Shown here in pieces: positions 1 through 64,000 of a stretch of 64,000 bases of DNA. The position numbers and the translations under genes were made by a program. The notes below the pieces were generated by a model. The model made no database searches, was not told the origin of the DNA, and saw nothing but the letters and a program-made list of their open reading frames with translations. This DNA is from Acorus gramineus (Eukaryota > Streptophyta > Magnoliopsida > Acorales > Acoraceae), in the NCBI GenBank assembly GCA_030737835.1, contig CM060851.1, positions 10,716,154 through 10,780,153 on the forward strand. The letters run 5' to 3'. Position 1 is the first letter of the stretch; each line of letters begins with the position of its first letter.

Positions 1-462
1 TGTTCTATCTTGTTTATTTTTGTCTTTTTTTTATGTTTTTCTTCCATCACTTTCTCACCCCCCATCAGCCATGTTTTATTTTGACTCGATCTTCTTTTGG
101 AAATGACTTAGTCTAACTAAAAAAAAAAAACTACCTTATTTACTTGTATTTTAACTTTTGCAAACATGGAAAATGTGATGTGTTTGAATGCCTTTTTTTA
201 GTAGCCATTTCATTAGATTTTTTTAAATAGCTAAATACTGAAAATAAAATCCCTATGTATGGTGATGAAAGAAATAATAGATTAACACTATGGGTCTATG
301 ACACATCTAATTAAAAATCAAGATCATCAAATGGCTTCTTCACATTTGAATTATTACTATTAAAATGTCTTTTGAACTCCCCACGAAGATTAATTCATTT
401 GACTTCTTCAAAACTCATAATTGCATGATTAAACTAATTTTGCAACAGCCTAGTTAAAAAAA
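1..462. other. AT-rich intergenic DNA
   Basis: No reading frame of note and no recognisable element; runs of A and T and short degenerate stretches only. It lies to the left of the first MITE. Confidence 0.6.
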
Positions 463-465
463 TAA

Positions 466-956
466 GGGGACATTAATTAGTGATCACCTGTCTATTATTT
501 TTAAGTATATAGAGTTTTTCAAGTTTTTTTAGATCCCTAGGGCGGTGAAAAATTATCTTTAGGTCCCTCCAACCAGATCTTATTTAAAAATACCAAAAAT
601 GCATTCTCCTAATTATTTTAGTACATTGTTAACACTCCCTAATACATTGTTAAGTATCTCCTATACACTTCTAACACTTAGTACATCGTTAACTTTCACA
701 TAATATGCCCACTGTCCAATTATTTTGGTACACTGTAAACACTCTCTAGTATATCGTTAAGTATCTCCAATACACTGTTAATACTCTCTACTACATTGTT
801 AACTTTTACATAATTGGGTGAGAGTAGTTTTGTTATTTTTTAACAATATCCGGTTAGAGGGATCTAAAGATAATTTTTCACCGTCTTTGGGATCTAAATT
901 TTTTTTTATAAATTTCTAGGGACTTAAAATAATAAACAAGCGGTGACAGGGACCCC
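466..956. mobile_element. Tourist-like MITE (PIF/Harbinger type), 491 bp
   Basis: The two ends are long inverted repeats. The left arm (about 466-595) and the right arm (about 830-956) pair over more than 100 bp with scattered mismatches; both contain GGTGAAAAATTATCTTTAG or its complement. The ends read GGGGACA and, inverted, GGGGTCC. A TAA flanks each side (463-465 and 957-959), the 3-bp TWA target duplication typical of PIF/Harbinger elements. The middle (about 600-800) carries short degenerate repeats built on 'tacattgttaacactc'. There is no coding capacity, so it is non-autonomous. Confidence 0.72.
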
Positions 957-1427
957 TAATTAATTTTTCAAAAAATAAAAAACAGATTTCTGATCACCTG
1001 AAGTTGTAATGTTTATTCTTGTCCGCATTGCCAACATGAACCGTTAAGATTTGATTAAATAAAAAAATGGAGGTTACAATTGATTGCCAGCCAATAGTGT
1101 CTTATAGAGTATAAATTTAAATGTTTGGGCCACAATAGTGAACTACTTCAATTCCCATTTTTTCCAACCAAAGTCTATCAATTTTTTTTTTTTTTTTTGC
1201 CTGATAAGTCAATCAATGTGATGCACTGTCTAATTTTTTCCGCAGTACACAACCAATTCGGTGAACAGTGCTGCTACCTGGGCCCAGAAATTAGACTCCA
1301 TTGATGAGCCCCAATGGTGGCACTCTCCTATTGGTTCTCTGTTTGACCTTTTCAAACCATTAAAATGACAATGACATGACTACCCTTCTAGGATTTTTAA
1401 AAATTGACTCTAAGTAACTAATATTCG

Positions 1428-1531
1428 TAACAGAATCCCCAAAAAAGGGGGATCATTGAATCCTCTCCCCCATCATTAATTCTTGTAACAGAATCCTAAA
1501 AAGGGGGGGGGATCATTGAATCCTCTCCCCC
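1428..1531. repeat. Tandem duplication, 58-bp period
   Basis: Two adjacent copies, beginning at 1428 and 1486, share 'taacagaatcc', an A/G run and 'gatcattgaatcctctcccc'. The copies differ mainly in the length of the G run. Confidence 0.8.
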
Positions 1532-1869
1532 GACTACACATATTAAAAAAAAAATTTAAAACTTATGGTTTCCAAATTGGGCAAAACCATTAAAACCAAA
1601 AAAAAAAAAAAAATTGACTATGAAGAGTTCATATCATCTGATTCCTTTCCCCAAACAGATCGTCAACAATGACGAAAAAAAATGTTAGATTTCTTGTCAC
1701 AATCGAAACTTCACCGTCGCGGTTTTTTTTTTGGGGGGCGATATAAACAGATCAATTTAGATTAATTTTTTGCACTTCTTATAAGACGAAATATCTGGTT
1801 TTCAAAATTAAATATGAAAAGATTCCTTTCCGTTTTCTGGTTTCCTGTTAATCTAATTGAATCTGAAAT

Positions 1870-2015
1870 CCATTTGAAAAATCAGTGTTTCAGATACGTG
1901 CATCTGAAATCTAAAAAAATATTGGTTTGAAATCAATGTTTCAGATACATCTGAAATCTAAAAAAAGATTGGTTTGAAATCAGTGTTTTAGATACATGTA
2001 TCTGAATCCAAACAA
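1870..2015. repeat. Imperfect tandem repeats with 'cagatacatgtatctga' motif
   Basis: Three degenerate units of about 50-60 bp, each with 'gaaatcagtgttt(c/t)agata' followed by 'atctgaaatctaaaaa'. The core 'agatacatgtatct' is itself palindromic. No function is evident. Confidence 0.6.
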
Positions 2016-2927
2016 AATCTGAATTTTTTTTTAAGGTTTGGAAGCATGTGCTAAATCTCTAATATATAACGAAATTGTTTCTGTTACATTGTCTTTGTCT
2101 ACCAGTGTATCTAGATTAAAGGAAAAAAATTGACATTTTTCAATTGTTTTAGGGTTTCTCGTGTACACAGTTCATTTTCTGAGGAAAGAAAAAAAACTGA
2201 TGAACGAATACATAAGTCAACGACATGTATCTGAAAATGTATATAATATGCAATCGTTTCTTAATTCAGTGAAACAAAATCTGATTGAATGAGCAATTGA
2301 AAATAACCAAATGAAATGTTTGAAATGTCATATAAATGTAGATCATGTATTATTATCTTATATTTGATAATTAGAATATATTGGTTTGATGAAAATATCT
2401 TAATGTTTTTGTGAACAATGTATGTATCTGAATCTTATCATTTGAAAACCTGTTAACCAAATATATCTGAATCTGAAGCAATTATGTAGAAACAGAGATC
2501 CCATTAGTCACATTACATGCTATTAAGAAGTTGTATGTGTCGTGAATCAAAATGTATAGTGTATTAATATCTTCAAACTTATAATTTGGAATACTCAAAT
2601 GTATATGAGATGTTGTACTCATGTTCTATAAAACATATCTAAATCCCTTGATGAAAATGTCTTTCGTTTGGAAACACAGATTGAAAAGTAGCTTTTGGAA
2701 TAAAGCTGATTTTTAAGATGATTTTTTACCTTGACTTTTTTAGGATGTTTTTTTTTAATTCAGGAATTAATATTTGAAAGGTGTTTAATGTTTGGCAGAG
2801 AAAGATGCTTTTCAATTCAAAAATTCGATTCCGACCAAAAAGAGTTGTTTTTGAGCTTTTCAAAACACAGATTTCGAGGGAAAAATTAAAAGGCATCTAG
2901 CTTCTGATTCTGTAAAAAACTGCTCTG

Positions 2928-2998
2928 TTTGGCTGCACGATTTTAGCTTTTAAGCTTTTTAAAAAGCAAAAGCGCACCCAAACGCGCAACCAAACGGG
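2928..2998. repeat. Foldback hairpin with MITE-like ends
   Basis: 'ctgtttggctgcacga' on the left pairs loosely with the complement of 'cgcgcaaccaaacggg' on the right, around a core 'agctttttaaaaagc'. The end sequence resembles the MITE at 5681-5905 (gtttggttgcgcga), so this may be a remnant of the same group. No target duplication was seen. Confidence 0.4.
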
Positions 2999-4689
2999 TT
3001 AATGTTTTTGTAAACACTTTGTGTATCTGAATCAACTGTATATGAAATTGTTGTATAAAACATGTTGATCAACCATGTTGATCAACTTGTTTCTAAAGCT
3101 TCACGGTAGCTTCTTTTGTTGCCGCGATTTCCACATCTTAAAAAACAAGTTGCATCTCGTATACATTTTGCTGACCAGCCACAACAAACAATTCATTCGG
3201 CAAACTGGTTTCCACAGAACATGAGTCGTCCAAATGAATTGAGTTTTCGCATGTGTTCTCCATAAAATCACCATCACTGCCTAGTGAAAAATCAGAACAT
3301 CAATCACATATTATCAAATTAAGATACAGTAATGTATCTGAAAATCCAAATGTACAATTATGGTCTACATGCTACTGAGCACTGCACAGAAAATTCATAA
3401 AAGGTCTTCAAAATACCAACAATAAGCAATTAGATATTAATCAGCTATACATTAATTAAATCCATGGAAATATAAATAACAACCTTCAAAATGGGCTGGA
3501 TATCAAATTCAGATATAGGTGTATCTGGAATTTGAATTATCAAATACACATTCCATACAAGTGAATGTGCACTGTATTTGAAAATCTTAAATTTGAATGA
3601 GTCGAATAATGCTGATACAAAGCTAAAAAATATCATGAATGACACATTATGCATAATTATACACAAACACACAATCATAAAACGATTGTACAGATCATAC
3701 CTGGTACACAACAATGCATATAAATCAAGATACATGCCATGTATCTGAATTTAAAATTAAATTCAGATTCAATACATGTATATGATGATTCAAAGGAATA
3801 ACAAAAAATCAAAATCAACATAATTTATTCAGATCGAAAAAGGACTAGCCTGAATGGATCGCCATTGTTTGCCCCACAAACTAGTCACAAATAAAACTAA
3901 ATGAATCAAATTCTTCTCTTCTCCACCGATCGAACTGAAACAAAAATAAAATTCGATGTTTGTTTTCAAATCCATCTGAAAACTAAAAAATCGCAAAATA
4001 TTGTAATTTTTGGGATCCGAAAAAACCTAACCTGAATGTATCAATTTTTGTTTGCACCAGAATCAGATCGCACAGAAAAAAAAATCGTGAATTCACCTCG
4101 TATACACCAACCAGATCTGAATAAAAAATGAAATTCATATTTGTTTTCCTATCAGCCGATCATTCACAAATCAGAAATGGAGAATCATAAATTTTTTAGA
4201 CGTCAAATTGAAAACAAATATTCAAAAACAGAAAGATATCACAAATCATAACTACCTCGGTATTAATGGGGGCGGTTATGGAATACTAAAATGATTAATT
4301 AGGGAGGGGGGCAAAATAGGTATTTCAAACTTGCCACCTCATGGGGCTTGGGATGGGGTTTATCAATTGAGGCATAAAAATCATTATTGTTCGGTGAAAT
4401 ATACATATTTATCCTTTTTTTTAGGATAATGTTACATACAACTCTGTTTCCAACCTCGATTACAATCTACATGTGTTTTGAATTTTTTAAAAATAGTATG
4501 CTACATTCAATGAGGTATATGCTTTTATAAAAAATGAAGCATATACTCCAATGAATTGCATGAATGTATTTATTCAAAACGTAAAAAATTTCTATCCGAA
4601 GCTTATACCTCGCTAATGTGAGTATATATTCTATTAATTTTCTATTGAAACATATGAGATTGGAATTAGAGTTGAAAAAAATGGGTGAA

Positions 4690-5100
4690 ACACTCTTTTT
4701 TTATATTTTTATTGTGATGGTGATGTTCTGTGAATTATGACAATTAATCATTCATTTGAGTCCAGACCTCTATGGCAAAATCACATAGAAACATGTGACA
4801 GCCAATCAGAGGCTATCACGTAAGTAGTGTAATTTTTTTTTTCAACTCTTACTGATAAGAGTAGTTTGAATTTTGAATTTTTTTTCTTCTCTTTTTTAAT
4901 TAACTGTAGAGAAACCTCTACGTGACATCCATTCATCGGCTGTCACAAAGATCTTATTTTGTCCTACTACAAAGGATCCCAACACATTTATTTGGGGACA
5001 CTTTTAGAGTTACGTTCTTACATTGCATTTTCATTGTAGTCTTCTATGCTGTCCCACCGCCGGCCAACTTAATTATGAACAACTTTGATGTATCAAAAAC
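4690..5100. repeat. Diverged copy of the DNA upstream of the BRL gene at 61.55-61.68 kb
   Basis: Two blocks match: 'gttctgtgaattatgacaa' (about 4725) with 'gttttgtgaattttgacaa' (about 61565), and 'ttcttacattgcattttcat' (about 5018) with 'ttcttacattgcattctcat' (about 61618). 'tgtagtctt' and a downstream 'gtatcaaa' are also shared. Here the blocks are separated by about 240 bp that contain a foldback element absent from the other copy. No LRR gene lies beside this copy, so it may be a dispersed repeat rather than a promoter. Confidence 0.6.
4794..4947. mobile_element. Foldback/MITE-like insertion, about 154 bp
   Basis: 'tgtgacagccaatcagaggc' at the left (4794 on) and the complement of the right end (to 4947, 'ggctgtcaca') form a roughly 29-bp imperfect inverted repeat that also includes 'cacgta' on both arms. 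It lies exactly where the otherwise matching sequence at 61.6 kb has no insert, which supports it being an insertion. No ORF. Confidence 0.55.
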
Positions 5101-5148
5101 ACGAAGTTAGAGGTAGGTGATGTATGTGTATCATGAGTTCTTCATTTA

Positions 5149-5404
5149 ACATGTGCACATATGCATCATAAAAGAAGAATTCAAAAAGTGCTAGTCATGG
5201 ATATTCTCTCCATGTTAAATGAAATTAAATTGGTTTTTTTTTATTTTTATTTTTTCATTTCTTGGAGGACCATCCTAACATGTGCACATATGCATCATAA
5301 AAGAAGAATTTAAAAAGTGCTAGTCATGGATATTCTCTCCATGTTAAATGAAATTAAATTAGTTTTTTTTTATTTTTATTTTTTCATTTCTTGGAGGACC
5401 ATCC
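5149..5404. repeat. Tandem duplication, 129-bp period
   Basis: Two near-identical copies start at 5151 and 5280 with 'atgtgcacatatgcatcata' and end with 'cttggaggaccatcc'. Only a few single differences are visible, so the duplication is fairly recent. Confidence 0.9.
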
Positions 5405-5677
5405 ATGATTTGATGAAATACAAGGCACATAAAGAGAGGATTGCAGTGTCATCATTCTGAACGGGTCGATGATTAGTGATGAACCCCTGAATAGATGAAT
5501 GAATAGATATCTCCTATATCTATTTGGGACTGTCTGCGACTGAGTGTCTAGAAAGCGAGAAAAAATACGCGTTCAACACTATGATCAAGCATCAAACGCT
5601 AACGTCGTTTTTTTTGTTTGTTTCGGAGGTGGTGTTCCAGAGCAAACTCAGGCCCAATGCTGTTCCAAACTTAAGAT
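5405..5677. other. Non-coding gap
   Basis: Nothing recognised. Two overlapping plus-strand frames of about 80 codons begin here and run into the MITE; they have no family resemblance. Confidence 0.5.
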
Positions 5678-5680
5678 TAA

Positions 5681-5905
5681 GGGTGCGTTTGGTTGCGCGA
5701 TTGCGCTGCGATTGCAGGAAGCTGCGTTTACAATCGTGCAACCAAACAGTTTTACTGTAGCAGTTTCATGCACACAGATTTCAGACAAATAATGCTCAAA
5801 AGCTGCGATTTCAAAAAGCTGAGAAAGTGAGCTTCCTGCAGAATCAGTTTTGCAATCGCAGATTCCTGCTGAATCAGTTTTACAATCGCGCAACCAAACA
5901 CACCC
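5681..5905. mobile_element. Tourist-like MITE, 225 bp
   Basis: Terminal inverted repeats of 23 bp match with one mismatch: the left starts GGGTGCGTTTGGTTGCGCGA and the right, inverted, starts GGGTGTGTTTGGTTGCGCGA. TAA flanks both ends (5678-5680 and 5906-5908), the PIF/Harbinger target duplication. The inside is rich in 'caatcgca' and 'ctgcag' units that fold on themselves. No transposase is present. Confidence 0.85.
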
Positions 5906-5908
5906 TAA

Positions 5909-6301
5909 ACCATCTAGTATTACTGAAGGCCTGGTTGGACGGATTCAAATGAAGGGACACCTAGGCCAGTTGATTTAACTGGAATTGTAGTCATATTAAA
6001 ATTTAATGTCAAATTTGATTACCATCTCCTTCTACCCTGGTCAATCTGATACGTACGATGCTCTCAGGTTTTGTTTTTTTCCCTTTTTTTTTTTTCCTTC
6101 TTCAGATAGAATCTTCATGAGCACATGCCTGGAATTTTGAGTGGTTACTCTAGTCAACTGGGGAAAAAAAGCTTTCACTGGAAGGTTTAGATAAGAGGGT
6201 CTTTGTTTGTAATTGAAGACCACATGAGAGACTTGATCATGGCATACAAAGTGCCATTTAGGACAGAGACACGGTTCTAGAAATTGACCTGGTCAGTAGG
6301 C

Positions 6302-6351
<50 letters not shown>

Positions 6352-6461
6352 TTTCTTTCATGAACTCTGATATGGCAAATGACAGGAACATGTGAAGCAA
6401 GTGATGTGATCATTGCATAAAACTGAAAAGATGTTCTACTATTTGGGAAATAATATGGGAA
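5909..6461. other. Intergenic DNA with a (CT)n(TA)n microsatellite
   Basis: No gene is seen. A compound microsatellite, CT then TA, occupies about 6301-6343 and is followed by a T run. The stretch ends at the target duplication of the LINE. Confidence 0.7.
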
Positions 6462-6470
6462 ATATCATTG
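6462..6470. repeat. LINE target-site duplication, 3' side
   Basis: ATATCATTG, directly next to the LINE poly(A) tail (seen here as a T run). The same nine bases occur at 19995-20003 beside the other end of the LINE. Confidence 0.85.
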
Positions 6471-7759
6471 TTTTTTTTTAATTTTATTGGTGATCAAAAA
6501 GTTGTATTACTATGAATTTTTTACAAAATCACAATCCTTTACATAAGCCTTTACAAATAACAAAATGGAGTTAGAGGGGCTAAAGATGTCTTAAAGAAAG
6601 AACATCCCCTTGACCCTCAACAACCCCTATTTTCATTGAAAATCAAGGAGCCTTGTCAATGGCTACTTGACACGTTTATATCCAGTCGCTTGCCTATCCT
6701 TTTCAATTGCTTCTGCGAGTTCGTTCCATAGCTGACCAGGGAGAAAAATAGATTCCCCCCTCATAGATTCAAAGGCAGCAAGGATGTCAGCTGGTGAGTT
6801 TCCTTCCCTGTGTATATGTGTGGCCTTCCAGTCTTCCAATTGATCAAGATACGGGTGAATGTTTCGTAGAGATCGGATGGCAGTCCAGGGAGTATTACCT
6901 CGCCCATTCAACCAGGCCAGGGCAGTGGTAGAATCACATTCAATCCATAATTTGTGAGCGCAAATTGAACTTCCTAGCAAAACACCTTGCTCTATCGCTT
7001 TAAGCTCAAGGAGATTAATGGATGGAAGATCCAGTCTCCCCGCCAAGCTAGTGATATAATCACCATTGGAGTTTCTAATGAGCGCCCCATAGCCCCCTGG
7101 ATCATCTGCAAGAGAGCCATCCGTGTTGAGTTTCAGCCATCCATCCACCGGGTGCAACCAAGTTACAATGGAGGTGGACTTCTTCTTCACAGTTGTTTGA
7201 ACACCAAAGGCATCCACAATCTTGGAAATATATGGGGAGAGAGCAGAGTGGAAGACCTTATTAAGGGTCCTAAGCTTTATACTTTCCTTGATTCTGTGCA
7301 GGATAAGCATTTTATGTTGATTTTTTCCAGAGAAAATGCGATTGTTCCTCTCAGTTCAGAGAAACCAGAATGTTGTAGAAGTTATAATAAAGGCAAGTTC
7401 TTTCTTGAATGGGTCAGTAAGAGTTGCTGTCAGCCAGGCAGGGAAAAGATCAAGCCCACTGGGAAACTTAGAACGGATGGTGAGATCTCGAAAGAGCTTA
7501 CTCCAAATAAATCTGGAGTAAGTGCAGCCAAGGAACAAATGATCTGCATCTTCTGTTCCTGCTACACACAAATGACAATTAATAGTTTGAATTAGCCCCC
7601 TCCTTTGAAGGCGGACCAGTGTTGGGAACTTGTTTAAATATGCCTGCCATACACAAAGGCTGTGTTTAGGAGTTTGTAAAGGGTGCCACAGCCACTTGGC
7701 CCAAGGCTGTAATTCACTCCGATCTCGAACTGCTTTCCAAGCTTCGGTTAAGCTTAATT
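6471..7759 (-). mobile_element. LINE (plant L1-like), 3' part: zinc-binding region, RNase H, 3' UTR and poly(A)
   Basis: On the minus strand the frame at 7769-7356 is a reverse-transcriptase zinc-binding domain (LSLTEAWKAVR, then C-x2-C ... H-x4-C in 'CHLCVAGTEDADHLFLGC'). The frame at 7310-6663 is the C-terminal RNase H of plant non-LTR elements. Its acidic catalytic residues are visible in NTDGS, LLELKAIEQG, IECDSTTAL and NSPAD. A stop at 6663 is followed by about 190 bp of 3' UTR and an A tail (T run, 6471-6481). The two domains lie in different frames, so the element is dead. The 5' part of the same LINE is at 17702-19994. About 60-90 codons between the 'DPWI' and 'LSLTEAW' motifs are absent at the split point. 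Confidence 0.88.
6663..7310 (-). pseudogene. LINE RNase H domain fragment
   Basis: This 215-codon frame carries a full RNase H fold: GWLKLNTDGS with the first Asp, an ELKAIEQG helix, ECDS, and the late HREGNSPAD motif. In plant LINEs this domain closes the ORF2 protein and removes the RNA strand after reverse transcription. Here it is cut off from the rest of ORF2 by a frame change near 7310-7356. It is a remnant, not a host RNase H; the flanking zinc-binding region and the A tail show that. Confidence 0.85.
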
Positions 7760-7979
7760 TCCTACCCAAGCTTTAATCCCATAACAAGGGATCCAACAAC
7801 TGACCCTAACCAGTCGACCCAGTCGCCAACTTAAGGGTGGGTCCAGGGGGTCACGTCCACGTCAACGGATGCGAGGAGGCATGTCAGCAACCTAAGATAA
7901 CTTCTGAAACAAGAGTACTCAGATGACAATCCTACGACTCATCATCTATACGACTAGACTTAGGCTCTGACAGGACCAG

Positions 7980-7991
7980 GCTCTGATACCA
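7980..7991 (-). promoter_or_regulatory. Primer-binding site, initiator-Met tRNA type (extra copy)
   Basis: The complement reads TGGTATCAGAGC, the usual plant initiator-methionine tRNA primer site, five bases inside the LTR edge at 7997. It belongs to the leftover internal start at 7760-7996. Confidence 0.85.
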
Positions 7992-7996
7992 ACTTT

Positions 7997-10900
7997 TGTC
8001 ACGCCCCAGGGCGGTCGTCCCCGAGACGTGGCAATAATAAAATATCAGCTATCAATACCTGAGGTCAATAAAGACTCCAACAACAACACACAAGGTGGCA
8101 AAGCAAGATAATGATAACTGACTGAAAAGAGGAAGCATAATATATAAACAATGTCTGTAAATCAAAAACATTATTACAGACTCGAATACACAATCACTGT
8201 CCCGTGAGAGCCATGTCTAGACCAAAGAAAATACAACCTGTGCCACATGCACGATTTACAATACATACAATGACTCTAGGACTGCTGACAGCCTCGCACT
8301 CGCCATCCGCCGGAAGAACGCTCCACGCCCATAAGACCACGCCACAGGAAAGCTCCAGCTCCACGCCCAACACTGCCCTGAAAAGAAACAGTCTGCGAGG
8401 GGTGAGCTACAAGCTCAGTGAGTGGCTGGAAACCAATCACCATACAACAGTTCAATACATAAACCATTCCCTTTCAAGGTAAACATGGGTGGAAACCCAT
8501 GGATAACTGGGTCACGCGGCGGCGCAACCAACCTCACCCTCACCCTCACTCCCGGAGGAAGACTCTTGGGACTTTTGGGGAGAGACCATACCGTTGGTCG
8601 AGGAGACCCGGGATTACTGGTCCACACAACACTACTGGAACATCTACATCGGGATTACTGCCCAACGATGTCTTTGAACATCGATACACAACCGGACCCA
8701 ACAACTATGGGAACGGACGAACAACGAATGGGTCACGCGGCGATGTGTCTTCACCTCATCCTCACCCTCACCCCTTAGAGGTGACATAGGACTTTTGGAA
8801 GAGACTTAGACTGCTCTACACCCTTGGTCCACCGGTAGCCCTTTCCCCCGCGTAGCCTCTACCTGGTATACTCCCACGATCAGTACGCTTCCGAACGCAT
8901 CGGTGGTACCTACGGATGGGAGCCCTCTGTCAGGACAGCTTTCCCAACGCCGGGGAGTTCCTACATCGGATCCAACGAAGGGGAGAACGATTCCACGCTC
9001 GCAATATCATTCGTTAGCCCTCTCCCGGGTAGCCTCTACCTGGTATACTCCCACGATCAGTACGCTCCCGAATGCATCGGTGGTACCTACGGATGGGAGC
9101 CCTCTGTCAGGATAGCTACAACCCAGGCCTCTTCAACACGGACGACATTGGAAGTAAACATTCCATGTTCGCAAAGCGAACCCAATGGAAAAACAACTAC
9201 TCTCGATAATCACTTATCGAGATATCGAATACTACTGTACTCCCACACCGTTGCGTCGCTCAGACACAATGGGGGGTTGCCTCTGCTCTCACGTAGAAAT
9301 AATCCCATAAGCTAATGAATTGTCCTGAATTCCAAACGAGTGCATCGCTCGGATGCACGGGGCGATTACATCGCTAGCGCTCTAACTAATGAGGTACAAC
9401 CCGACAGCGGGTCATACCCACGCCTATTTCAGATAGGCCTATCAGTTTTTAACATGCGCATATAAATATATCCAGCTATGTGCATGAACCATATGCACAA
9501 ATCATCTAATAATTATAGGGACACTCCCTAACATGGATTTACATCATAATAAATCATACAACATGCATACATGGTCATTAATCACAAGGCCTAACTTAAG
9601 CATGCGTTGGACATCGCCAACTTAAAAGAAAGGGTCAAGCGCGATCTCGCGCACTAACAGGTGCATGCCAATATTCCAAACGAACCTGAGTCGAGTAGGA
9701 AATCGCATCTACTTACTCAGTTCGTTCAGAGGGAGAGGGCGAGAGAGATCATCATCTCATGAAGCTGGTCATAGCTTTGCCCTATTAGCATGGGCGCAAC
9801 AGCTACACCACGCCCTCGAGTCTTATCGCAAGGGAATATTAGGCAGGTGCCCGTTATTAACCCAGACTTAATCATACTGTATATTCCCATTAATATGGTG
9901 GGAGTAGTATTACAATACCACCTAAGACATGTCATATTCTATATACCCATACACATTTACAACATACATGCCCATACTAGAGGGGCTCATGCAACACAAT
10001 CATTCATACATGAATACAATACATGTATATAAGCCTAGCATGCAAGATATCTACATATTATAGCTTAAGCATGGCCATACTACTTATCTACACAAGTAGT
10101 ATAGCTAGGGGGCCCCATCGATGCGCGACGCGCGACTACGCGCGTCGAGCGCATCCTGAGAGGGGGGGGGGGGGGGATTGGATCGAACCACTCACCATTA
10201 CCCGGGACCTCGCGCATCCCATCTGATGAGATCTGCAGGGTAAGGGCATCAAATTTGGTGAGTAACATCACAATTTAACACTTAGAAATCATTAGAAATA
10301 CCAAAGACTTAGACATGCACGCATACGGGCTTGCACGCATGCGAGCACGCGCGTACGCACGCATGCCCGGGTGCCCCAGCACCTACCCGAGCCCCTGGGC
10401 AGCCCCACGCATGCCCCAGCACGCGCACGCGCGCGCGCGCACTGGGGCCCAACCACGCACCCAGGCACATGCCCAGGCGCACTGCCCCGCGCGCGCGCGC
10501 ACGCCCAGCGCGCACCCCCGCTCGCGCTAGCGCCCGCGCGCCCACTCCGCGCGCACCCACGCGCTCGCGTGCACGCGCCCGCGCGTCTGCGCGCCCGCCT
10601 GCGCCTGCCAGCGCCCTCCTGCGCGCGCGCCTGCGCGCGCACGCGCGCAGACAGCCCCCAGCGCGCGCCCAGCCTTCCCTAACCCCTTTTTAACCCCTTT
10701 TAACCCCTCCTCCACACTTCTCACTCACCCTAAACCAATTACCTAGCATGCATGACCTCCCCACAACCCCCTAAGCCATGAAAAATCAAGAAAAGAAGGG
10801 GAAGAGCTCACCTTGGGAGGGGGAATGAAAGGGGGAGATTCGGGGGCCCTCGATGCACCCGCGACCACCTCAACCACCACCACCACTACCACCACCTCCA

Positions 10901-11590
10901 CAGCCCTCCTCAGCCTCCTTCTTGGCTGAAAATCAGGGGGGGGGGGAGGGCATGGGATGGAGCTTGAGAGAAGAGAATCAACAACAACAACAACTTGCAC
11001 AAACACTCACCATCACTTCCTCCTCCACCTTCTCCTTCTCTTTGAGAAAATAACACAAACACTTGGGGGATGTGTGTGAAAGAGAGAAAGAGAGCCCAAG
11101 ATGTCCACGTGGGGAATGGGAGGGGAAGAGACAGAGAGAGATATTTTCCCACATGGGGGGGGGGGGTGAGTGGAATGGAAAAAGGTGGGGGTGAACTTAA
11201 CCTAAACTCACCCACTAACACTTTCAAATAGTCAAATGATTGCTTCATCATTAAGCAAAGGGGGGGTAAGGTTACCCAAGGTCACCCCATTCACCAAAAT
11301 ATCTCACACTATTTGACTAATCAAACCAGGAACTCTCAAAAACCCGGATACGATTCGGAACTGCATATTTTTCCAAACGTTACCGGAATTTGATGAAATT
11401 TTTATGGGTAGTACTAAATGGTACCAGGACCCATAATATGCAGTCAGATTTCCAATCAGAGTGCTCTAACTCCCGCAGGTGGCTAAAAGCTAAAATTTTA
11501 GCGGCTCCGATCGAAAAATAAAAAGGCCCTGAATGACCCAGAAGTGACCAAGGCTTAACCGAAATGGCTCCAAATGACACAGGCATAACA
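7997..11590 (-). repeat. Family 1a LTR (left copy), 3594 bp
   Basis: Bounded by TGTCACGCCCC on the left and GGCATAACA on the right, flanked by a primer-binding site on one side and a polypurine tract on the other. In element sense the order is: conserved LTR start; GC-poor leader; a block of CAA/GTG repeats; a donor-like 'CCAAG/GTGAGCT' at 10812/10811; a CpG-rich alternating tract (about 10310-10680); a 37-bp exon-like box (10196-10232); two copies of a unit built on 'tgggagccctctgtcagga'; TCACCCTCACCC repeats; an acceptor-like 'tttcttttcag'; and the LTR end. The apparent reading frames on both strands are not genes. Confidence 0.85.
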
Positions 11591-14305
11591 TTCTCCCCCC
11601 CTTAGGAAATTTAGTCCTCGAAATTTAAGGAAACCCAAAGGGAAGACCGAATATAGCAAGTATCACGCATAGACCTTTTGCTCCCAAGTGGTCTATGCAC
11701 CAGACTGGCGCTACCGACACACTGTAATCAAAGGAACGGTCTTAGCGTGGAGCCTCTTCTCATATTTGTCCTTGACCTCGATCCACTGCTCCATGAACGA
11801 TAAATCCAGCTCGAGAATGAGACAGTCGAACTGAATGACTGAGCAGGATCGTGGACATAACGCCTCAGCCATGAGACAAGGACGACGTCGTGGGCATGAG
11901 CCAGCTGTGGGGGAAAGGCTACATGATAAGCCACCTCCCCAATCCACTCAATGACGAGAAACGGTCCCATTAAAGAGCCAACTCAGCTTGCCCCGAACGT
12001 CGAAACAGAGGGTGCCCTTAAACCAGGACACCTTCTTGAAAATATGATCGCCAAACCCAAAGGTAAGCTCCTGGCGACGATGACCTGCGTAGCCCTTCTG
12101 TCGGTTCTGGGAGGTGCAGATGCACACACGAACCAACCTGGCCACCGCAAGGTCAAACAACTAACTTATGGCCTCTCCAACTGGCGCTCCTCAACCGTCC
12201 CAACACAAGGGAGGTATAAACTGCGCCTGTAGAGTGCCTTTCACAGATCCATCTGGATGCTCGAATGGTAGTCGTCTTGCAGGCATACCCCAACAAATGG
12301 GTGGCGCCTCACCCAACTGCCCTCATCATCGAGCATGCAGGCACTTAGCACGTCCTCCAAGGTCTGAATCGTCCTCTTTGTCTGGCTGTCCATCGGCGAT
12401 GAAACGCTATACTTAAATGGAGGCTCGCGCCAAAGCCTGCCAAGGCTGCGCCACAACCTCAAAGTAACCCTCGCGTCTCAACCAAAAATAGCGCCGACCG
12501 GAGTGCCATGAAGACGAACAATCGCGAAGGTGAAAACCCACGTCAAGGCGTCCAGAGACTCAATCAGTCGGATAGGGAGGGAAGCGCGGACTTAGTCAGT
12601 CGGTCATTGATCACCTAGACGGCGTCGTGACCCGAACGTGACATTAGCGAGTCTGCAACAATCCCTGATAACCCACTCCCACGTCCACTGAGGAATCTCC
12701 ATGGACTGACGCTTTCCAACGCGATGATGATTCTCGAACTTTGCCTGAGGGCATGCCAACCTGGGGAAACAAGGTCACCCACATCACCTTTTCATCTCAC
12801 CACAGCAATCTCAATGAAGACTACCCCAAAGTAGTCCACGGAGGCCCAATAAAACTTTTGACATTCACGAAGGCATCCGGCGCATTCGTCAACCCCGACG
12901 GCAGTACTTAAAACTTGTAGTGCCCGAAATGGTCACGAAAGGCCATCTACAGGATGTCCAACTCCCGGATCTCCAACTTGTGGTACCCTTGTGCGAAGAT
13001 TGATCTAACAGCAGACACTCGCTCCCAGAGCTGGTCAAATAGATCATCAATTCACAGCAAGGGGGCACCTGATCTTCAATCCTCACGGGAAGATCAAACA
13101 ATACCTCGAACAATTAAGTCCAGATTCTGCTCCTCGAGCATGGCTGACGCTCATGATGACACTTACACGCTTGGTAAGCCGCTCAACCGCACTTAATCCA
13201 CAAGACACGCAATAAGGGGGGGGGGGGGTCGTCGAACCTCGACAATGCCTATGCGACGTCATCTATCTGATAAGGCGGTTGAGTCCCATCACGAACGTTA
13301 GCATCACGTCTCCTTATTTGTGACCAATGTGGGGCAAAACGCGACAGTATCCGTAACTGTGCTTCACATGCCACTAGAGATAGGTCGCTTATCTATAACC
13401 ATTGGAACTCCAGCATCCTGCACTCCATGGGCAGATTCATCACGGGGAGTCCACGCTCTTGACATCATCCAGTAGCACTCTCCCGGTGTGGCCTCTACCT
13501 GGTAGCCTCCCAAGCCTACTATCTCTGCCATATGGGCGCACCAACAAGCATAGTATCTGGGAGCACCTCATAGGGCTCTGGCCTCAACCGGGCAGCTACA
13601 ACGCACAATGATATATCAAAGCGACCCCTGATGCCACTATGGAACCCAGTCCACAAGCAATCGCTTACCAAGCTGCAATAGGATGTACCCAATCCCGATC
13701 GTATGCATCACCACTCGCTACAGCACCTTCCAAGTGAGAGGAAAAATCCATCATCAATTTGATGCTTCAAAGGTATTCCTTGACTGGGAAAAGAAACCTT
13801 GGGAGGGCACCATGAGGTCCCGATATAGGATATCCCGACAACCAAACAAGGAACACGGAGTACCCTAGCCCGGGTAGGAAGGCTGGAAGAAGACATCACC
13901 CCTTAATGAGCAATACGCCACATCCTCAACACTTGAAACTGGCGCCGCACGCGAACTCAATGGTTACCAGCAATACCGATGCACGGGAAAGAAGCTCCAT
14001 TATCGAGACGCAATCCATACCTTAGAAATTGCAACCAATTCATCACTATCATACTACTGGGCTGGAATTTCCTACCCAAGCTTTAATCCCATAACAAGGG
14101 ATCCAACAACTGACCCTAACCAGTCGACCCAGTCGACAACTTAAGGGTGGGTCCAGGGGTCACGTCCACGTCAACGGATGCGAGGAGGCATGTCAGCAAC
14201 CTAAGATAACTTCTGAAACAAGAGTACTCGGATGACAATCCTACGACTCATCATCTATACGACTAGACTTAGGCTCTGACAGGACCAGGCTCTGATACCA
14301 ACTTT
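11591..14305 (-). mobile_element. Family 1a internal region with Ty3/gypsy integrase remains
   Basis: The polypurine tract is at 11591-11606 (seen as ttctcccccccttagg) and the primer-binding site at 14289-14300. Around 12241-12462 the minus strand has 'SSPMDSQTKRTIQTLEDVL', the typical gypsy integrase motif that reads DGQTERTIQTLEDML in active elements. Around 11700-12160 it has the integrase tail (GDHIFKKVS, GKLSWLFNG, IGEVAYHVAFPP, HDVVLVSWLRRYV), as in chromovirus-type gypsy pol. Toward the primer site only traces of gag/pol remain. The region is short for a gypsy element and broken many times. Confidence 0.8.
14289..14300 (-). promoter_or_regulatory. Primer-binding site, initiator-Met tRNA type
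   Basis: The complement reads TGGTATCAGAGC, five bases inside the right LTR (14306 on). It shows that the right LTR is the 5' LTR of this minus-strand element. Confidence 0.88.
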
Positions 14306-17300
14306 TATCACGCCCCAGGGCGGCTGTCCCCGAGACGTGGCAATAATAAAATATCAGCTATCAATACCTGAGGTCAATAAAGACTCCAACAACAACACAC
14401 AAGGTGGCAAAGCAAAGATAATGATAACTGACTGAAAAGCGGAAGCATAATATATAAACAATGTCTGTAAATCAAAAACATTATTACAGACTCGAATACA
14501 CAATCACTGTCCTGTGAGAGCCAAGTCTAGACCAAAGAAAATATAACCTGTGCCACATGCACGATTTACAATACATACAATGACTCTAGGACTGCTGACA
14601 GCCTTGCACTCGCCATCCGCCGGAAGAACGCTCCACGCCCATAAGACCACGCCACAGGAAAGCTCCAGCTCCACGCCCAACACTGCCCCTGAAAAGAAAC
14701 AGTCTGCGAGGGGTGAGCTACAAGCTCAGTGAGTGGCTGGAAACCAATCACCATACAACAGTTCAATACATAAACCATTCCCTTTCAAGGTAAACATGGG
14801 TGGAAACCCATGGATAACTGGGTCACGCGGCGGCGCAACCAACCTCACCCTCACCCTCACTCCCGGAGGAAGACTCTTGGGACTTTTGGGGAGAGACCAT
14901 ACCGTTGGTCGAGGAGACCCGGGATTACTGGTCCACACAACACTACTGGAACATCTACATCGGGATTACTACCCAACGATGTCTTTGAACATCGATACAC
15001 AACCGGACCCAACAACTATGGGAACGGACGAACAACGAATGGGTCACGCGGCGATGTGTCTTCACCTCATCCTCACCCTCACCCCTTAGAGGTGACATAG
15101 GACTTTTGGAAGAGACTTAGACTGCTCTACACCCTTGGTCCACCGGTAGCCCTTTCCCCCGCGTAGCCTCTACCTGGTATACTCCCACGATCAGTACGCT
15201 TCCGAACGCATCGGTGGTACCTACGGATGGGAGCCCTCTATTAGGACAGCTTTCCCAACGCCGGGGAGTTCCTACATCGGATCCAACGAAGGGGAGAACG
15301 ATTCCACGCTCGCAATATCATTCGTTAGCCCTCTCCCGGGTAGCCTCTACCTGGTATACTCCCACGATCAGTACGCTCCCGAATGCATCGGTGGTACCTA
15401 CGGATGGGAGCCCTCTGTCAGGACAGCTACAACCCGGGCCTCTTCAACACGGACGACATTGGGAGTAAACATTCCATGTTCACAAAGCGAACCCAATGGA
15501 AAACAACTACTCTCGATAATCACTTATCGAGATATCGAATACTACTGTACTCCCACACCGTTGCGTCGCTCAGACACAAAGGGGGGTTGCCTCTGCTCTC
15601 ACGTAGAAATAATCCCATAAGCTAATGAATTGTCCTGAATTCCAAACGAGTGCATCGCTCGGATGCACGGGGCGATTACATCGCTAGCGCTCTAACTAAT
15701 GAGGTACAACCCGACAGCGGGTCATACCCACGCCTATTTCAGATAGGCCTATCAGTTTTTAACATGCGCATATAAATATATCCAGCTATGTGCATGAACC
15801 ATATGCACAAATCATCTAATAGTTATAGGGACACTCCCTAACATGGATTTACATCATAATAAATCATACAACATGCATACATGGTCATTAATCACAAGGC
15901 CTAACTTAAGCACGATCTCGCGCACTAACAGGTGCATGCCAATATTCCAAACGAACCTGAGTCGAGTAGGAAATCGCATCTACTTACTCAGTTCGTTCAG
16001 AGGGAGAGGGCGAGAGAGATTATCATCTCATGAAGCTGGTCATAGCTTTGCCCCATTAGCATGGGCGCAACAGCTACACCACGCCCTCGAGTCTTATCGC
16101 AAGGGAATATTAGGCAGGTGCCCGTTATTAACCCAGACTTAATCATACTGTATATTCCCATTAATATGGTGGGAGTAGTATTACAATACCACCTAAGACA
16201 TGTCATATTCTATACATCCATACACATTTACAACATACATGCCCATACTAGAGGGGCTCATGCAACACAATCATTCATACATGAATACAATACATGTATA
16301 TAAGCCTAGCATGCAAGATATCTACATATTATAGCTTAAGCATGGCCATACTACTTATCTACATAAGTAGTATAGTTGGGGGGGCCCATCGATGCGCGAC
16401 GCGTGACTATGTGCGTCGAGCGCATCCCATCCGACGAGATCTGCAGGGTAAGGGCATCAAATTTGGTGAGTAACATCACAATTTAACACTTAGAAATCAC
16501 TAGAATTATCAAAGACTTAGACATGCACGCATACGGGCTCGCACGCATGTGAGAACACGCGTACCCGAGCCCCTGGGCAGCCCCGCGCATGCCCCAGCAC
16601 GCGCACGCACGCGCGCGCACGCACTGGTGCCCAGCCGCGCGCCCAGGCACATGCCCAGGTGCACTGCCCCGCGCGCACCCCCGCTCGCACCCGCGCGCCC
16701 ACTCCGCGCGCACCCGCGCACTCAAGCGCATGCGCCCGCGCGCGTCTGCGCGCCGGCCTGCGCCTGCCAGCGCCCTCCTGCACGCGCTAACCCCTTTTTA
16801 ACCCCTTTTAACCCCTCCTCCACACTTCTCACTCACCCTAAACCAATTACCTAGCATGCATGACCTCCCCACAACCCCCTAAGCCATGAAAATCAGAAAA
16901 GAAGGGGAAGAGCTCACCTTGGGAGGGGGAATGAAAGGGGGAGATTCGGGGGCCCTCGATGCACCCGCGACCACCTCAACCACCACCACCACTACCACCA
17001 CCTCCACAGCCCTCCTCAGCCTCCTTCTTGGCTGAAAATCAGGGGGGGGGGGAGGGCATGAGAGGGTGCTTGAGAGAAGAGAATCAACAACAACAACAAC
17101 TACTTGCACAAACACTCACCATCACTTCCTCCTCCACCTTCTCCTTCTCTTTGAGACATTAACACAAACACAAGGGGGATGTGTGTGAAAGAGAGAAAGA
17201 GAGCCCAAGATGTCCACGTGGGGAATGGGAGGGGAAGAGAGAGAGAGATATTTTCCCACATGGGGGGGGGGGGGGGGTGAGTGGAATGGAAAAAGGTGGG

Positions 17301-17701
17301 GGTGAACTTAACCTAAACTCACCCACTAACACTTTCAAATAGTCAAATGATTGCTTCATCATTAAGCAAAGGGGGGTAAGGTTACCCAAGGTCACCCCAT
17401 TCACCAAAATATCTCACACTATTTGACTAATCAAACCAGGAACTCTCAAAAACCCGGATACGATTCGGAACTGCATATTTTTTCAAACGTTATCGGAATT
17501 CGATAAAATTTTTATGGGTAGTACTAAACGGTACCAGGACCCATAATATGCAGTCAGATTTCCAATCAGAGTGCTCTAACTCCCGCAGGTGGCTAAAAGC
17601 TAAAATTTTAGCGGCTCCGATCGAAAAATTAAAAAGGCCCTGAATGACCCAGAAGTGATCAAGGCTTAACCGAAATGGCTCCAAATGACACAGGCATAAC
17701 A
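14306..17701 (-). repeat. Family 1a 5' LTR (right copy), 3396 bp
   Basis: Near-identical to 7997-11590 apart from the CpG-rich tract (about 16510-16790), which is shorter here, and other length differences. It starts TATCACGCC and ends GGCATAACA, immediately followed by LINE sequence at 17702. The strong match to the other LTR indicates a young insertion. Confidence 0.85.
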
Positions 17702-19994
17702 GTTGGAGCCCTTTCTCATTAATCCATGGGTCAAACCACAAATTTATGGTTTTTCCTTCAAAGATCAAGAATTTCACCTTAGGGAGGATCCACTCTCTAG
17801 CATGGAGAATGGAGGTCCATGAAGAGGAGCAGCTGGAAGGAGCACATGCCATCCAAATATTTTCCCTCCGAAGATACCTCTGACGCATCCACTGAGCCCA
17901 CATGGTTTGCTTGTTGCTTGCAAGTTCCCAGAATCGAACCCCATTAGATCCAGCGCACCAATCACGAACGTGTTTAATGCCAAGACCTCCTTCATCATAT
18001 GGTTTACAAATGGTATCCCAATTTACATGATGCATCTTCTTAGTAGGCGAGCTACCATGCCAATAGAAGTCACGAAACAATTTTTCAATGTCCTTTTGAG
18101 ATCTACGGGAAAAGATAAGAAAAGCCGAAGACCAAAAAACTTGAAAGGAGGAGAGGACAGTCCTAATAAGCTCTGCACGACCAGCTTTAGAAAGCGAATG
18201 ACCAGCCCACAAGGATACCCTTTTTCTGATCTTATCAATAAGAGGTTGACAGAGCCTATGATTTAATGTTCCATGAAATAGAGGAATGCCCAGATATCGA
18301 ACAGGTAGGGATGAGAGGTCAATATGCGAAAGTTGAGCAAAAGTCAGCGACGAAGGACCACCACTCGCAAAAATTTTACTCTTTGTAGTGTTTAGCATCA
18401 GCCTCGACTCACTTGCAAACTGATTAAATAAGTCTTGAATAGCCTTGGCAGAATTTGGGTCTGTGTCTGTGAAAACTAACATGTCATTTGCAAAGGCAAG
18501 ATGAGATATGTTAAGCCTTCCACTAATAGATCTCCCTACCTGTCCTTCCTGAACCATTTGATTGAGTTGAGTGGAGAGTGCCTGAATAACAAGCGTAAAC
18601 AACAAAAGCGAGAGAGGGTCCCCCTGTCGAATACCACAACTCACTAAGAAGAAACCTTCATGTGAGCCATTAACAAGCACTAAGTATTTGGCTGTGGTGA
18701 TGCATTCCATACATAGGTTGACCCAGTGTGAATTTAGTTGGCAACTCCTTAGAACTTCTTCAAGAAAGCTCCACCGGACACTATCAAACGCCTTTCGCAG
18801 GTCAATTTTGATGCAAGCTCTCAACTTCCCATGATGGTGAAGATACTTGATCAGCTCATGAGTAAGTAAGATGTTGTGATGGATACTCCGCCCTTTGGTA
18901 AAGGCGGCTTGGTGCTCACTCACAAGATGGGGAAGTATTTCACGTAGCCTTGTCGCCATGATCTTGTACAATGTGTTGCATAAGGATATATGTGTATGAA
19001 ATTATCCATTGTTTCCGCATTCAATGACTTAGGAATGAGTGCAATGAAAGAGTGACTGACCTTTCGGAGTAAATTCCCCGAGGAGAAGAAATAATGAATG
19101 GTTGCCTCCAGGTCTTGATGCACGAGATCCCAAAATAATTGAAAGAAGCGGGCAGGAAAACCATCAGGACCGGGAGAGCTAAGGGACTTCAAACTAAAAG
19201 TTGCTTTGTGAATTTCAGCAAGAGTGATAGGGGCAAGAAGGTTTGAGTTCTCTTCAGCTGTAACAACCCCATGTGGATGAGTAGGATGGACAGGGGAGCC
19301 TGAGTCCTTGTTAAGCAGCTCGAAGAAATAATGGACACTATGCTCTTTGATTTGAGCAGGTTCAAAAATATCTTCCCCATTTGCTGTTCGGAATAAATGA
19401 ATAGTGTTGACAATTGATCTACTCTTTACGAAATCATAGAAGAATCGAGAATTGGTGTCTCCTGAAGAGAGCCAGAGCTGCCTTGACTTTTGGCGAAGAA
19501 AACTTTCTTCTTGTGATAGACTTCGGGAGTAGTTTGTCTGAGCAGATTGCTCTTGAGAAATGAGACTTGGATCAAGAGTATTTTGTTGTAGCAAAGTTTG
19601 AATAGTGAGAAGGTCTTCTCGATTCCTCTGCAGTGCATGCTGGACCAGTCCAAAGGTTTTTTTGTTCCATTGTTTGAGAGCAAGCTTTGTGGCCGCAATC
19701 TTTTTCACCAACCTGAACATGGGAGAACCCACAACCTCTACAGCCCAAGCAGATGCAACTGTTTCTTTGAATGTGGGATGAGATTCCCACATCTCAAAGT
19801 ACTTAAATGGCTTCGGACCTGAAGGGATAGCTGAGCCCCTGCCGGCTCCGCTATTAGAACCGGCAACGCTCGTCGGAGAGGACGTCTCCCTCCAAAGCAA
19901 AAGTCTCCCGCTAAAAGCAGAGACGTGACCTAAAAGCAGATCCCAAAAAACAAATATTGACCTAGAAGTATGTGTTTTGTTACATGAAATATAC
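17702..19994 (-). mobile_element. LINE, 5' part: linker and reverse transcriptase (5'-truncated)
   Basis: On the minus strand the first block (19996-18920) is the linker between endonuclease and RT (GPKPFKYFEMW, LSSGDTNSRFF, SSPGPDGFPARFFQLFWDL, SFIALIPK). The second (18971-17702) is RT: HQAAFTKGRSIHHNILL, KIDLRKAFDSVRW, GIRQGDPLS, then FANDM where active elements have FADDM, and PVRYLGIPL. The two blocks are in different frames, changing near 18970, and the second catalytic Asp of the YADD/FADD box is Asn here. The endonuclease domain is absent, so the insertion is 5'-truncated. It joins the 3' part at 6471-7759 across the family 1a insertion. Confidence 0.88.
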
Positions 19995-20003
19995 ATATCA
20001 TTG
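19995..20003. repeat. LINE target-site duplication, 5' side
   Basis: ATATCATTG, a perfect match to 6462-6470. It fixes the 5' end of the truncated LINE at 19994. Confidence 0.85.
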
Positions 20004-21416
20004 TTGTTATTAGAAGGTTTAACAAGTCCACTTGAGACTAGAGAGGTGGATTAAGGTTCACGTTGTTTTTCACTCACCTTATTTCCTTTATATAAATATT
20101 AATAAAAATAAGGCATCAAATCACCCAGCACCCCTCTTTTATATTACCATACGGTCCATGCCACGCATCTAGCCTATATTTGGGTAGCAAATAAGAGATG
20201 AATAGAGATGATTAAACCCCAAAACATATATGTTGGCAAGCAATAGATGTGTATAGTTATGTTAAAATAAGTAAAAATAAGCTGGTGTTGATATTTTAAG
20301 TTTTTTCTAGAACTGTGTTATTTCACTTAATTTATTTGACTGTTATAAAGGGGGCTCACATGTCAAACCTATCATCATATCTTTTAAATCAAAAGTCTAC
20401 ATGTTAAATTGATTTTTACATTTTATAAATTCTAATTCAAATCTTATTCACTTTTTATCCATAACTCATCTATGATAAACTAAATAACAAAATCTTCATT
20501 ATTACGTTCTTGTAACGGACATAATTAAAAACAAAATCAAATAGAAAATGACTTATTTATTATTTACGCTAGAATAATTATCAATTTCAGAGTATCTTAA
20601 TTATGTTGTTGACCAAACAAGGGTTAGTACTTGAAAAAGATGAATGGATTATACCAAAGGCAACAAAAAAATAAAAGGGAATGTATAACAAAACTAACCA
20701 TTTAGTTTTTCAAAGAGTGAGTATGATGAATAAAATACCATATAGTGTGGTACGCTTAATAAAAAAGTTCTTAACTCACTGGCAAAGGGCCCTTGCATGG
20801 CCCAACGGGCAGCTTGCAAAAAAAAGGGCCCTTACATGATTAGTCTTTGCTCTTGCCTCATGTAAAATGTAGGCACAATTCGAAAACACTTCACAGATTA
20901 TGTGAATGAGATCGAGATTCAAATTGAATAGAACTACAAACCAACATACCAATTGAAAAATCAAGATTCGACTGAACATAACTACTAAACAACATTAAAA
21001 AATCTCTATTCAGAGGAAGAGAAAAAAAAAACACAAACATATAACAATGGTGGAGGGGCATAAATTTTGTTTACCGGGTACTAGTAAATGGATCCGACCT
21101 CTCCCGTTCTCCTCCGCCTGATTCCGTCGTCTTCAACCGGAGAGCACTCCTTGAACGCCACGGACACAGGGAGGTGGGGACCTGCAAAAGACCCTCCGAC
21201 GCTCAAGTTAGTCAGAGTGGCTGAAAAAGGGTTTTAGCCAAAAATAAATTGTGCATACCTTCTGCGTGTGTTCTTGCCCCCTATTTATAGGATTTACTGT
21301 GATTAGGGTTTCTGATCAACTCCTCTCTATCGGACGGACGAGAATCCATCATTCATTAGTGAGGACACAATAGATAATATCATAGGATTTGGTCAATTAT
21401 GAATTGACATGTAAAT
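20004..21416. other. Intergenic DNA, no gene seen
   Basis: AT-rich to about 21060, then a more GC-balanced part (about 21060-21310, with 'cctgcaaaagaccctccgac') that looks like dispersed plant repeat DNA I cannot name. Frames here are short and without family resemblance. Confidence 0.5.
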
Positions 21417-21898
21417 CCATATTTGGTAGGGATTCTGTGGACAAAGTCAATGATGACTTGATTTGGTGTTATACACCAACATTGAATGAATTTAAATGGT
21501 AGTTAATGCAGTATATCTAAGAAGATTAGGGTTGTGTATGAGTGGATAAATATTGACTTGGTCTGCAGTAGTTTATCGGGTATGGGCCTCCGGGCCGAGT
21601 TTGTTTGGGTTCAAGTCGGACTGGTCATCGTCTTGTCGGGTCGGATCAATGGGACCCCTGACCCGGCCCGCTTTAGGTAGCCAGAAAATTGGGCGCCCAC
21701 AAATGGAAATATCAACTGTCTTTACCATCCATATTTGGTGGGGATTCTGTGGACAAAGTCAATGATGACTTGATTTGGTGTTATATACCAACATTGAATG
21801 AATTTAAATTGTAGTTAATGCAGTATATCTAAGAAGATTAGGGCTGTGTGTGAGTGGATAAATACTGACTTGGTCTGCCGTAGTTTATTGGGTATGGG
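21417..21898. repeat. Tandem duplication, 312-bp period
   Basis: The unit beginning 'ccatatttggt(a/g)gggattctg' at 21417 recurs at 21729 with few changes over about 170 bp. The second copy is cut by the LTR that begins at 21899, at the same word 'gggtatggg' that continues uninterrupted in the first copy (about 21578). Confidence 0.85.
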
Positions 21899-24417
21899 TG
21901 TCACGCCCCAGGGCAGCCGTCCCTGAGGCGTGGCAATATATAAAGTATCAGCTATCAAGTACAAGAGGTCAACAATGACTCCAATAAATAACACACAAGC
22001 TGGCAAAGCAATGATAACTGATAACTCAACTGAAAAGCGGAAATATAAAATATCAATAAGTCTGTAAACCAAAAATATCATTACAGACTCGAATACACAA
22101 TTAATGTCCTGTGAGAGCCAAGTCTAGTCCAAATAAAATACAACCTGTGCCACATGCATGATTTACAATACATAAAATGACTCTAGGACTGCTGACAGCC
22201 TCGCACTCGCCACCCGCCGGACAGAACGCTCCACACACATAAGACCATACACAGGGAAGCTCTAGCTCCATGCCCAACACCGCCCCTGTAAAAGAAATAG
22301 TATGCGAGGGGTGAGCTACAAGCTCAGTGAGTGGCTGGAAACCAATCACCATTACAACAGTTTAATGTTAAGGCAATTTCCTTTCAAGGAAAACATGGGT
22401 GGAAACCCAATGGATAACAAGGTCACGCGGCGGCGCGACCAACCTCACCCTCACCCTCACTCCCGGAGGGAGACTCTTGGGACTCTTGGGGAGAGACCAT
22501 ACTGTTGGTCGAAGAGACGCGGAATTACTGGTCTACACAACACTACTGGATCATCTACATCGAGATAACTGCCCAGCGATGTCTTTGAACATCGATACGT
22601 AACCGGACCCAACAACTATGGGAACGGACGAAAATGAATGGGTCACGTGGCGACGTGACTTCATCTCATCCTCACCCTCACCCCTAAGGGTGACACAGGA
22701 CTGTTGGAAGAAAACCTTTTTGTTCTACACCCTTCGTCATCTGGTAGCCCTCTCCCGAGTAGTCTCTACCTAGTATATTCCCATGATCAGTACATATGCC
22801 GAATGCATCAATAGTACCTACAGGTGGGAGCCCTCTATTAGGACATCTTTAACGTCAGGTAGCTTCAACACGGATCCGAAGAAGGGGAGAACGATTCCAC
22901 GCTCGCAATATCATGCGGTACCCCTCTCCCGCGTAGCCTTTACCTGTCGACCTTCCACGATCGGTACATCAGCCAGATGTGTACAGTGATACGCATCAGT
23001 AGCACTAACAAGTGGTGGCACCCAAACAGGATAGCTTCGACGCTGGGGTGTTTCGACGCACGATGATGTCGGGAGGAAGCACCCCACGTTCGCAAAGTGA
23101 ACCCTATGGGAAAGTCAACTACGCTCGATAATCACATATCGATGATATCGAATACTCTTGTAGCCCCACACGGGTGCGTCGCTCGGACGCGAGGGGTTAC
23201 CTCTGCTCTCACGCAAAAATAAGCCCCAGGCATATAACCCAATAGGCGGTTCATAGACGCGCCTAGCACGGGTAGGCCTAACTTAATGCCATAGCCACCG
23301 GTTTAACAAAACTGATACAACAAATGAATTCTCCTGAATTCCATTCAAGTGCATCTCACGGATGCAGGGTGGTGATTACATCACTCGTGCTCTAACTAAT
23401 AAGGTACATCCAGGCAGCGGGTCGTACCCACGCCTATTTCAGATAGGCCTAATTAGTTTTAACATGCGCATATATATTAAAGGAGAATCATATCATAGCT
23501 ATGTGCATGAACCATATGCACGATCACCTAATAATTGACTAAAAGGGTATCCCCTAACGTGAATTTACATCATAAACTTCAAATCATACAACATGCATAC
23601 AAGGTATGGCCCACTTAAACATGCATACAAGGCCATTAATCATATAAGCATACAAGGTATAACTTAAGCATGCATTGGATATCACCAACTTAAAAAGGGA
23701 AGGGTTAAGCGTGATCTCGCACACTAACCGGTGCATGCCGATAATCCCAAGCGGACCTGAGTCAAGTAGGAACCACATCTACTTACTTAGTTACGCAAAG
23801 AGGGAGGGCGAGAGAGAGGGAAAGTCTCATCCTCTTCGAAAGTTGGTCATAGCTTTACCCCAACAAGATAGGTGCAACAGCCATACCACGTCCTCCAGTC
23901 TTATGACCAGGGAATATTAAGTATGCACACTGTTATTAACCTAGGTAAATCATGCTAGATATTATTAATATAGTGAGAGTAGTATTACAATACTACCTAA
24001 GGCATGCTCTATTCTATACATCCATACACATTACAGAAATACATGCCCATACTAGAGGGGCGCATGCGATACAGTCATTCATACATGAATGCAATACATG
24101 TAATGTAAGCCAAGCGTGCAAGATATCTAACATATTATAGCTTAAGCATGGCCATACTACTTATCTGCACAAGTAGTATAGCTAGGGTGCCTCGTTGATG
24201 TGCGACGCACGACTACGCGCGTCGAGCGCATCACGAGGGGTTGGATCGAACCACTCACCGCAACCCGAGTCCTCGCGCATCCCATCCGACGAGATCTGCA
24301 AGGTAAGGGCATCAGAATGGTGAGTATAACCACATTAAAACACTTAGAATTTAACTAGAAATGCCAAAGACTTAGACATGCACGCATACGGGCTCGCACG
24401 CATGCGAGCACGCATGC
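21899..24417 (-). repeat. Partial family 1 LTR
   Basis: Starts TGTCACGCCCCAGGGC and follows the family 1a LTR module by module (TCACCCTCACCC repeats, 'gggagccctc' units, exon-like box at 24259-24295). It stops at 24417, where the CpG-rich tract begins in full copies. A family 2 LTR start follows at once. It is an incomplete, older copy, visibly more diverged than the 1a LTR pair. Confidence 0.8.
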
Positions 24418-24830
24418 TGTTATATATGTGTCACTTTTAGCCTTCTGGTTACCATTGGAGAATTTATGACAGTTTTTCAACTTTTTCTTTTTTCGATCGG
24501 AACCGCTAAAATTTTAGACTTTTAGCTATCATCCTGAGCTTGAGGACTCCGATTGAAAATCTAACTGCATATTATGTGTCCTGGTGCCATTCCAAGCCAC
24601 TCACGAAAGTTTCATTGAATTCCGGTAACGTTTCAGAATTTCGCAGTTCCGAATCGTATCCGGGTTTTGACCAATCGAAAAGTCATTGGGAGACTTGACT
24701 TGGTCAATGTGGACCCATGAATTGGTCAACTCTTTTGTTTTCTAGTGTGGTTAGGTTGACCCAAGTCAAAGTGCACCTAAACCTAACCTAAACCTAGCTA
24801 AACCTAATTAGCCCTAAGTGTAAGCCAAAA
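24418..24830 (+). repeat. Start of a family 2 LTR (partial)
   Basis: Begins TGTTATATATGTGTCACTTT and matches the complement of the solo LTR at 35999-39205 over its first about 400 bp (shared 'gaaaatctaactgcatatta', 'tgtcctggtgccattccaag', 'ttccgaatcgtatccgggtt'). It then passes into Tat-element sequence near 24830. The rest of this LTR is not here. Confidence 0.75.
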
Positions 24831-26528
24831 GAAGCCACCATCCACATCCTTGACTTCCCAGTCGATTGGCTGAACCCTCAAGACACCCTCACCAGGGCAA
24901 ATCACCCTAAACCTAAAACTCAGGTTGGCACATGATGAAAGCCATGGGTCACATCCCGGGAAAATTATTAGGGCTAAAAGGTGGGATCCTAGAAACCATC
25001 AAACTCCTAGCCTGGCTAGATAAGAAGGGCCTTGGCTCATCTAATAAACACACTGATTTAAAAAGGAAATATAATTGGGGACTATATGAACACTTCATAA
25101 AGGGAAAAACCACGAGACAGGTTGAAGAAGCCACGTATCCTCGTCCCTTAACCCCTATCCAGGAAAGAGAACCGGACTATCTCTCGGGCTCCCTAAACTG
25201 GTTATTTCCACACCCCGATAAATTCTTAGACACACCACCTGTTGGTGAAACTCCAGCTGACCAAGCGCTCTTTCCTTGCAGTGCGCAAGCATCGCAACAA
25301 AGGAGCGCCAGCTATTGGAGGAAGGTCGGTTGAAGCACCTAAATTAACCTAGTAAGTTGTAAATATTAGTTGTCTTTTCCTTTAAAAAAAAAAAACCAAA
25401 CAAAACAAAAATGGAAACTAAAACCTTAGGGTCCTTATTTGACAAAGATGACTTCACCCCAGCATGGCACCCCTTCAGTGCTGACTCTGATCTTCTAAAT
25501 AACTTGCGACATCTGGCCAGCCAAACTAAACATTCCAGCCCCAGTACCCCACTTAAAACAGTCAAGCCCTCTAGAAGTCAGATACCTGACCATATCATTA
25601 ACCACATAAAAGGACATAGTGGGACTATTTTTGGCCTAGAAAAATTTGAGTCTATAACAGTTATAGAAGAACCAGACCTAGATAATATAGAAAACTTAGA
25701 TGACGGTTTGGGAGTCTTTGAAATCTACGATGAAGATAACAAAGAAGAAGAAGACATCTCCGAAGAATTTGAGCGGAGCCTCCAGAGGTTTGATGATAGG
25801 ATAGAAGAAGTAGATGAGAAGGTGGAAGAACTAAACTTGGGGACTGAAGCTAGCCCCAAGGTCATTCTGATTAGTGCGGAGCTGAAGCCCGATGAAAAAG
25901 AAAGTCTAGTTAAAATACTACGTGAGTATATTGACGCCTTCGCCTGGTCTTACAAAGACATGCCCGGGCTTGATACCTCTTTGATCGAGCACCGATTAAT
26001 TTTAGAGCCTAACGTAAAACCAGTAAAGCAAAAGCTAAGGCGCCTTCATCTGGAGGTGGCTTTAAAAATTAAAGATGAGGTGAACAAACTCCACCAGGCT
26101 AAATTTATCCGAGTAGTCTTGTACCCAAAATGGGTAGTTAATATTGTTCTGGTATCCAAAAAAGACAGCAAGATCCGGGTGTGCATTGACTTCAGGGACC
26201 TCAATCGAGCATGCCCGAAGGATGATTTTCTACTTCCGCATATTGTTCTCCTTGTCGATAACGGCAGGATATGAAATGCTCTCTTTTATTGATGGCTTTT
26301 CCGGATACAACCAGATTCGGTTGGCAGAAGATGACGAGGAAAAGCCTTCCTTCACCACACCCTGGGGGATCTACTGCTATGTAGTAATGCCTTTCGGACT
26401 TAAAAATGCGGGTGCAACGTATCAAAGAGCGATGACTTCAATATTTCATGATATGATGCACAAGCTAGTAGAGGTTTACGTAGATGACATCCTAGTCAAA
26501 TCTAGGACTCGAATAGGACATGCGGATA
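24831..26528 (+). mobile_element. Tat/Ogre-lineage Ty3/gypsy element, part 1: G-patch-like region and RT start
   Basis: The frame at 24932-25333 starts with MMKAMGHIPGKLLGLKGGIL, like the G-patch-type motif found before the protease/RT in Tat-lineage polyproteins. The frame at 25411-26274 has an acidic linker, then FAWSYKDMPGLD, HRLILEP, PVKQKLRRLH, RVCIDFRDLNRACPKDDF. The frame at 26144-26563 continues RT with SFIDGFSGYNQI, MPFGLKNAGATYQRAM and the catalytic VYVDDILVKS. These wordings are specific to the Tat/Ogre lineage. The gag and 5' LTR are not in the window. A solo LTR interrupts RT at 26529. The element is broken in several places. Confidence 0.88.
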
Positions 26529-29500
26529 TGTTGTGCCTGTGTCATTTGGAGCGCTCTGTTTAAAAAATTTGGGCTACATAATTTTTTCCTAAGTTATGTA
26601 TTTCCAATTTGGTATTTGGATTTGATTTAGTTAAAATCCAAGATGAAGAGATTTAAATATGATTTTATTATGAGATGTCCAGTTTTGAGTTAGCTTTCGC
26701 ACAGAAGTGGAATTAGATCAACTGGATTCTTGTAGTAAAAGTTATGGGTATTTTTCCAAGTATACCCCGGGGATGGAAATTCTGGCAGCAGCCCTGCTCC
26801 ATGTTTGGCTCAAATTTAGAAATAGATGGAGGGATTATCTGATCTTGGCATGAACATGAAAGTTGTAGATAATCTTCTTAGCTTTCCATCGGACTTGGAA
26901 TCGTGCAATTCGGAGCTGTATCGAGGAAGTTATGGCTGTTCCAGTGAAGCTTGCGCAGAATTTCTGGTCAAAGGGCGACTAGGTCATTTCTCCTTAGATA
27001 TTTTGATAAATATCTCCTCTCTCTCTCCTCCCCTCCCAAACCCCACGTCGACCAGCACATCTGGTCTCTCTTTTCACTCTCTCAAGCCCCCCCTAGGTGT
27101 TTGAAGGAATGCTTCAAAGAGAAGAAGAGAAGGTGGAGGTGAAGGAAGAGGAAGTTGGTTCTTGTGTTGTTGTTGTTTGTTCCCCTCTCTCTCAAGCTCC
27201 TTTGCATGGATCCCCACCCCTGATTTGCAGCCATTGGAGGAGGCTGAGGAGGGCTGAGGGTGGTGGTGGTGGTGGTCTCGGTGGCGGCGTTTCGGTGCGC
27301 GAAGGGCCCCCGAACCTCCCCCTTTTGTTCCCCCTCCAAGGTGAGCTCCTCCCCTCCTTTTTCTTGATTTTTATGGTTTGGGGGATGTTGGGGAGGTCAT
27401 GCATGCTAGGTAGAGGTGTTAGGGTGTGTGTGAGGGGTTGGGAAGGGTTAAAATGAGGTTAGGATGGGCTGGGCGAGCGCTGGGCGCGGTCTGCGCGCGT
27501 GCGCGCGCGCGCGGGCGGGCGCAGTCGGGCGCGCAGTCGCGCGCGGGTGCGTGCGCGAGAGTGCGCGGGTGTGCGCGGGGTGGTCGCGCGGGTGCGCACG
27601 GGTGCTAGCGCGAGCGGGGGTGTGCGCAGGAGTGCATGCGGGTGCGCGTGGGCGGGCAGGGCTCCTGGGCATGTGCCTGGGCGCGGGGCAGGGCGCCTGG
27701 ACATGCGCTTGGGCGCGGGGCAGGGGACCAGTGTGCGTGCGCGTGCTGGGGCGTGCGCGATGTGCTGCGCGGGGGGCGCAGTGCGCGCGGGCGCGTGCGA
27801 GCGTGCGCGCGCGTGCGGCAACGCGTCTGGGCGCGCGGGCAGGCGCGCGGCAGTGCGCCGATGGTGCCGGGGTGCGTGCGTGCGTGCGCATTCGTGCGTG
27901 CGCGTGCGGGTGGCCGTGCGTATGGCTGCCCGGGGGTTCGGGAGTGTGTCGGGGTGCTCGGACTCGCGTACGTACGGGCCGTATGTACGTTTGTCCGAGT
28001 GTTGGGTATTTTTAGTGTATTTTTGGTATGTATTTGTGTATTTTACTCACCGTGTTAAATACCTGTCTTGCAGATCTTGACGGACGGTCACGCGACGACC
28101 CGGGTGTTGGTGAGTGGGATAATCCAACCCAGTAGGGAGGCGTTATATGCACTTGGGCGTGTACCGTCCTCCCCTGGGGCACCATAGTTTAATATTAACT
28201 TGTATAATATGTAATCTATGCAAGCATGATTAATATGTAGTATGCATGCCACCCTAGACCTTGTATGTTAGGGACTTGCACCCTTAGGATATGTGTAAGA
28301 GCCATGCATCCTGACACCATGTTTCATGCTAGGAAAGCCTCGACCTATGCATGTGTCCTATTAGTTTGATTTATTAAATTAAATGCGAACTTATGGTATT
28401 TTAGCATGCCTTAGGGAATATTATAAGGGGCCTTGCGAGGTCAGCATTGAGACCCGGGCTAGGGTACTCCGTGTTCCTTGTTTGGTTGTCGGGATATCCT
28501 ATATCGGGACCTCATGGTGCCCTCCCAAGGTTTCTTTTCCCAATAATATTATAACCTCGTTATTATTATATATATATGTTCCCCGCATCTTGGTTATGCG
28601 CCCTGGAGGAATTCTGAAGAATTCATGACATTAGTAGAGTCTCCCTTCTCTGGATTAAGGGGCCTTGCGAAGTCAGCGTTGAGACCCGGGCTAGGGTACT
28701 CCGTGTTCCTTGTTTGGTTGTCGGGATATCCTATATCGGGACCTCATGGTGCCCTCCCAAGGTTTCTTTTTCCAGTTAAGGAATACCGCGGATCTAAGTG
28801 GATCGTATATACGTGTGGATAGGCTGTTTCTTTTCCCTTCGTTGGATCCGTATAGAGACTGCCCCAGCGTTAGATAGGCCTTCCTGACAGAGGACTCCCA
28901 TCAGTAGGCACCTCCTGATTTGGGTTCGGACTATGCTGAATTGTGGGAGTGGACCAGGCGGCCTACGGAGTGGAGGAGAGACTATCGGTGGACCAAGGGT
29001 GATTAACAGCCTAGTCAGTCCCAATATCCTATGTCACCTATTGGAGGGTGAGGGTGATAGTGGGTCGACGATGTAGCGACCCACTGGATTGTCTAGTTCC
29101 TGCCACTTTGAGGCTTGAATAATTAATTGTGGTTGATATGAATTGTGATGCATGGGTTGTGCTATTCACTGAGCGTGTGGCTCACCCCTCGCATATATTT
29201 TTCTCCAGTGCTATCTGACTCGGATCTGGAGGAGGAGCTCCCCGAGGGACTTCAGCAGTAGCGGAGTAGCGCCACATTCCGCGAGTGTTAGAGGCTATCA
29301 GCATCCCTTTTTTATTGTATGTATTGTATTCTGTGCTTGGGCACACGTTTGTATTATATTTGGATGTCATTATATATATTGGCTCTCACAGGACAGTTGA
29401 TTATGTGTCGAGTCTGTAATATGTCTTTGAGTTACAGATTCAGTCTTTTAGCTTCCGCTATTTGTGTATATATCATGTCAGCCTCATTGTTGTCTGTGTT

Positions 29501-29606
29501 GTAATTGTTGATGTTGTTTAGGGTATATTATTGACCTCTTGTTTAGACTGCTGATATCATATATACACTTGCCGTGTCCTGGGGACGGCCGCCCTGGGGC
29601 GTTACA
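26529..29606 (+). repeat. Solo LTR, family 2-like, nested in the Tat RT, 3078 bp
   Basis: Starts TGTTGTGCCTGTGTCATTTG and ends CCCTGGGGCGTTACA. Flanks are GGATA (26524-26528) and GAATA (29607-29611), a 5-bp target duplication with one difference. Tat RT sequence resumes directly after it. In order it contains the LTR start, a GTG-repeat block, donor-like CCAAG/GTGAGC (27340/27341), a CpG-rich tract (about 27470-27960), a 36-bp exon-like box (28074-28109), two copies of a 115-bp cassette (28427-28541 and 28657-28772), acceptor-like 'ttctccag' (29208) and the LTR end. No internal region is present, so it is a solo LTR. The long frames in the CpG tract are artefacts of base composition. Confidence 0.82.
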
Positions 29607-32259
29607 GAATATACTCAAACAAGTGCTACAAAGATGCAGAGAATTTTCACTTAAGATGAACCCAAAGAAATGTCGCTTTGGTGTCTCTTCTGGGAAGCTC
29701 TTGGGGTTCATGGTAAGCAAGAGGGGGATTGAAGTTGATCCAACTAAAGCAAGGGCCATTGCCCAAATGCCCCCACCCAAGAACTTAAAGGAATTAAGAG
29801 GACTCATCGGTCGGCTGCAATTCATCAGGAGATTCATCTCGCAACATGTCGAACGATACCGCCCCTTTTACAAACTACTAAAAGGGGGAGTTAAGTTTAA
29901 TTGGGATAACGAATGCCAAAAGGCCTTCGATAGCTAAAAGAAATATCTCCTTAATCCCCCAATCCTCTCAGCCCCGGTACCCGAAAACTTCTTTTATGTA
30001 GAAGCAACCGAGGAGGCCATTGGTGTTGTGCTTGCACAACACGATGACACGGGAAAAAAAAAGAAAAGGCTGTTTACTATCTAAGTAAGACACTAATTGA
30101 ATATGAACAAGCCTACCCTGCCATAGAAAAGACTTGCTTAGCTTTAGTATGGGCTTCCCAAAAACTACGCCATTATTTTCTTGCCCACAAAGTCAAGTAC
30201 TTTGCCAAAATAGACCCAGTAAGGTTCCTATTCGAGAAAGCTGTATTAACTGGTCGCTTGGCCCGATGGCAAGTCTAGTTAAATGAGTTTGACATCACTT
30301 ACGCCACTCAGAAGTCAGTTAAAGGTCAATCCATTGCTGACCATCTCGCTCACCTCCCTCTCCCTGATTATGAACCAGTGAGGACCGACTTCCCAGATGA
30401 AGAAATATTTGCACTCATCGAAGAGAAAGATAGGAAGACATGGACACTGTACTTCGACGGAGTAAGTAATCAACAAGGGAGAGGGATAGGAGTAGCATTA
30501 ATCTCTGCCGAAGGCATCATTATCCCACGGGCGTTTCGGTTCACATTCAACGCCACCAACAATATTGCCGAATATGAAGCTCTGATAGCAAGTTTGAAGG
30601 CAGCTCTAACCCTAGGGGTAAAAAATCTAGACATTATTGGAGACTCACTTTTAGTAATTTGCCAGACCCTAAAAAAATGTCAGACCAGGGACCCAAAATT
30701 AAAACTATATAGAGAGCTAGCTATAATCCTATTGAAACAGTTCTGTAAGGTCACCCACATCTTTATACCTAGAACGGGCAATATTCTTGCAGACTCTTTA
30801 GCCTCATTAGCTTCATCACTTGCCTTCCCCATATCCAAGAAATCTGAAATGGTCACTATCTAGAGACTAGAAACACCTGCCACCGAACTTCGAGATTGTA
30901 AAACTCAAAACCTCCTAAATCAACAAAACCAAACAGAAGGAATCACTAGTACCACAAAAATCCTAGCCCTTGATCTAGAAGATATGGATGACGGAAATCC
31001 ATGGTACTTTGATATCAAAAACTACCTCGAAGATGGTTCACTTCTAGAATACGCTACCAACGGCGATCAGAAGATAGTTAAAAGGATAGCGACCAAATAC
31101 TGCCTCCGAGGGGGAATACTCTTTCGAGCATCCTTCAACGGGGAGTTACTCAGATGCCTAGACGATGAGGAAGCATACACCATTGTAGAAGAAGCTCACT
31201 CTGGAGTCTGCGGAGGTCATGTCAACGCTCAAATGCTAGCAAAAAAGGTACTAAGAATGGGCTATTACTGGCCCACACTCGAAGGGGATTGCAACAAATA
31301 TGTTCGACGCTGTGTCCAATGTCAGACTCATGCCAACAAAATACATGCACCAGCATCTTCCTTGCATCCCATGACTTCACCATGGCCATTTTCTATGTGG
31401 GCATTAGATGTAGTAGGACCATTCCGAGACACAGTAGAAAATACCACCCAAAAAGCTTTCATCCTCACTGCCACAGAATATTTTACCAAATGGGCCGAAG
31501 CCGAGTCCTATGTACTGATCAAAAGCTCCCCCTGGCCCGTTTCGTTCGTACCCATATCCTTGCATGGTTCGGCACCCCAGAATGATCATAACTGATAATG
31601 GCCCCCAATTCATTTCCCAAGAATTCTTGGATCTGTGTGATGAACACCACATAGAGCTTCATCACTCCACACCATATTACCCCAGGGAAATGGGCAAGCA
31701 GAGGCCACCAACAAAACCTTGCTCAGAATCATAAAAAAGATAGTAGAAACCCACAGAGCTACTGACTAGCCAGACAGATTAGTTCATGCCCTCTGGGCTT
31801 ACCGAACCTCTATCCGAACACCCACCGGCCAGACCCCATATTCACTCACATTCAGGGTAGAAGAGGTAGTACCTTACGAAATTCTTATCCTGTCCTTAAG
31901 AATAGTATTAGAAGAGACTACAGATCGAAGAGAGAAGAGAAGCGCTCCTGCTACGCCTCGAGCTGTTAGACGAAAAGAGGTTAAGGGCCGCAGACCATGC
32001 CCAGGCCTACCAGAGGAGGGTGGCAAGGGCATTTGAAAAGAAAGTAATAGAGAGAAAATTTAAAATTGGGGAGCTAGTACTCAAGCAAATCATGCCATCA
32101 AGGCAGCCCCACCCCAAAGGCAAGCTACAACCCACATGGGAGGGACCCTATGTGATCACCCATGCCTACTCCGAGAATGCCTACCGCTTGGTGGATGCCG
32201 AAGGAGTCGAAGTCTCAGGTTCGTGGAATGCACTTTATCTAAAGAAATTCCATGCATGA
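29607..32259 (+). mobile_element. Tat/Ogre-lineage element, part 2: RT end, RNase H, second RNase H, integrase
   Basis: 29607-29937 holds the RT thumb (MNPKKCRFGVSSGKLLGFMV, LIGRLQFIRRFIS). About 29950-30250 holds the first RNase H (APVPENFFYVEATEEAIGVV, YPAIEKTCLALVWA). 30378-30863 is a second, archaeal-type RNase H (TLYFDGVSNQQGRGIGVALI, NNIAEYEALIASL, GDSLLVI, ADSLASLAS), a hallmark of the Tat lineage. 30984-31595 begins integrase, with the zinc-binding EEAHSGVCGGH and CVQCQTH and the core start WALDVVGPF. Further core sequence follows to about 31870 (DNGPQFISQEF). 32020-32259 is the integrase tail (WEGPYVITHAYSENAYRLVD). The polyprotein is broken in several places and is a fossil. Confidence 0.88.
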
Positions 32260-33021
32260 AACTCTCAATACTTGAGAAATATTATTCTTCCTTCCTGTGA
32301 TTTCCAGTGTTTAGCACCTGACGATAGAATTATAAGACTCTCAAAGATAACTTGTATTTTATTTGAGCTCATATATCCACCACTCATACCACTTTCATCA
32401 CACCAGTATGACTTAGGAATTGGTTTATCTGATAAAAGGAAAAATTGCCTACCCTGTAGACTGGGACAATTTTTTAAACCCAAAGCATCTCCCCTTATTC
32501 TCGCCCTCACTCGTATCAACCCAAAGGCAAAATGAGGAATTACCTGGACAAGGCATATATCCCAAAACTGGCTCTGACACTATATAAACACTTCTAGAGG
32601 GGAAGTAGAAAAGAACAGGGGTGAAAAGCAGAAAAGCACCCCCCCTCAAAACAAAACAAAGCAAAGCAAAAGAAAGGCAATGAGAGGCCAAAGATCAAAG
32701 CAACACCCAGACAACGGGTTAAACTCTCTACTTTAGCAGGCGCGAATGCCTTTACACATAGTATATGCTGAACAAAAGGCTATACTAGTACACATCCAAA
32801 CAAACGGATTGTACTCTCCACTCAAAACACGGGTACACACCCGAAGGGTTGTACTCTCCACCAAATAAAGAAATGATAAAAAGAAGAAAGCCAGAGGGAC
32901 CTAGAAAGTATGACATATGCCAGACTGGGATAATTCTAAAATATTGCCCAAAGGAAGATATTACTCTTACCCCATTCACCCCCACCCTTTTATTTCCTGC
33001 CAACGTTCGGAAATGCGCCCC

Positions 33022-33119
33022 GTGCGGCCGCATATGCGGCCGCACGAGCGGTTCGGTCGCTCGACCGAACCGCCTGGGACTAAATGCGTGCATATGCCGA
33101 TTAGGCCCGCATATGCGGG
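33022..33119. repeat. Cluster of three perfect palindromes
   Basis: 33022-33045 is a 24-bp perfect palindrome with half-site GTGCGGCCGCAT. 33048-33073 is a 12-bp perfect inverted repeat (GCGGTTCGGTCG, two-base loop). 33106-33119 is the 14-bp palindrome CCCGCATATGCGGG. All three fall within 98 bp of an otherwise ordinary sequence. Confidence 0.9.
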
Positions 33120-33796
33120 TCTGCCTCCCAACCCATTTAACCAAAAAACAAAAAGGATCTCCTTCGACCAGCTTCAGCCGGCCCTAACTGCAATGACCCC
33201 AACTGCGATCTTCCTGAGGAGTCCTTAATCTTCTTCACTGATAGGCCTGACCTTCTTCAATTAGGGCTGCTTCTTCTTCTTCTTCTTCTTCTTCTTCTTC
33301 ATACTCTTCTTCTTCATGCACAAAGCTTCTTCTTCGTGAGGTCTTTTTCTCCAGCCGTTCAACAGTCCAGCTTCTTCTTCAGATCATCTTCTTTATCAAC
33401 CTCTAATCTTTGTTTTCTCTCTCACTCTCTCTGTTATCTCTCTCTCACTGTTTTGTTTTTTTTATATGGATTTGTTTTAGGCAGAGAGAAGGGTTATGTG
33501 ACACTTGTTTTTGGTGTGCCTTAACAAATTGGGACAATTGTCTTCCGGATGATTTTTAATTTGGTTAATTTTTTTTTGTTATCTAAAACCAATTTTTTTT
33601 TTTTATTTGGACAATCAATTTTTATTTGTTAGAATGTATGTGTTGGTAATCTAGAATATCTTATAGTGAGGTATTTTGATTAAAAATAATATCTTGAATG
33701 TGTTTAACACATGTTTTATATATATATTTTTAATATTTATCTTCATATATTTAAAAATCATCATAATATATTTTTTATTAATAAAAAATTATAGAA

Positions 33797-33885
33797 CCGC
33801 ATATACTTCCGCATATACTCCCGCATACCGCATATACTCTGTGCGGTACCCCAACCACACGTAAACCGCATACCGCATATCAAAA
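33797..33885. repeat. Degenerate 'ccgcatatac' repeats
   Basis: Five to six copies of (a/t)ccgcata(tac/cc) within about 90 bp, sharing the core GCATAT with the palindrome cluster 0.7 kb upstream, plus 'gtgcggt'. No coding content. Confidence 0.65.
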
Positions 33886-34760
33886 CACTATTTCTTGCTA
33901 TGGAGTTGGAATTGAACTATGTCTACTCGGAAAGGCAAAATCTCAACCAAAGATAGACCTTTTCCTATGTTTACGACAGCACACACTCACATGAGTTCAC
34001 TTAAAACACTTGCCTATCTAAAGGAAGCTTACTTGACTTAAATCTTGGTGCATTCATGGATTTCCCAACATGTTTAGAATAATATGATTAAGCATTTGAG
34101 AACCATGAACTTGAGGAATTGACACCTGAGGCCAAAACCTTTCAAATACAATCTTGGTTTGGACATAGGTGACCACAAGGGCCCCTCTTCAGGGACTTAA
34201 TGGCATCTTTTACTTAAGAAAATTGAAAACATTGCCCTCTTACATAAAAGATCCTTTGAAGAATTAAAATGCTCCCCTATGCCACTCACCCCTATGCATA
34301 AGGTTGTATTTTCCTTTTCCAAACATTTAGGCATTCAATTTTCCTAAAATACCACAATTAACTCCCATGGCAAAAGAAAATTCCCCTTATTACTTTCATT
34401 TCATACCCTTCCACACACATTTGAGAAGGAAAATTGCCCCACTCTCATACACACCTGAGTGTCTTTTTTATTCTCACAAATTCTCATGCATAGAGTCGCT
34501 TAGACTCACTGCTCTTTATGTCGAGCATGGTTTCTCGCACTTTTTTTCCCTTACTTTTAAAATTACCTTAGATGGGTCGTAGCCCTTGACAATTAGAACA
34601 AGAAGGGCTCGAAAGTCAGTGCAGGGGCACAACATGAACAAATTTAACACTTGGTTCATAGAAAGAATATTTTTTTCAGGTTTTGAAGGTTGACCAAACA
34701 CTCACAAGGCTCTCAGCAAATGACAGCAAGACAGTGGAAATCAAAAGATTGTCCCAGGCC

Positions 34761-34906
34761 AAGGGCGACTAAACCTGTCTAGGCGCTTGCCACTAGATGG
34801 CTGGAACCAACTAGCCGTTTCCCTAAAGGTGAATTCTACCAGTCCTTGGGCGGCTAAACAAAACCAGCCGCCCCTCACTGGACGGCTCAAAACAACTAGC
34901 CGCCCC
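34761..34906. repeat. GGCGGCT/AGCCGCC hairpin repeats
   Basis: Several short units with GGGCGGCT and AGCCGCCC in opposite orientation, for example an 8-bp perfect stem at about 34848-34875. The same word family recurs at 42531-42626, 43319-43348, 43503-43528 and 43896-43955. Confidence 0.7.
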
Positions 34907-35341
34907 ATACCTACTGCCCAACCTGCACTATCAGTCCAGTTTTAATCAACTCTTCAAATCCCCAATACCTATTAAGAGCTTTTCTTTCTGAAAAACCTGT
35001 ACATACACATTCCATATGTACATATATTTGCAAAACTTGTATAAATACGATTAAAAAATGACTACATTCCAAAACCATATACCAAACCATGCATTCATAC
35101 GCCAAATTCATTCACCCACAACACCAAAACCATAGGAAACCATTCCACATATACCAAACCAAATCAAAACCAATAAATACCCTTTTAAACCAGAACTAAA
35201 ACACCCATATCCACTTACATAAGATTATCAAAAGAGAAATTATGAATTGTTCATAAAATAGAAAGGTAAACCTAAGTTTAACTGAAAACAAATGATAAAT
35301 AGGTAGAGATCCATCCATAGCTTCAACTCCAAAGTCTTGAG

Positions 35342-35993
35342 CTATGCATCATCAAAATAATCACCTGAGCCAAAAGAAAAGAAGAAAGCGTAAATTTGTT
35401 GCCATACATACAATTCTTCTACCAAAACCAAGACACAAAAGCTATACCTTGGAGTATGATCGTTTGTGGGAGGCTGGGTTGAAGGAGGAGCATCCTGGCC
35501 TGGCTGAGAAGGAGGAGGTGGCTGATGAGAGGACTGAACTTCTGGAGTGTTTGGAGCGGCGGGAGTCTCCCTCACAGAAGAAGCAGCCCTCGTGTATATC
35601 CCACGACTCCGAGTCGCTGATGGGCGAGAAGCTCGACTAAAGGTAGCTCCGGTGGCTAGGGAGGCAGAGACCGAGTGATCAGGCTCAAGAGGAAGAAGGT
35701 CGAGGTCCGCCTCAGTCATGGGACCTCCTCCAACCAGCTTCCCCCTCATAGTAGCCTCCCAAAGGAGGATCTGCTGAAGCTCCCTGTCCTTCCTCTCCAA
35801 CCTCTGGCAGAGACGACCCTCCGTCCCCCTCGATCAATCCTCGACCACCCTCAACCGCTCCTCAAGCTCCCTGGCCCTCTCCTTCGTAGCCCAAAATCTC
35901 TCCTCACTCAACCGGAGTGCCTCTCGATCTCTATCCCCGGCCGCTTGAAGAGAGTGGACCAAATCTCCCATCAAGCCACCGATAATGCCCACC
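35342..35993 (-). other. Far end of the antisense region (C-terminal, low-complexity)
   Basis: The minus-strand frame at 35800-35342 begins MERKDRELQQILLWEATMRG, then becomes rich in Ser, Pro, Thr and Gln (PPPPSQPGQD, STQPPTND). It continues the coiled-coil region found on the other side of the solo LTR at 39211-39617; the GATGC duplication shows the two were once contiguous. Function is unknown. It looks like the disordered tail of the PMD protein encoded antisense in the Tat element. Confidence 0.55.
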
Positions 35994-35998
35994 GATGC
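35994..35998. repeat. Target-site duplication of solo LTR, left
   Basis: GATGC immediately before the LTR start TGTCACG at 35999; identical to 39206-39210. Confidence 0.9.
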
Positions 35999-38900
35999 TG
36001 TCACGCCCCAGGGCGGCCGTCCCCGAGACGCGGCAAGTGTATATATGATATCAGTAGTCTAAACAGGAGGTCAATAATATACCCTAAACAACATCAACAA
36101 TTTCAACACAGACAACAATGAAGCTGACATGATATATACACGAATAGCGGAAGCTAAAATACTGAATCTGTAACTCAAAGACATATTACAGACTCGATAC
36201 ATAATCAACTGTCCTGTGAGAGCCAATATATACAACGACATCCAAATATAATACAAACGCGTGCCCAAGCACGGAATATAATACATACAATCAAAAGGGA
36301 TGCTGATAGCCTCTAAAACTCGCGGGACGTGGCGCTGCTCCGCTACTGATGAAGTCCCTCGGGGAGCTCCTCCTCTAGATCCGACTCAGATAACACTGGA
36401 GAATAATTTTATGCGAGGGGTGAGCCACACGCTCAGTGAACAGCACAACCCATGCATCACAATTTATATTAACCACCAGATATTATTAACCACAATTTAT
36501 CAATCAAGCCTCAAAGTGGCAGGAACTACACAAATCCAGTGGGTCGCTATCGCCAACCCACTACACCCTCACCCTCACCCCTCAATAGGTGACATAGGAT
36601 ATTGGGACTTACAAACCAGTGGGTCGCTATCGCCAACCCACTACACCCTCACCCTCACCCCTCAATAGGTGACATAGGATATTGGGACTTACAAACCAGT
36701 GGGTCGCTACATCGCCGACCCACCACACCCTCACCCTCACCCCTCAATAGGTGACATAGGATATTGGGACTTACAAACCAGTGGGTTGCTACATCGCCGA
36801 CCCACCACACCCTCACCCTCACCCCTCAATAGGTGACATAGGATATTGGGACTGACTAGGCTGTTGGTCACCCTTGGTCCACCGATAGTCTCTCCTCCAC
36901 TCCGTAGCCGCTTGGCCACTCCCACATTCAGCACAGTCCGTCCCAAATCAGGAGGTGCCTACTGATGGGAGCCCTCTCACGGGACGGCCTTTCTAACGCT
37001 GGGGCAGTCTCTACACGGATCCAACGAAGGGAACATAACAGCCTATCCATACGCATATGATCCACTCGGATCCGCCGACAACACATCTCAACAACTCTAA
37101 TGTCATGAATTCTTCAGAATTCCTCCAGGGCGCATAACCAAGATGCGGGGAAGCATATATTATAATAATAACAGGGTTATAATATTATTGGGAAAAGAAA
37201 CCTTGGGAGGGCAGCATGAGGTCCCGATATAGGACATCCCGACAACCAAACAAGGAACACGGAGTACCCTAGCCCGGGTCTCAATGTTGACCTCGCAAGG
37301 CCCCTCCCTATAATATTATCTAAGACATGCTAATAATCATATGCTAGCATTTAATTTAATAAATTAAACTAGTAGGACACATGCATAGGTCGAGGCTTCC
37401 TAGCATGAGAACAGGGTAGCAGGATACACGGCTCTTATACATATCCTAAGGGTGCAAGTCCCTAACATGCAAAGTCTAGGGTAGCATGCATTCTACACAA
37501 CAATCATGCTTGCATGGATTACACATTACACAAGTTAATATAAATCCATGGTGCCCCAGGGGAGGACGGTACACGCCCAAGTGCATATAACGCCTCCCTA
37601 CTGGGTTGGATTGTCCCACTCACCGATAGTCGGGTCGTCGCGCGACCGTCCGTCAAGATCTGCAAGATAGGGTAACCAACTAGGTGAGTAAAATCCACAA
37701 ATACCCCAAAAATACATTAAAAATACACAACACTCGGACAAGCGTGCATACGGCCAGTACGCCCGCGAGTCTGAGCACTCCGACTGAATCCCTAACTCCC
37801 CGGGCAGCCGTACACGCGGCCACCCGACCCAGGCGCACAGCCGCGCCCGAGCCCGCGCACCCATGCGCACTGCCGAGCCCAGCCCGCACGCCCGGACACC
37901 CTGCCGAGCCCCCCACCGGTGCACTGCGCGCTCACTGCGCCCCAGCGCAGCGACTCGCGCGCACACCCGCACGCCTAGCACCCCGCGCGCACCACCCGCA
38001 CGCCACACCGCGCGCGCACAGCACGCCCTGCGCCACCCGCGCAGCGCTCCGCGCGCACGCCTCCGCACGGCGCCCAGCGCGCAGCACCCGTACGTGGCCC
38101 CGCGCGCGCAGCATGCACTGCGCCTCTGCGCAGCGCTCCGCGCGCACGCCCTCGCACGGCGCCCAGCACGCAGCACCCTCACACACCAGCTCCACCCGCG
38201 CGCACGCCCGCGCTGCCCTGCCAGCATGCCCGACAGCACCCAGCCCTGCGCCAGCCTGCGTTGCCCTGCCTGCCTGCCAGCCAACCCGGGACAGCCCTAC
38301 CACCTCTCCGACGGCCACCAATGGCCTCCAACCGCCACCGACCGCCACCAACGGCCACCCACCGCCACCCACAGCCACCCCTACTCAAAAACACCCTCCT
38401 AACATGCATCTAAACAAGAAAGGAAGGAAAGGAAACCTCACCCAAGGAAGGAAAGGAAGGAAGGGAAGATCGGTTGCTCTTCGCGCACCGAAACACCTCC
38501 ACAAAGGCCACCACCACCAAGATCTCCCTCAGCCCTAAAAACAGCTGAAATCAGAGGAGAAAAGAGGGCATGAGAAGGGGTCACGCATGTGGGAACTCGA
38601 ATCTGAGACCACCGGAAGGTAGATCGGGAGCTCACCTATCCTTTCTCTTCTTAGGGTTTTTGATTTCAACCACTTTAGCTAGGTCAAAAATGAGGTTTAG
38701 AGAGAGGAGGAGAGAGAAATCTTGGTGGAGAAGATGATGAATAGTGGGGGGGAAAGATATTTTAGCTCACTTATAACTCAACCCCCACTTAGATTAGCCT
38801 AACCTAGGTTAATTAGGGTTTAAGCTAGGATTAGGGAGGCTTAAGTGTGGTTTGACCCTAGTCAACCCAACCACACTAAAATCCAAACACATTTGACCAA

Positions 38901-39205
38901 GTCATGGGGCCCACTTTGACCAAGTCAAGTCTCCCAATGACTTCTCGCTCAGTCAAAACCCGGATACGCTTCGGAACTGCAAAATTCTGAAACGTTACCG
39001 GAATTTGATGAAATTTTCGTGAGCGGCTTGGAATGGCACCAGGACACATAGTATGCAGTTAGATTCTCGATCGGAGTCCTCAAACTCAGGACGATAGCTA
39101 ACAGTCCAAGATTTTAGCAGTTCTGATCGAAAAATGAAAAAAATCGAAAAACTGCCAGAATGTCCCAATGGTGACCAGAAGGTTAAAAGTGACACATATA
39201 TAACA
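35999..39205 (-). repeat. Solo LTR, family 2, 3207 bp
   Basis: Complete LTR with ends TGTCACGCCCC and ATATATAACA and a perfect 5-bp duplication GATGC on both sides. There is no primer site, internal region or partner LTR, so it is a solo LTR left by LTR-LTR recombination. It carries four tandem 80-bp units (36536-36854), the shared 115-bp cassette (about 37190-37312), the exon-like box (37624-37659) and a CpG-rich tract (about 37740-38280). It matches the partial LTR at 24418-24830. Confidence 0.92.
36536..36854. repeat. Four tandem 80-bp units inside the solo LTR
   Basis: Units start at 36541, 36621, 36701 and 36783 with GGGT(C/T)GCTA. Each holds CACCCTCACCCTCACCCCTC and 'ggtgacataggatattggga'. 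The sister LTR at 26529-29606 has a single unit (about 29020-29095), so the array expanded in this copy. Confidence 0.92.
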
Positions 39206-39210
39206 GATGC
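39206..39210. repeat. Target-site duplication of solo LTR, right
   Basis: GATGC directly after the LTR end ATAACA; identical to 35994-35998. Confidence 0.9.
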
Positions 39211-40178
39211 CTCTAGTTCTGATACCCTCACCTGGAAGGAGTCTCGCTCATGGTGCAGGAGGGTGAACTCCTCTCTCGACGCAATCCCGGACCTCAGCTG
39301 GTCCCTCTCCTCTTCAGCCCTAGCAGCCATCTCCCTCACCTGGTCGAACTCCATCCACATGACCATCAGCTCGCTTCAGGCCGCATCTAGCTTTCTCTCC
39401 AACCTGAGCTCTTGTTCGGAAACTATGGACGGAGGAGCAGAGGAGGAAGAAGCGCCATCAGCCCTTGCTCTCAACAGAGCGTCCACCTGGGCCTCAAGGA
39501 CTCGCACCTGGTCCTGCAGCCGGCACCTCTTGGTTCTCAGATGCTCTACTTGCTCAGTCCTCGCCTGGAGATGTCGATTGGCGGCCTCCAGTTTCTTCTC
39601 CAACTCATTCAGCTCAGCCTACACAAAGAGCACATATTTTAATATGGAGTAGAAGAAAGAAAAAACTGAGAAAAGAAAGAGAGTTTTTCTTACGTAGGCG
39701 TCCGGGATCTCCTCCTCCATAGTCCCAAGGATGTTGACATATTCTTGGCAATACCAAGCCATGTACTCCTCGCTACTCATCACCTCAAGACGACGCTTGA
39801 CCAAGGTCCTTCTCTCTCCCATCCCGTCACATATGTTGCATAATTCTTCGGGAGATTGGTATCCCAAGGAATACCAGCCACTGGGATCGGATGACGCTTC
39901 GGTAGAGAGTCAGGCACCCACTGATGGTACCCAAGCTGGCGGACGACCCGGCTGATCGCGTGGAAAATGACCTCGTTAAAATAGATCAGCCAGACATCTC
40001 TCGACAACGCCTCAGGGACCGCTTCCTCCGTGCCTCTTGGAATTGCACTAGACGACGCAGATGAAAAGACCCTGGAGGTGCCCACCTCATAGCCCAAGGG
40101 AGAACACAGTTGAAGGGCGGCGGAGTCGGACGGTTGATAGCAAAGTGCACATATCCAAAAACCTACAGGAGAAAACAA
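39211..40178 (-). other. Antisense region downstream of the PMD core: coiled coil
   Basis: Minus-strand blocks follow the PMD core: 40178-39780 (GFWICALCYQPSD, VWLIYFNEVIFHAISRVVRQ), an overlapping frame to about 39690 (EEYMAWYCQEYVNILGTMEEE), then 39617-39211, a charged heptad-like stretch (KKLEAANRHLQARTEQVEHL, LQDQVRVLEAQVDALLRA). The blocks are separated by short gaps with GT...AG-like borders on the minus strand (donor near 39690, acceptor near 39618), so the region looks spliced. A coiled coil suggests self-association. The region is interrupted by the solo LTR at 39205 and belongs to an LTR-element fossil. Confidence 0.6.
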
Positions 40179-40211
40179 TTATCAGAATCAAAGTGAAACA
40201 AATCAAAATAT

Positions 40212-40970
40212 CTATATCTCTCTTTCACTAACTTTTACTTGAAGGAAGGCCGCAAACCCACCGAGGTTCTTACCCCCGGCCCTCTTCACCTTCTTTGAAA
40301 GCTTCGTGCAAAGGTGGGCGAGCATCGCAGCTCCCCAAGCAAAACGTCCCATGGTCTGTAGGTCCCTCATTAGCAGCAGAGAGTGAGAGGAGACCTTATC
40401 CGAAGCCGTCGAGAAAAGGACCCTACCAAAGAAGTAGAGGAAGAATGCTCTCAACTCCCTCCGTGCCCTCTGTGGACATGCGGCCGCCTCCCTCGCCTTG
40501 ATCATCAACCTCCTCCTCTCATAACTGGCCGCTGCTTCACCCTTCTGGCGCTGCGTGAAGGAACCGAGGCCGTACCGCCTCGACAACTGGCCTAGAGGGA
40601 TTCGGTTCAGCGTCCTCTCCCGCTCCACGAACTCCCACTCTCCAATCAGATCTTGGAAGAGGGCCTTGTAATCAGCACATGTAGCCACAATCACCGCCTC
40701 TCCTAAAACTGGAAGACCAGTGATCCGCTGGACGTCCTCCAACTTCTGCATCACTGCACCCATGGGGAGGATGAAGGCACAACTCTCTGGATCCCACCTC
40801 TCCGCCAATGCCTCCAGATACGGGCGGTGGACATGGAATTGATCGATCAAGAAAAAGGAACGGAAGCCCGCTCCATCCACCAAATTTCTCTCCTCCGGCT
40901 TTAGGGCGTCATACCATCTCTTGGTCCCGTGCCACAAAGCCCGTATGCGATTCGGTCACGCTGAAAGAGA
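40212..40970 (-). CDS. Plant mobile domain (PMD, aminotransferase-like) core, antisense in Tat element
   Basis: The 241-codon frame has the two signature parts of the plant mobile domain. Early is 'FILPMGAVMQKLEDVQRITG' followed by LPVLGEAV, the counterpart of 'F.LP.GE..ITLEDV..LLGLP..G.PV'. Late is WGAAMLAHLCTKLSKKVKRA followed by GGKNLGGFAAFLQ, the counterpart of 'WG...LA.LYR.L......K.IGG...LLQ'. Host PMD proteins (MAIN and MAIL1 of Arabidopsis) act in nuclear silencing and gene expression; PMDs are also known in Ty3/gypsy and Mutator-like elements. Borders look like splice sites on the minus strand: acceptor 'ctctttcag' just above 40970 and donor 'CAA/GTAAAAG' near 40237. Position between the Tat integrase and the polypurine tract, in antisense, fits the extra antisense ORFs reported for Tat elements. 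A domesticated or captured host gene is the alternative. Confidence 0.75.
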
Positions 40971-41053
40971 TAAGAGATAGCATCAGAGGTAAGCCTCTCC
41001 ACTTAAAAAAGAGGAATTCTCAAAATCACGACCATGCTTAGAAAGAAATACGT

Positions 41054-41251
41054 GCACAAGCATGAATATTTAAATACACCTCTTTTTACCCCAAAACATT
41101 CCACCATGGTCTATCTCTAAAAACAATCGAAGTTATTTGAAAATTCACCATGGCACAAGCATGAATATTTAAATACACCTCTTTTTACCCCAAAACATTC
41201 CACCATGGTCTATCTCTAAAAACAATCAAAGTTATTTGAAAATTCACCATG
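41054..41251. repeat. Tandem duplication, 99-bp period
   Basis: Two near-identical copies begin at 41054 and 41153 with 'gcacaagcatgaatatttaa' and end with 'aaaattcaccatg'. Only one or two differences are visible. It lies in the presumed intron between the acidic leader and the PMD core. Confidence 0.92.
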
Positions 41252-41574
41252 CTCAAACACACTAAATAAAACACATTTTCCTTTTTCCTATCATTAAAAC
41301 TATTTATCCATGTAAAGCATGCTTTTAACACTCCCACCATGATCATAAACACATGCCTACATGCCATCCTATACTAAAAGCATCTTCATTTTGAAAATTT
41401 ATTCCCTTTTTTTCACATACACATACATCTCTTATCAAAACCAACACCATATCTATATATACAATAAAGCATCATATAAACCATAAAGAATGCATGCTTA
41501 TGAAATCCCACCGTGATTGATTTTCTATGAATACACAAACAAGCATGCCTATTAGAAGCACATATATACATTTC

Positions 41575-42347
41575 TTACGCATTATTCATACCACAAAGAC
41601 ATATGTATAGAATAAAAGCTATACAAAGGGAAATAGAGGCATACCATGGCTCGTGTAGCCCCGGGAGCCTCCGCCTCAGCCTCGTCGGGATCGTCCATCC
41701 CATCATCGTCTCCCTCCTCCTCATCCCCCTCCTCCTCAACCATGGCCTCCTCGGCCTCCTCCGCACCAATACCCCCGCCCTCTGTGGCCTCAACTCCCAC
41801 ACCCATAGCCTCTTTGGCCTCAACTTCAACCCCCTCACCCTCCTCCATGCCCGCTACATCGGAAGCCAAGACCTCGTAGTCCCCCAGAGCCCTCCTCTCC
41901 TCCTCCTCAGCCCCGGCCTCTCCGGCCTCCCTCTCTAACATCCCTAGGATGGCATCCAAAGATGCCCTCTCCTCTACACTAACCCCCTCAACCCCAACCT
42001 ATTCAACTACACCTTCAGCCGACCCTCCAGCCTCAAAGCCCACCTCTTCGACCACCACCGGTCAAACCCCGCGCCTCCTCTTGCGTGAGTATCCTATCAT
42101 ACTACTCACCGCCCCAAGGACAAACCCCCGAAGGCATGCCCCGGACTGCACCCATGCCCATCAATGGTGTCTCCGCTGTTTGGGTCGTCTCCTCCGCGAC
42201 CATTCTCTCTGAACCATCGCTCTCCAACGAGTCCGACCCTGAGGCAGCCCCCCTCTGCTCTCGGGAAGACCAGAGACTCTTCATCATCGAAGCCATCTTC
42301 TTCCCCTTCGTCATCTCCTCGATTTCACAAGAAAAAGGAGAACCCAA
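41575..42347 (-). other. Acidic leader of the antisense PMD region
   Basis: Minus-strand frames at 42347-42102 (MTKGKKMASMMKSLWSSREQ, ESDGSERMVAEETTQTAETP) and 41959-41640 (very rich in Glu, Ala and Gly, for example EEEGDEEEGDDDGMDDPDEA) precede the PMD core. A donor-like ATG/GTATGCC lies near 41645, and about 0.67 kb of AT-rich DNA separates it from the PMD acceptor. Low complexity makes reading-frame calls weak here. It resembles a disordered acidic N-terminus. Confidence 0.45.
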
Positions 42348-42385
42348 AAGTTCTTAGGGTTTCAAAATCAAGAAGAAAGGAGTGA

Positions 42386-43156
42386 TCTAGGGCAAAATCA
42401 AGCAAATCTAAAGCCAAGAAAACAAGTTTTTTCGGTTTGAAATGAAGAAGAAGAAGTAATGGAGGGAGAGAAACCGTTTTGAAAACGTGCGGGAGAGAGA
42501 GGTCCTTTTGCGATTATAAGTAACCCAGTCGGCCAGCGGCTACTTGCGAATAGCCTCCCCCTATCCGGTGGCTCATATCAACTAGCCGCCCCTCCCTGCC
42601 GGCTAAACTCAACTAGCCGCCCCCTGCCAGCTTCTCAAACACACTTATTTTCAAGTTTTCTAAAAACAAAACAGCCATGTATTGGTTTATTTCCAAGTCT
42701 TACTTGATCAAACACATTTCCAGTACAATTCAGTTTAAATTTCCTCAGTTCTGGTTCTTTTCTGGAATCTTTGTCTTTTGAATGATCCAATTCACCAAAT
42801 CAAAAACATTTTATTTACTTTCTGTCTGTGATATCCCCTTGATTTGCTGAGTTACCCAAGCACGGGTACGGTAGGCACAAGGAAACTGACGTCGGGCTGC
42901 TCCGTGCACGATGGCTAAGAACCCCGTCCGAGGGTTGGATCACTCGCTTCTTTACTTTTACTCACTCTCCCACCTGGATCAGTCTTTAGATGACTATTCT
43001 AGTAAAAAAAACCCAGCCTCTGATGGTCTAAATCAACTCCCTGAATAGTACCGGCCATGTTACCTAAATTCTTGAAGGTTGGGCCAGCCAAAATAAGGGT
43101 CTCTTTCTTTATCAACGATCGAAGTCTTTCTGTTTTACACAAAGACTCCGTCCGAT
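42386..43156. other. Leader of the antisense region and pre-PPT DNA of the Tat element
   Basis: No gene recognised. 42531-42626 carries GGCGGCT/AGCCGCC hairpin words. The rest runs to the polypurine tract and is probably the end of the Tat element's internal region. Confidence 0.5.
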
Positions 43157-43166
43157 GAGGGACAAT
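43157..43166 (+). promoter_or_regulatory. Polypurine tract of the Tat element (candidate)
   Basis: GAGGGACAAT directly before an LTR-like start TGTAGATACCCTAATTTTGA. Priming of plus-strand DNA at such a tract is normal for Ty3/gypsy elements. It sets the element's orientation as plus, agreeing with pol. Confidence 0.6.
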
Positions 43167-44000
43167 TGTAGATACCCTAATTTTGACAGTTTAAAGAAAA
43201 GAAATTTATTTCAAGTAATATTGGAAACAACCACATTTGGACGTTCAATAGAAAACTTCCATAGATAAACTAAACCGAAAACCCTAGTCCACACTGAGAA
43301 GGTCTAAAGACCTGGACAGGGGCGGCTACTAGAGAGTAGCTGACCCCAAACCGCCTCCCTGGATGGGACGTAAAACAACATTTAATGCTGATGATTACGG
43401 TGGTTTGTGCCCTTTTAGCCGCCCCATCTCAGGCTGTTCAACCTCAGTAACCGACCTAAGCCACCGCTTGTCAGATATGAGACTTTTGGCAGGTCATGAT
43501 TAGGGCGGCTACTTAAGAGTAGCCGCCCCTCACCTGGACATTGTCAGAGAATAAAGATCTAATGGGGGGTCAAATATAGCACCTTATTATCTATTTTGAT
43601 CTATTGTCTAGTGGACACTCCCCTACACCTGTTTTTTTACTATAAATAGGGGGTCTCCAAGCACTTCTTCCATCATCAACAATCATCAATCAACCAAGAA
43701 TCAATCCATACCCACACTCACAAATCAACCCACAAACCCTTCACCACCTTAAAACCCTTGAGAGAGAAACCTATTTCCTACACCAAATCACTCTCAAAAT
43801 CCACTCTCCAAAACCCAGGTTAAACCTAGCTCAACCTTTGCCAACACCCAAAAACCAAATCCTACCAAGGTTCTGCCCAAGTTGAACCAGGTCCCAGGCG
43901 GCTACTCAAAACTAGCCACCCCCCACCAGGCGGTTAAACCCGACTAGCTGACCCTTCCCCTAGCCCCCCTGAGTGTCAATTCTCCTTTAGCCAAGTTCCC
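43167..44000 (+). repeat. Tat-element LTR (start clear, end not fixed)
   Basis: Starts TGTAGATACCCTAATTTTGA, a wording typical of Tat/Ogre LTRs. It contains a TATA box (TATAAATA, 43641-43648) followed by CT-rich leader sequence. U3 has two hairpins, 43319-43348 and 43503-43528; the latter is a perfect 11-bp stem GGGCGGCTACT with a 4-base loop. I cannot place the 3' edge; the end coordinate is approximate. Confidence 0.55.
43641..43648 (+). promoter_or_regulatory. TATA box of the Tat LTR
   Basis: TATAAATA, then a pyrimidine- and A-rich leader with 'catcatcaacaatcatcaat'. It is the only good promoter signal in this LTR. Confidence 0.6.
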
Positions 44001-44671
44001 GAAGCAGAAGAGGATCCCTGTGTTCACTTCTGTGTACGGCATGCCCGTGTATCAGAGCGGAGACTCCACAAACTCCCCCACGAAGGCGATCAAATCCAAC
44101 ACCCAACTTTTTCTTGCTTTTGGAGAAAAGCAGGTGGCGATCACAGCCACCCATGAATCCTCCTGAGGACCTGTCGGCCGCCTCAGCCAGGAATGGAAAA
44201 CCAACCCACCACCCTTCCGAGAGACGATCCGACCGAGCCTACCAAGGCGCGCACCGGATACCGAACCTCCGAAGAACCCCCACACACGCAGACCCTGAAG
44301 GACCGGAAGAGGGGGGAAGGCTTTCCGGAGCACGACCAAACCCCAACCTCCTTCCAAGATCCAATATCGACAGTGACGAAGGGTGCATCCGAGCGAGAAG
44401 GGCGTGAAGAATCAATCGCAGTCGAAGCGACTGGGGGCATCCCTTCCGCAGTCGAAGCGAATGAGGGCATCCCAACAGGAGTCGAAGCGGCTCCCATGGA
44501 GGAGAAGTCATGTTTAAAGTACTCTCCAACATCTCATCTGGGGGCACATCTGACGGGGCAACAACCACAGGCACTTAGCCTGCCGCAACAACTAGAGTAA
44601 CTCCAGAAGAGGGAGCTGAGTAAGCCATGGCCGCTACCTCCTCGGCAAGGGAGGGCTCAATAGTATTTTCT
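44001..44671. other. Tat-like DNA after the LTR, possible gag start or antisense tail
   Basis: Frames are open on both strands. The plus frame 44193-44600 starts MENQPTTLPRDDPTEPTKAR and contains 10-residue repeats (AVEATGGIPS, AVEANEGIPT, GVEA...) from 30-bp DNA repeats at 44418-44490. A minus frame (44357-44052) may instead be the tail of the antisense ORF upstream. I cannot decide between them; no domain is recognised. Confidence 0.35.
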
Positions 44672-45256
44672 CTAACTAAAGCTCTGGAGGCAACTACTGG
44701 AAGATAGACCCGCAACCGACTCTATTTCTGGAGAAGAGGGAACCTCCACCATCTTTGGTACTCGAATGACTGGGGGACTTGGTGGGCATCCCTCTTCGTT
44801 GGAAGGCACGGGAAGCTCGACGGCAGCCACATCGACATCACTCAAAGGTAGATCGCTCCCCAAAGGGGATGCTTGGGAGACGTCCGATAGGGCTTTGGCT
44901 CTGCCTTTGGACTTGCCTCTCCAAAGGCAAGTCGGACGAGCAGCCTTAGTCCGCCGTTTTGAAAGAAGTGGCAGCTTAGGCCTCTTCTTCAAAGCCGACT
45001 TGCCTTTGGAGGTAGCAGACTGTTCACCCACTTCTTTGGAAACGGCAGAGGAATAAGCTTCAGCGAAGGAAGAAGATGCATCGACTCCCGAAGATAAGCC
45101 GGCAACCTTCGAAGAGGAACCAGGGGCCCTGGCTGCGGGGAGGCTGAGGATTTTGCAAAAATCCCTATCCTCCAGCTCTTGAGCCCTGGCGATCTGATCG
45201 AACTTAACCACTGACGGGTCTAGGGGCGTACGCTCTGAGTCATTTGCAAGGAGCAT
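44672..45256 (-). other. Antisense ORF, low-complexity middle part
   Basis: 194 codons rich in Ser, Ala, Lys and Pro (KGKSALKKRPKLPLLSKRRT, then GKSKGRAKALSDVSQ and VEVPSSPEIES). Basic patches look like nuclear-localisation-type sequence. It follows, on the same strand, the gypsy-type-domain block at 45402-45880 and is probably the disordered part of the same antisense ORF. Confidence 0.45.
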
Positions 45257-45401
45257 ATGAGATTCATCAGCTATGAAAGGGAAGGCAAATAAGGCATAAA
45301 AGTCTAATGATTTTTATGCTCACCCAATTTCGTCGAACGGAGACAACATGGCACCCTAGCCTCTTCACCCGGAATGGGAGCAGGAAGCACCCAAGGGCCA
45401 C

Positions 45402-45880
45402 TCAGCTGCACGAGGCATTCTTCCCACAAACCACTATCAGAAGAAGGAAGCGTTCCACCAGAGAAATAGCGCCAGGCCTCACTCGCAGATAGTACGCGTG
45501 TTCTGACTTCCTCAAGTCATAAAGGTGGTAGATGTCATCTACCCCGGCTGAAGCTGTAGCTTGCGATTGATCATCACGACACACATCAAAACCCTTAACA
45601 GGTTGGGGGAGCACTGAGTCGGATGAAGCTTGAATCGGTGCATGGAATCCCTGACCAGTTCAGGGAGAGGAAAAGAGAGAGAGCTTCTCAGCATCTGAGA
45701 GGGATACATGAAAAGCTTCTCAGAGGTGTGGCCCTTCAGATTGTCTATGGTTTTAAAGGGAGTGTGAGTGATAATGATGGAATCTAGAATGGATAGTGAA
45801 GTCCGCAGCCTATGGACAATGTTTATTGACATGGTAGCGCGAGAAGAAAAAAGAGGAGAAGCAAAGTTTGAAAATGGCAA
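45402..45880 (-). other. Antisense 'putative gypsy-type transposon' domain, copy 1
   Basis: The minus-strand blocks 45880-45539 (LSFPLPELVRDSMHRFKLHP, then CSPNLLRVLMCVV) and 45614-45402 (DDIYHLYDLRKSEHAYYLRV) match the domain known in Pfam as Transposase_28, 'putative gypsy type transposon'. It is found in plant Ty3/gypsy-associated ORFs and its biochemical role is unknown. Compare the clearer copy at 57424-57963 (LSLPLPQLVAEFLDFFGLHP, then VPNVNRILMCVV). This copy is broken. Confidence 0.6.
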
Positions 45881-46566
45881 GGGGATTTGATTTTTGAATT
45901 CTCTCTCCTCTTCTCGTCAAGTGATGAGTGCTTATAAGAGCGCCTCTTCCTCGAGAGCTCCCCGCAATCATGAAAAGGTGTGAAAATCGAGATCGTGAAA
46001 GATTTTTCACTGAAATCTTTTGCAGAAATCGAGGGGGGGCTGGCACGGGAGGCGAGGCGTCAGTTTCGATAGATGTGCGACTAACGTGGCGAGTTTATGA
46101 CGTTTCTATCTCTGACTTTCCACGTGGCCTCATGAAAGGACATATTGGTGAGAGGGTCGCTACGACTAGATGGACGAGACCAGAGACATCATGATGGAGC
46201 GCATGTCATAAGGCATCTCTGCTCGTTTCACGCAGAGTAGCCTAGTCATCTAGTACGGGCGATTTGCGGTTGAAATCAAAGCGACTAGCCTTGAAGTGCT
46301 AAGGCGGGAAAAAGTAAGCGTGCGACAAGGAAGATAACCTAGGTTCTTTAAGGACTTAGCTAAATGACATGAGTAACAAAGGCAAGGTTGATTCGAAGAG
46401 TAATTTTTTATTCATTTGATTGGATAAAGATCACACACATATATGTTCAACCCTCTGTTCAGTTCTATGCTCGGCCCTTCCCACGGAACCTCCTCTCCCG
46501 TGCAACGGGGTGAAGTATGGGCAGCTTCGCGTTGCTCATCTCTCGAAAACCACGCGAGTGGTCAGC
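45881..46566. other. Non-coding Tat-like DNA upstream of antisense copy 1
   Basis: Mixed composition, no recognisable domain. On the minus strand 45881-45960 would be the leader of the ORF at 45402-45880. 46196-46566 shows nothing I can name. Confidence 0.45.
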
Positions 46567-46995
46567 TTAGCCCATGCGGTAGCTGCTGATGAAGTCCAGG
46601 AGGCGATCTTCTTCATCACCTTCACAGGCTTCGTGGAGGAACCGTATTTGTTGATCTATGGTGAGGACGGCTGCGTGAGCTGAGACTTGCAAGTTCCTGG
46701 ATGGATCGCCCATAGGGAGGTTGACGCCCAGAAGATGATCCTCCAGAGTAGGAGCAGCACCCACATTAGCAACCGGGATCACCGGGGGCACCGCCGGTAG
46801 GGCGTCAACATCCATGTCACGGGTGGGAGGAACAGTTTCCCCAAGGGGAACAGACGATGAGGAGGAAGATGATCGAACGACAGGTGATGGAGACGGTGAG
46901 ATAGAAGGTGGTGAGGATAAGATTAAGTCCACCGGTAGGGCAATGAAATTTGATCCAAAACCCAACCGGAGGAGCCTCATAGAGCACCGCCTCGT
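46567..46995 (-). other. Antisense ORF, C-terminal part, cut by family 1b
   Basis: 137 codons: a Ser/Pro-rich stretch then a helical end (TIDQQIRFLHEACEGDEEDR, then LLDFISSYRMG). It probably continues the antisense ORF at 57183-57963 on the other side of the family 1b element. No named domain. Confidence 0.45.
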
Positions 46996-47061
46996 CTACA
47001 TTCGGTCTTCCCTTTGGGTTTCCTTAAATTTCAAGGACTAAATTTCCTAAGAGGGGGAGAA

Positions 47062-50000
47062 TGTTATGCCTGTGTCATTTGGAGCCATTTCGGTTAAGCC
47101 TTGGTCACATCTAGGTCATTTAGGGCATTTTTCCTTTTCGATTGGAGTCGCTAAAATTTTGAATTTTAGCCACCTGCGGGAGTTGGAGTAGTCTGATTGA
47201 AAATCTAACTGCATATTATGGGTCCTGGTACCGTTTTGTACTACCCATAAAAATTTCATCGAATTCCGGTAATGTTTTGAAAAATATGCAGTTCCGAATC
47301 GCATCCGGGTTTGGCTGTTACTGGATTGTCAAATGGAGACTTTGACCAATCAAAGTTGACTTTGTCAAGTCAATGGGTTTTGTTTGTTTCCTTGGTTGGG
47401 TTGACAAGGTCAAACGCCGCCCCCCCAAACCACCCACTTTTTGGGCATTAAACACCCTTTGAGAGTGAGAACTCTCTCTCTCCCTCTCCCTCCAACGTCC
47501 CTCTCTTTTCTCTCCCTTTTAGGCTTTCTTTAGTGAGTTTTAAAGAGAAAAACAAAATCAGCAAGTGAAGGAGAAGAAGAAGCACAAAAGGGGGTGCAAA
47601 GAAGATGATTAAGGTGTGTGTGTGTGTGCATTCATGTTGTTGTTGTTGTTGTTGATTCTCCTCTCCTTAGCTCCCTCTCATACCCCCCCTTTTTTTTGCA
47701 CCCCTGTTTTCAGCCATGAAGGGCTTGAGGAGATGCTGATGAGGTAGTGGTGGTGGTGGTGGTGGTTGAGGTGGTCGTGGGTGTGTCGAGAACCCCGCAT
47801 CTCCCAATTTCCCTCCCCCTGTTTCGGTAAGGCAGCTCTCTGTCTTTTAAAGATCTCAGTGAATCTAGTATTTAGAGGCATATTTTTAGGATTATGTCTT
47901 CATATGATATGATCATCTATGTGTCTAGTTGTTATATATGAAATTTGGGGTCATTATGATATCTGTGGTGTAAGTTAGAACCAGTTTTGCATGGCCTATC
48001 CAGATTCGCGTAGGAATTGACCTGCTTCTGGAAATAATTTATTTCGGGCATGTAAAGGAAAAATTAGGTTCTAATGTCTTCATGGATTATGATCCCAGCA
48101 TAACAGAGAATGTGCATGATTTATTGCATAAATTTTGGAAGTGTATTGGGTGCTGTGGAGACCAATTAGTAGGGCTGGTTGCAGCAGGTTTGGCAGTTTT
48201 GCTTGGTTGAGTGTCAAGGAGTTGTTTGCATGTGTCTTGGGTGATAATATGGAAGTATCAGGGGTTAGGGTCTTCATGAAGTAGGCTTATATGTGTGATA
48301 GGAGGTTCCATAATTTAATTATGGATCATTGGTTGTGTTTTGCAGATCTCGTAGACCGGACGCGCGGCGATCCGGGTATCGGTGAGTGGTTTGATCCAAC
48401 CCTTCGGGAAGCGTTGGATGCATGTAGTCGTGCGTCGCGCATCCGTTGGGCACCCTGACTATACTACTTAATTAGATAAGTAGTATGGTCATGTCTAACT
48501 CATAATATGTTAGATATCTTGCATGCTAGGCTTATATTGCATGTATTGTATCCATGTATGAATGATTGTATCGCATGCGCCCCTCTAGTATGGGCATGTA
48601 TTTCTGTAATGTGCATGGATGTATAGAATAGGCATGCCTTAGGTAGTATTGTAATACTACTCCCACTATATTAATTGGAATATCCAGCATGATTAAGTCT
48701 CGAGGGCGTGGTGTAGTTTTGCGCCCATGATAATGGGGCAAAGCTATGACCAACTTCAAGAGATGATGATCTCTCTCTCGCCCTCTCCCTCTGCACGAAC
48801 TGAGTAAGTAGATGCGATTTCCTACTCGACTTAGGTTCGTTTGGAATATTGGCATGCACCTGTTAGTGCGCGAGATCGCGCTTGACCCTTTCGTTTTAAG
48901 TTGGTGATATCCAACGCATGCTTAAGTAATGGCCATGTATGCATGTTGTATGATTTGTTGTTTATGATGTAAATCCATGTTAGGGAGTATCCCTATAATT
49001 ATTTGATAGGTTATCGTGCATGTAGTTCATGTACATAACTAAGATATAATTCCCTGGATATATATGCGCATGTTAAAACTGATTAGGCCTATCTGAAATA
49101 GGCGTGGGTATGACCCGTTGTCGGGTTGTACCTTATTAGTTAGAGCGCTAGCGATGTAATTGCCCCCGTGCATCCGAGCGATGCACTCATTTGGAATTCA
49201 GGAGAATTCATTATCTTATCGGTTTTGTTAAGCCGGTAGTTGTGGCATTAAGCTAGGCCTACCCGTGCTAGGCGTGTATATGAACCGCCTGTTGGGTTAT
49301 GTGCCTTAGGATTATTTCTATGTGAGAGAGCAGAGGCAACCCCCCTGTGTCCGAGCGACGCAACCGTGTGGGAGTGCAATAGTATTCGATATCATTGATA
49401 TGTGATTATCAAGAGTAGTTATTTTTTCATTGGGTTCGATGTTCGCTTTGTGAACATGGAGTGTTTCCTCCCAATGTCGTCTGTGTTGAAGCGCCCCGGG
49501 TTGTAGCTGTCCTGACAGAGGGCTCCCATCCGTAGGTACCACCGATGCGTTCGGAAGCGTACTGATCGTGGGAGTATACCAGGTAGAGGCTACCCGAGAG
49601 AGGGATAACGAATGATATTGCGAGCATGAAATCGTTCTCCCCTTCGTTGGATCCGATGTAGGAACTCCCCGGCGTTGGAAAAGCTGTCCTGACAGAGAGC
49701 TCCCATCCGTAGGTACCACTGATGCGTTTGGAAGCGTACTGATCGTGGGAGTATACCAGGTAGAGGCTACGTGGGGAAAGGGCTACCGGTGGACCAAGGG
49801 TGTAGAGCAGTCTAAGTCTCTTCCAAAAGTCCTATGTCACCTCTAAAGGGTGAGGGTGAGGATGAGGTGAAGACATGTCGCCGCGTGACCCATTCGTTGT
49901 TCGTCCGTTCCCATAGTTGTTGGGTCCGGTTGCGTATCGATGTTCAAAGACATCGTTGGGCAGTTATCCCGATGTAGATGATCCAGTAGGTTGTGTAGAC

Positions 50001-50734
50001 TAGTAATTCCAGGTCTCTTCGACCAACGGTATGGTCTGTCCCAACCAAGAGTCTCCCTCCGGGAGTGAGGGTGAGGGTGAGGTTGGTGATTCAGTAGTGT
50101 TGTGTGGACCAGTAATTCCGCGTCTCTTCGACCAACGGTATGGTCTCTCCCCAAAAGTCCCAAGAGTCTTCCTCCGGGAGTGAGGGTGAGGGTGAGGTTG
50201 GTCATGCCGCCGCGTGACCTTGTTATCCATTGGGTTTCCACCCATGTTTTTCCTTGAAAGGAAATTGTTTTAGTATTGAACTGTTATATGGTGATTGGTT
50301 TCCAGCAACTCACTGAGCTTGTAGCTCACCCCTCGCATACTGTTTCTTTTCAGGGGCAGTGTTGGGCGTGGAGCTGGAGCTTTTCTGTGGCGTGGTCTTT
50401 TGGGCATGGAGCGTTCTTCCGGCGGGTGGCGAGTGCGAGGCTGTCAGCAGTCCTAGAGTCATTTTTATGTATTGTAAATCGTGCATGTGGCACAGGTTGT
50501 ATTTTATTTGGACTAGGCTTGGCTCTCACGGGACAGTGATTGTGTATTCGAGTCTGTAATAATGTTTTTGGTTTACAGACATTGTTGATATCTTATGCTT
50601 CTGCTTTTCAGTCAGTTATCATTATCTTTGCTTTGCCACCTTGTGTGTTGTTGTAGGAGTCTTTGTTGATCTCAGGTATTGATAGCTGATATTTTGTTAT
50701 TGCCACGTCTCGGGGACCGCCCTAGGGCGTGACA
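47062..50734 (+). repeat. Family 1b 5' LTR, 3673 bp
   Basis: Starts TGTTATGCCTGTGTCATTTG and ends CCCTAGGGCGTGACA. In order it carries conserved start modules, a GTT/GTG repeat block, donor-like CG/GTAAGGCAGCT (about 47828), about 0.5 kb of AT-rich spacer where family 1a and 2 have the CpG-rich tract, a 36-bp exon-like box (48346-48381), two 'gggctcccatccgtagg' units, GGTGAGGGTGAGG repeats, and acceptor-like 'tttcttttcag' (to 50353). Confidence 0.88.
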
Positions 50735-50739
50735 AAAGT

Positions 50740-50751
50740 TGGTATCAGAGC
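50740..50751 (+). promoter_or_regulatory. Primer-binding site, initiator-Met tRNA type
   Basis: TGGTATCAGAGC, five bases after the 5' LTR end at 50734. The same site, in the other orientation, is found in family 1a. Confidence 0.9.
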
Positions 50752-53468
50752 CTGGTCCTGTCAGAGCCTAAGTCTAGTCGTATAGATGATGAGTTGTAGG
50801 ATTGTCATCCGAGTACTCTTGTTTTAGAAGTTATCTTAGGTTGCTGACATGCCTCCTCGCATCCGTTGACGTGGACGTGACCCCCTTGGACCCACCCTTA
50901 AGTTGTCGACTGGGTCGACTGAACAGGGTCAGTTGTTGGATCCCTTGTTGCGGGATTAAGGCTTGGGTAGGAGATTCCATCCAGTAGTATGATAGTGATG
51001 AATTGCTTGCAATTTCTAAAATATGGATTGCGTCTCAAAAATGGAGCTTCTTTCCCGTGCATCGGTATTGCTGGTAACCATGCAGTTCGCGTGCGGTGCC
51101 AGTTTCAAGTTTTGAGGATGTGGCATATTGCTCATTATGGGGTGATGTCTTCTTCTAGCCTTCCTACTCAGGATTAAGGGGCCTTGCGGGGTCATCGTTG
51201 AGACCCGGGCTAGGGTACTCCGTGTTCCTTGTTTGGTTGTCAGGATATCCTATATCGGGACCTCATAGTGCCCTCCCAAGGTTTCTTTTCCCAGTCAAGG
51301 AATACCTTTGAAGCATCTATTAGATGATTGATTTTTCCTCTCACTTGGAAGGTGTTGTAACGAGTGGTGATGCGTACGATCGGGATTGGGTGCATCCTAT
51401 TATAGCTTGGTGGGCGATTGCTTATGGACTGGGTTCGATAGTGGCATCTGGAGTTGCTTCGATATATCATTGTGCGTTGTAGCTGCCCAGTTGAGGCCAG
51501 AGCCCTGTGAGGTGCTCCAAGATACTATGCTTGTTGGTGCGCCCATATGGCAGAGATAGTGGGCTTGGGAGGCTACCAGGTAGAGGCCACACCGGGAGAG
51601 TGCTACTGGATGATGTCGAGAGCGTGGACTCCCTGTGATGAATCTGCCCATGGAGTGTAGGATGCTGGAGTTCCAATGGTTATAGTTGAGCGACCTATCT
51701 CTGGCGGCATGTGAAGCACAGTTGTGGATACTGTCGTGTTTTGCCCCACATTGGTCACAAATGAGGAGGCGCGATGCTAACGTTCGTGATGGGACTCAAC
51801 CGCCTTATCAGATAGATGACGTCGCATAGGCATTGTCGAGGTTCGACGACCCCCCTTATTGCGTGTCTTGTGGATTAAGTGCGGTTGAGCGGCTTACCAA
51901 GCGTGTAAGTGTCATCATGAGCGCTAGCCATGCTCGAGGAGCAGATTCTTGACTTAATTGTTCGAGGTGTTGTTTTGATCTTCCCGTGAGGGTTGAAGAT
52001 CAGGTACCCCTTGCTGTGAATTGATGATCTATTTGACCAGCTCTAGGAGCGAGTGTCTGCTGTTAGATCGATCTTCGCACAAGGGTACCACAAGTTGGTG
52101 ATCCCGGAGTTAGACATCCTGTAGATGGCCTTTCATGACCGTTTCAGGCACTACGAGTTCTAAGTACTGTCGTCGGGGTTGACGAATGCGCCAGATGCCT
52201 TCGTGGATCTCAGAAGTTTTATTGGTCCTCTGTGGACTACTTTGGGGTAGTCTTCATTGAGATTGCTAGTGGTGCGATGAAAAGGCGATATGGGTGACCT
52301 TGTTTCCCCAGGTTGGCATGCCCTCAGGCAAAGTTTGAGAATCATCGCGTTGGAAAGCGTCAGTCCATGGAGATTCCTCAGTGGACGTGGGAGTGGGTTA
52401 TCAGGGATTGTTGCGGACTCGCTAATGTCACGTTTGGGTCACGACGCCGTCTAGGTGATCATTGACCGACCGACTAAGTCCGCGCTTCCCTCCCTAATCT
52501 GACTGATTGAGTCTCTGGACGCCTTGACGTGGGTTTTCACCTTCGCGATTGTTCATCTTCATGACACTCCGGTCAGCGCTATTTTCGGTTGAGACGCGAG
52601 GGTTACTTTGAGGTTGTGGCGCAGCCTTGGCAGGCTTTGGCGCCTGCCTCCATTTAAGTATAGCGTTTCATCACCGATGGACAGCCAGACAAAGAGGACG
52701 ATTCACACCTTGGAGGACATGCTAAGTACCTGCGTGCTCGATGTTAAGGGCAGTTGGGTGAGGCACCACCCATTTGTTGGGGTACGCCTGCAAGAAGACT
52801 GCCATTTGAGCATCTAGATGGATCTGAAAAAGGCACTCTACAGGCGCAGTTTTATACCTCCCTTGTGTTGGGACGGTTGAGGAGCGCCAGTTGGAGGGGC
52901 CACAAGTTATTTATTTGACCTTGTAGTGGCCAGGTTGGTTCATGTGTGTATCCGCACCTCCCAGAATCGACAGAAGGGCTACGCAGGTCATCGTTGCCAG
53001 GAGCTTACCTTCGGGTTTGGCGACTATGTTTTCCTGAAGGTGTCCCAGTTTAAGGGGATTCTCTGTTTCGACGTTCGGGGCAAGCTGAGTTGGCTCTTTA
53101 ATGGAATGTTTCTCGTAATTGAGTTGATTGGGGAGGTGGCTTGTCATGTAGCTTTTCCCCCACAGCTGGCTCATGCCCACGACGTCGTTCTTGTCTCATG
53201 GCTGAGGCGTTATGTCCACGATCCTGCTCATGTCATTATGTTCGACCGTCTAATCCTCGAGCTGGATTTGTCATTCGTGGAGCAGTGGATCGAGGTCAAA
53301 GACCATCATGAGAAGTGGCTCCATGCTAAGACCATTCCTCTGATTAGAGTGTGTCGGTAGCGCCAGTCTTGTGCATAGACCACTTGGAAGCAAAAGGTCT
53401 ATGCGTGATACTTGCTACATTTGGTCTTCCCTTTGGGTTTCCTTAAATTTCGAGGACTAAATTTCCTA

Positions 53469-53483
53469 AGGGGGGGGGGAGAA
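53469..53483 (+). promoter_or_regulatory. Polypurine tract of family 1b
   Basis: A run of G ending in AGAA directly before the 3' LTR start TGTTATGCC. A second copy of this boundary precedes the 5' LTR (47050-47061). Confidence 0.85.
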
Positions 53484-56400
53484 TGTTATGCCTGTGTCAT
53501 TTGGAGCCATTTCGGTTAAGCCTTGGTCACATCTAGGTCATTTAGGGCCTTTTTCTTTTTCGATCGGAGTCGCTAAAATTTTGACTTTTAGCCACTTGCG
53601 GGAGTTGGAGTACTCTGATTGAAAATCTAACTGCATATTATGGGTCCTGGTACCGTTTTGTACTACCATAAAAATTTCTTCGAATTCTGGTAACGTTTTG
53701 AAAAATATGCAGTTCCGAATAGCATTTGGGTTTGGCCGTTACTGGATTTTCAAATGGAGACTTTGACCAGTCAAATGGAGACTTTGACCAATCAAAGTTG
53801 ACTTTGTGAAGTCAATGGGTTTTGTTTGTTTCCTTGGTTGGGTTGACAAGGTCAACCCCCCCCCCCCCAACCACCCACTTTTTGGGCATTAAACACCCTT
53901 TGAGAGTGAGAACTCTCTCTCTCCCTCTCCCTCCAACGTCCCTCTCTTTTCTCTCCCTTTTAGGCTTTCTTTAGTGAGTTTTAAAGAGAAACAAAATCAG
54001 CAAGTGAAGGAGAAGAAGAAGCACAAAAGGGGGTGCAAAGAAGATGATTAAGGTGTGTGTGTGTGTGCATTCATGTTGTTGTTGTTGTTGATTCTCCTCT
54101 CCTTAGCTCCCTCTCATACCCCCCCTTTTTTTTTGCACCCCTGTTTTCAGCCATGAAGGGCTTGAGGAGATGCTGATGAGGTAGTGGTGGTGGTGGTGGT
54201 GGTTGAGGTGGTCGTGGGTGTGTCGAGAACCCCGCATCTCCCCATTTCCCTCCCCCTGTTTCGGTAAGGCAGCTCTCTGTCTTTTAAAGATCTCAGTGAA
54301 TCTAGTATTTAGAGGCATATTTTTAGGATTATGTCTTCATATGATATGATCATCTATGTGTCTAGTTGTTATATATGAAATTTGGGGTCATTATGATATC
54401 TGTGGTATAAGTTAGAACCAGTTTTGCATGGCCTGTCCAGATTCGCGTAGGAATTGACCTGCTTCTGGAAATAATTTATTTCGGGCTTGTAAAGGAAAAA
54501 TTAGGTTCTAATGTCTTTATGGATTATGATCCCAGCATATCAGAGAATGTGCATGATTTATTTCATAATTTTTGGAAGTGTATTGGGTGCTGTGGAGACC
54601 AATTAGTAGGGCTGGTTGCAGCAGGTTTGGCAGTTTTGCTTGGTTGAGTGTCAAGGAGTTGTTTGCATGTGTCTTGGGTGATAATATGGAAGTATCAGGG
54701 GTTAGGGTCTTCATGAAGTAGGCTTATATGTGTGATAGGAGGTTCCATAATTTAATTATGGATCATTGGTTGTGTTTTGCAGATCTCGTAGACCGGACGC
54801 GTGGCGATCCAGGTATCGGTGAGTGGTTTGATCCAACCCTTCGGGAAGCGTTGGATGCACGTAGTCGTGCGTCGCGCATCCGTTGGGCACCCTGACTATA
54901 CTACTTAATTAGATAAGTAGTATGGTCATGTCTAACTCATAATATGTTAGATATCTTGCATGCTAGGCTTATATTGCATGTATTGTATCCATGTATGAAT
55001 GATTGTATCGCATGCGCCCCTCTAGTATGGGCATGTATTTCTATAATGTGCATGGATGTATAGAATAGGCATGCCTTGGGTAGTATTGTAATACTACTCC
55101 CACTATATTAATTGGAATATCCAGCATGATTAAGTCTCGAGGGCGTGGTGTAGTTTTGCGCCCATGATAATGGGGCAAAGCTATGACCAACTTCAAGAGA
55201 TGATGATCTCTCTCTCGCCCTCTCCCTCTGCATGAACTGAGTAAGTAGATGCGATTTCCTACTCGACTCAGGTTCGTTTGGAATATTGGCATGCACCTGT
55301 TAGTGTGCGAGATCGCGCTTGACCCTTTCGTTTTAAGTTGGTGATATCCAACGCATGCTTAAGTAATGGCCATGTATGCATGTTGTATGATTTGTTGTTT
55401 ATGATGTAAATCCATGTTAGGGAGTATCCCTATAATTATTTGATAGGTTATCGTGCATGTAGTTCATGTACATAACTAAGATATAATTCTCCTGGATATA
55501 TATGCGCATGTTAAAACTGATTAGGCCTATCTGAAATAGGCGTGGGTATGACCCGTTGTCGGGTTGTACCTTATTAGTTAGAGCGCTAGCGATGTAATTG
55601 CCCCCGTGCATCCGAGCGATGCACTCATTTGGAATTCAGGAGAATTCATTATCTTATCGGTTTTGTTAAGCCGGTAGTTGTGGCATTAAGCTAGGCCTAC
55701 CGGTGCTAGGCGTGTATATGAACCGCCTGTTGGGTTATGTGCCTTGGGATTATTTCTATGTGAGAGTGCAGAGGCAACCCCCTTGTGTTCGAGCGACGCA
55801 ACCGTGTGGGAGTACAATAGTATTCGATATCATTGATATGTGATTATCGAGAGTAGTTGTTTTTCCTTTGGGTTCGCTGTTCGCTTTGCGAACATGGAGT
55901 GTTTCCTCCCAATGTCGTCTGTGTTGAAGCGCCCCGGGTTGTAGCTGTCCTGACAGAGGGCTCCCATCCGTAGGTACCACCGATGCGTTCGGAAGCGTAC
56001 TGATCGTGGGAGTATACCAGGTAGAGGCTACCCGAGAGAGGGATAACGAATGATATTGCGAGCATGAAATCGTTCTCCCCTTCGTTGGATCCGATGTAGG
56101 AACTCCCCGGCGTTGGAAAAGCTGTCCTGACAGAGGGCTCCCATCCGTAGGTACCACCGATGCGTTCGGAAGCGTACTGATCGTGGGAGTATACCAGGTA
56201 GAGGCTACGTGGGGAAAGGGCTACCGGTGGACCAAGGGTGTAGAGCAGTCTAAGTCTCTTCCAAAAGTCCTATGTCACCTCTAAAGGGTGAGGGTGAGGA
56301 TGAGGTGAAGACACGTCGCCGCGTGACCCATTCGTTGTTCGTCCGTTCCCATAGTTGTTGGGTCCGGTTGCGTATCGATGTTCAAAGACATCGTTGGGCA

Positions 56401-57182
56401 GTTATCCCGATGTAGATGATCCAGTAGCGTTGTGTAGACCAGTAATTCCGGGTCTCTTCGACCAACGGTATGGTCTCTCCCCAAGAGACCCAAGAGTCTC
56501 CCTCCGGGAGTGAGGGTGAGGGTGAGGTTGGTGATTCAGTAGTGTTGTGTGGACCAGTAATTCCGCGTCTCTTCAACCAACGGTATGGTCTCTCCCCAAA
56601 AGTCCCAAGAGTCTTCCTCCGGGAGTGAGGGTGAGGGTGAGGTTGGTCATGCCGCCGCGTGACCTTGTTATCCATTGGGTTTCCACCCATGTTTTTCCTT
56701 AAAAGGAAATTGTTTTAGTATTGAACTGTTATATGGTGATTGGTTTCCAGCAACTCACTGAGCTTGTAGCTCACCCCTCGCATACTGTTTCTTTTCAGGG
56801 GCAGTGTTGGGCGTGGAGCTGGAGCTTTTCTGTGGTGTGGTCTTTTGGGCGTGGAGCGTTCTTCCAGCGGGTGGCGAGTGCGAGGCTGTCAGCAATCCTA
56901 GAGTCATTTTTATGTATTGTAAATCGTGCATGTGTCACAGGTTGTATTTTATTTGGACTAGGCTTGGCTCTCTGGGGACAGTGATTATGTATTCGAGTTT
57001 GTAATAATGTTTTTGGTTTACAGACATTGTTGATATCTTATGCTTTCGCTTTTCAGTCAGTTATCATTATCTTTGCTTTGCCACTTTGTGTGTTGTTGTA
57101 GGAGTCTTTGTTGACCACATGTTTTGATAGTTGATATTTCGTTATTGCCACGTCTCGGGGACGACCGCCTTGGGGCGTGACA
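53484..57182 (+). repeat. Family 1b 3' LTR, 3699 bp
   Basis: Same order and ends as 47062-50734, including the exon-like box at 54783-54818. Ends TTGGGGCGTGACA. Reading frames inside it on both strands are repeated in every LTR copy and are not genes. Confidence 0.88.
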
Positions 57183-57390
57183 CAACCACACCGGCAAGAA
57201 GCGTTGCAACGGGTGGAGCACGTCGCGGTTCCTCCAATCCAAGTAGCTCCCACCACGATCGGTCCGGATACTCCATCACCTGGGAGATGTCATCCATCGT
57301 CACCTCCTTGACCTCCGGCCTGGGGGCATCCACCATCGGCTTTCGAGGGCGACACAAGTGGCGATGGAACGAATCCCAACCATCTGGCAT
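57183..57390 (-). other. Antisense ORF middle part, next to family 1b
   Basis: About 70 codons on the minus strand (MPDGWDSFHRHLCRPRKPMV, VTMDDISQVMEYPDRSWWEL) lie downstream of the gypsy-type-domain frame at 57424-57963 and are cut by the LTR end at 57182. The continuation is probably 46567-46995. No named domain. Confidence 0.45.
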
Positions 57391-57423
57391 CCAAGGACCC
57401 CGGACCCGAATCTGGCGACTCTC

Positions 57424-57963
57424 CTAGTCGTGGATATCACCCCGAGCCATGCCAAGGACACGCTCTGGCGCTCTGGCCTGGCGCGAGATGTAGAAGGACA
57501 AGGACCGTCCGGAAGATGAAGCCTTGACTTGATAGATCCAGCGGATCTCAGTCAAGCTCAGTTCAACCCCAGCCCTCTTTCCCAACGCAACCACACACAT
57601 CAAGATGCGGTTCACATTGGGAACAACTGAGGCGGGGTGGAGGCCGAAGAAGTCAAGAAACTCTGCCACCAACTGTGGTAGAGGAAGAGAAAGACCCCCA
57701 TCCTTGAAATAGCTGGGGTGGAGGAGAATGGAGTCAAGATAGAGAGTGGGGACCTCATCCTCGGCCAACTCGTCAATCGCGAAGCTTGACGAGATGCCCA
57801 ACTCTCTGTGGAGGGCTGCGGCAATGGTAGTTTTCTCCATGATAGCGGCGATATACATGGAGTTCTCAAAAATCAGAAGGAAGATGCGAGGTGGGATGAG
57901 GAGCGCCTCCCTCTCATCCCCCTTAAATATCGTTGAAGCGACGCCTCGAGAAGATGGCAGCAC
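57424..57963 (-). CDS. Antisense 'putative gypsy-type transposon' domain ORF, copy 2
   Basis: 179 codons, open throughout. The core LSLPLPQLVAEFLDFFGLHP, then VVPNVNRILMCVVALGKRAG and LSLTEIRWIYQV, matches the plant domain called 'putative gypsy type transposon' (Transposase_28): a short, helical, often antisense extra ORF of Tat-lineage elements with unknown role. It lies about 0.26 kb before a polypurine-like tract and an LTR-like sequence on the plus strand, the same layout as the PMD region before the LTR at 43167. The family 1b insertion has separated it from its tail. The Met at 57963 is the first of the open frame; the true start may differ. Confidence 0.65.
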   Translation of the reverse strand: MLPSSRGVASTIFKGDEREALLIPPRIFLLIFENSMYIAAIMEKTTIAAALHRELGISSSFAIDELAEDEVPTLYLDSILLHPSYFKDGGLSLPLPQLVAEFLDFFGLHPASVVPNVNRILMCVVALGKRAGVELSLTEIRWIYQVKASSSGRSLSFYISRQARAPERVLGMARGDIHD

Positions 57964-58227
57964 TTATTCACTGCAGATATCAAGGAAGCAATCAATGCCA
58001 ATAAAAAGGGGTTTCATGAAAACCGAAGAGGCGCTGACGTGTGGATGTTCCAAACATCACAGGAGGCCACGCGCCATTAATGCTGACACGGCAAATCAGC
58101 CGCCCGAATCCTGAACGGATCAGAGAATCCCGAGGAAACAGGCGAGTAGATCTTTGACCCCCCGAGAAGGGTGAAATGCGAGATGATTTTTCATATCTCC
58201 TGCTCTCTCAACAATTCAAGAAAACAG
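57964..58227. other. Leader of the antisense ORF
   Basis: No gene. On the minus strand this is upstream of the ORF ending at 57424; on the plus strand it runs to a polypurine-like tract. Confidence 0.4.
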
Positions 58228-58831
58228 AAAAGGGGGCATCTATGGAGGTAAAAATCTGCACTAGAACACGTGTCAAGACGAGACGAACATGGGCTATCTG
58301 ACTTGAGGCCCACAAAGACCCGATCCAGGTCGGGCAATCTTATGATGATGTCTTCAAATGTGCGGGCACGACTTGACTAAGGGTCTGTCACCTCGGGCAG
58401 TCTAAGGCACGACCAGACATGAGGTCTGGTCGGTCGACCTTACTCCTCGCAGACATACTGTGAGACGTACAAGCAAGTACATCAAGAGACCCCGAGCAGA
58501 ATGGAGAAACGGTCAGAAAACCACTAACAGATGTAACTGCCAAGTTGCACTTAAGGTCCACTACCAGCAGAACGTGGGTAATCAAGGGCTGACGTGGAGC
58601 ATAAATACTGGGGATGTTTCCCTGGAAAAAGGCCCACTAAACACTTAGTGGCAAGGCAGTTACAAGGGTAAAAAAGGAACTACGTGTTACTTGATCCCCA
58701 AGGGGTACATAGGCAGCCTATAAAGAGGTCGCGCGACAACACTCTAAAGGCCCAGTCTAGCACAGTCAGTCATTGAGTAAAAATATAGTCACAAATTCTT
58801 ATTTTTGAGGTTTACCGCAAAGTGATCTACA
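58228..58831 (+). repeat. Candidate Tat 3' LTR with polypurine tract
   Basis: GAAAAGGGGGCATC (58228-58240) looks like a polypurine tract; the LTR would start TATGGAGGTAAAAATC at 58241 and could end near 58831 (agtgatctaca). A TATA-like CTATAAAGAGG lies at about 58720, and 'gcataaatactgg' at about 58598. Length (about 590 bp) and order fit a small Tat-type LTR, but neither end is proven and no partner is in the window. Confidence 0.35.
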
Positions 58832-59024
58832 AATTTAACTAGAGGGGGAAATATCCACCTCATTTTTAATCTATGTTATTGAAATAAAAATAATATAATA
58901 GTATAACTTTAAAAAATATTTATATAAGTCACATTATGCCCCTTTTATAAAAACTTGGCTCCATCACTTGTTGTGTGGAGACCTTTGGCTCCTCTACTAT
59001 AATGAAGAAGACTTTTCTTTTATT
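58832..59024. other. AT-rich DNA after the BRL pseudogene
   Basis: On the minus strand this follows the stop of the BRL copy; AATAAA (about 59017-59022) directly after the stop could serve as a poly(A) signal. No sequence resembling a receptor kinase is present where the kinase exon should continue. Confidence 0.5.
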
Positions 59025-61534
59025 CTACCACTTCCTCAGCTTGTAGAGCGTCAGAATTTGCATCACGATGATCAGTGTCAAAACAACGATGCCTATCAGC
59101 ATCCGCTTCTTCCCTACATAACTCGAGTTGTTCAATCGGGCCCCAGCCTGGCCTTCTGAGCCCGCGCCATTGCACCGCCGGCCCAGCTGGTACCCGCATA
59201 ATCCCGAGTTGTTCTCGAACCTTGATGCGGGGAAGGTTATGAGTTGCCCCGAAGATGGGATCAGCCCGGTGAGGTTGTTGTTTGAGACATCGAAGTCACT
59301 CAAGAACGTGAGAGTGCTTAGCGTTTTCGGGATGGACCCCATGAGGCGGTTGTGGGACAAGTCGAGTACGCCAACCTCCTTGAGCCAGCCAAAGCTGTCG
59401 GGGATTGGACCAGTCAGGTCATTGTGCCCAAGGTTCAGCACTTGCAAGTAGTTCATTGGTCCGAGCTCGGTGGGGATCGACCCGGAGAGGGAGTTGTAAG
59501 AGAGGTCTAAGTAGATCAAGCTCCCGTTGTTCTCGAACGTGTAGACAGTCATGCCCTTGTAGATCCTCGTCGACGGGCACGAGTGCACGGTAGGGAAGCT
59601 CTCGAGCCGCTGTCGTTGGATGCCCGAGAACTCAAACAGCCCTCCTGTGCCCCAGCACGCCGTCCCACCCTCGTTTCCCGGAACTGATTCCTGGACACGA
59701 TCCCGGGTGTGGGCGCGATCAGCCCGGATTGCGCGGCGATGGTCGGGGGTATCGGACCTGCTAATGCGTTGTTGTTCAGGTCGAGCCAGATGAGGCTGCG
59801 ACAGCTTCCAAGCTTCGGCGGGATCGACCCGGAGAGCGAATTGTTGCCTAGTTGGAGGATCACAAGGCTTTCGAGGCCGCTTATGCCCGGGGGGATATCA
59901 CCGGTGAGACGGTTTCTGGAGAGGAAGACCCATACTAAGTCCTTACATTCCCCGATCGACGACGGGACCTTCCTGCTGATTGCGTTGTCGTTGAGGATAA
60001 GTGTCTGGAGAGCCGTGATGCCGTTCGAGCAGATCGCGTTGGGGATCTCCCCGGAGAGGTTGTTGGCCCACATGACGAGATCAGCGAGCCTCGGCAGGGA
60101 CCAGACTTCGGTGGGTATTGGCCGTTCTAGGCCGTTGAAGCTGAAATCGACTGATTCGAGGCCCGTGCACTTCCCGATCTCAGGTGACACCGCGCCCGAG
60201 AGCAAATTATCGGCGAGGAGGAGCTTCTTGAGCTTCGGGACAGAGGTGCAGAACCCAGTCGGGATGTTGCCGGTGAATTCATTTGCGCTGAGGTCGAGCG
60301 CCTCGAGATTCGTGCAGTTGGCGAGCGCGCGGAGAGGGACTTGGAGCGACCCGGTGAGCTTCTTGAATGGCATGAATAAGGACTTGAGCGAGGTCATTGT
60401 ACTGACGACAGAGGAGATGGTGTTGACTTTGGAAAGGTAATTGTGGCCAAGGTTGAGAGTCTCCAGGGATGAACACGAGAACGTCGATGGGAGACCCCCC
60501 TCGATGAGGTTGTCGGAGAGGTCCAGCTCTCTCAGTGACCAGCACAGCCTCGACAGGTCGGGCGGGACAGTCCCCACAAACCTGTTCCCCGCCAAGGATA
60601 TGCGGACCAGTCGGGCCAGCCCGCCGGGGAGCGAGGGGACTGGCCCCGCCAGCGCGTTCCTCGAGACGTCCAGCTCCTCAAGATTCGCACAGCGGGCGAG
60701 GCCTGCGGGGGGGCCGAGCCCGGTGAGCGCGTTCGAGGAGAGGTCGAGCGAGGTGAGGTTGCCGCACCCCGCGAGCTTGAACCCCGATACATCACCGGAG
60801 AGGTTGTTGTGGGACAGGTTGAACACCCTGAGCGCGGGCAGGGAGACGGAACCGAGGGTCTCCGGGAATCCTCCGGAGATCGTGTTGCGGGAAAGGTCGA
60901 GAGCCACGAGGTTCGCGCACCGGGAGAGGTCGCCGAGGCGGCCGGAGAGCTTGTTGGAGGAGAGGTTGAGGTGGGTCAGGCTCCGGCAGTTGGAGAGCGT
61001 GTAATTGAAGAGAACTTCGTCGGAGATTCGGTTCTGGGAGAGGTCGAGCCGCCGGAGGGAGGCGCTGAAGGGGTGAATCCCGCCGGGGACCGAATTCCGA
61101 GACAGGTTCAGATCCGCGAGGCGGCCGCACCCGGAGACGAACCCGCCCGTCACCGCCTCGGAGAAATTGTTGCCGGAGAGGTCCACGGCGACGAAGCCGC
61201 AATTGTCGGCACCGCCGTGGGAGAGGTTGCCGTAGAAGGAGTTCCAGCTGAGGTCGACGTCTCGTAATTCACGCAGGGGCATCAGGTCGTCGATCCGGAG
61301 ACGACCGACGAGACCCAGTCGGCCGAGGCGCAAGGCCGTGACGCGGCCGGAGTCGCAGGCCACGCCCGTCCACGAGCACGAATTCCGAGACGACGGGGTC
61401 CAGTCGCTCAGAGAACCGTTTGGGTCAACATCGATCGAAGATCGCTTGAAGGACAACAGAGTCTCTGATTCATCACCAGAAGAGGCAGAACAGCATATCA
61501 ACAGAACCATAACAACCACTGTTTGCGACTTCAT
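59025..61534 (-). pseudogene. BRI1-like (BRL) receptor pseudogene: LRR ectodomain and membrane segment, no kinase
   Basis: Starts at ATG 61534 with a signal peptide (MKSQTVVVMVLLICCSASSG), then the LRR N-cap (NSCSWTGVACD) and about 20 leucine-rich repeats. Wording is BRL1/BRL3-like: [57 protein letters not shown]. The first frame (to 59549) loses register near 59688, in the island domain that binds brassinosteroid. The second frame carries the rest of the island ([31 protein letters not shown]), four more repeats (YLDLYSNSL-type, [20 protein letters not shown]), NNSGLCG and one membrane helix ([20 protein letters not shown]). It stops at 59025 after KLRKW. Functional BRLs continue with about 400 residues of kinase. 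No introns, as in the family. GC-rich coding DNA contrasts with the AT-rich surroundings. One frame break plus kinase loss make it a pseudogene; a truncated receptor is possible if the frame break is a sequencing error. Confidence 0.88.
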
Positions 61535-61941
61535 TTTTTTTTTTTTATCGTGTGGATCGTTGATGTTTTGTGAATTTTGACAATCAACGATTTGTGTAGG
61601 GACCCTTCAGTGTCACATTCTTACATTGCATTCTCATTGTAGTCTTGCGAACATCTTTGCCGTATCAAAGGGGGCAGATATTCCCACCACCTAATTTTTA
61701 AAACCCACTGCCTTCTTAAACCCATAACCTGCAATTTGGTTTTTATACGAGACCCACCACCTTATACGTATCCCTCACCGTAACACTTACCTCTCTCTTC
61801 TCTCTGCTTTCTCTCCTCTCATTCCTCCCTGTTGCTCCCCAGCCGCCGTGAGAACGCCGCCGCGCCATCGGTCCCCGCGTGACGTCTCCTTGCATCCACA
61901 TGCACCGCCTTCCTCCCCTCTCTATCCCTCGGTGTCCAAAT
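61535..61941 (-). other. Upstream region of the BRL copy
   Basis: No gene. 61550-61680 is the sequence also found, diverged, at 4.69-5.10 kb. 61780-61930 is CT-rich and GC-richer ('ctctctcttctctctgcttt'), as in many plant leader regions. I see no convincing TATA box at a normal distance from 61534. Confidence 0.5.
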
Positions 61942-62551
61942 TGTTAGGATTTTTAACAATTTTATTTGAGTGAAATAAATAATTCTAATCGCGGAAAAAT
62001 ATTTATGCAGCCCAAAATAATCACCAAAGCAATCCGAAAAATATAAAAACAAACAAACCACTAAGCAACACCAAATTTAACGTGATTCGGCTTAAGCCTA
62101 CATCTACGGGACACTTCAACACCAATCCACTATATTAAAAATATAATGAAAAATAATGTCTTCTCAAGTTTTACTCAAAACTTGAGGAATACAAATATAA
62201 GAGAGAGATATAGGGTTACCACAAGAAGAACCCTAAACATGATCTTCTAAATAATATGAAGGAGAAGACCACGTTGAACAACGTCGGAATCCATGAAGAA
62301 GACGTCATGAAGAGAACTGCTCCTCTCTCTCTCTCTCTCTCTCTGTTTTGCCGAACAAAAGCTGCCGCTCACAATTCTCTCTTATGTCCGTCTAAAACTA
62401 TTAAAGAGAAAGGAAGACCTAATAAACATTATGCACTGTTCACGTGCATCACCTCATCCATGCATGGGTACCAATCTATGTAATCAAAAGAAGGGCCCAT
62501 TATGGGCTGGACCAAAAGAAAGGCCCATCTGGGCTGGGCTCACACCCAACA
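61942..62551 (-). repeat. 3' LTR of a Ty1/copia (Tork/Tnt1-like) element, 610 bp
   Basis: In element sense it starts TGTTGGGTGTGAGCCCAGCC and ends AAAATCCTAACA; the ends are the inverted TGTTRGG type. The polypurine tract TGGAGGGGGAGATT directly precedes it (seen as aatctccccctcca, 62551-62564). It contains a CT microsatellite (about 62321-62343). The left flanking five bases are CAAAT; the matching duplication would be beyond the window. Confidence 0.85.
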
Positions 62552-64000
62552 ATCTCCCCCTCCAGCCCAATGAGGGGGGAACCCGGTCCGTGACTCCTCA
62601 CCTGGAGTCCATGCTAGCCAACTTCTTGCAAAGCTCGAACTTGTTCTTCGGAACAACTTTTGTCATCGCATCTGCGGGATTACGGTCGGTGTGAATCTTC
62701 TTCATCTTCATCAAGTTTTTCTCGATGGCATCACGGATCCAATGATATCTAATATCAATGTGCTTCGTACGAGAATGATAAGTAGCATTTTTACTCAAAT
62801 CCAAAGCGCTCTGGCTATCACAAAATACTACATACTCGTCTTGCTTCAAACCCAGTTCTTGGAGAAAACGTTTCAACCATATCATTTCTTTACTTGCTTC
62901 GGTAGCTGCAATATACTCTGCTTCTGTCGTAGACAAAGCAACACACTTTTGCAGTTTTGACTGCCAAGAAACAGCTCCCCCTGCGAAAGTAAATAAGTAT
63001 CCCGATGTTGACTTTCGTTGATCAAGATCACCTGCCATGTCAGCATCTGTAAAGCCTTCCAACACTGGTTTTGAACTGCCGAAACTCAAGCACAACTTCG
63101 AACTGCCCTTTAAATACCTGAAGATCCACTTCACTGCTTCCCAATGATCCTTTCCAGGATTCGCAAGATATCTGCTCACAACACCAACTGCATATGATAT
63201 ATCTGGCCGAGTGCATACCATAGCATACATCAAACTTCCTACTGCAGAGGAGTAGGGAATTTTCTTCATCTCTTCCTTTTCTTCATTGGTCGAGGGACAC
63301 GAACTTCTGCTCAATTTTAAATTTTCTGTGATAGGCGTGCTAACGGCATTGGCACCTTTCATATTGAACCTTTCAAGAATTCGTTCAATATATTTTTCTT
63401 GTGACAACCACAATTTCTTAGCTTTCCTATCACGAATAACCTGCATGCCCAAAATCTGTCGTGCTGATCCTAAGTCTTTCATTTCAAAAGACTTAAATAA
63501 CTCCTGTTTTAATTTTGTGATCATCATAGCATTCTGTCCGATTATGAGCATATCATCCACATAGAGCAAAAGAATTATGAAATCACCTTTAGTGGACCTT
63601 TTGAAATAAACACAAGGGTCTGCAGTTGTCTTTTGGTATTCCTGACTCACCATGAAGGAGTCGAACTTTTTATACCACTGCCTTGGTGCCTGCTTCAGTC
63701 CATAGAGACTTTTCTTTAATCTGCAAACCATGTGTTCTTTTCCTTTGACTTCAAATCCCTCTGGTTGCACCATGTATATCTCTTCCTCCAAATCGCCATG
63801 GAGGAATGCAGTCTTTACATCGAGCTGTTCAACCTCAAGATCAAGGCTAGCTGCTAAACTGAGAATTGTTCTGATGGAAGTCATCTTCACCACCGGAGCG
63901 AATATCTCATCGAAGTCTATTCCGTGCTTCTGTCCAAAGCCTTTGACCACTAGTCGAGCTTTGTACTTCACCAAATTCTCGTTCCCATCTCTTTTGAGCT
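62551..64000 (-). mobile_element. Ty1/copia (Tork/Tnt1-like) pol, RT and RNase H, continues off the right edge
   Basis: The frame 63974-62598 (458 codons in view) holds the copia RT: DEIFAPVVKMTSIRTILSLA, VEQLDVKTAFLHGDLEEEIY, MVQPEGFEV, KSLYGLKQAPRQWYKKFDSF, the catalytic LLYVDDMLIIG, EMKDLGSARQILGMQV. RNase H follows: GFTDADMAGD, STTEAEYIAATEA, FCDSQSALDL, HIDIRYHWIRD. Wording is closest to Tnt1/Tork. The frame is uninterrupted in the part visible, so the element may be whole or nearly so and young. The gag, integrase and 5' LTR lie beyond 64000. Confidence 0.9.

Follow-up and report, generated by a model that had tools for sequence, protein, structure and literature searches.

We analyzed a window of 64,000 nt from Acorus gramineus (assembly GCA_030737835.1, contig CM060851.1, positions 10,716,154 to 10,780,153, forward strand), which holds the remains of a Tat pol gene and a 3' LTR on its plus strand. 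Between the integrase and this LTR, the initial annotation had reported coding blocks on the minus strand. The blocks were present at the positions claimed, and sequence analysis confirmed that they make up a multi-exon gene with an acidic leader, a plant mobile domain (PMD), a coiled coil, and a tail. The features are as follows, in window coordinates.

26138 to 32259, plus strand: Tat pol remains, with RT, RT-type RNase H, a second RNase H, an H2C2 zinc region, and the C-terminal end of the integrase
35342 to 35998, minus strand: exon 5, second part, with the end of the coiled coil and a low-complexity tail; homologous piece in 6/6 fetched copies
35999 to 39205, minus strand: later solo LTR in exon 5, TG...CA on the minus strand, with a 5-bp target duplication (GCATC) on both sides
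39206 to 39618, minus strand: exon 5, first part, coiled coil; weak coiled-coil matches, dN/dS of 0.26 in 5 copies
39619 to 39693, minus strand: intron 4, GT/AG borders across copies
39694 to 40162, minus strand: exons 3 and 4, second half of the PMD, joined in the window copy by a deletion at 40031/40032
40163 to 40238, minus strand: intron 2, GT/AG borders and in-phase stops across copies
40239 to 40960, minus strand: exon 2, first half of the PMD, identified by PF10536 and dN/dS
40961 to 41644, minus strand: intron 1, GT/AG borders across copies
41645 to 42314, minus strand: exon 1, with a conserved ATG, a basic stretch (by eye), and the acidic leader; frame broken in the window copy
42495 to 42519, minus strand: TATA-like TTATAA (42519 to 42514) and CT-rich patch (42501 to 42495) upstream of the antisense gene, conserved among copies
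43167 to 44373, plus strand: 3' LTR of the Tat element, ∼1.2 kb; start (TGTAGATACCC) read in the sequence, end taken from match boundaries

The Tat element and the domains of the antisense gene

The assignment to Tat made in the initial annotation was borne out by a second, archaeal-type RNase H located between the RT-RNase H and the integrase, for which the best NCBIfam match was a haloarchaeal RNase HI (71.4 bits, short of the cut-off of 300). Pfam matches in pol comprised RVT_1, RT_RNaseH (30048 to 30275), RVT_3/RNase_H (RVT_3 within 30279 to 30863), and Integrase_H2C2 (within 30864 to 31595), together with an SH3_Tf2-1 match below cut-off; the Pfam scan of 31314 to 31592 gave no match. The RT is interrupted by a solo LTR. 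The limits of the 3' LTR are those at which matches repeatedly started and stopped (66-69 to 1273-1274 of window positions 43100 to 47000), and comparison of positions 42400 to 47000 with the window returned a single 45-bp hit and no 5' LTR. Retand elements are defined by an antisense ORF with Transposase_28 (PF04195). The window has an antisense ORF, and PF04195 was absent from the antisense blocks scanned with Pfam and, among the places listed, from all 85 window-like integrase copies within 2 to 20 kb downstream or upstream.

The PMD core proposed on the minus strand was recovered in a block-wise Pfam search, where positions 40215 to 40955 matched PF10536 with 89.6 bits (cut-off, 34.9; E = 2.9e-25). 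The blocks described as acidic leader, coiled coil, and tail were likewise found, with less definite identities: positions 39379 to 39618 and 38998 to 39375 gave only coiled-coil-type matches below cut-off, and the leader and tail pieces scanned had no Pfam match. Exon 4 matched the PMD only below cut-off, in 3/5 copies. NCBIfam returned nothing useful on the PMD pieces, a PDB sequence search with exon 2 gave one meaningless match (E = 0.31), and an AlphaFold model of exon 2 from 6 sequences had a mean pLDDT of 46.9. The 3.2-kb insertion had been recognized initially as a later solo LTR, and the GCATC duplication on both flanks bears this out. Judged by its sequence, the window copy is a relic: exons 1, 2, and 5 contain stops or broken frames, intron 3 has gone in the deletion, and the solo LTR has inserted.

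Exon-intron structure across relatives

We then aligned 44 copies for splice borders and dN/dS. One of these rows is a duplicate of the window locus (copy C2, comprising L010, L040, L041, and L060), whose match continues beyond the LTR end into the flank; L043, which is missing the PMD piece, was left out. The alignment points to a family gene of five exons and four phase-0 introns, with intron 3 missing from the window copy. The GT...AG-like borders noted initially were conserved across copies, and the relatives add intron 3, seen by eye in 26 distinct copies. The antisense-gene observation is stronger than first described. Intron 1 begins with GT in 33/44 copies and ends with AG in 40/44 (AG counted by eye, the window row being offset by one column), intron 2 has GT in 42/44 and AG in 39/44, and intron 4 has GT in 30/44 rows and AG in 33/44, with 5 rows lacking sequence there.

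The introns drift while these borders persist over the 44 copies. Intron lengths differ among copies and cover all remainders modulo 3, and in-phase stops occur in intron 2 of all 33 measured copies and in intron 3 of 21/24. Exon 3, by comparison, measures 156 bp in 19/24 copies, and exon 4 measures 357 bp in 17 of the 24 distinct copies with both borders recognized. Conservation over the 44 copies was 0.823 in exon 2 versus 0.608 in the body of intron 1 and 0.590 in intron 4; the value for intron 2 (0.741) makes it scarcely more variable than exons 3 to 5 (0.71 to 0.75), which counts against the gene model. Each block also forms an ORF of its own, and the splicing is predicted from the sequence, as would suit a set of separate small antisense ORFs with spacers. 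We consider that reading very improbable, since it is opposed by the conserved GT/AG borders and phase-0 joins, by the in-phase stops in introns of freely changing length between exons of fixed length, and by the division of the PMD itself over exons 2 to 4. The marks of a single spliced gene, namely, conserved introns, a consistent phase, and constraint on the protein (see below), were all found.

Upstream, the ATG of exon 1 was conserved in 17/17 copies and TTATAA was present in 16/17 aligned copies. Of 17 copies given, 15 were measured: TTATAA lay 181 to 212 bp before the ATG in 14, and a CT patch preceded the ATG in all 15. We propose that the TATA-like box and the CT patch form a putative promoter.

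Purifying selection and place in the family

In the gene frame, the median dN/dS of exon 2 was 0.113 (44 copies, 946 pairs), whereas the two remaining frames of that strand gave 1.38 and 1.61, and the coding signal of the PMD exon is therefore above chance. Full-length copies of exons 3 and 4 gave 0.141 (171 pairs) and 0.192 (136 pairs), respectively, and the second part of exon 5 gave 0.23 in 5 copies. As judged from these ratios, the protein of the PMD gene has been under purifying selection in the family. Antisense promoters and control by double-stranded RNA are discussed for such elements in the portion of the literature cited (PMC7264820), and the antisense RNA rather than a protein might be what matters, for instance as a source of double-stranded RNA tuning the element; the strong constraint on the protein sequence across exons 2 to 4 speaks against this, and we regard it as improbable. 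Most copies have decayed: by our own count, 16/150 PMD-exon matches were free of stops, and exon 1 was open over 669 bp in 1/15 measured copies (L060), the other 14 carrying stops. In five matched copies, divergence was lower in the noncoding stretch after the integrase (K = 0.121) than in the PMD exon (0.142), which indicates that rates differ by module and that recombination is likely.

Other Tat copies carry the antisense region at the same place, a comparison suggested in the initial annotation. Integrase, antisense exons, and 3' LTR followed in this order in 4 of the 6 ten-kb copies fetched; the remaining two had the exons and the LTR but no integrase within the fetched stretch. Among the places listed, at least 43 of 85 window-like integrase copies had a PMD gene antisense and 2 to 20 kb downstream (19/85 within 6 kb), 42/85 had none in antisense within 20 kb, and one PMD place in sense and four upstream were seen. 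A second integrase group had no antisense downstream PMD gene within 20 kb in any of 65 copies, again among the places listed. Absence of the PMD block from other Tat copies had been named beforehand as evidence against the idea, and the block was found in them. PMD genes do exist in hosts, according to the part of the source cited (PMC5418596), and one might have come to lie here by chance, or a single Tat copy might have inserted beside one; the same order in other copies and the 150 or more relatives scored for the PMD exon already contradict this, leaving it a negligible probability. The locus very probably represents a Tat-lineage Ty3/gypsy family with an accessory PMD gene, antisense and intron-bearing, between pol and the 3' LTR.

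Intron retention, proposed function, and known systems

Since LTR elements replicate through RNA, their introns would be expected to disappear. A genome-wide pattern search found the intron-2 donor form at 144 places and the intron-3 donor form at 61, while the spliced exon 3/4 junction pattern occurred at 0 places, as did reversed controls. One place of spliced type for exons 2/3 (C66) was not counted as a processed copy, as its pattern also fits the intron-2 acceptor tract. Loss of intron 3 from the window copy through a spliced RNA was also rejected: some exon bases are missing along with the intron, both here and in the C2 duplicate. This sequence evidence suggests that the introns have come through successive rounds of RNA-mediated copying. 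The suggestion that splicing of the genomic RNA leaves antisense introns untouched is consistent with the position of the gene, its conserved borders, and this retention.

We propose that a TATA-type promoter region adjoining the 3' LTR belongs to the antisense gene and that antisense transcription in the nucleus would yield a normally spliced mRNA, with a predicted product of ∼1000 residues in which a basic and acidic leader is followed by the PMD, a coiled coil, and a tail. The genomic RNA would represent the other strand; because it carries the introns only as their complement, they would remain unspliced, and reverse-copied DNA would keep them in place. By its antisense position, a constrained multi-exon gene appears to persist in this LTR element, and surveys of uninterrupted ORFs can miss such a gene. 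Host PMD proteins MAIN and MAIL1 silence transposable elements with PP7L, as described in the sections cited (PMC5418596, PMC7156037). From kinship, we tentatively infer that the product is most likely a nuclear cofactor that influences how the element is transcribed or silenced, perhaps as a competitor of MAIN/MAIL1-type PMD proteins used by the host for silencing, i.e., in an anti-silencing role. A wider reading, speculative and possible rather than probable, is that antisense placement allows an RNA-replicating element to carry a complete eukaryotic gene, promoter and introns included, that the introns may aid escape from surveillance of intronless transcripts, that the PMD protein may weaken silencing by host PMD proteins, and that the host MAIN/MAIL family could have arisen from such a gene or have supplied it.

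Antisense Tat genes and Gypsy PMDs are already known; our literature search found no intron-bearing antisense Tat gene. In the parts of the reports cited (PMC11963269, PMC7264820), Grande gene23, RIRE2, and Retand have antisense ORFs with a TRP28 domain. In these Retand-lineage Tat elements the antisense gene has the same location, between pol and the 3' LTR, but it contains Transposase_28, and searches for it looked for an uninterrupted ORF, whereas the window family has a PMD, a coiled coil, and four introns. Ogre elements, of which 57% are stated to contain a PMD in the portion cited (PMC6317226), share with this family a PMD within a Tat-clade element, in extra ORFs, and also an intron, located in gag-pol; that intron is incompletely spliced and lies in sense orientation, whereas those of the window family are antisense.

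One relative, L003, is a Mutator-like element, with its PMD following a SWIM match and a subthreshold MULE match. Its PMD has two introns at the same sites and in the same phase as the Tat antisense gene, with exon-wise similarity of 27 to 28%. An ancestral Tat element might have acquired the gene when a Mutator-like element bearing a PMD inserted into it in reverse orientation, as opposed to taking it from a host or inheriting it as the original Gypsy form. Common ancestry with host PMD genes explains the shared sites equally well, however, and L003, a DNA transposon in which no coiled-coil gene partner was seen, has one intron more. Published Mutator PMDs moreover fall within genic PMD-C and Gypsy PMDs in PMD-A clades, as far as the cited text goes (PMC5418596), and we hold a Mutator origin to be unlikely. 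The direction of descent between Gypsy PMDs and host PMD genes was called fully open in the part of Ikeda et al. 2017 (PMC5418596) cited here, and the intron sites and phases provide characters for this question. MAIN and MAIL1, as described in the cited sections (PMC5418596, PMC7156037), are PMD proteins like the predicted antisense product but are encoded by host genes, and the element gene adds an acidic leader and a coiled coil.

The antisense gene and its copies

The initial annotation had described minus-strand coding blocks downstream of the integrase of a Tat element, and we found them as described, in the following arrangement:

ends at 32259: last ORF of the Tat integrase
35342-42347, minus strand: antisense region between the Tat integrase and the 3' LTR
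43167-44373: 3' LTR of the Tat element

The suggested profile search identified the plant mobile domain (PMD) block at 40215-40955 (-) as PF10536 (89.6 bits, E=2.9e-25). The later solo LTR (35999-39205) is flanked on both sides by GCATC. On the pol side, we obtained profile matches to RT, an RT-type RNase H, a second RNase H (top NCBIfam match, a haloarchaeal enzyme, with a score under that model's cut-off), and an H2C2 zinc region; the integrase end gave a sub-threshold SH3-like match, and stretch 31314-31592 of the integrase gave zero Pfam matches. A second RNase H ahead of the integrase is the pattern described for Tat in the available text of PMC6317226, and the window element follows this pattern. 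The window copy is a relic. It also contains ∼0.9 kb (33001-33889) missing at that place in five of the six fetched 10-kb copies: matches to 32260-35340 end near 741 and restart near 1630, the region being uncovered in L060, a copy on contig C2.

The same window holds a Transposase_28 (PF04195) match at 57523-57702 (-), within the ORF 57424-57963, and, just beyond the Tat 3' LTR, frames at 45916-45402 (-) that resemble it by eye and perhaps encode the same domain. A direct repeat (46996-50737 and 53415-57185; 96.8% identity over 3.8 kb, 2.7 kb apart) probably represents the two LTRs of a short element. By eye, we also noted LINE-type reverse transcriptase ORFs at 17490-20050 (-), upstream of the Tat remains, and ORFs resembling a host leucine-rich-repeat receptor gene at 59025-61606 (-).

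We then looked into the rest of the genome. Among the best 150 of 1037 candidates, 149 relatives of the PMD exon were scored besides the window copy (75-93% identity), and the whole 4.2-kb antisense stretch is also repeated (40 scored of 5281 candidates). Our copy sample comprised 50 short loci from these two similarity searches and six 10-kb copies. Other Tat copies with the antisense PMD at the same place, which the annotation had proposed to seek, do exist: the order integrase end, antisense exons, 3' LTR recurs in four of the six 10-kb copies. The other two (L060 and L062) have the exons and the LTR, with no integrase match within their 10 kb; L060 (C2:3356-14499) is a ∼94% duplicate of the window locus, extending past the Tat LTR.

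Exact patterns searched genome-wide gave 144 places for the intron-2 donor form and 61 for the intron-3 donor form, and none for the spliced exon 3/4 form or for the reversed controls. A spliced exon 2/3 pattern hit one place, where the sequence is equally compatible with an intron-2 acceptor tract, so this junction gives a poor count. We pooled the 150 exon matches, 100 listed intron-2 donor places, and all intron-3 donor places into 221 distinct PMD places after merging, and separated the integrase copies by identity into a window-like group and a second group sharing 81-83% identity with the query, all counts being samples. Among the matches listed, 43 of the 85 window-like copies had a PMD place downstream and antisense at 2-20 kb (19/85 at ≤6 kb); one PMD place lay in sense and four upstream. 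The second group had an antisense PMD place in 0/65 and one in sense in 2/65 among the matches listed; many of its 65 listed copies have equal scores, as in a recent burst.

Exon-intron structure and shared intron sites

In diverged copies, the similarity match ended within intron 1 although the exons aligned. Pairwise identity was 0.823 in exon 2, 0.753 in the exon 3 piece, 0.708 in the exon 4 piece, and 0.711 in exon 5; introns 1, 2, and 4 gave 0.608, 0.741, and 0.590, so intron 2 is no more variable than the later exons. Over 44 aligned copies, the borders were GT in 33 and AG in 40 for intron 1 (AG tallied by eye, with the window row shifted one column), GT in 42 and AG in 39 for intron 2, and GT in 30 and AG in 33 for intron 4, where 5 rows have no sequence. 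By eye, 26 distinct copies have an extra intron (intron 3) between KEEE and MTWRPY, mostly GTATA...TTGTAG or TTGCAG; two further copies have longer segments there, and the window copy and its C2 duplicate lack this intron and some exon bases.

Intron 2 is 69-82 bp long with every remainder modulo 3, and it contains an in-phase stop in 33/33 measurable copies (of 43), as does intron 3 in 21/24 measured copies. Exon 3 is 156 bp in 19/24 copies with intron 3 measured, and exon 4 is 357 bp in 17/24 distinct copies with both borders recognised (37 distinct given). Exons 2, 3, and 4 are joined in phase 0, and their pieces form an open frame without a stop in 5/17 copies shown. The length of exon 1 is divisible by three in 7/15 measured copies and the exon is open in 1/15 (L060), so phase 0 of intron 1 is less well based.

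Mutator-like elements are among the loci with the top PF10536 matches genome-wide. One such locus, L003, has a SWIM match barely above cut-off and a sub-threshold MULE match, both ahead of the PMD, and two others (L001 and L005) are similar by eye. The PMD of L003 breaks after LLQ (then LWSWER) and before VIWQPY, and the Tat gene after FLQ (then VFGY or IFGY) and before MTWRPY, in phase 0 each; L003 differs in having one additional phase-2 intron between its two phase-0 breaks. BLASTP aligned both exon pairs right to these exon ends, and the second break lies at profile position 239 in L003 versus 240 in Tat exon 4 (3/5 copies matched, every one below cut-off). Among the listed PMD matches, which we infer to be exons, 27 of the 33 second-half matches begin at profile 238 or 239; one on contig C11 runs unbroken over 158-346, and this PMD thus lacks both introns.

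Selection and divergence

Exon 2 had a median dN/dS of 0.113 (946 pairs, median dS 0.78; 946/946 below 1), its remaining two frames giving 1.38 and 1.61; with full-length exons only, exon 3 gave 0.141 (171 pairs) and exon 4 gave 0.192 (136 pairs). Five matched copies gave 0.18 for the PMD, 0.26 for the coiled coil, 0.23 for the tail, and 0.49 for the integrase end, and a single pair gave 0.10 for RNase H to integrase. The 15 closest exon 2 pairs among those listed had ratios of 0.21-0.77, the pattern to be expected if dead copies contributed some of the changes. By our own count, 16 of the best 150 of 1037 PMD-exon candidates are stop-free, window copy and duplicate included. From these ratios and stop counts, the gene was under selection during the spread of the family, which does not imply present movement.

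K in the five matched copies was 0.121 for the non-coding stretch after the integrase, 0.142 for the PMD exon, and 0.481 for intron 1; the modules are thus unlike in age or rate. In the same five copies (the window copy, L059, L061, L063, and L064), median dS was 0.135 at the integrase end versus 0.425 in the PMD exon, which may reflect either modules of unlike age or recombination between subfamilies.

Possible expression and comparison with known systems

The ATG is conserved in 17/17 aligned copies and an upstream TTATAA in 16/17, lying 181-212 bp ahead of the ATG in 14/15 measurable copies, with a CT patch in 15/15. These motifs suggest a promoter, and the basic stretch RKRRR seen by eye in exon 1 a candidate nuclear signal. 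The genomic RNA, being the sense strand, would carry the introns only as their complement, so they should stay unspliced and be copied whole, and the PMD gene would be expressed from the putative antisense promoter and spliced like any ordinary gene. From its kinship to MAIN and MAIL1, its protein could act on the transcription or silencing of the element, a role that we consider possible but somewhat short of probable. By analogy, the introns might help evade surveillance of intronless transcripts, of which there are only hints in plants and which HUSH reportedly carries out in mammals (PMC8770142).

The following comparisons draw on the available portions of the works cited. MAIN and MAIL1 function in silencing, and PMDs are borne by Gypsy and Mutator elements, the direction of transfer being termed open (PMC5418596, PMC7156037); Ikeda et al. 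(PMC5418596) speculate on an anti-silencing use of Mutator PMDs. PMDs occur in 57% of Ogre elements (PMC6317226), ORF3 messages of rotifer LTR elements are spliced (PMC5408684), and a review recommends attending to antisense as well as spliced transcripts (PMC7264820). Our literature search, mostly of papers outside subscription, found no paper recognisable as describing an antisense gene with introns within a Tat element, which is weak evidence of absence. In Retand elements, Transposase_28 ORFs lie antisense in the interval from pol to the 3' LTR, according to a survey that relied on ORF Finder and whose listed domains, in the portion available, do not include PMD (PMC11963269). Transposase_28, the domain of the Retand antisense genes, has a match elsewhere in the window (57523-57702), whereas the antisense gene of the Tat element has a PMD and gave no Transposase_28 match in the pieces scanned.
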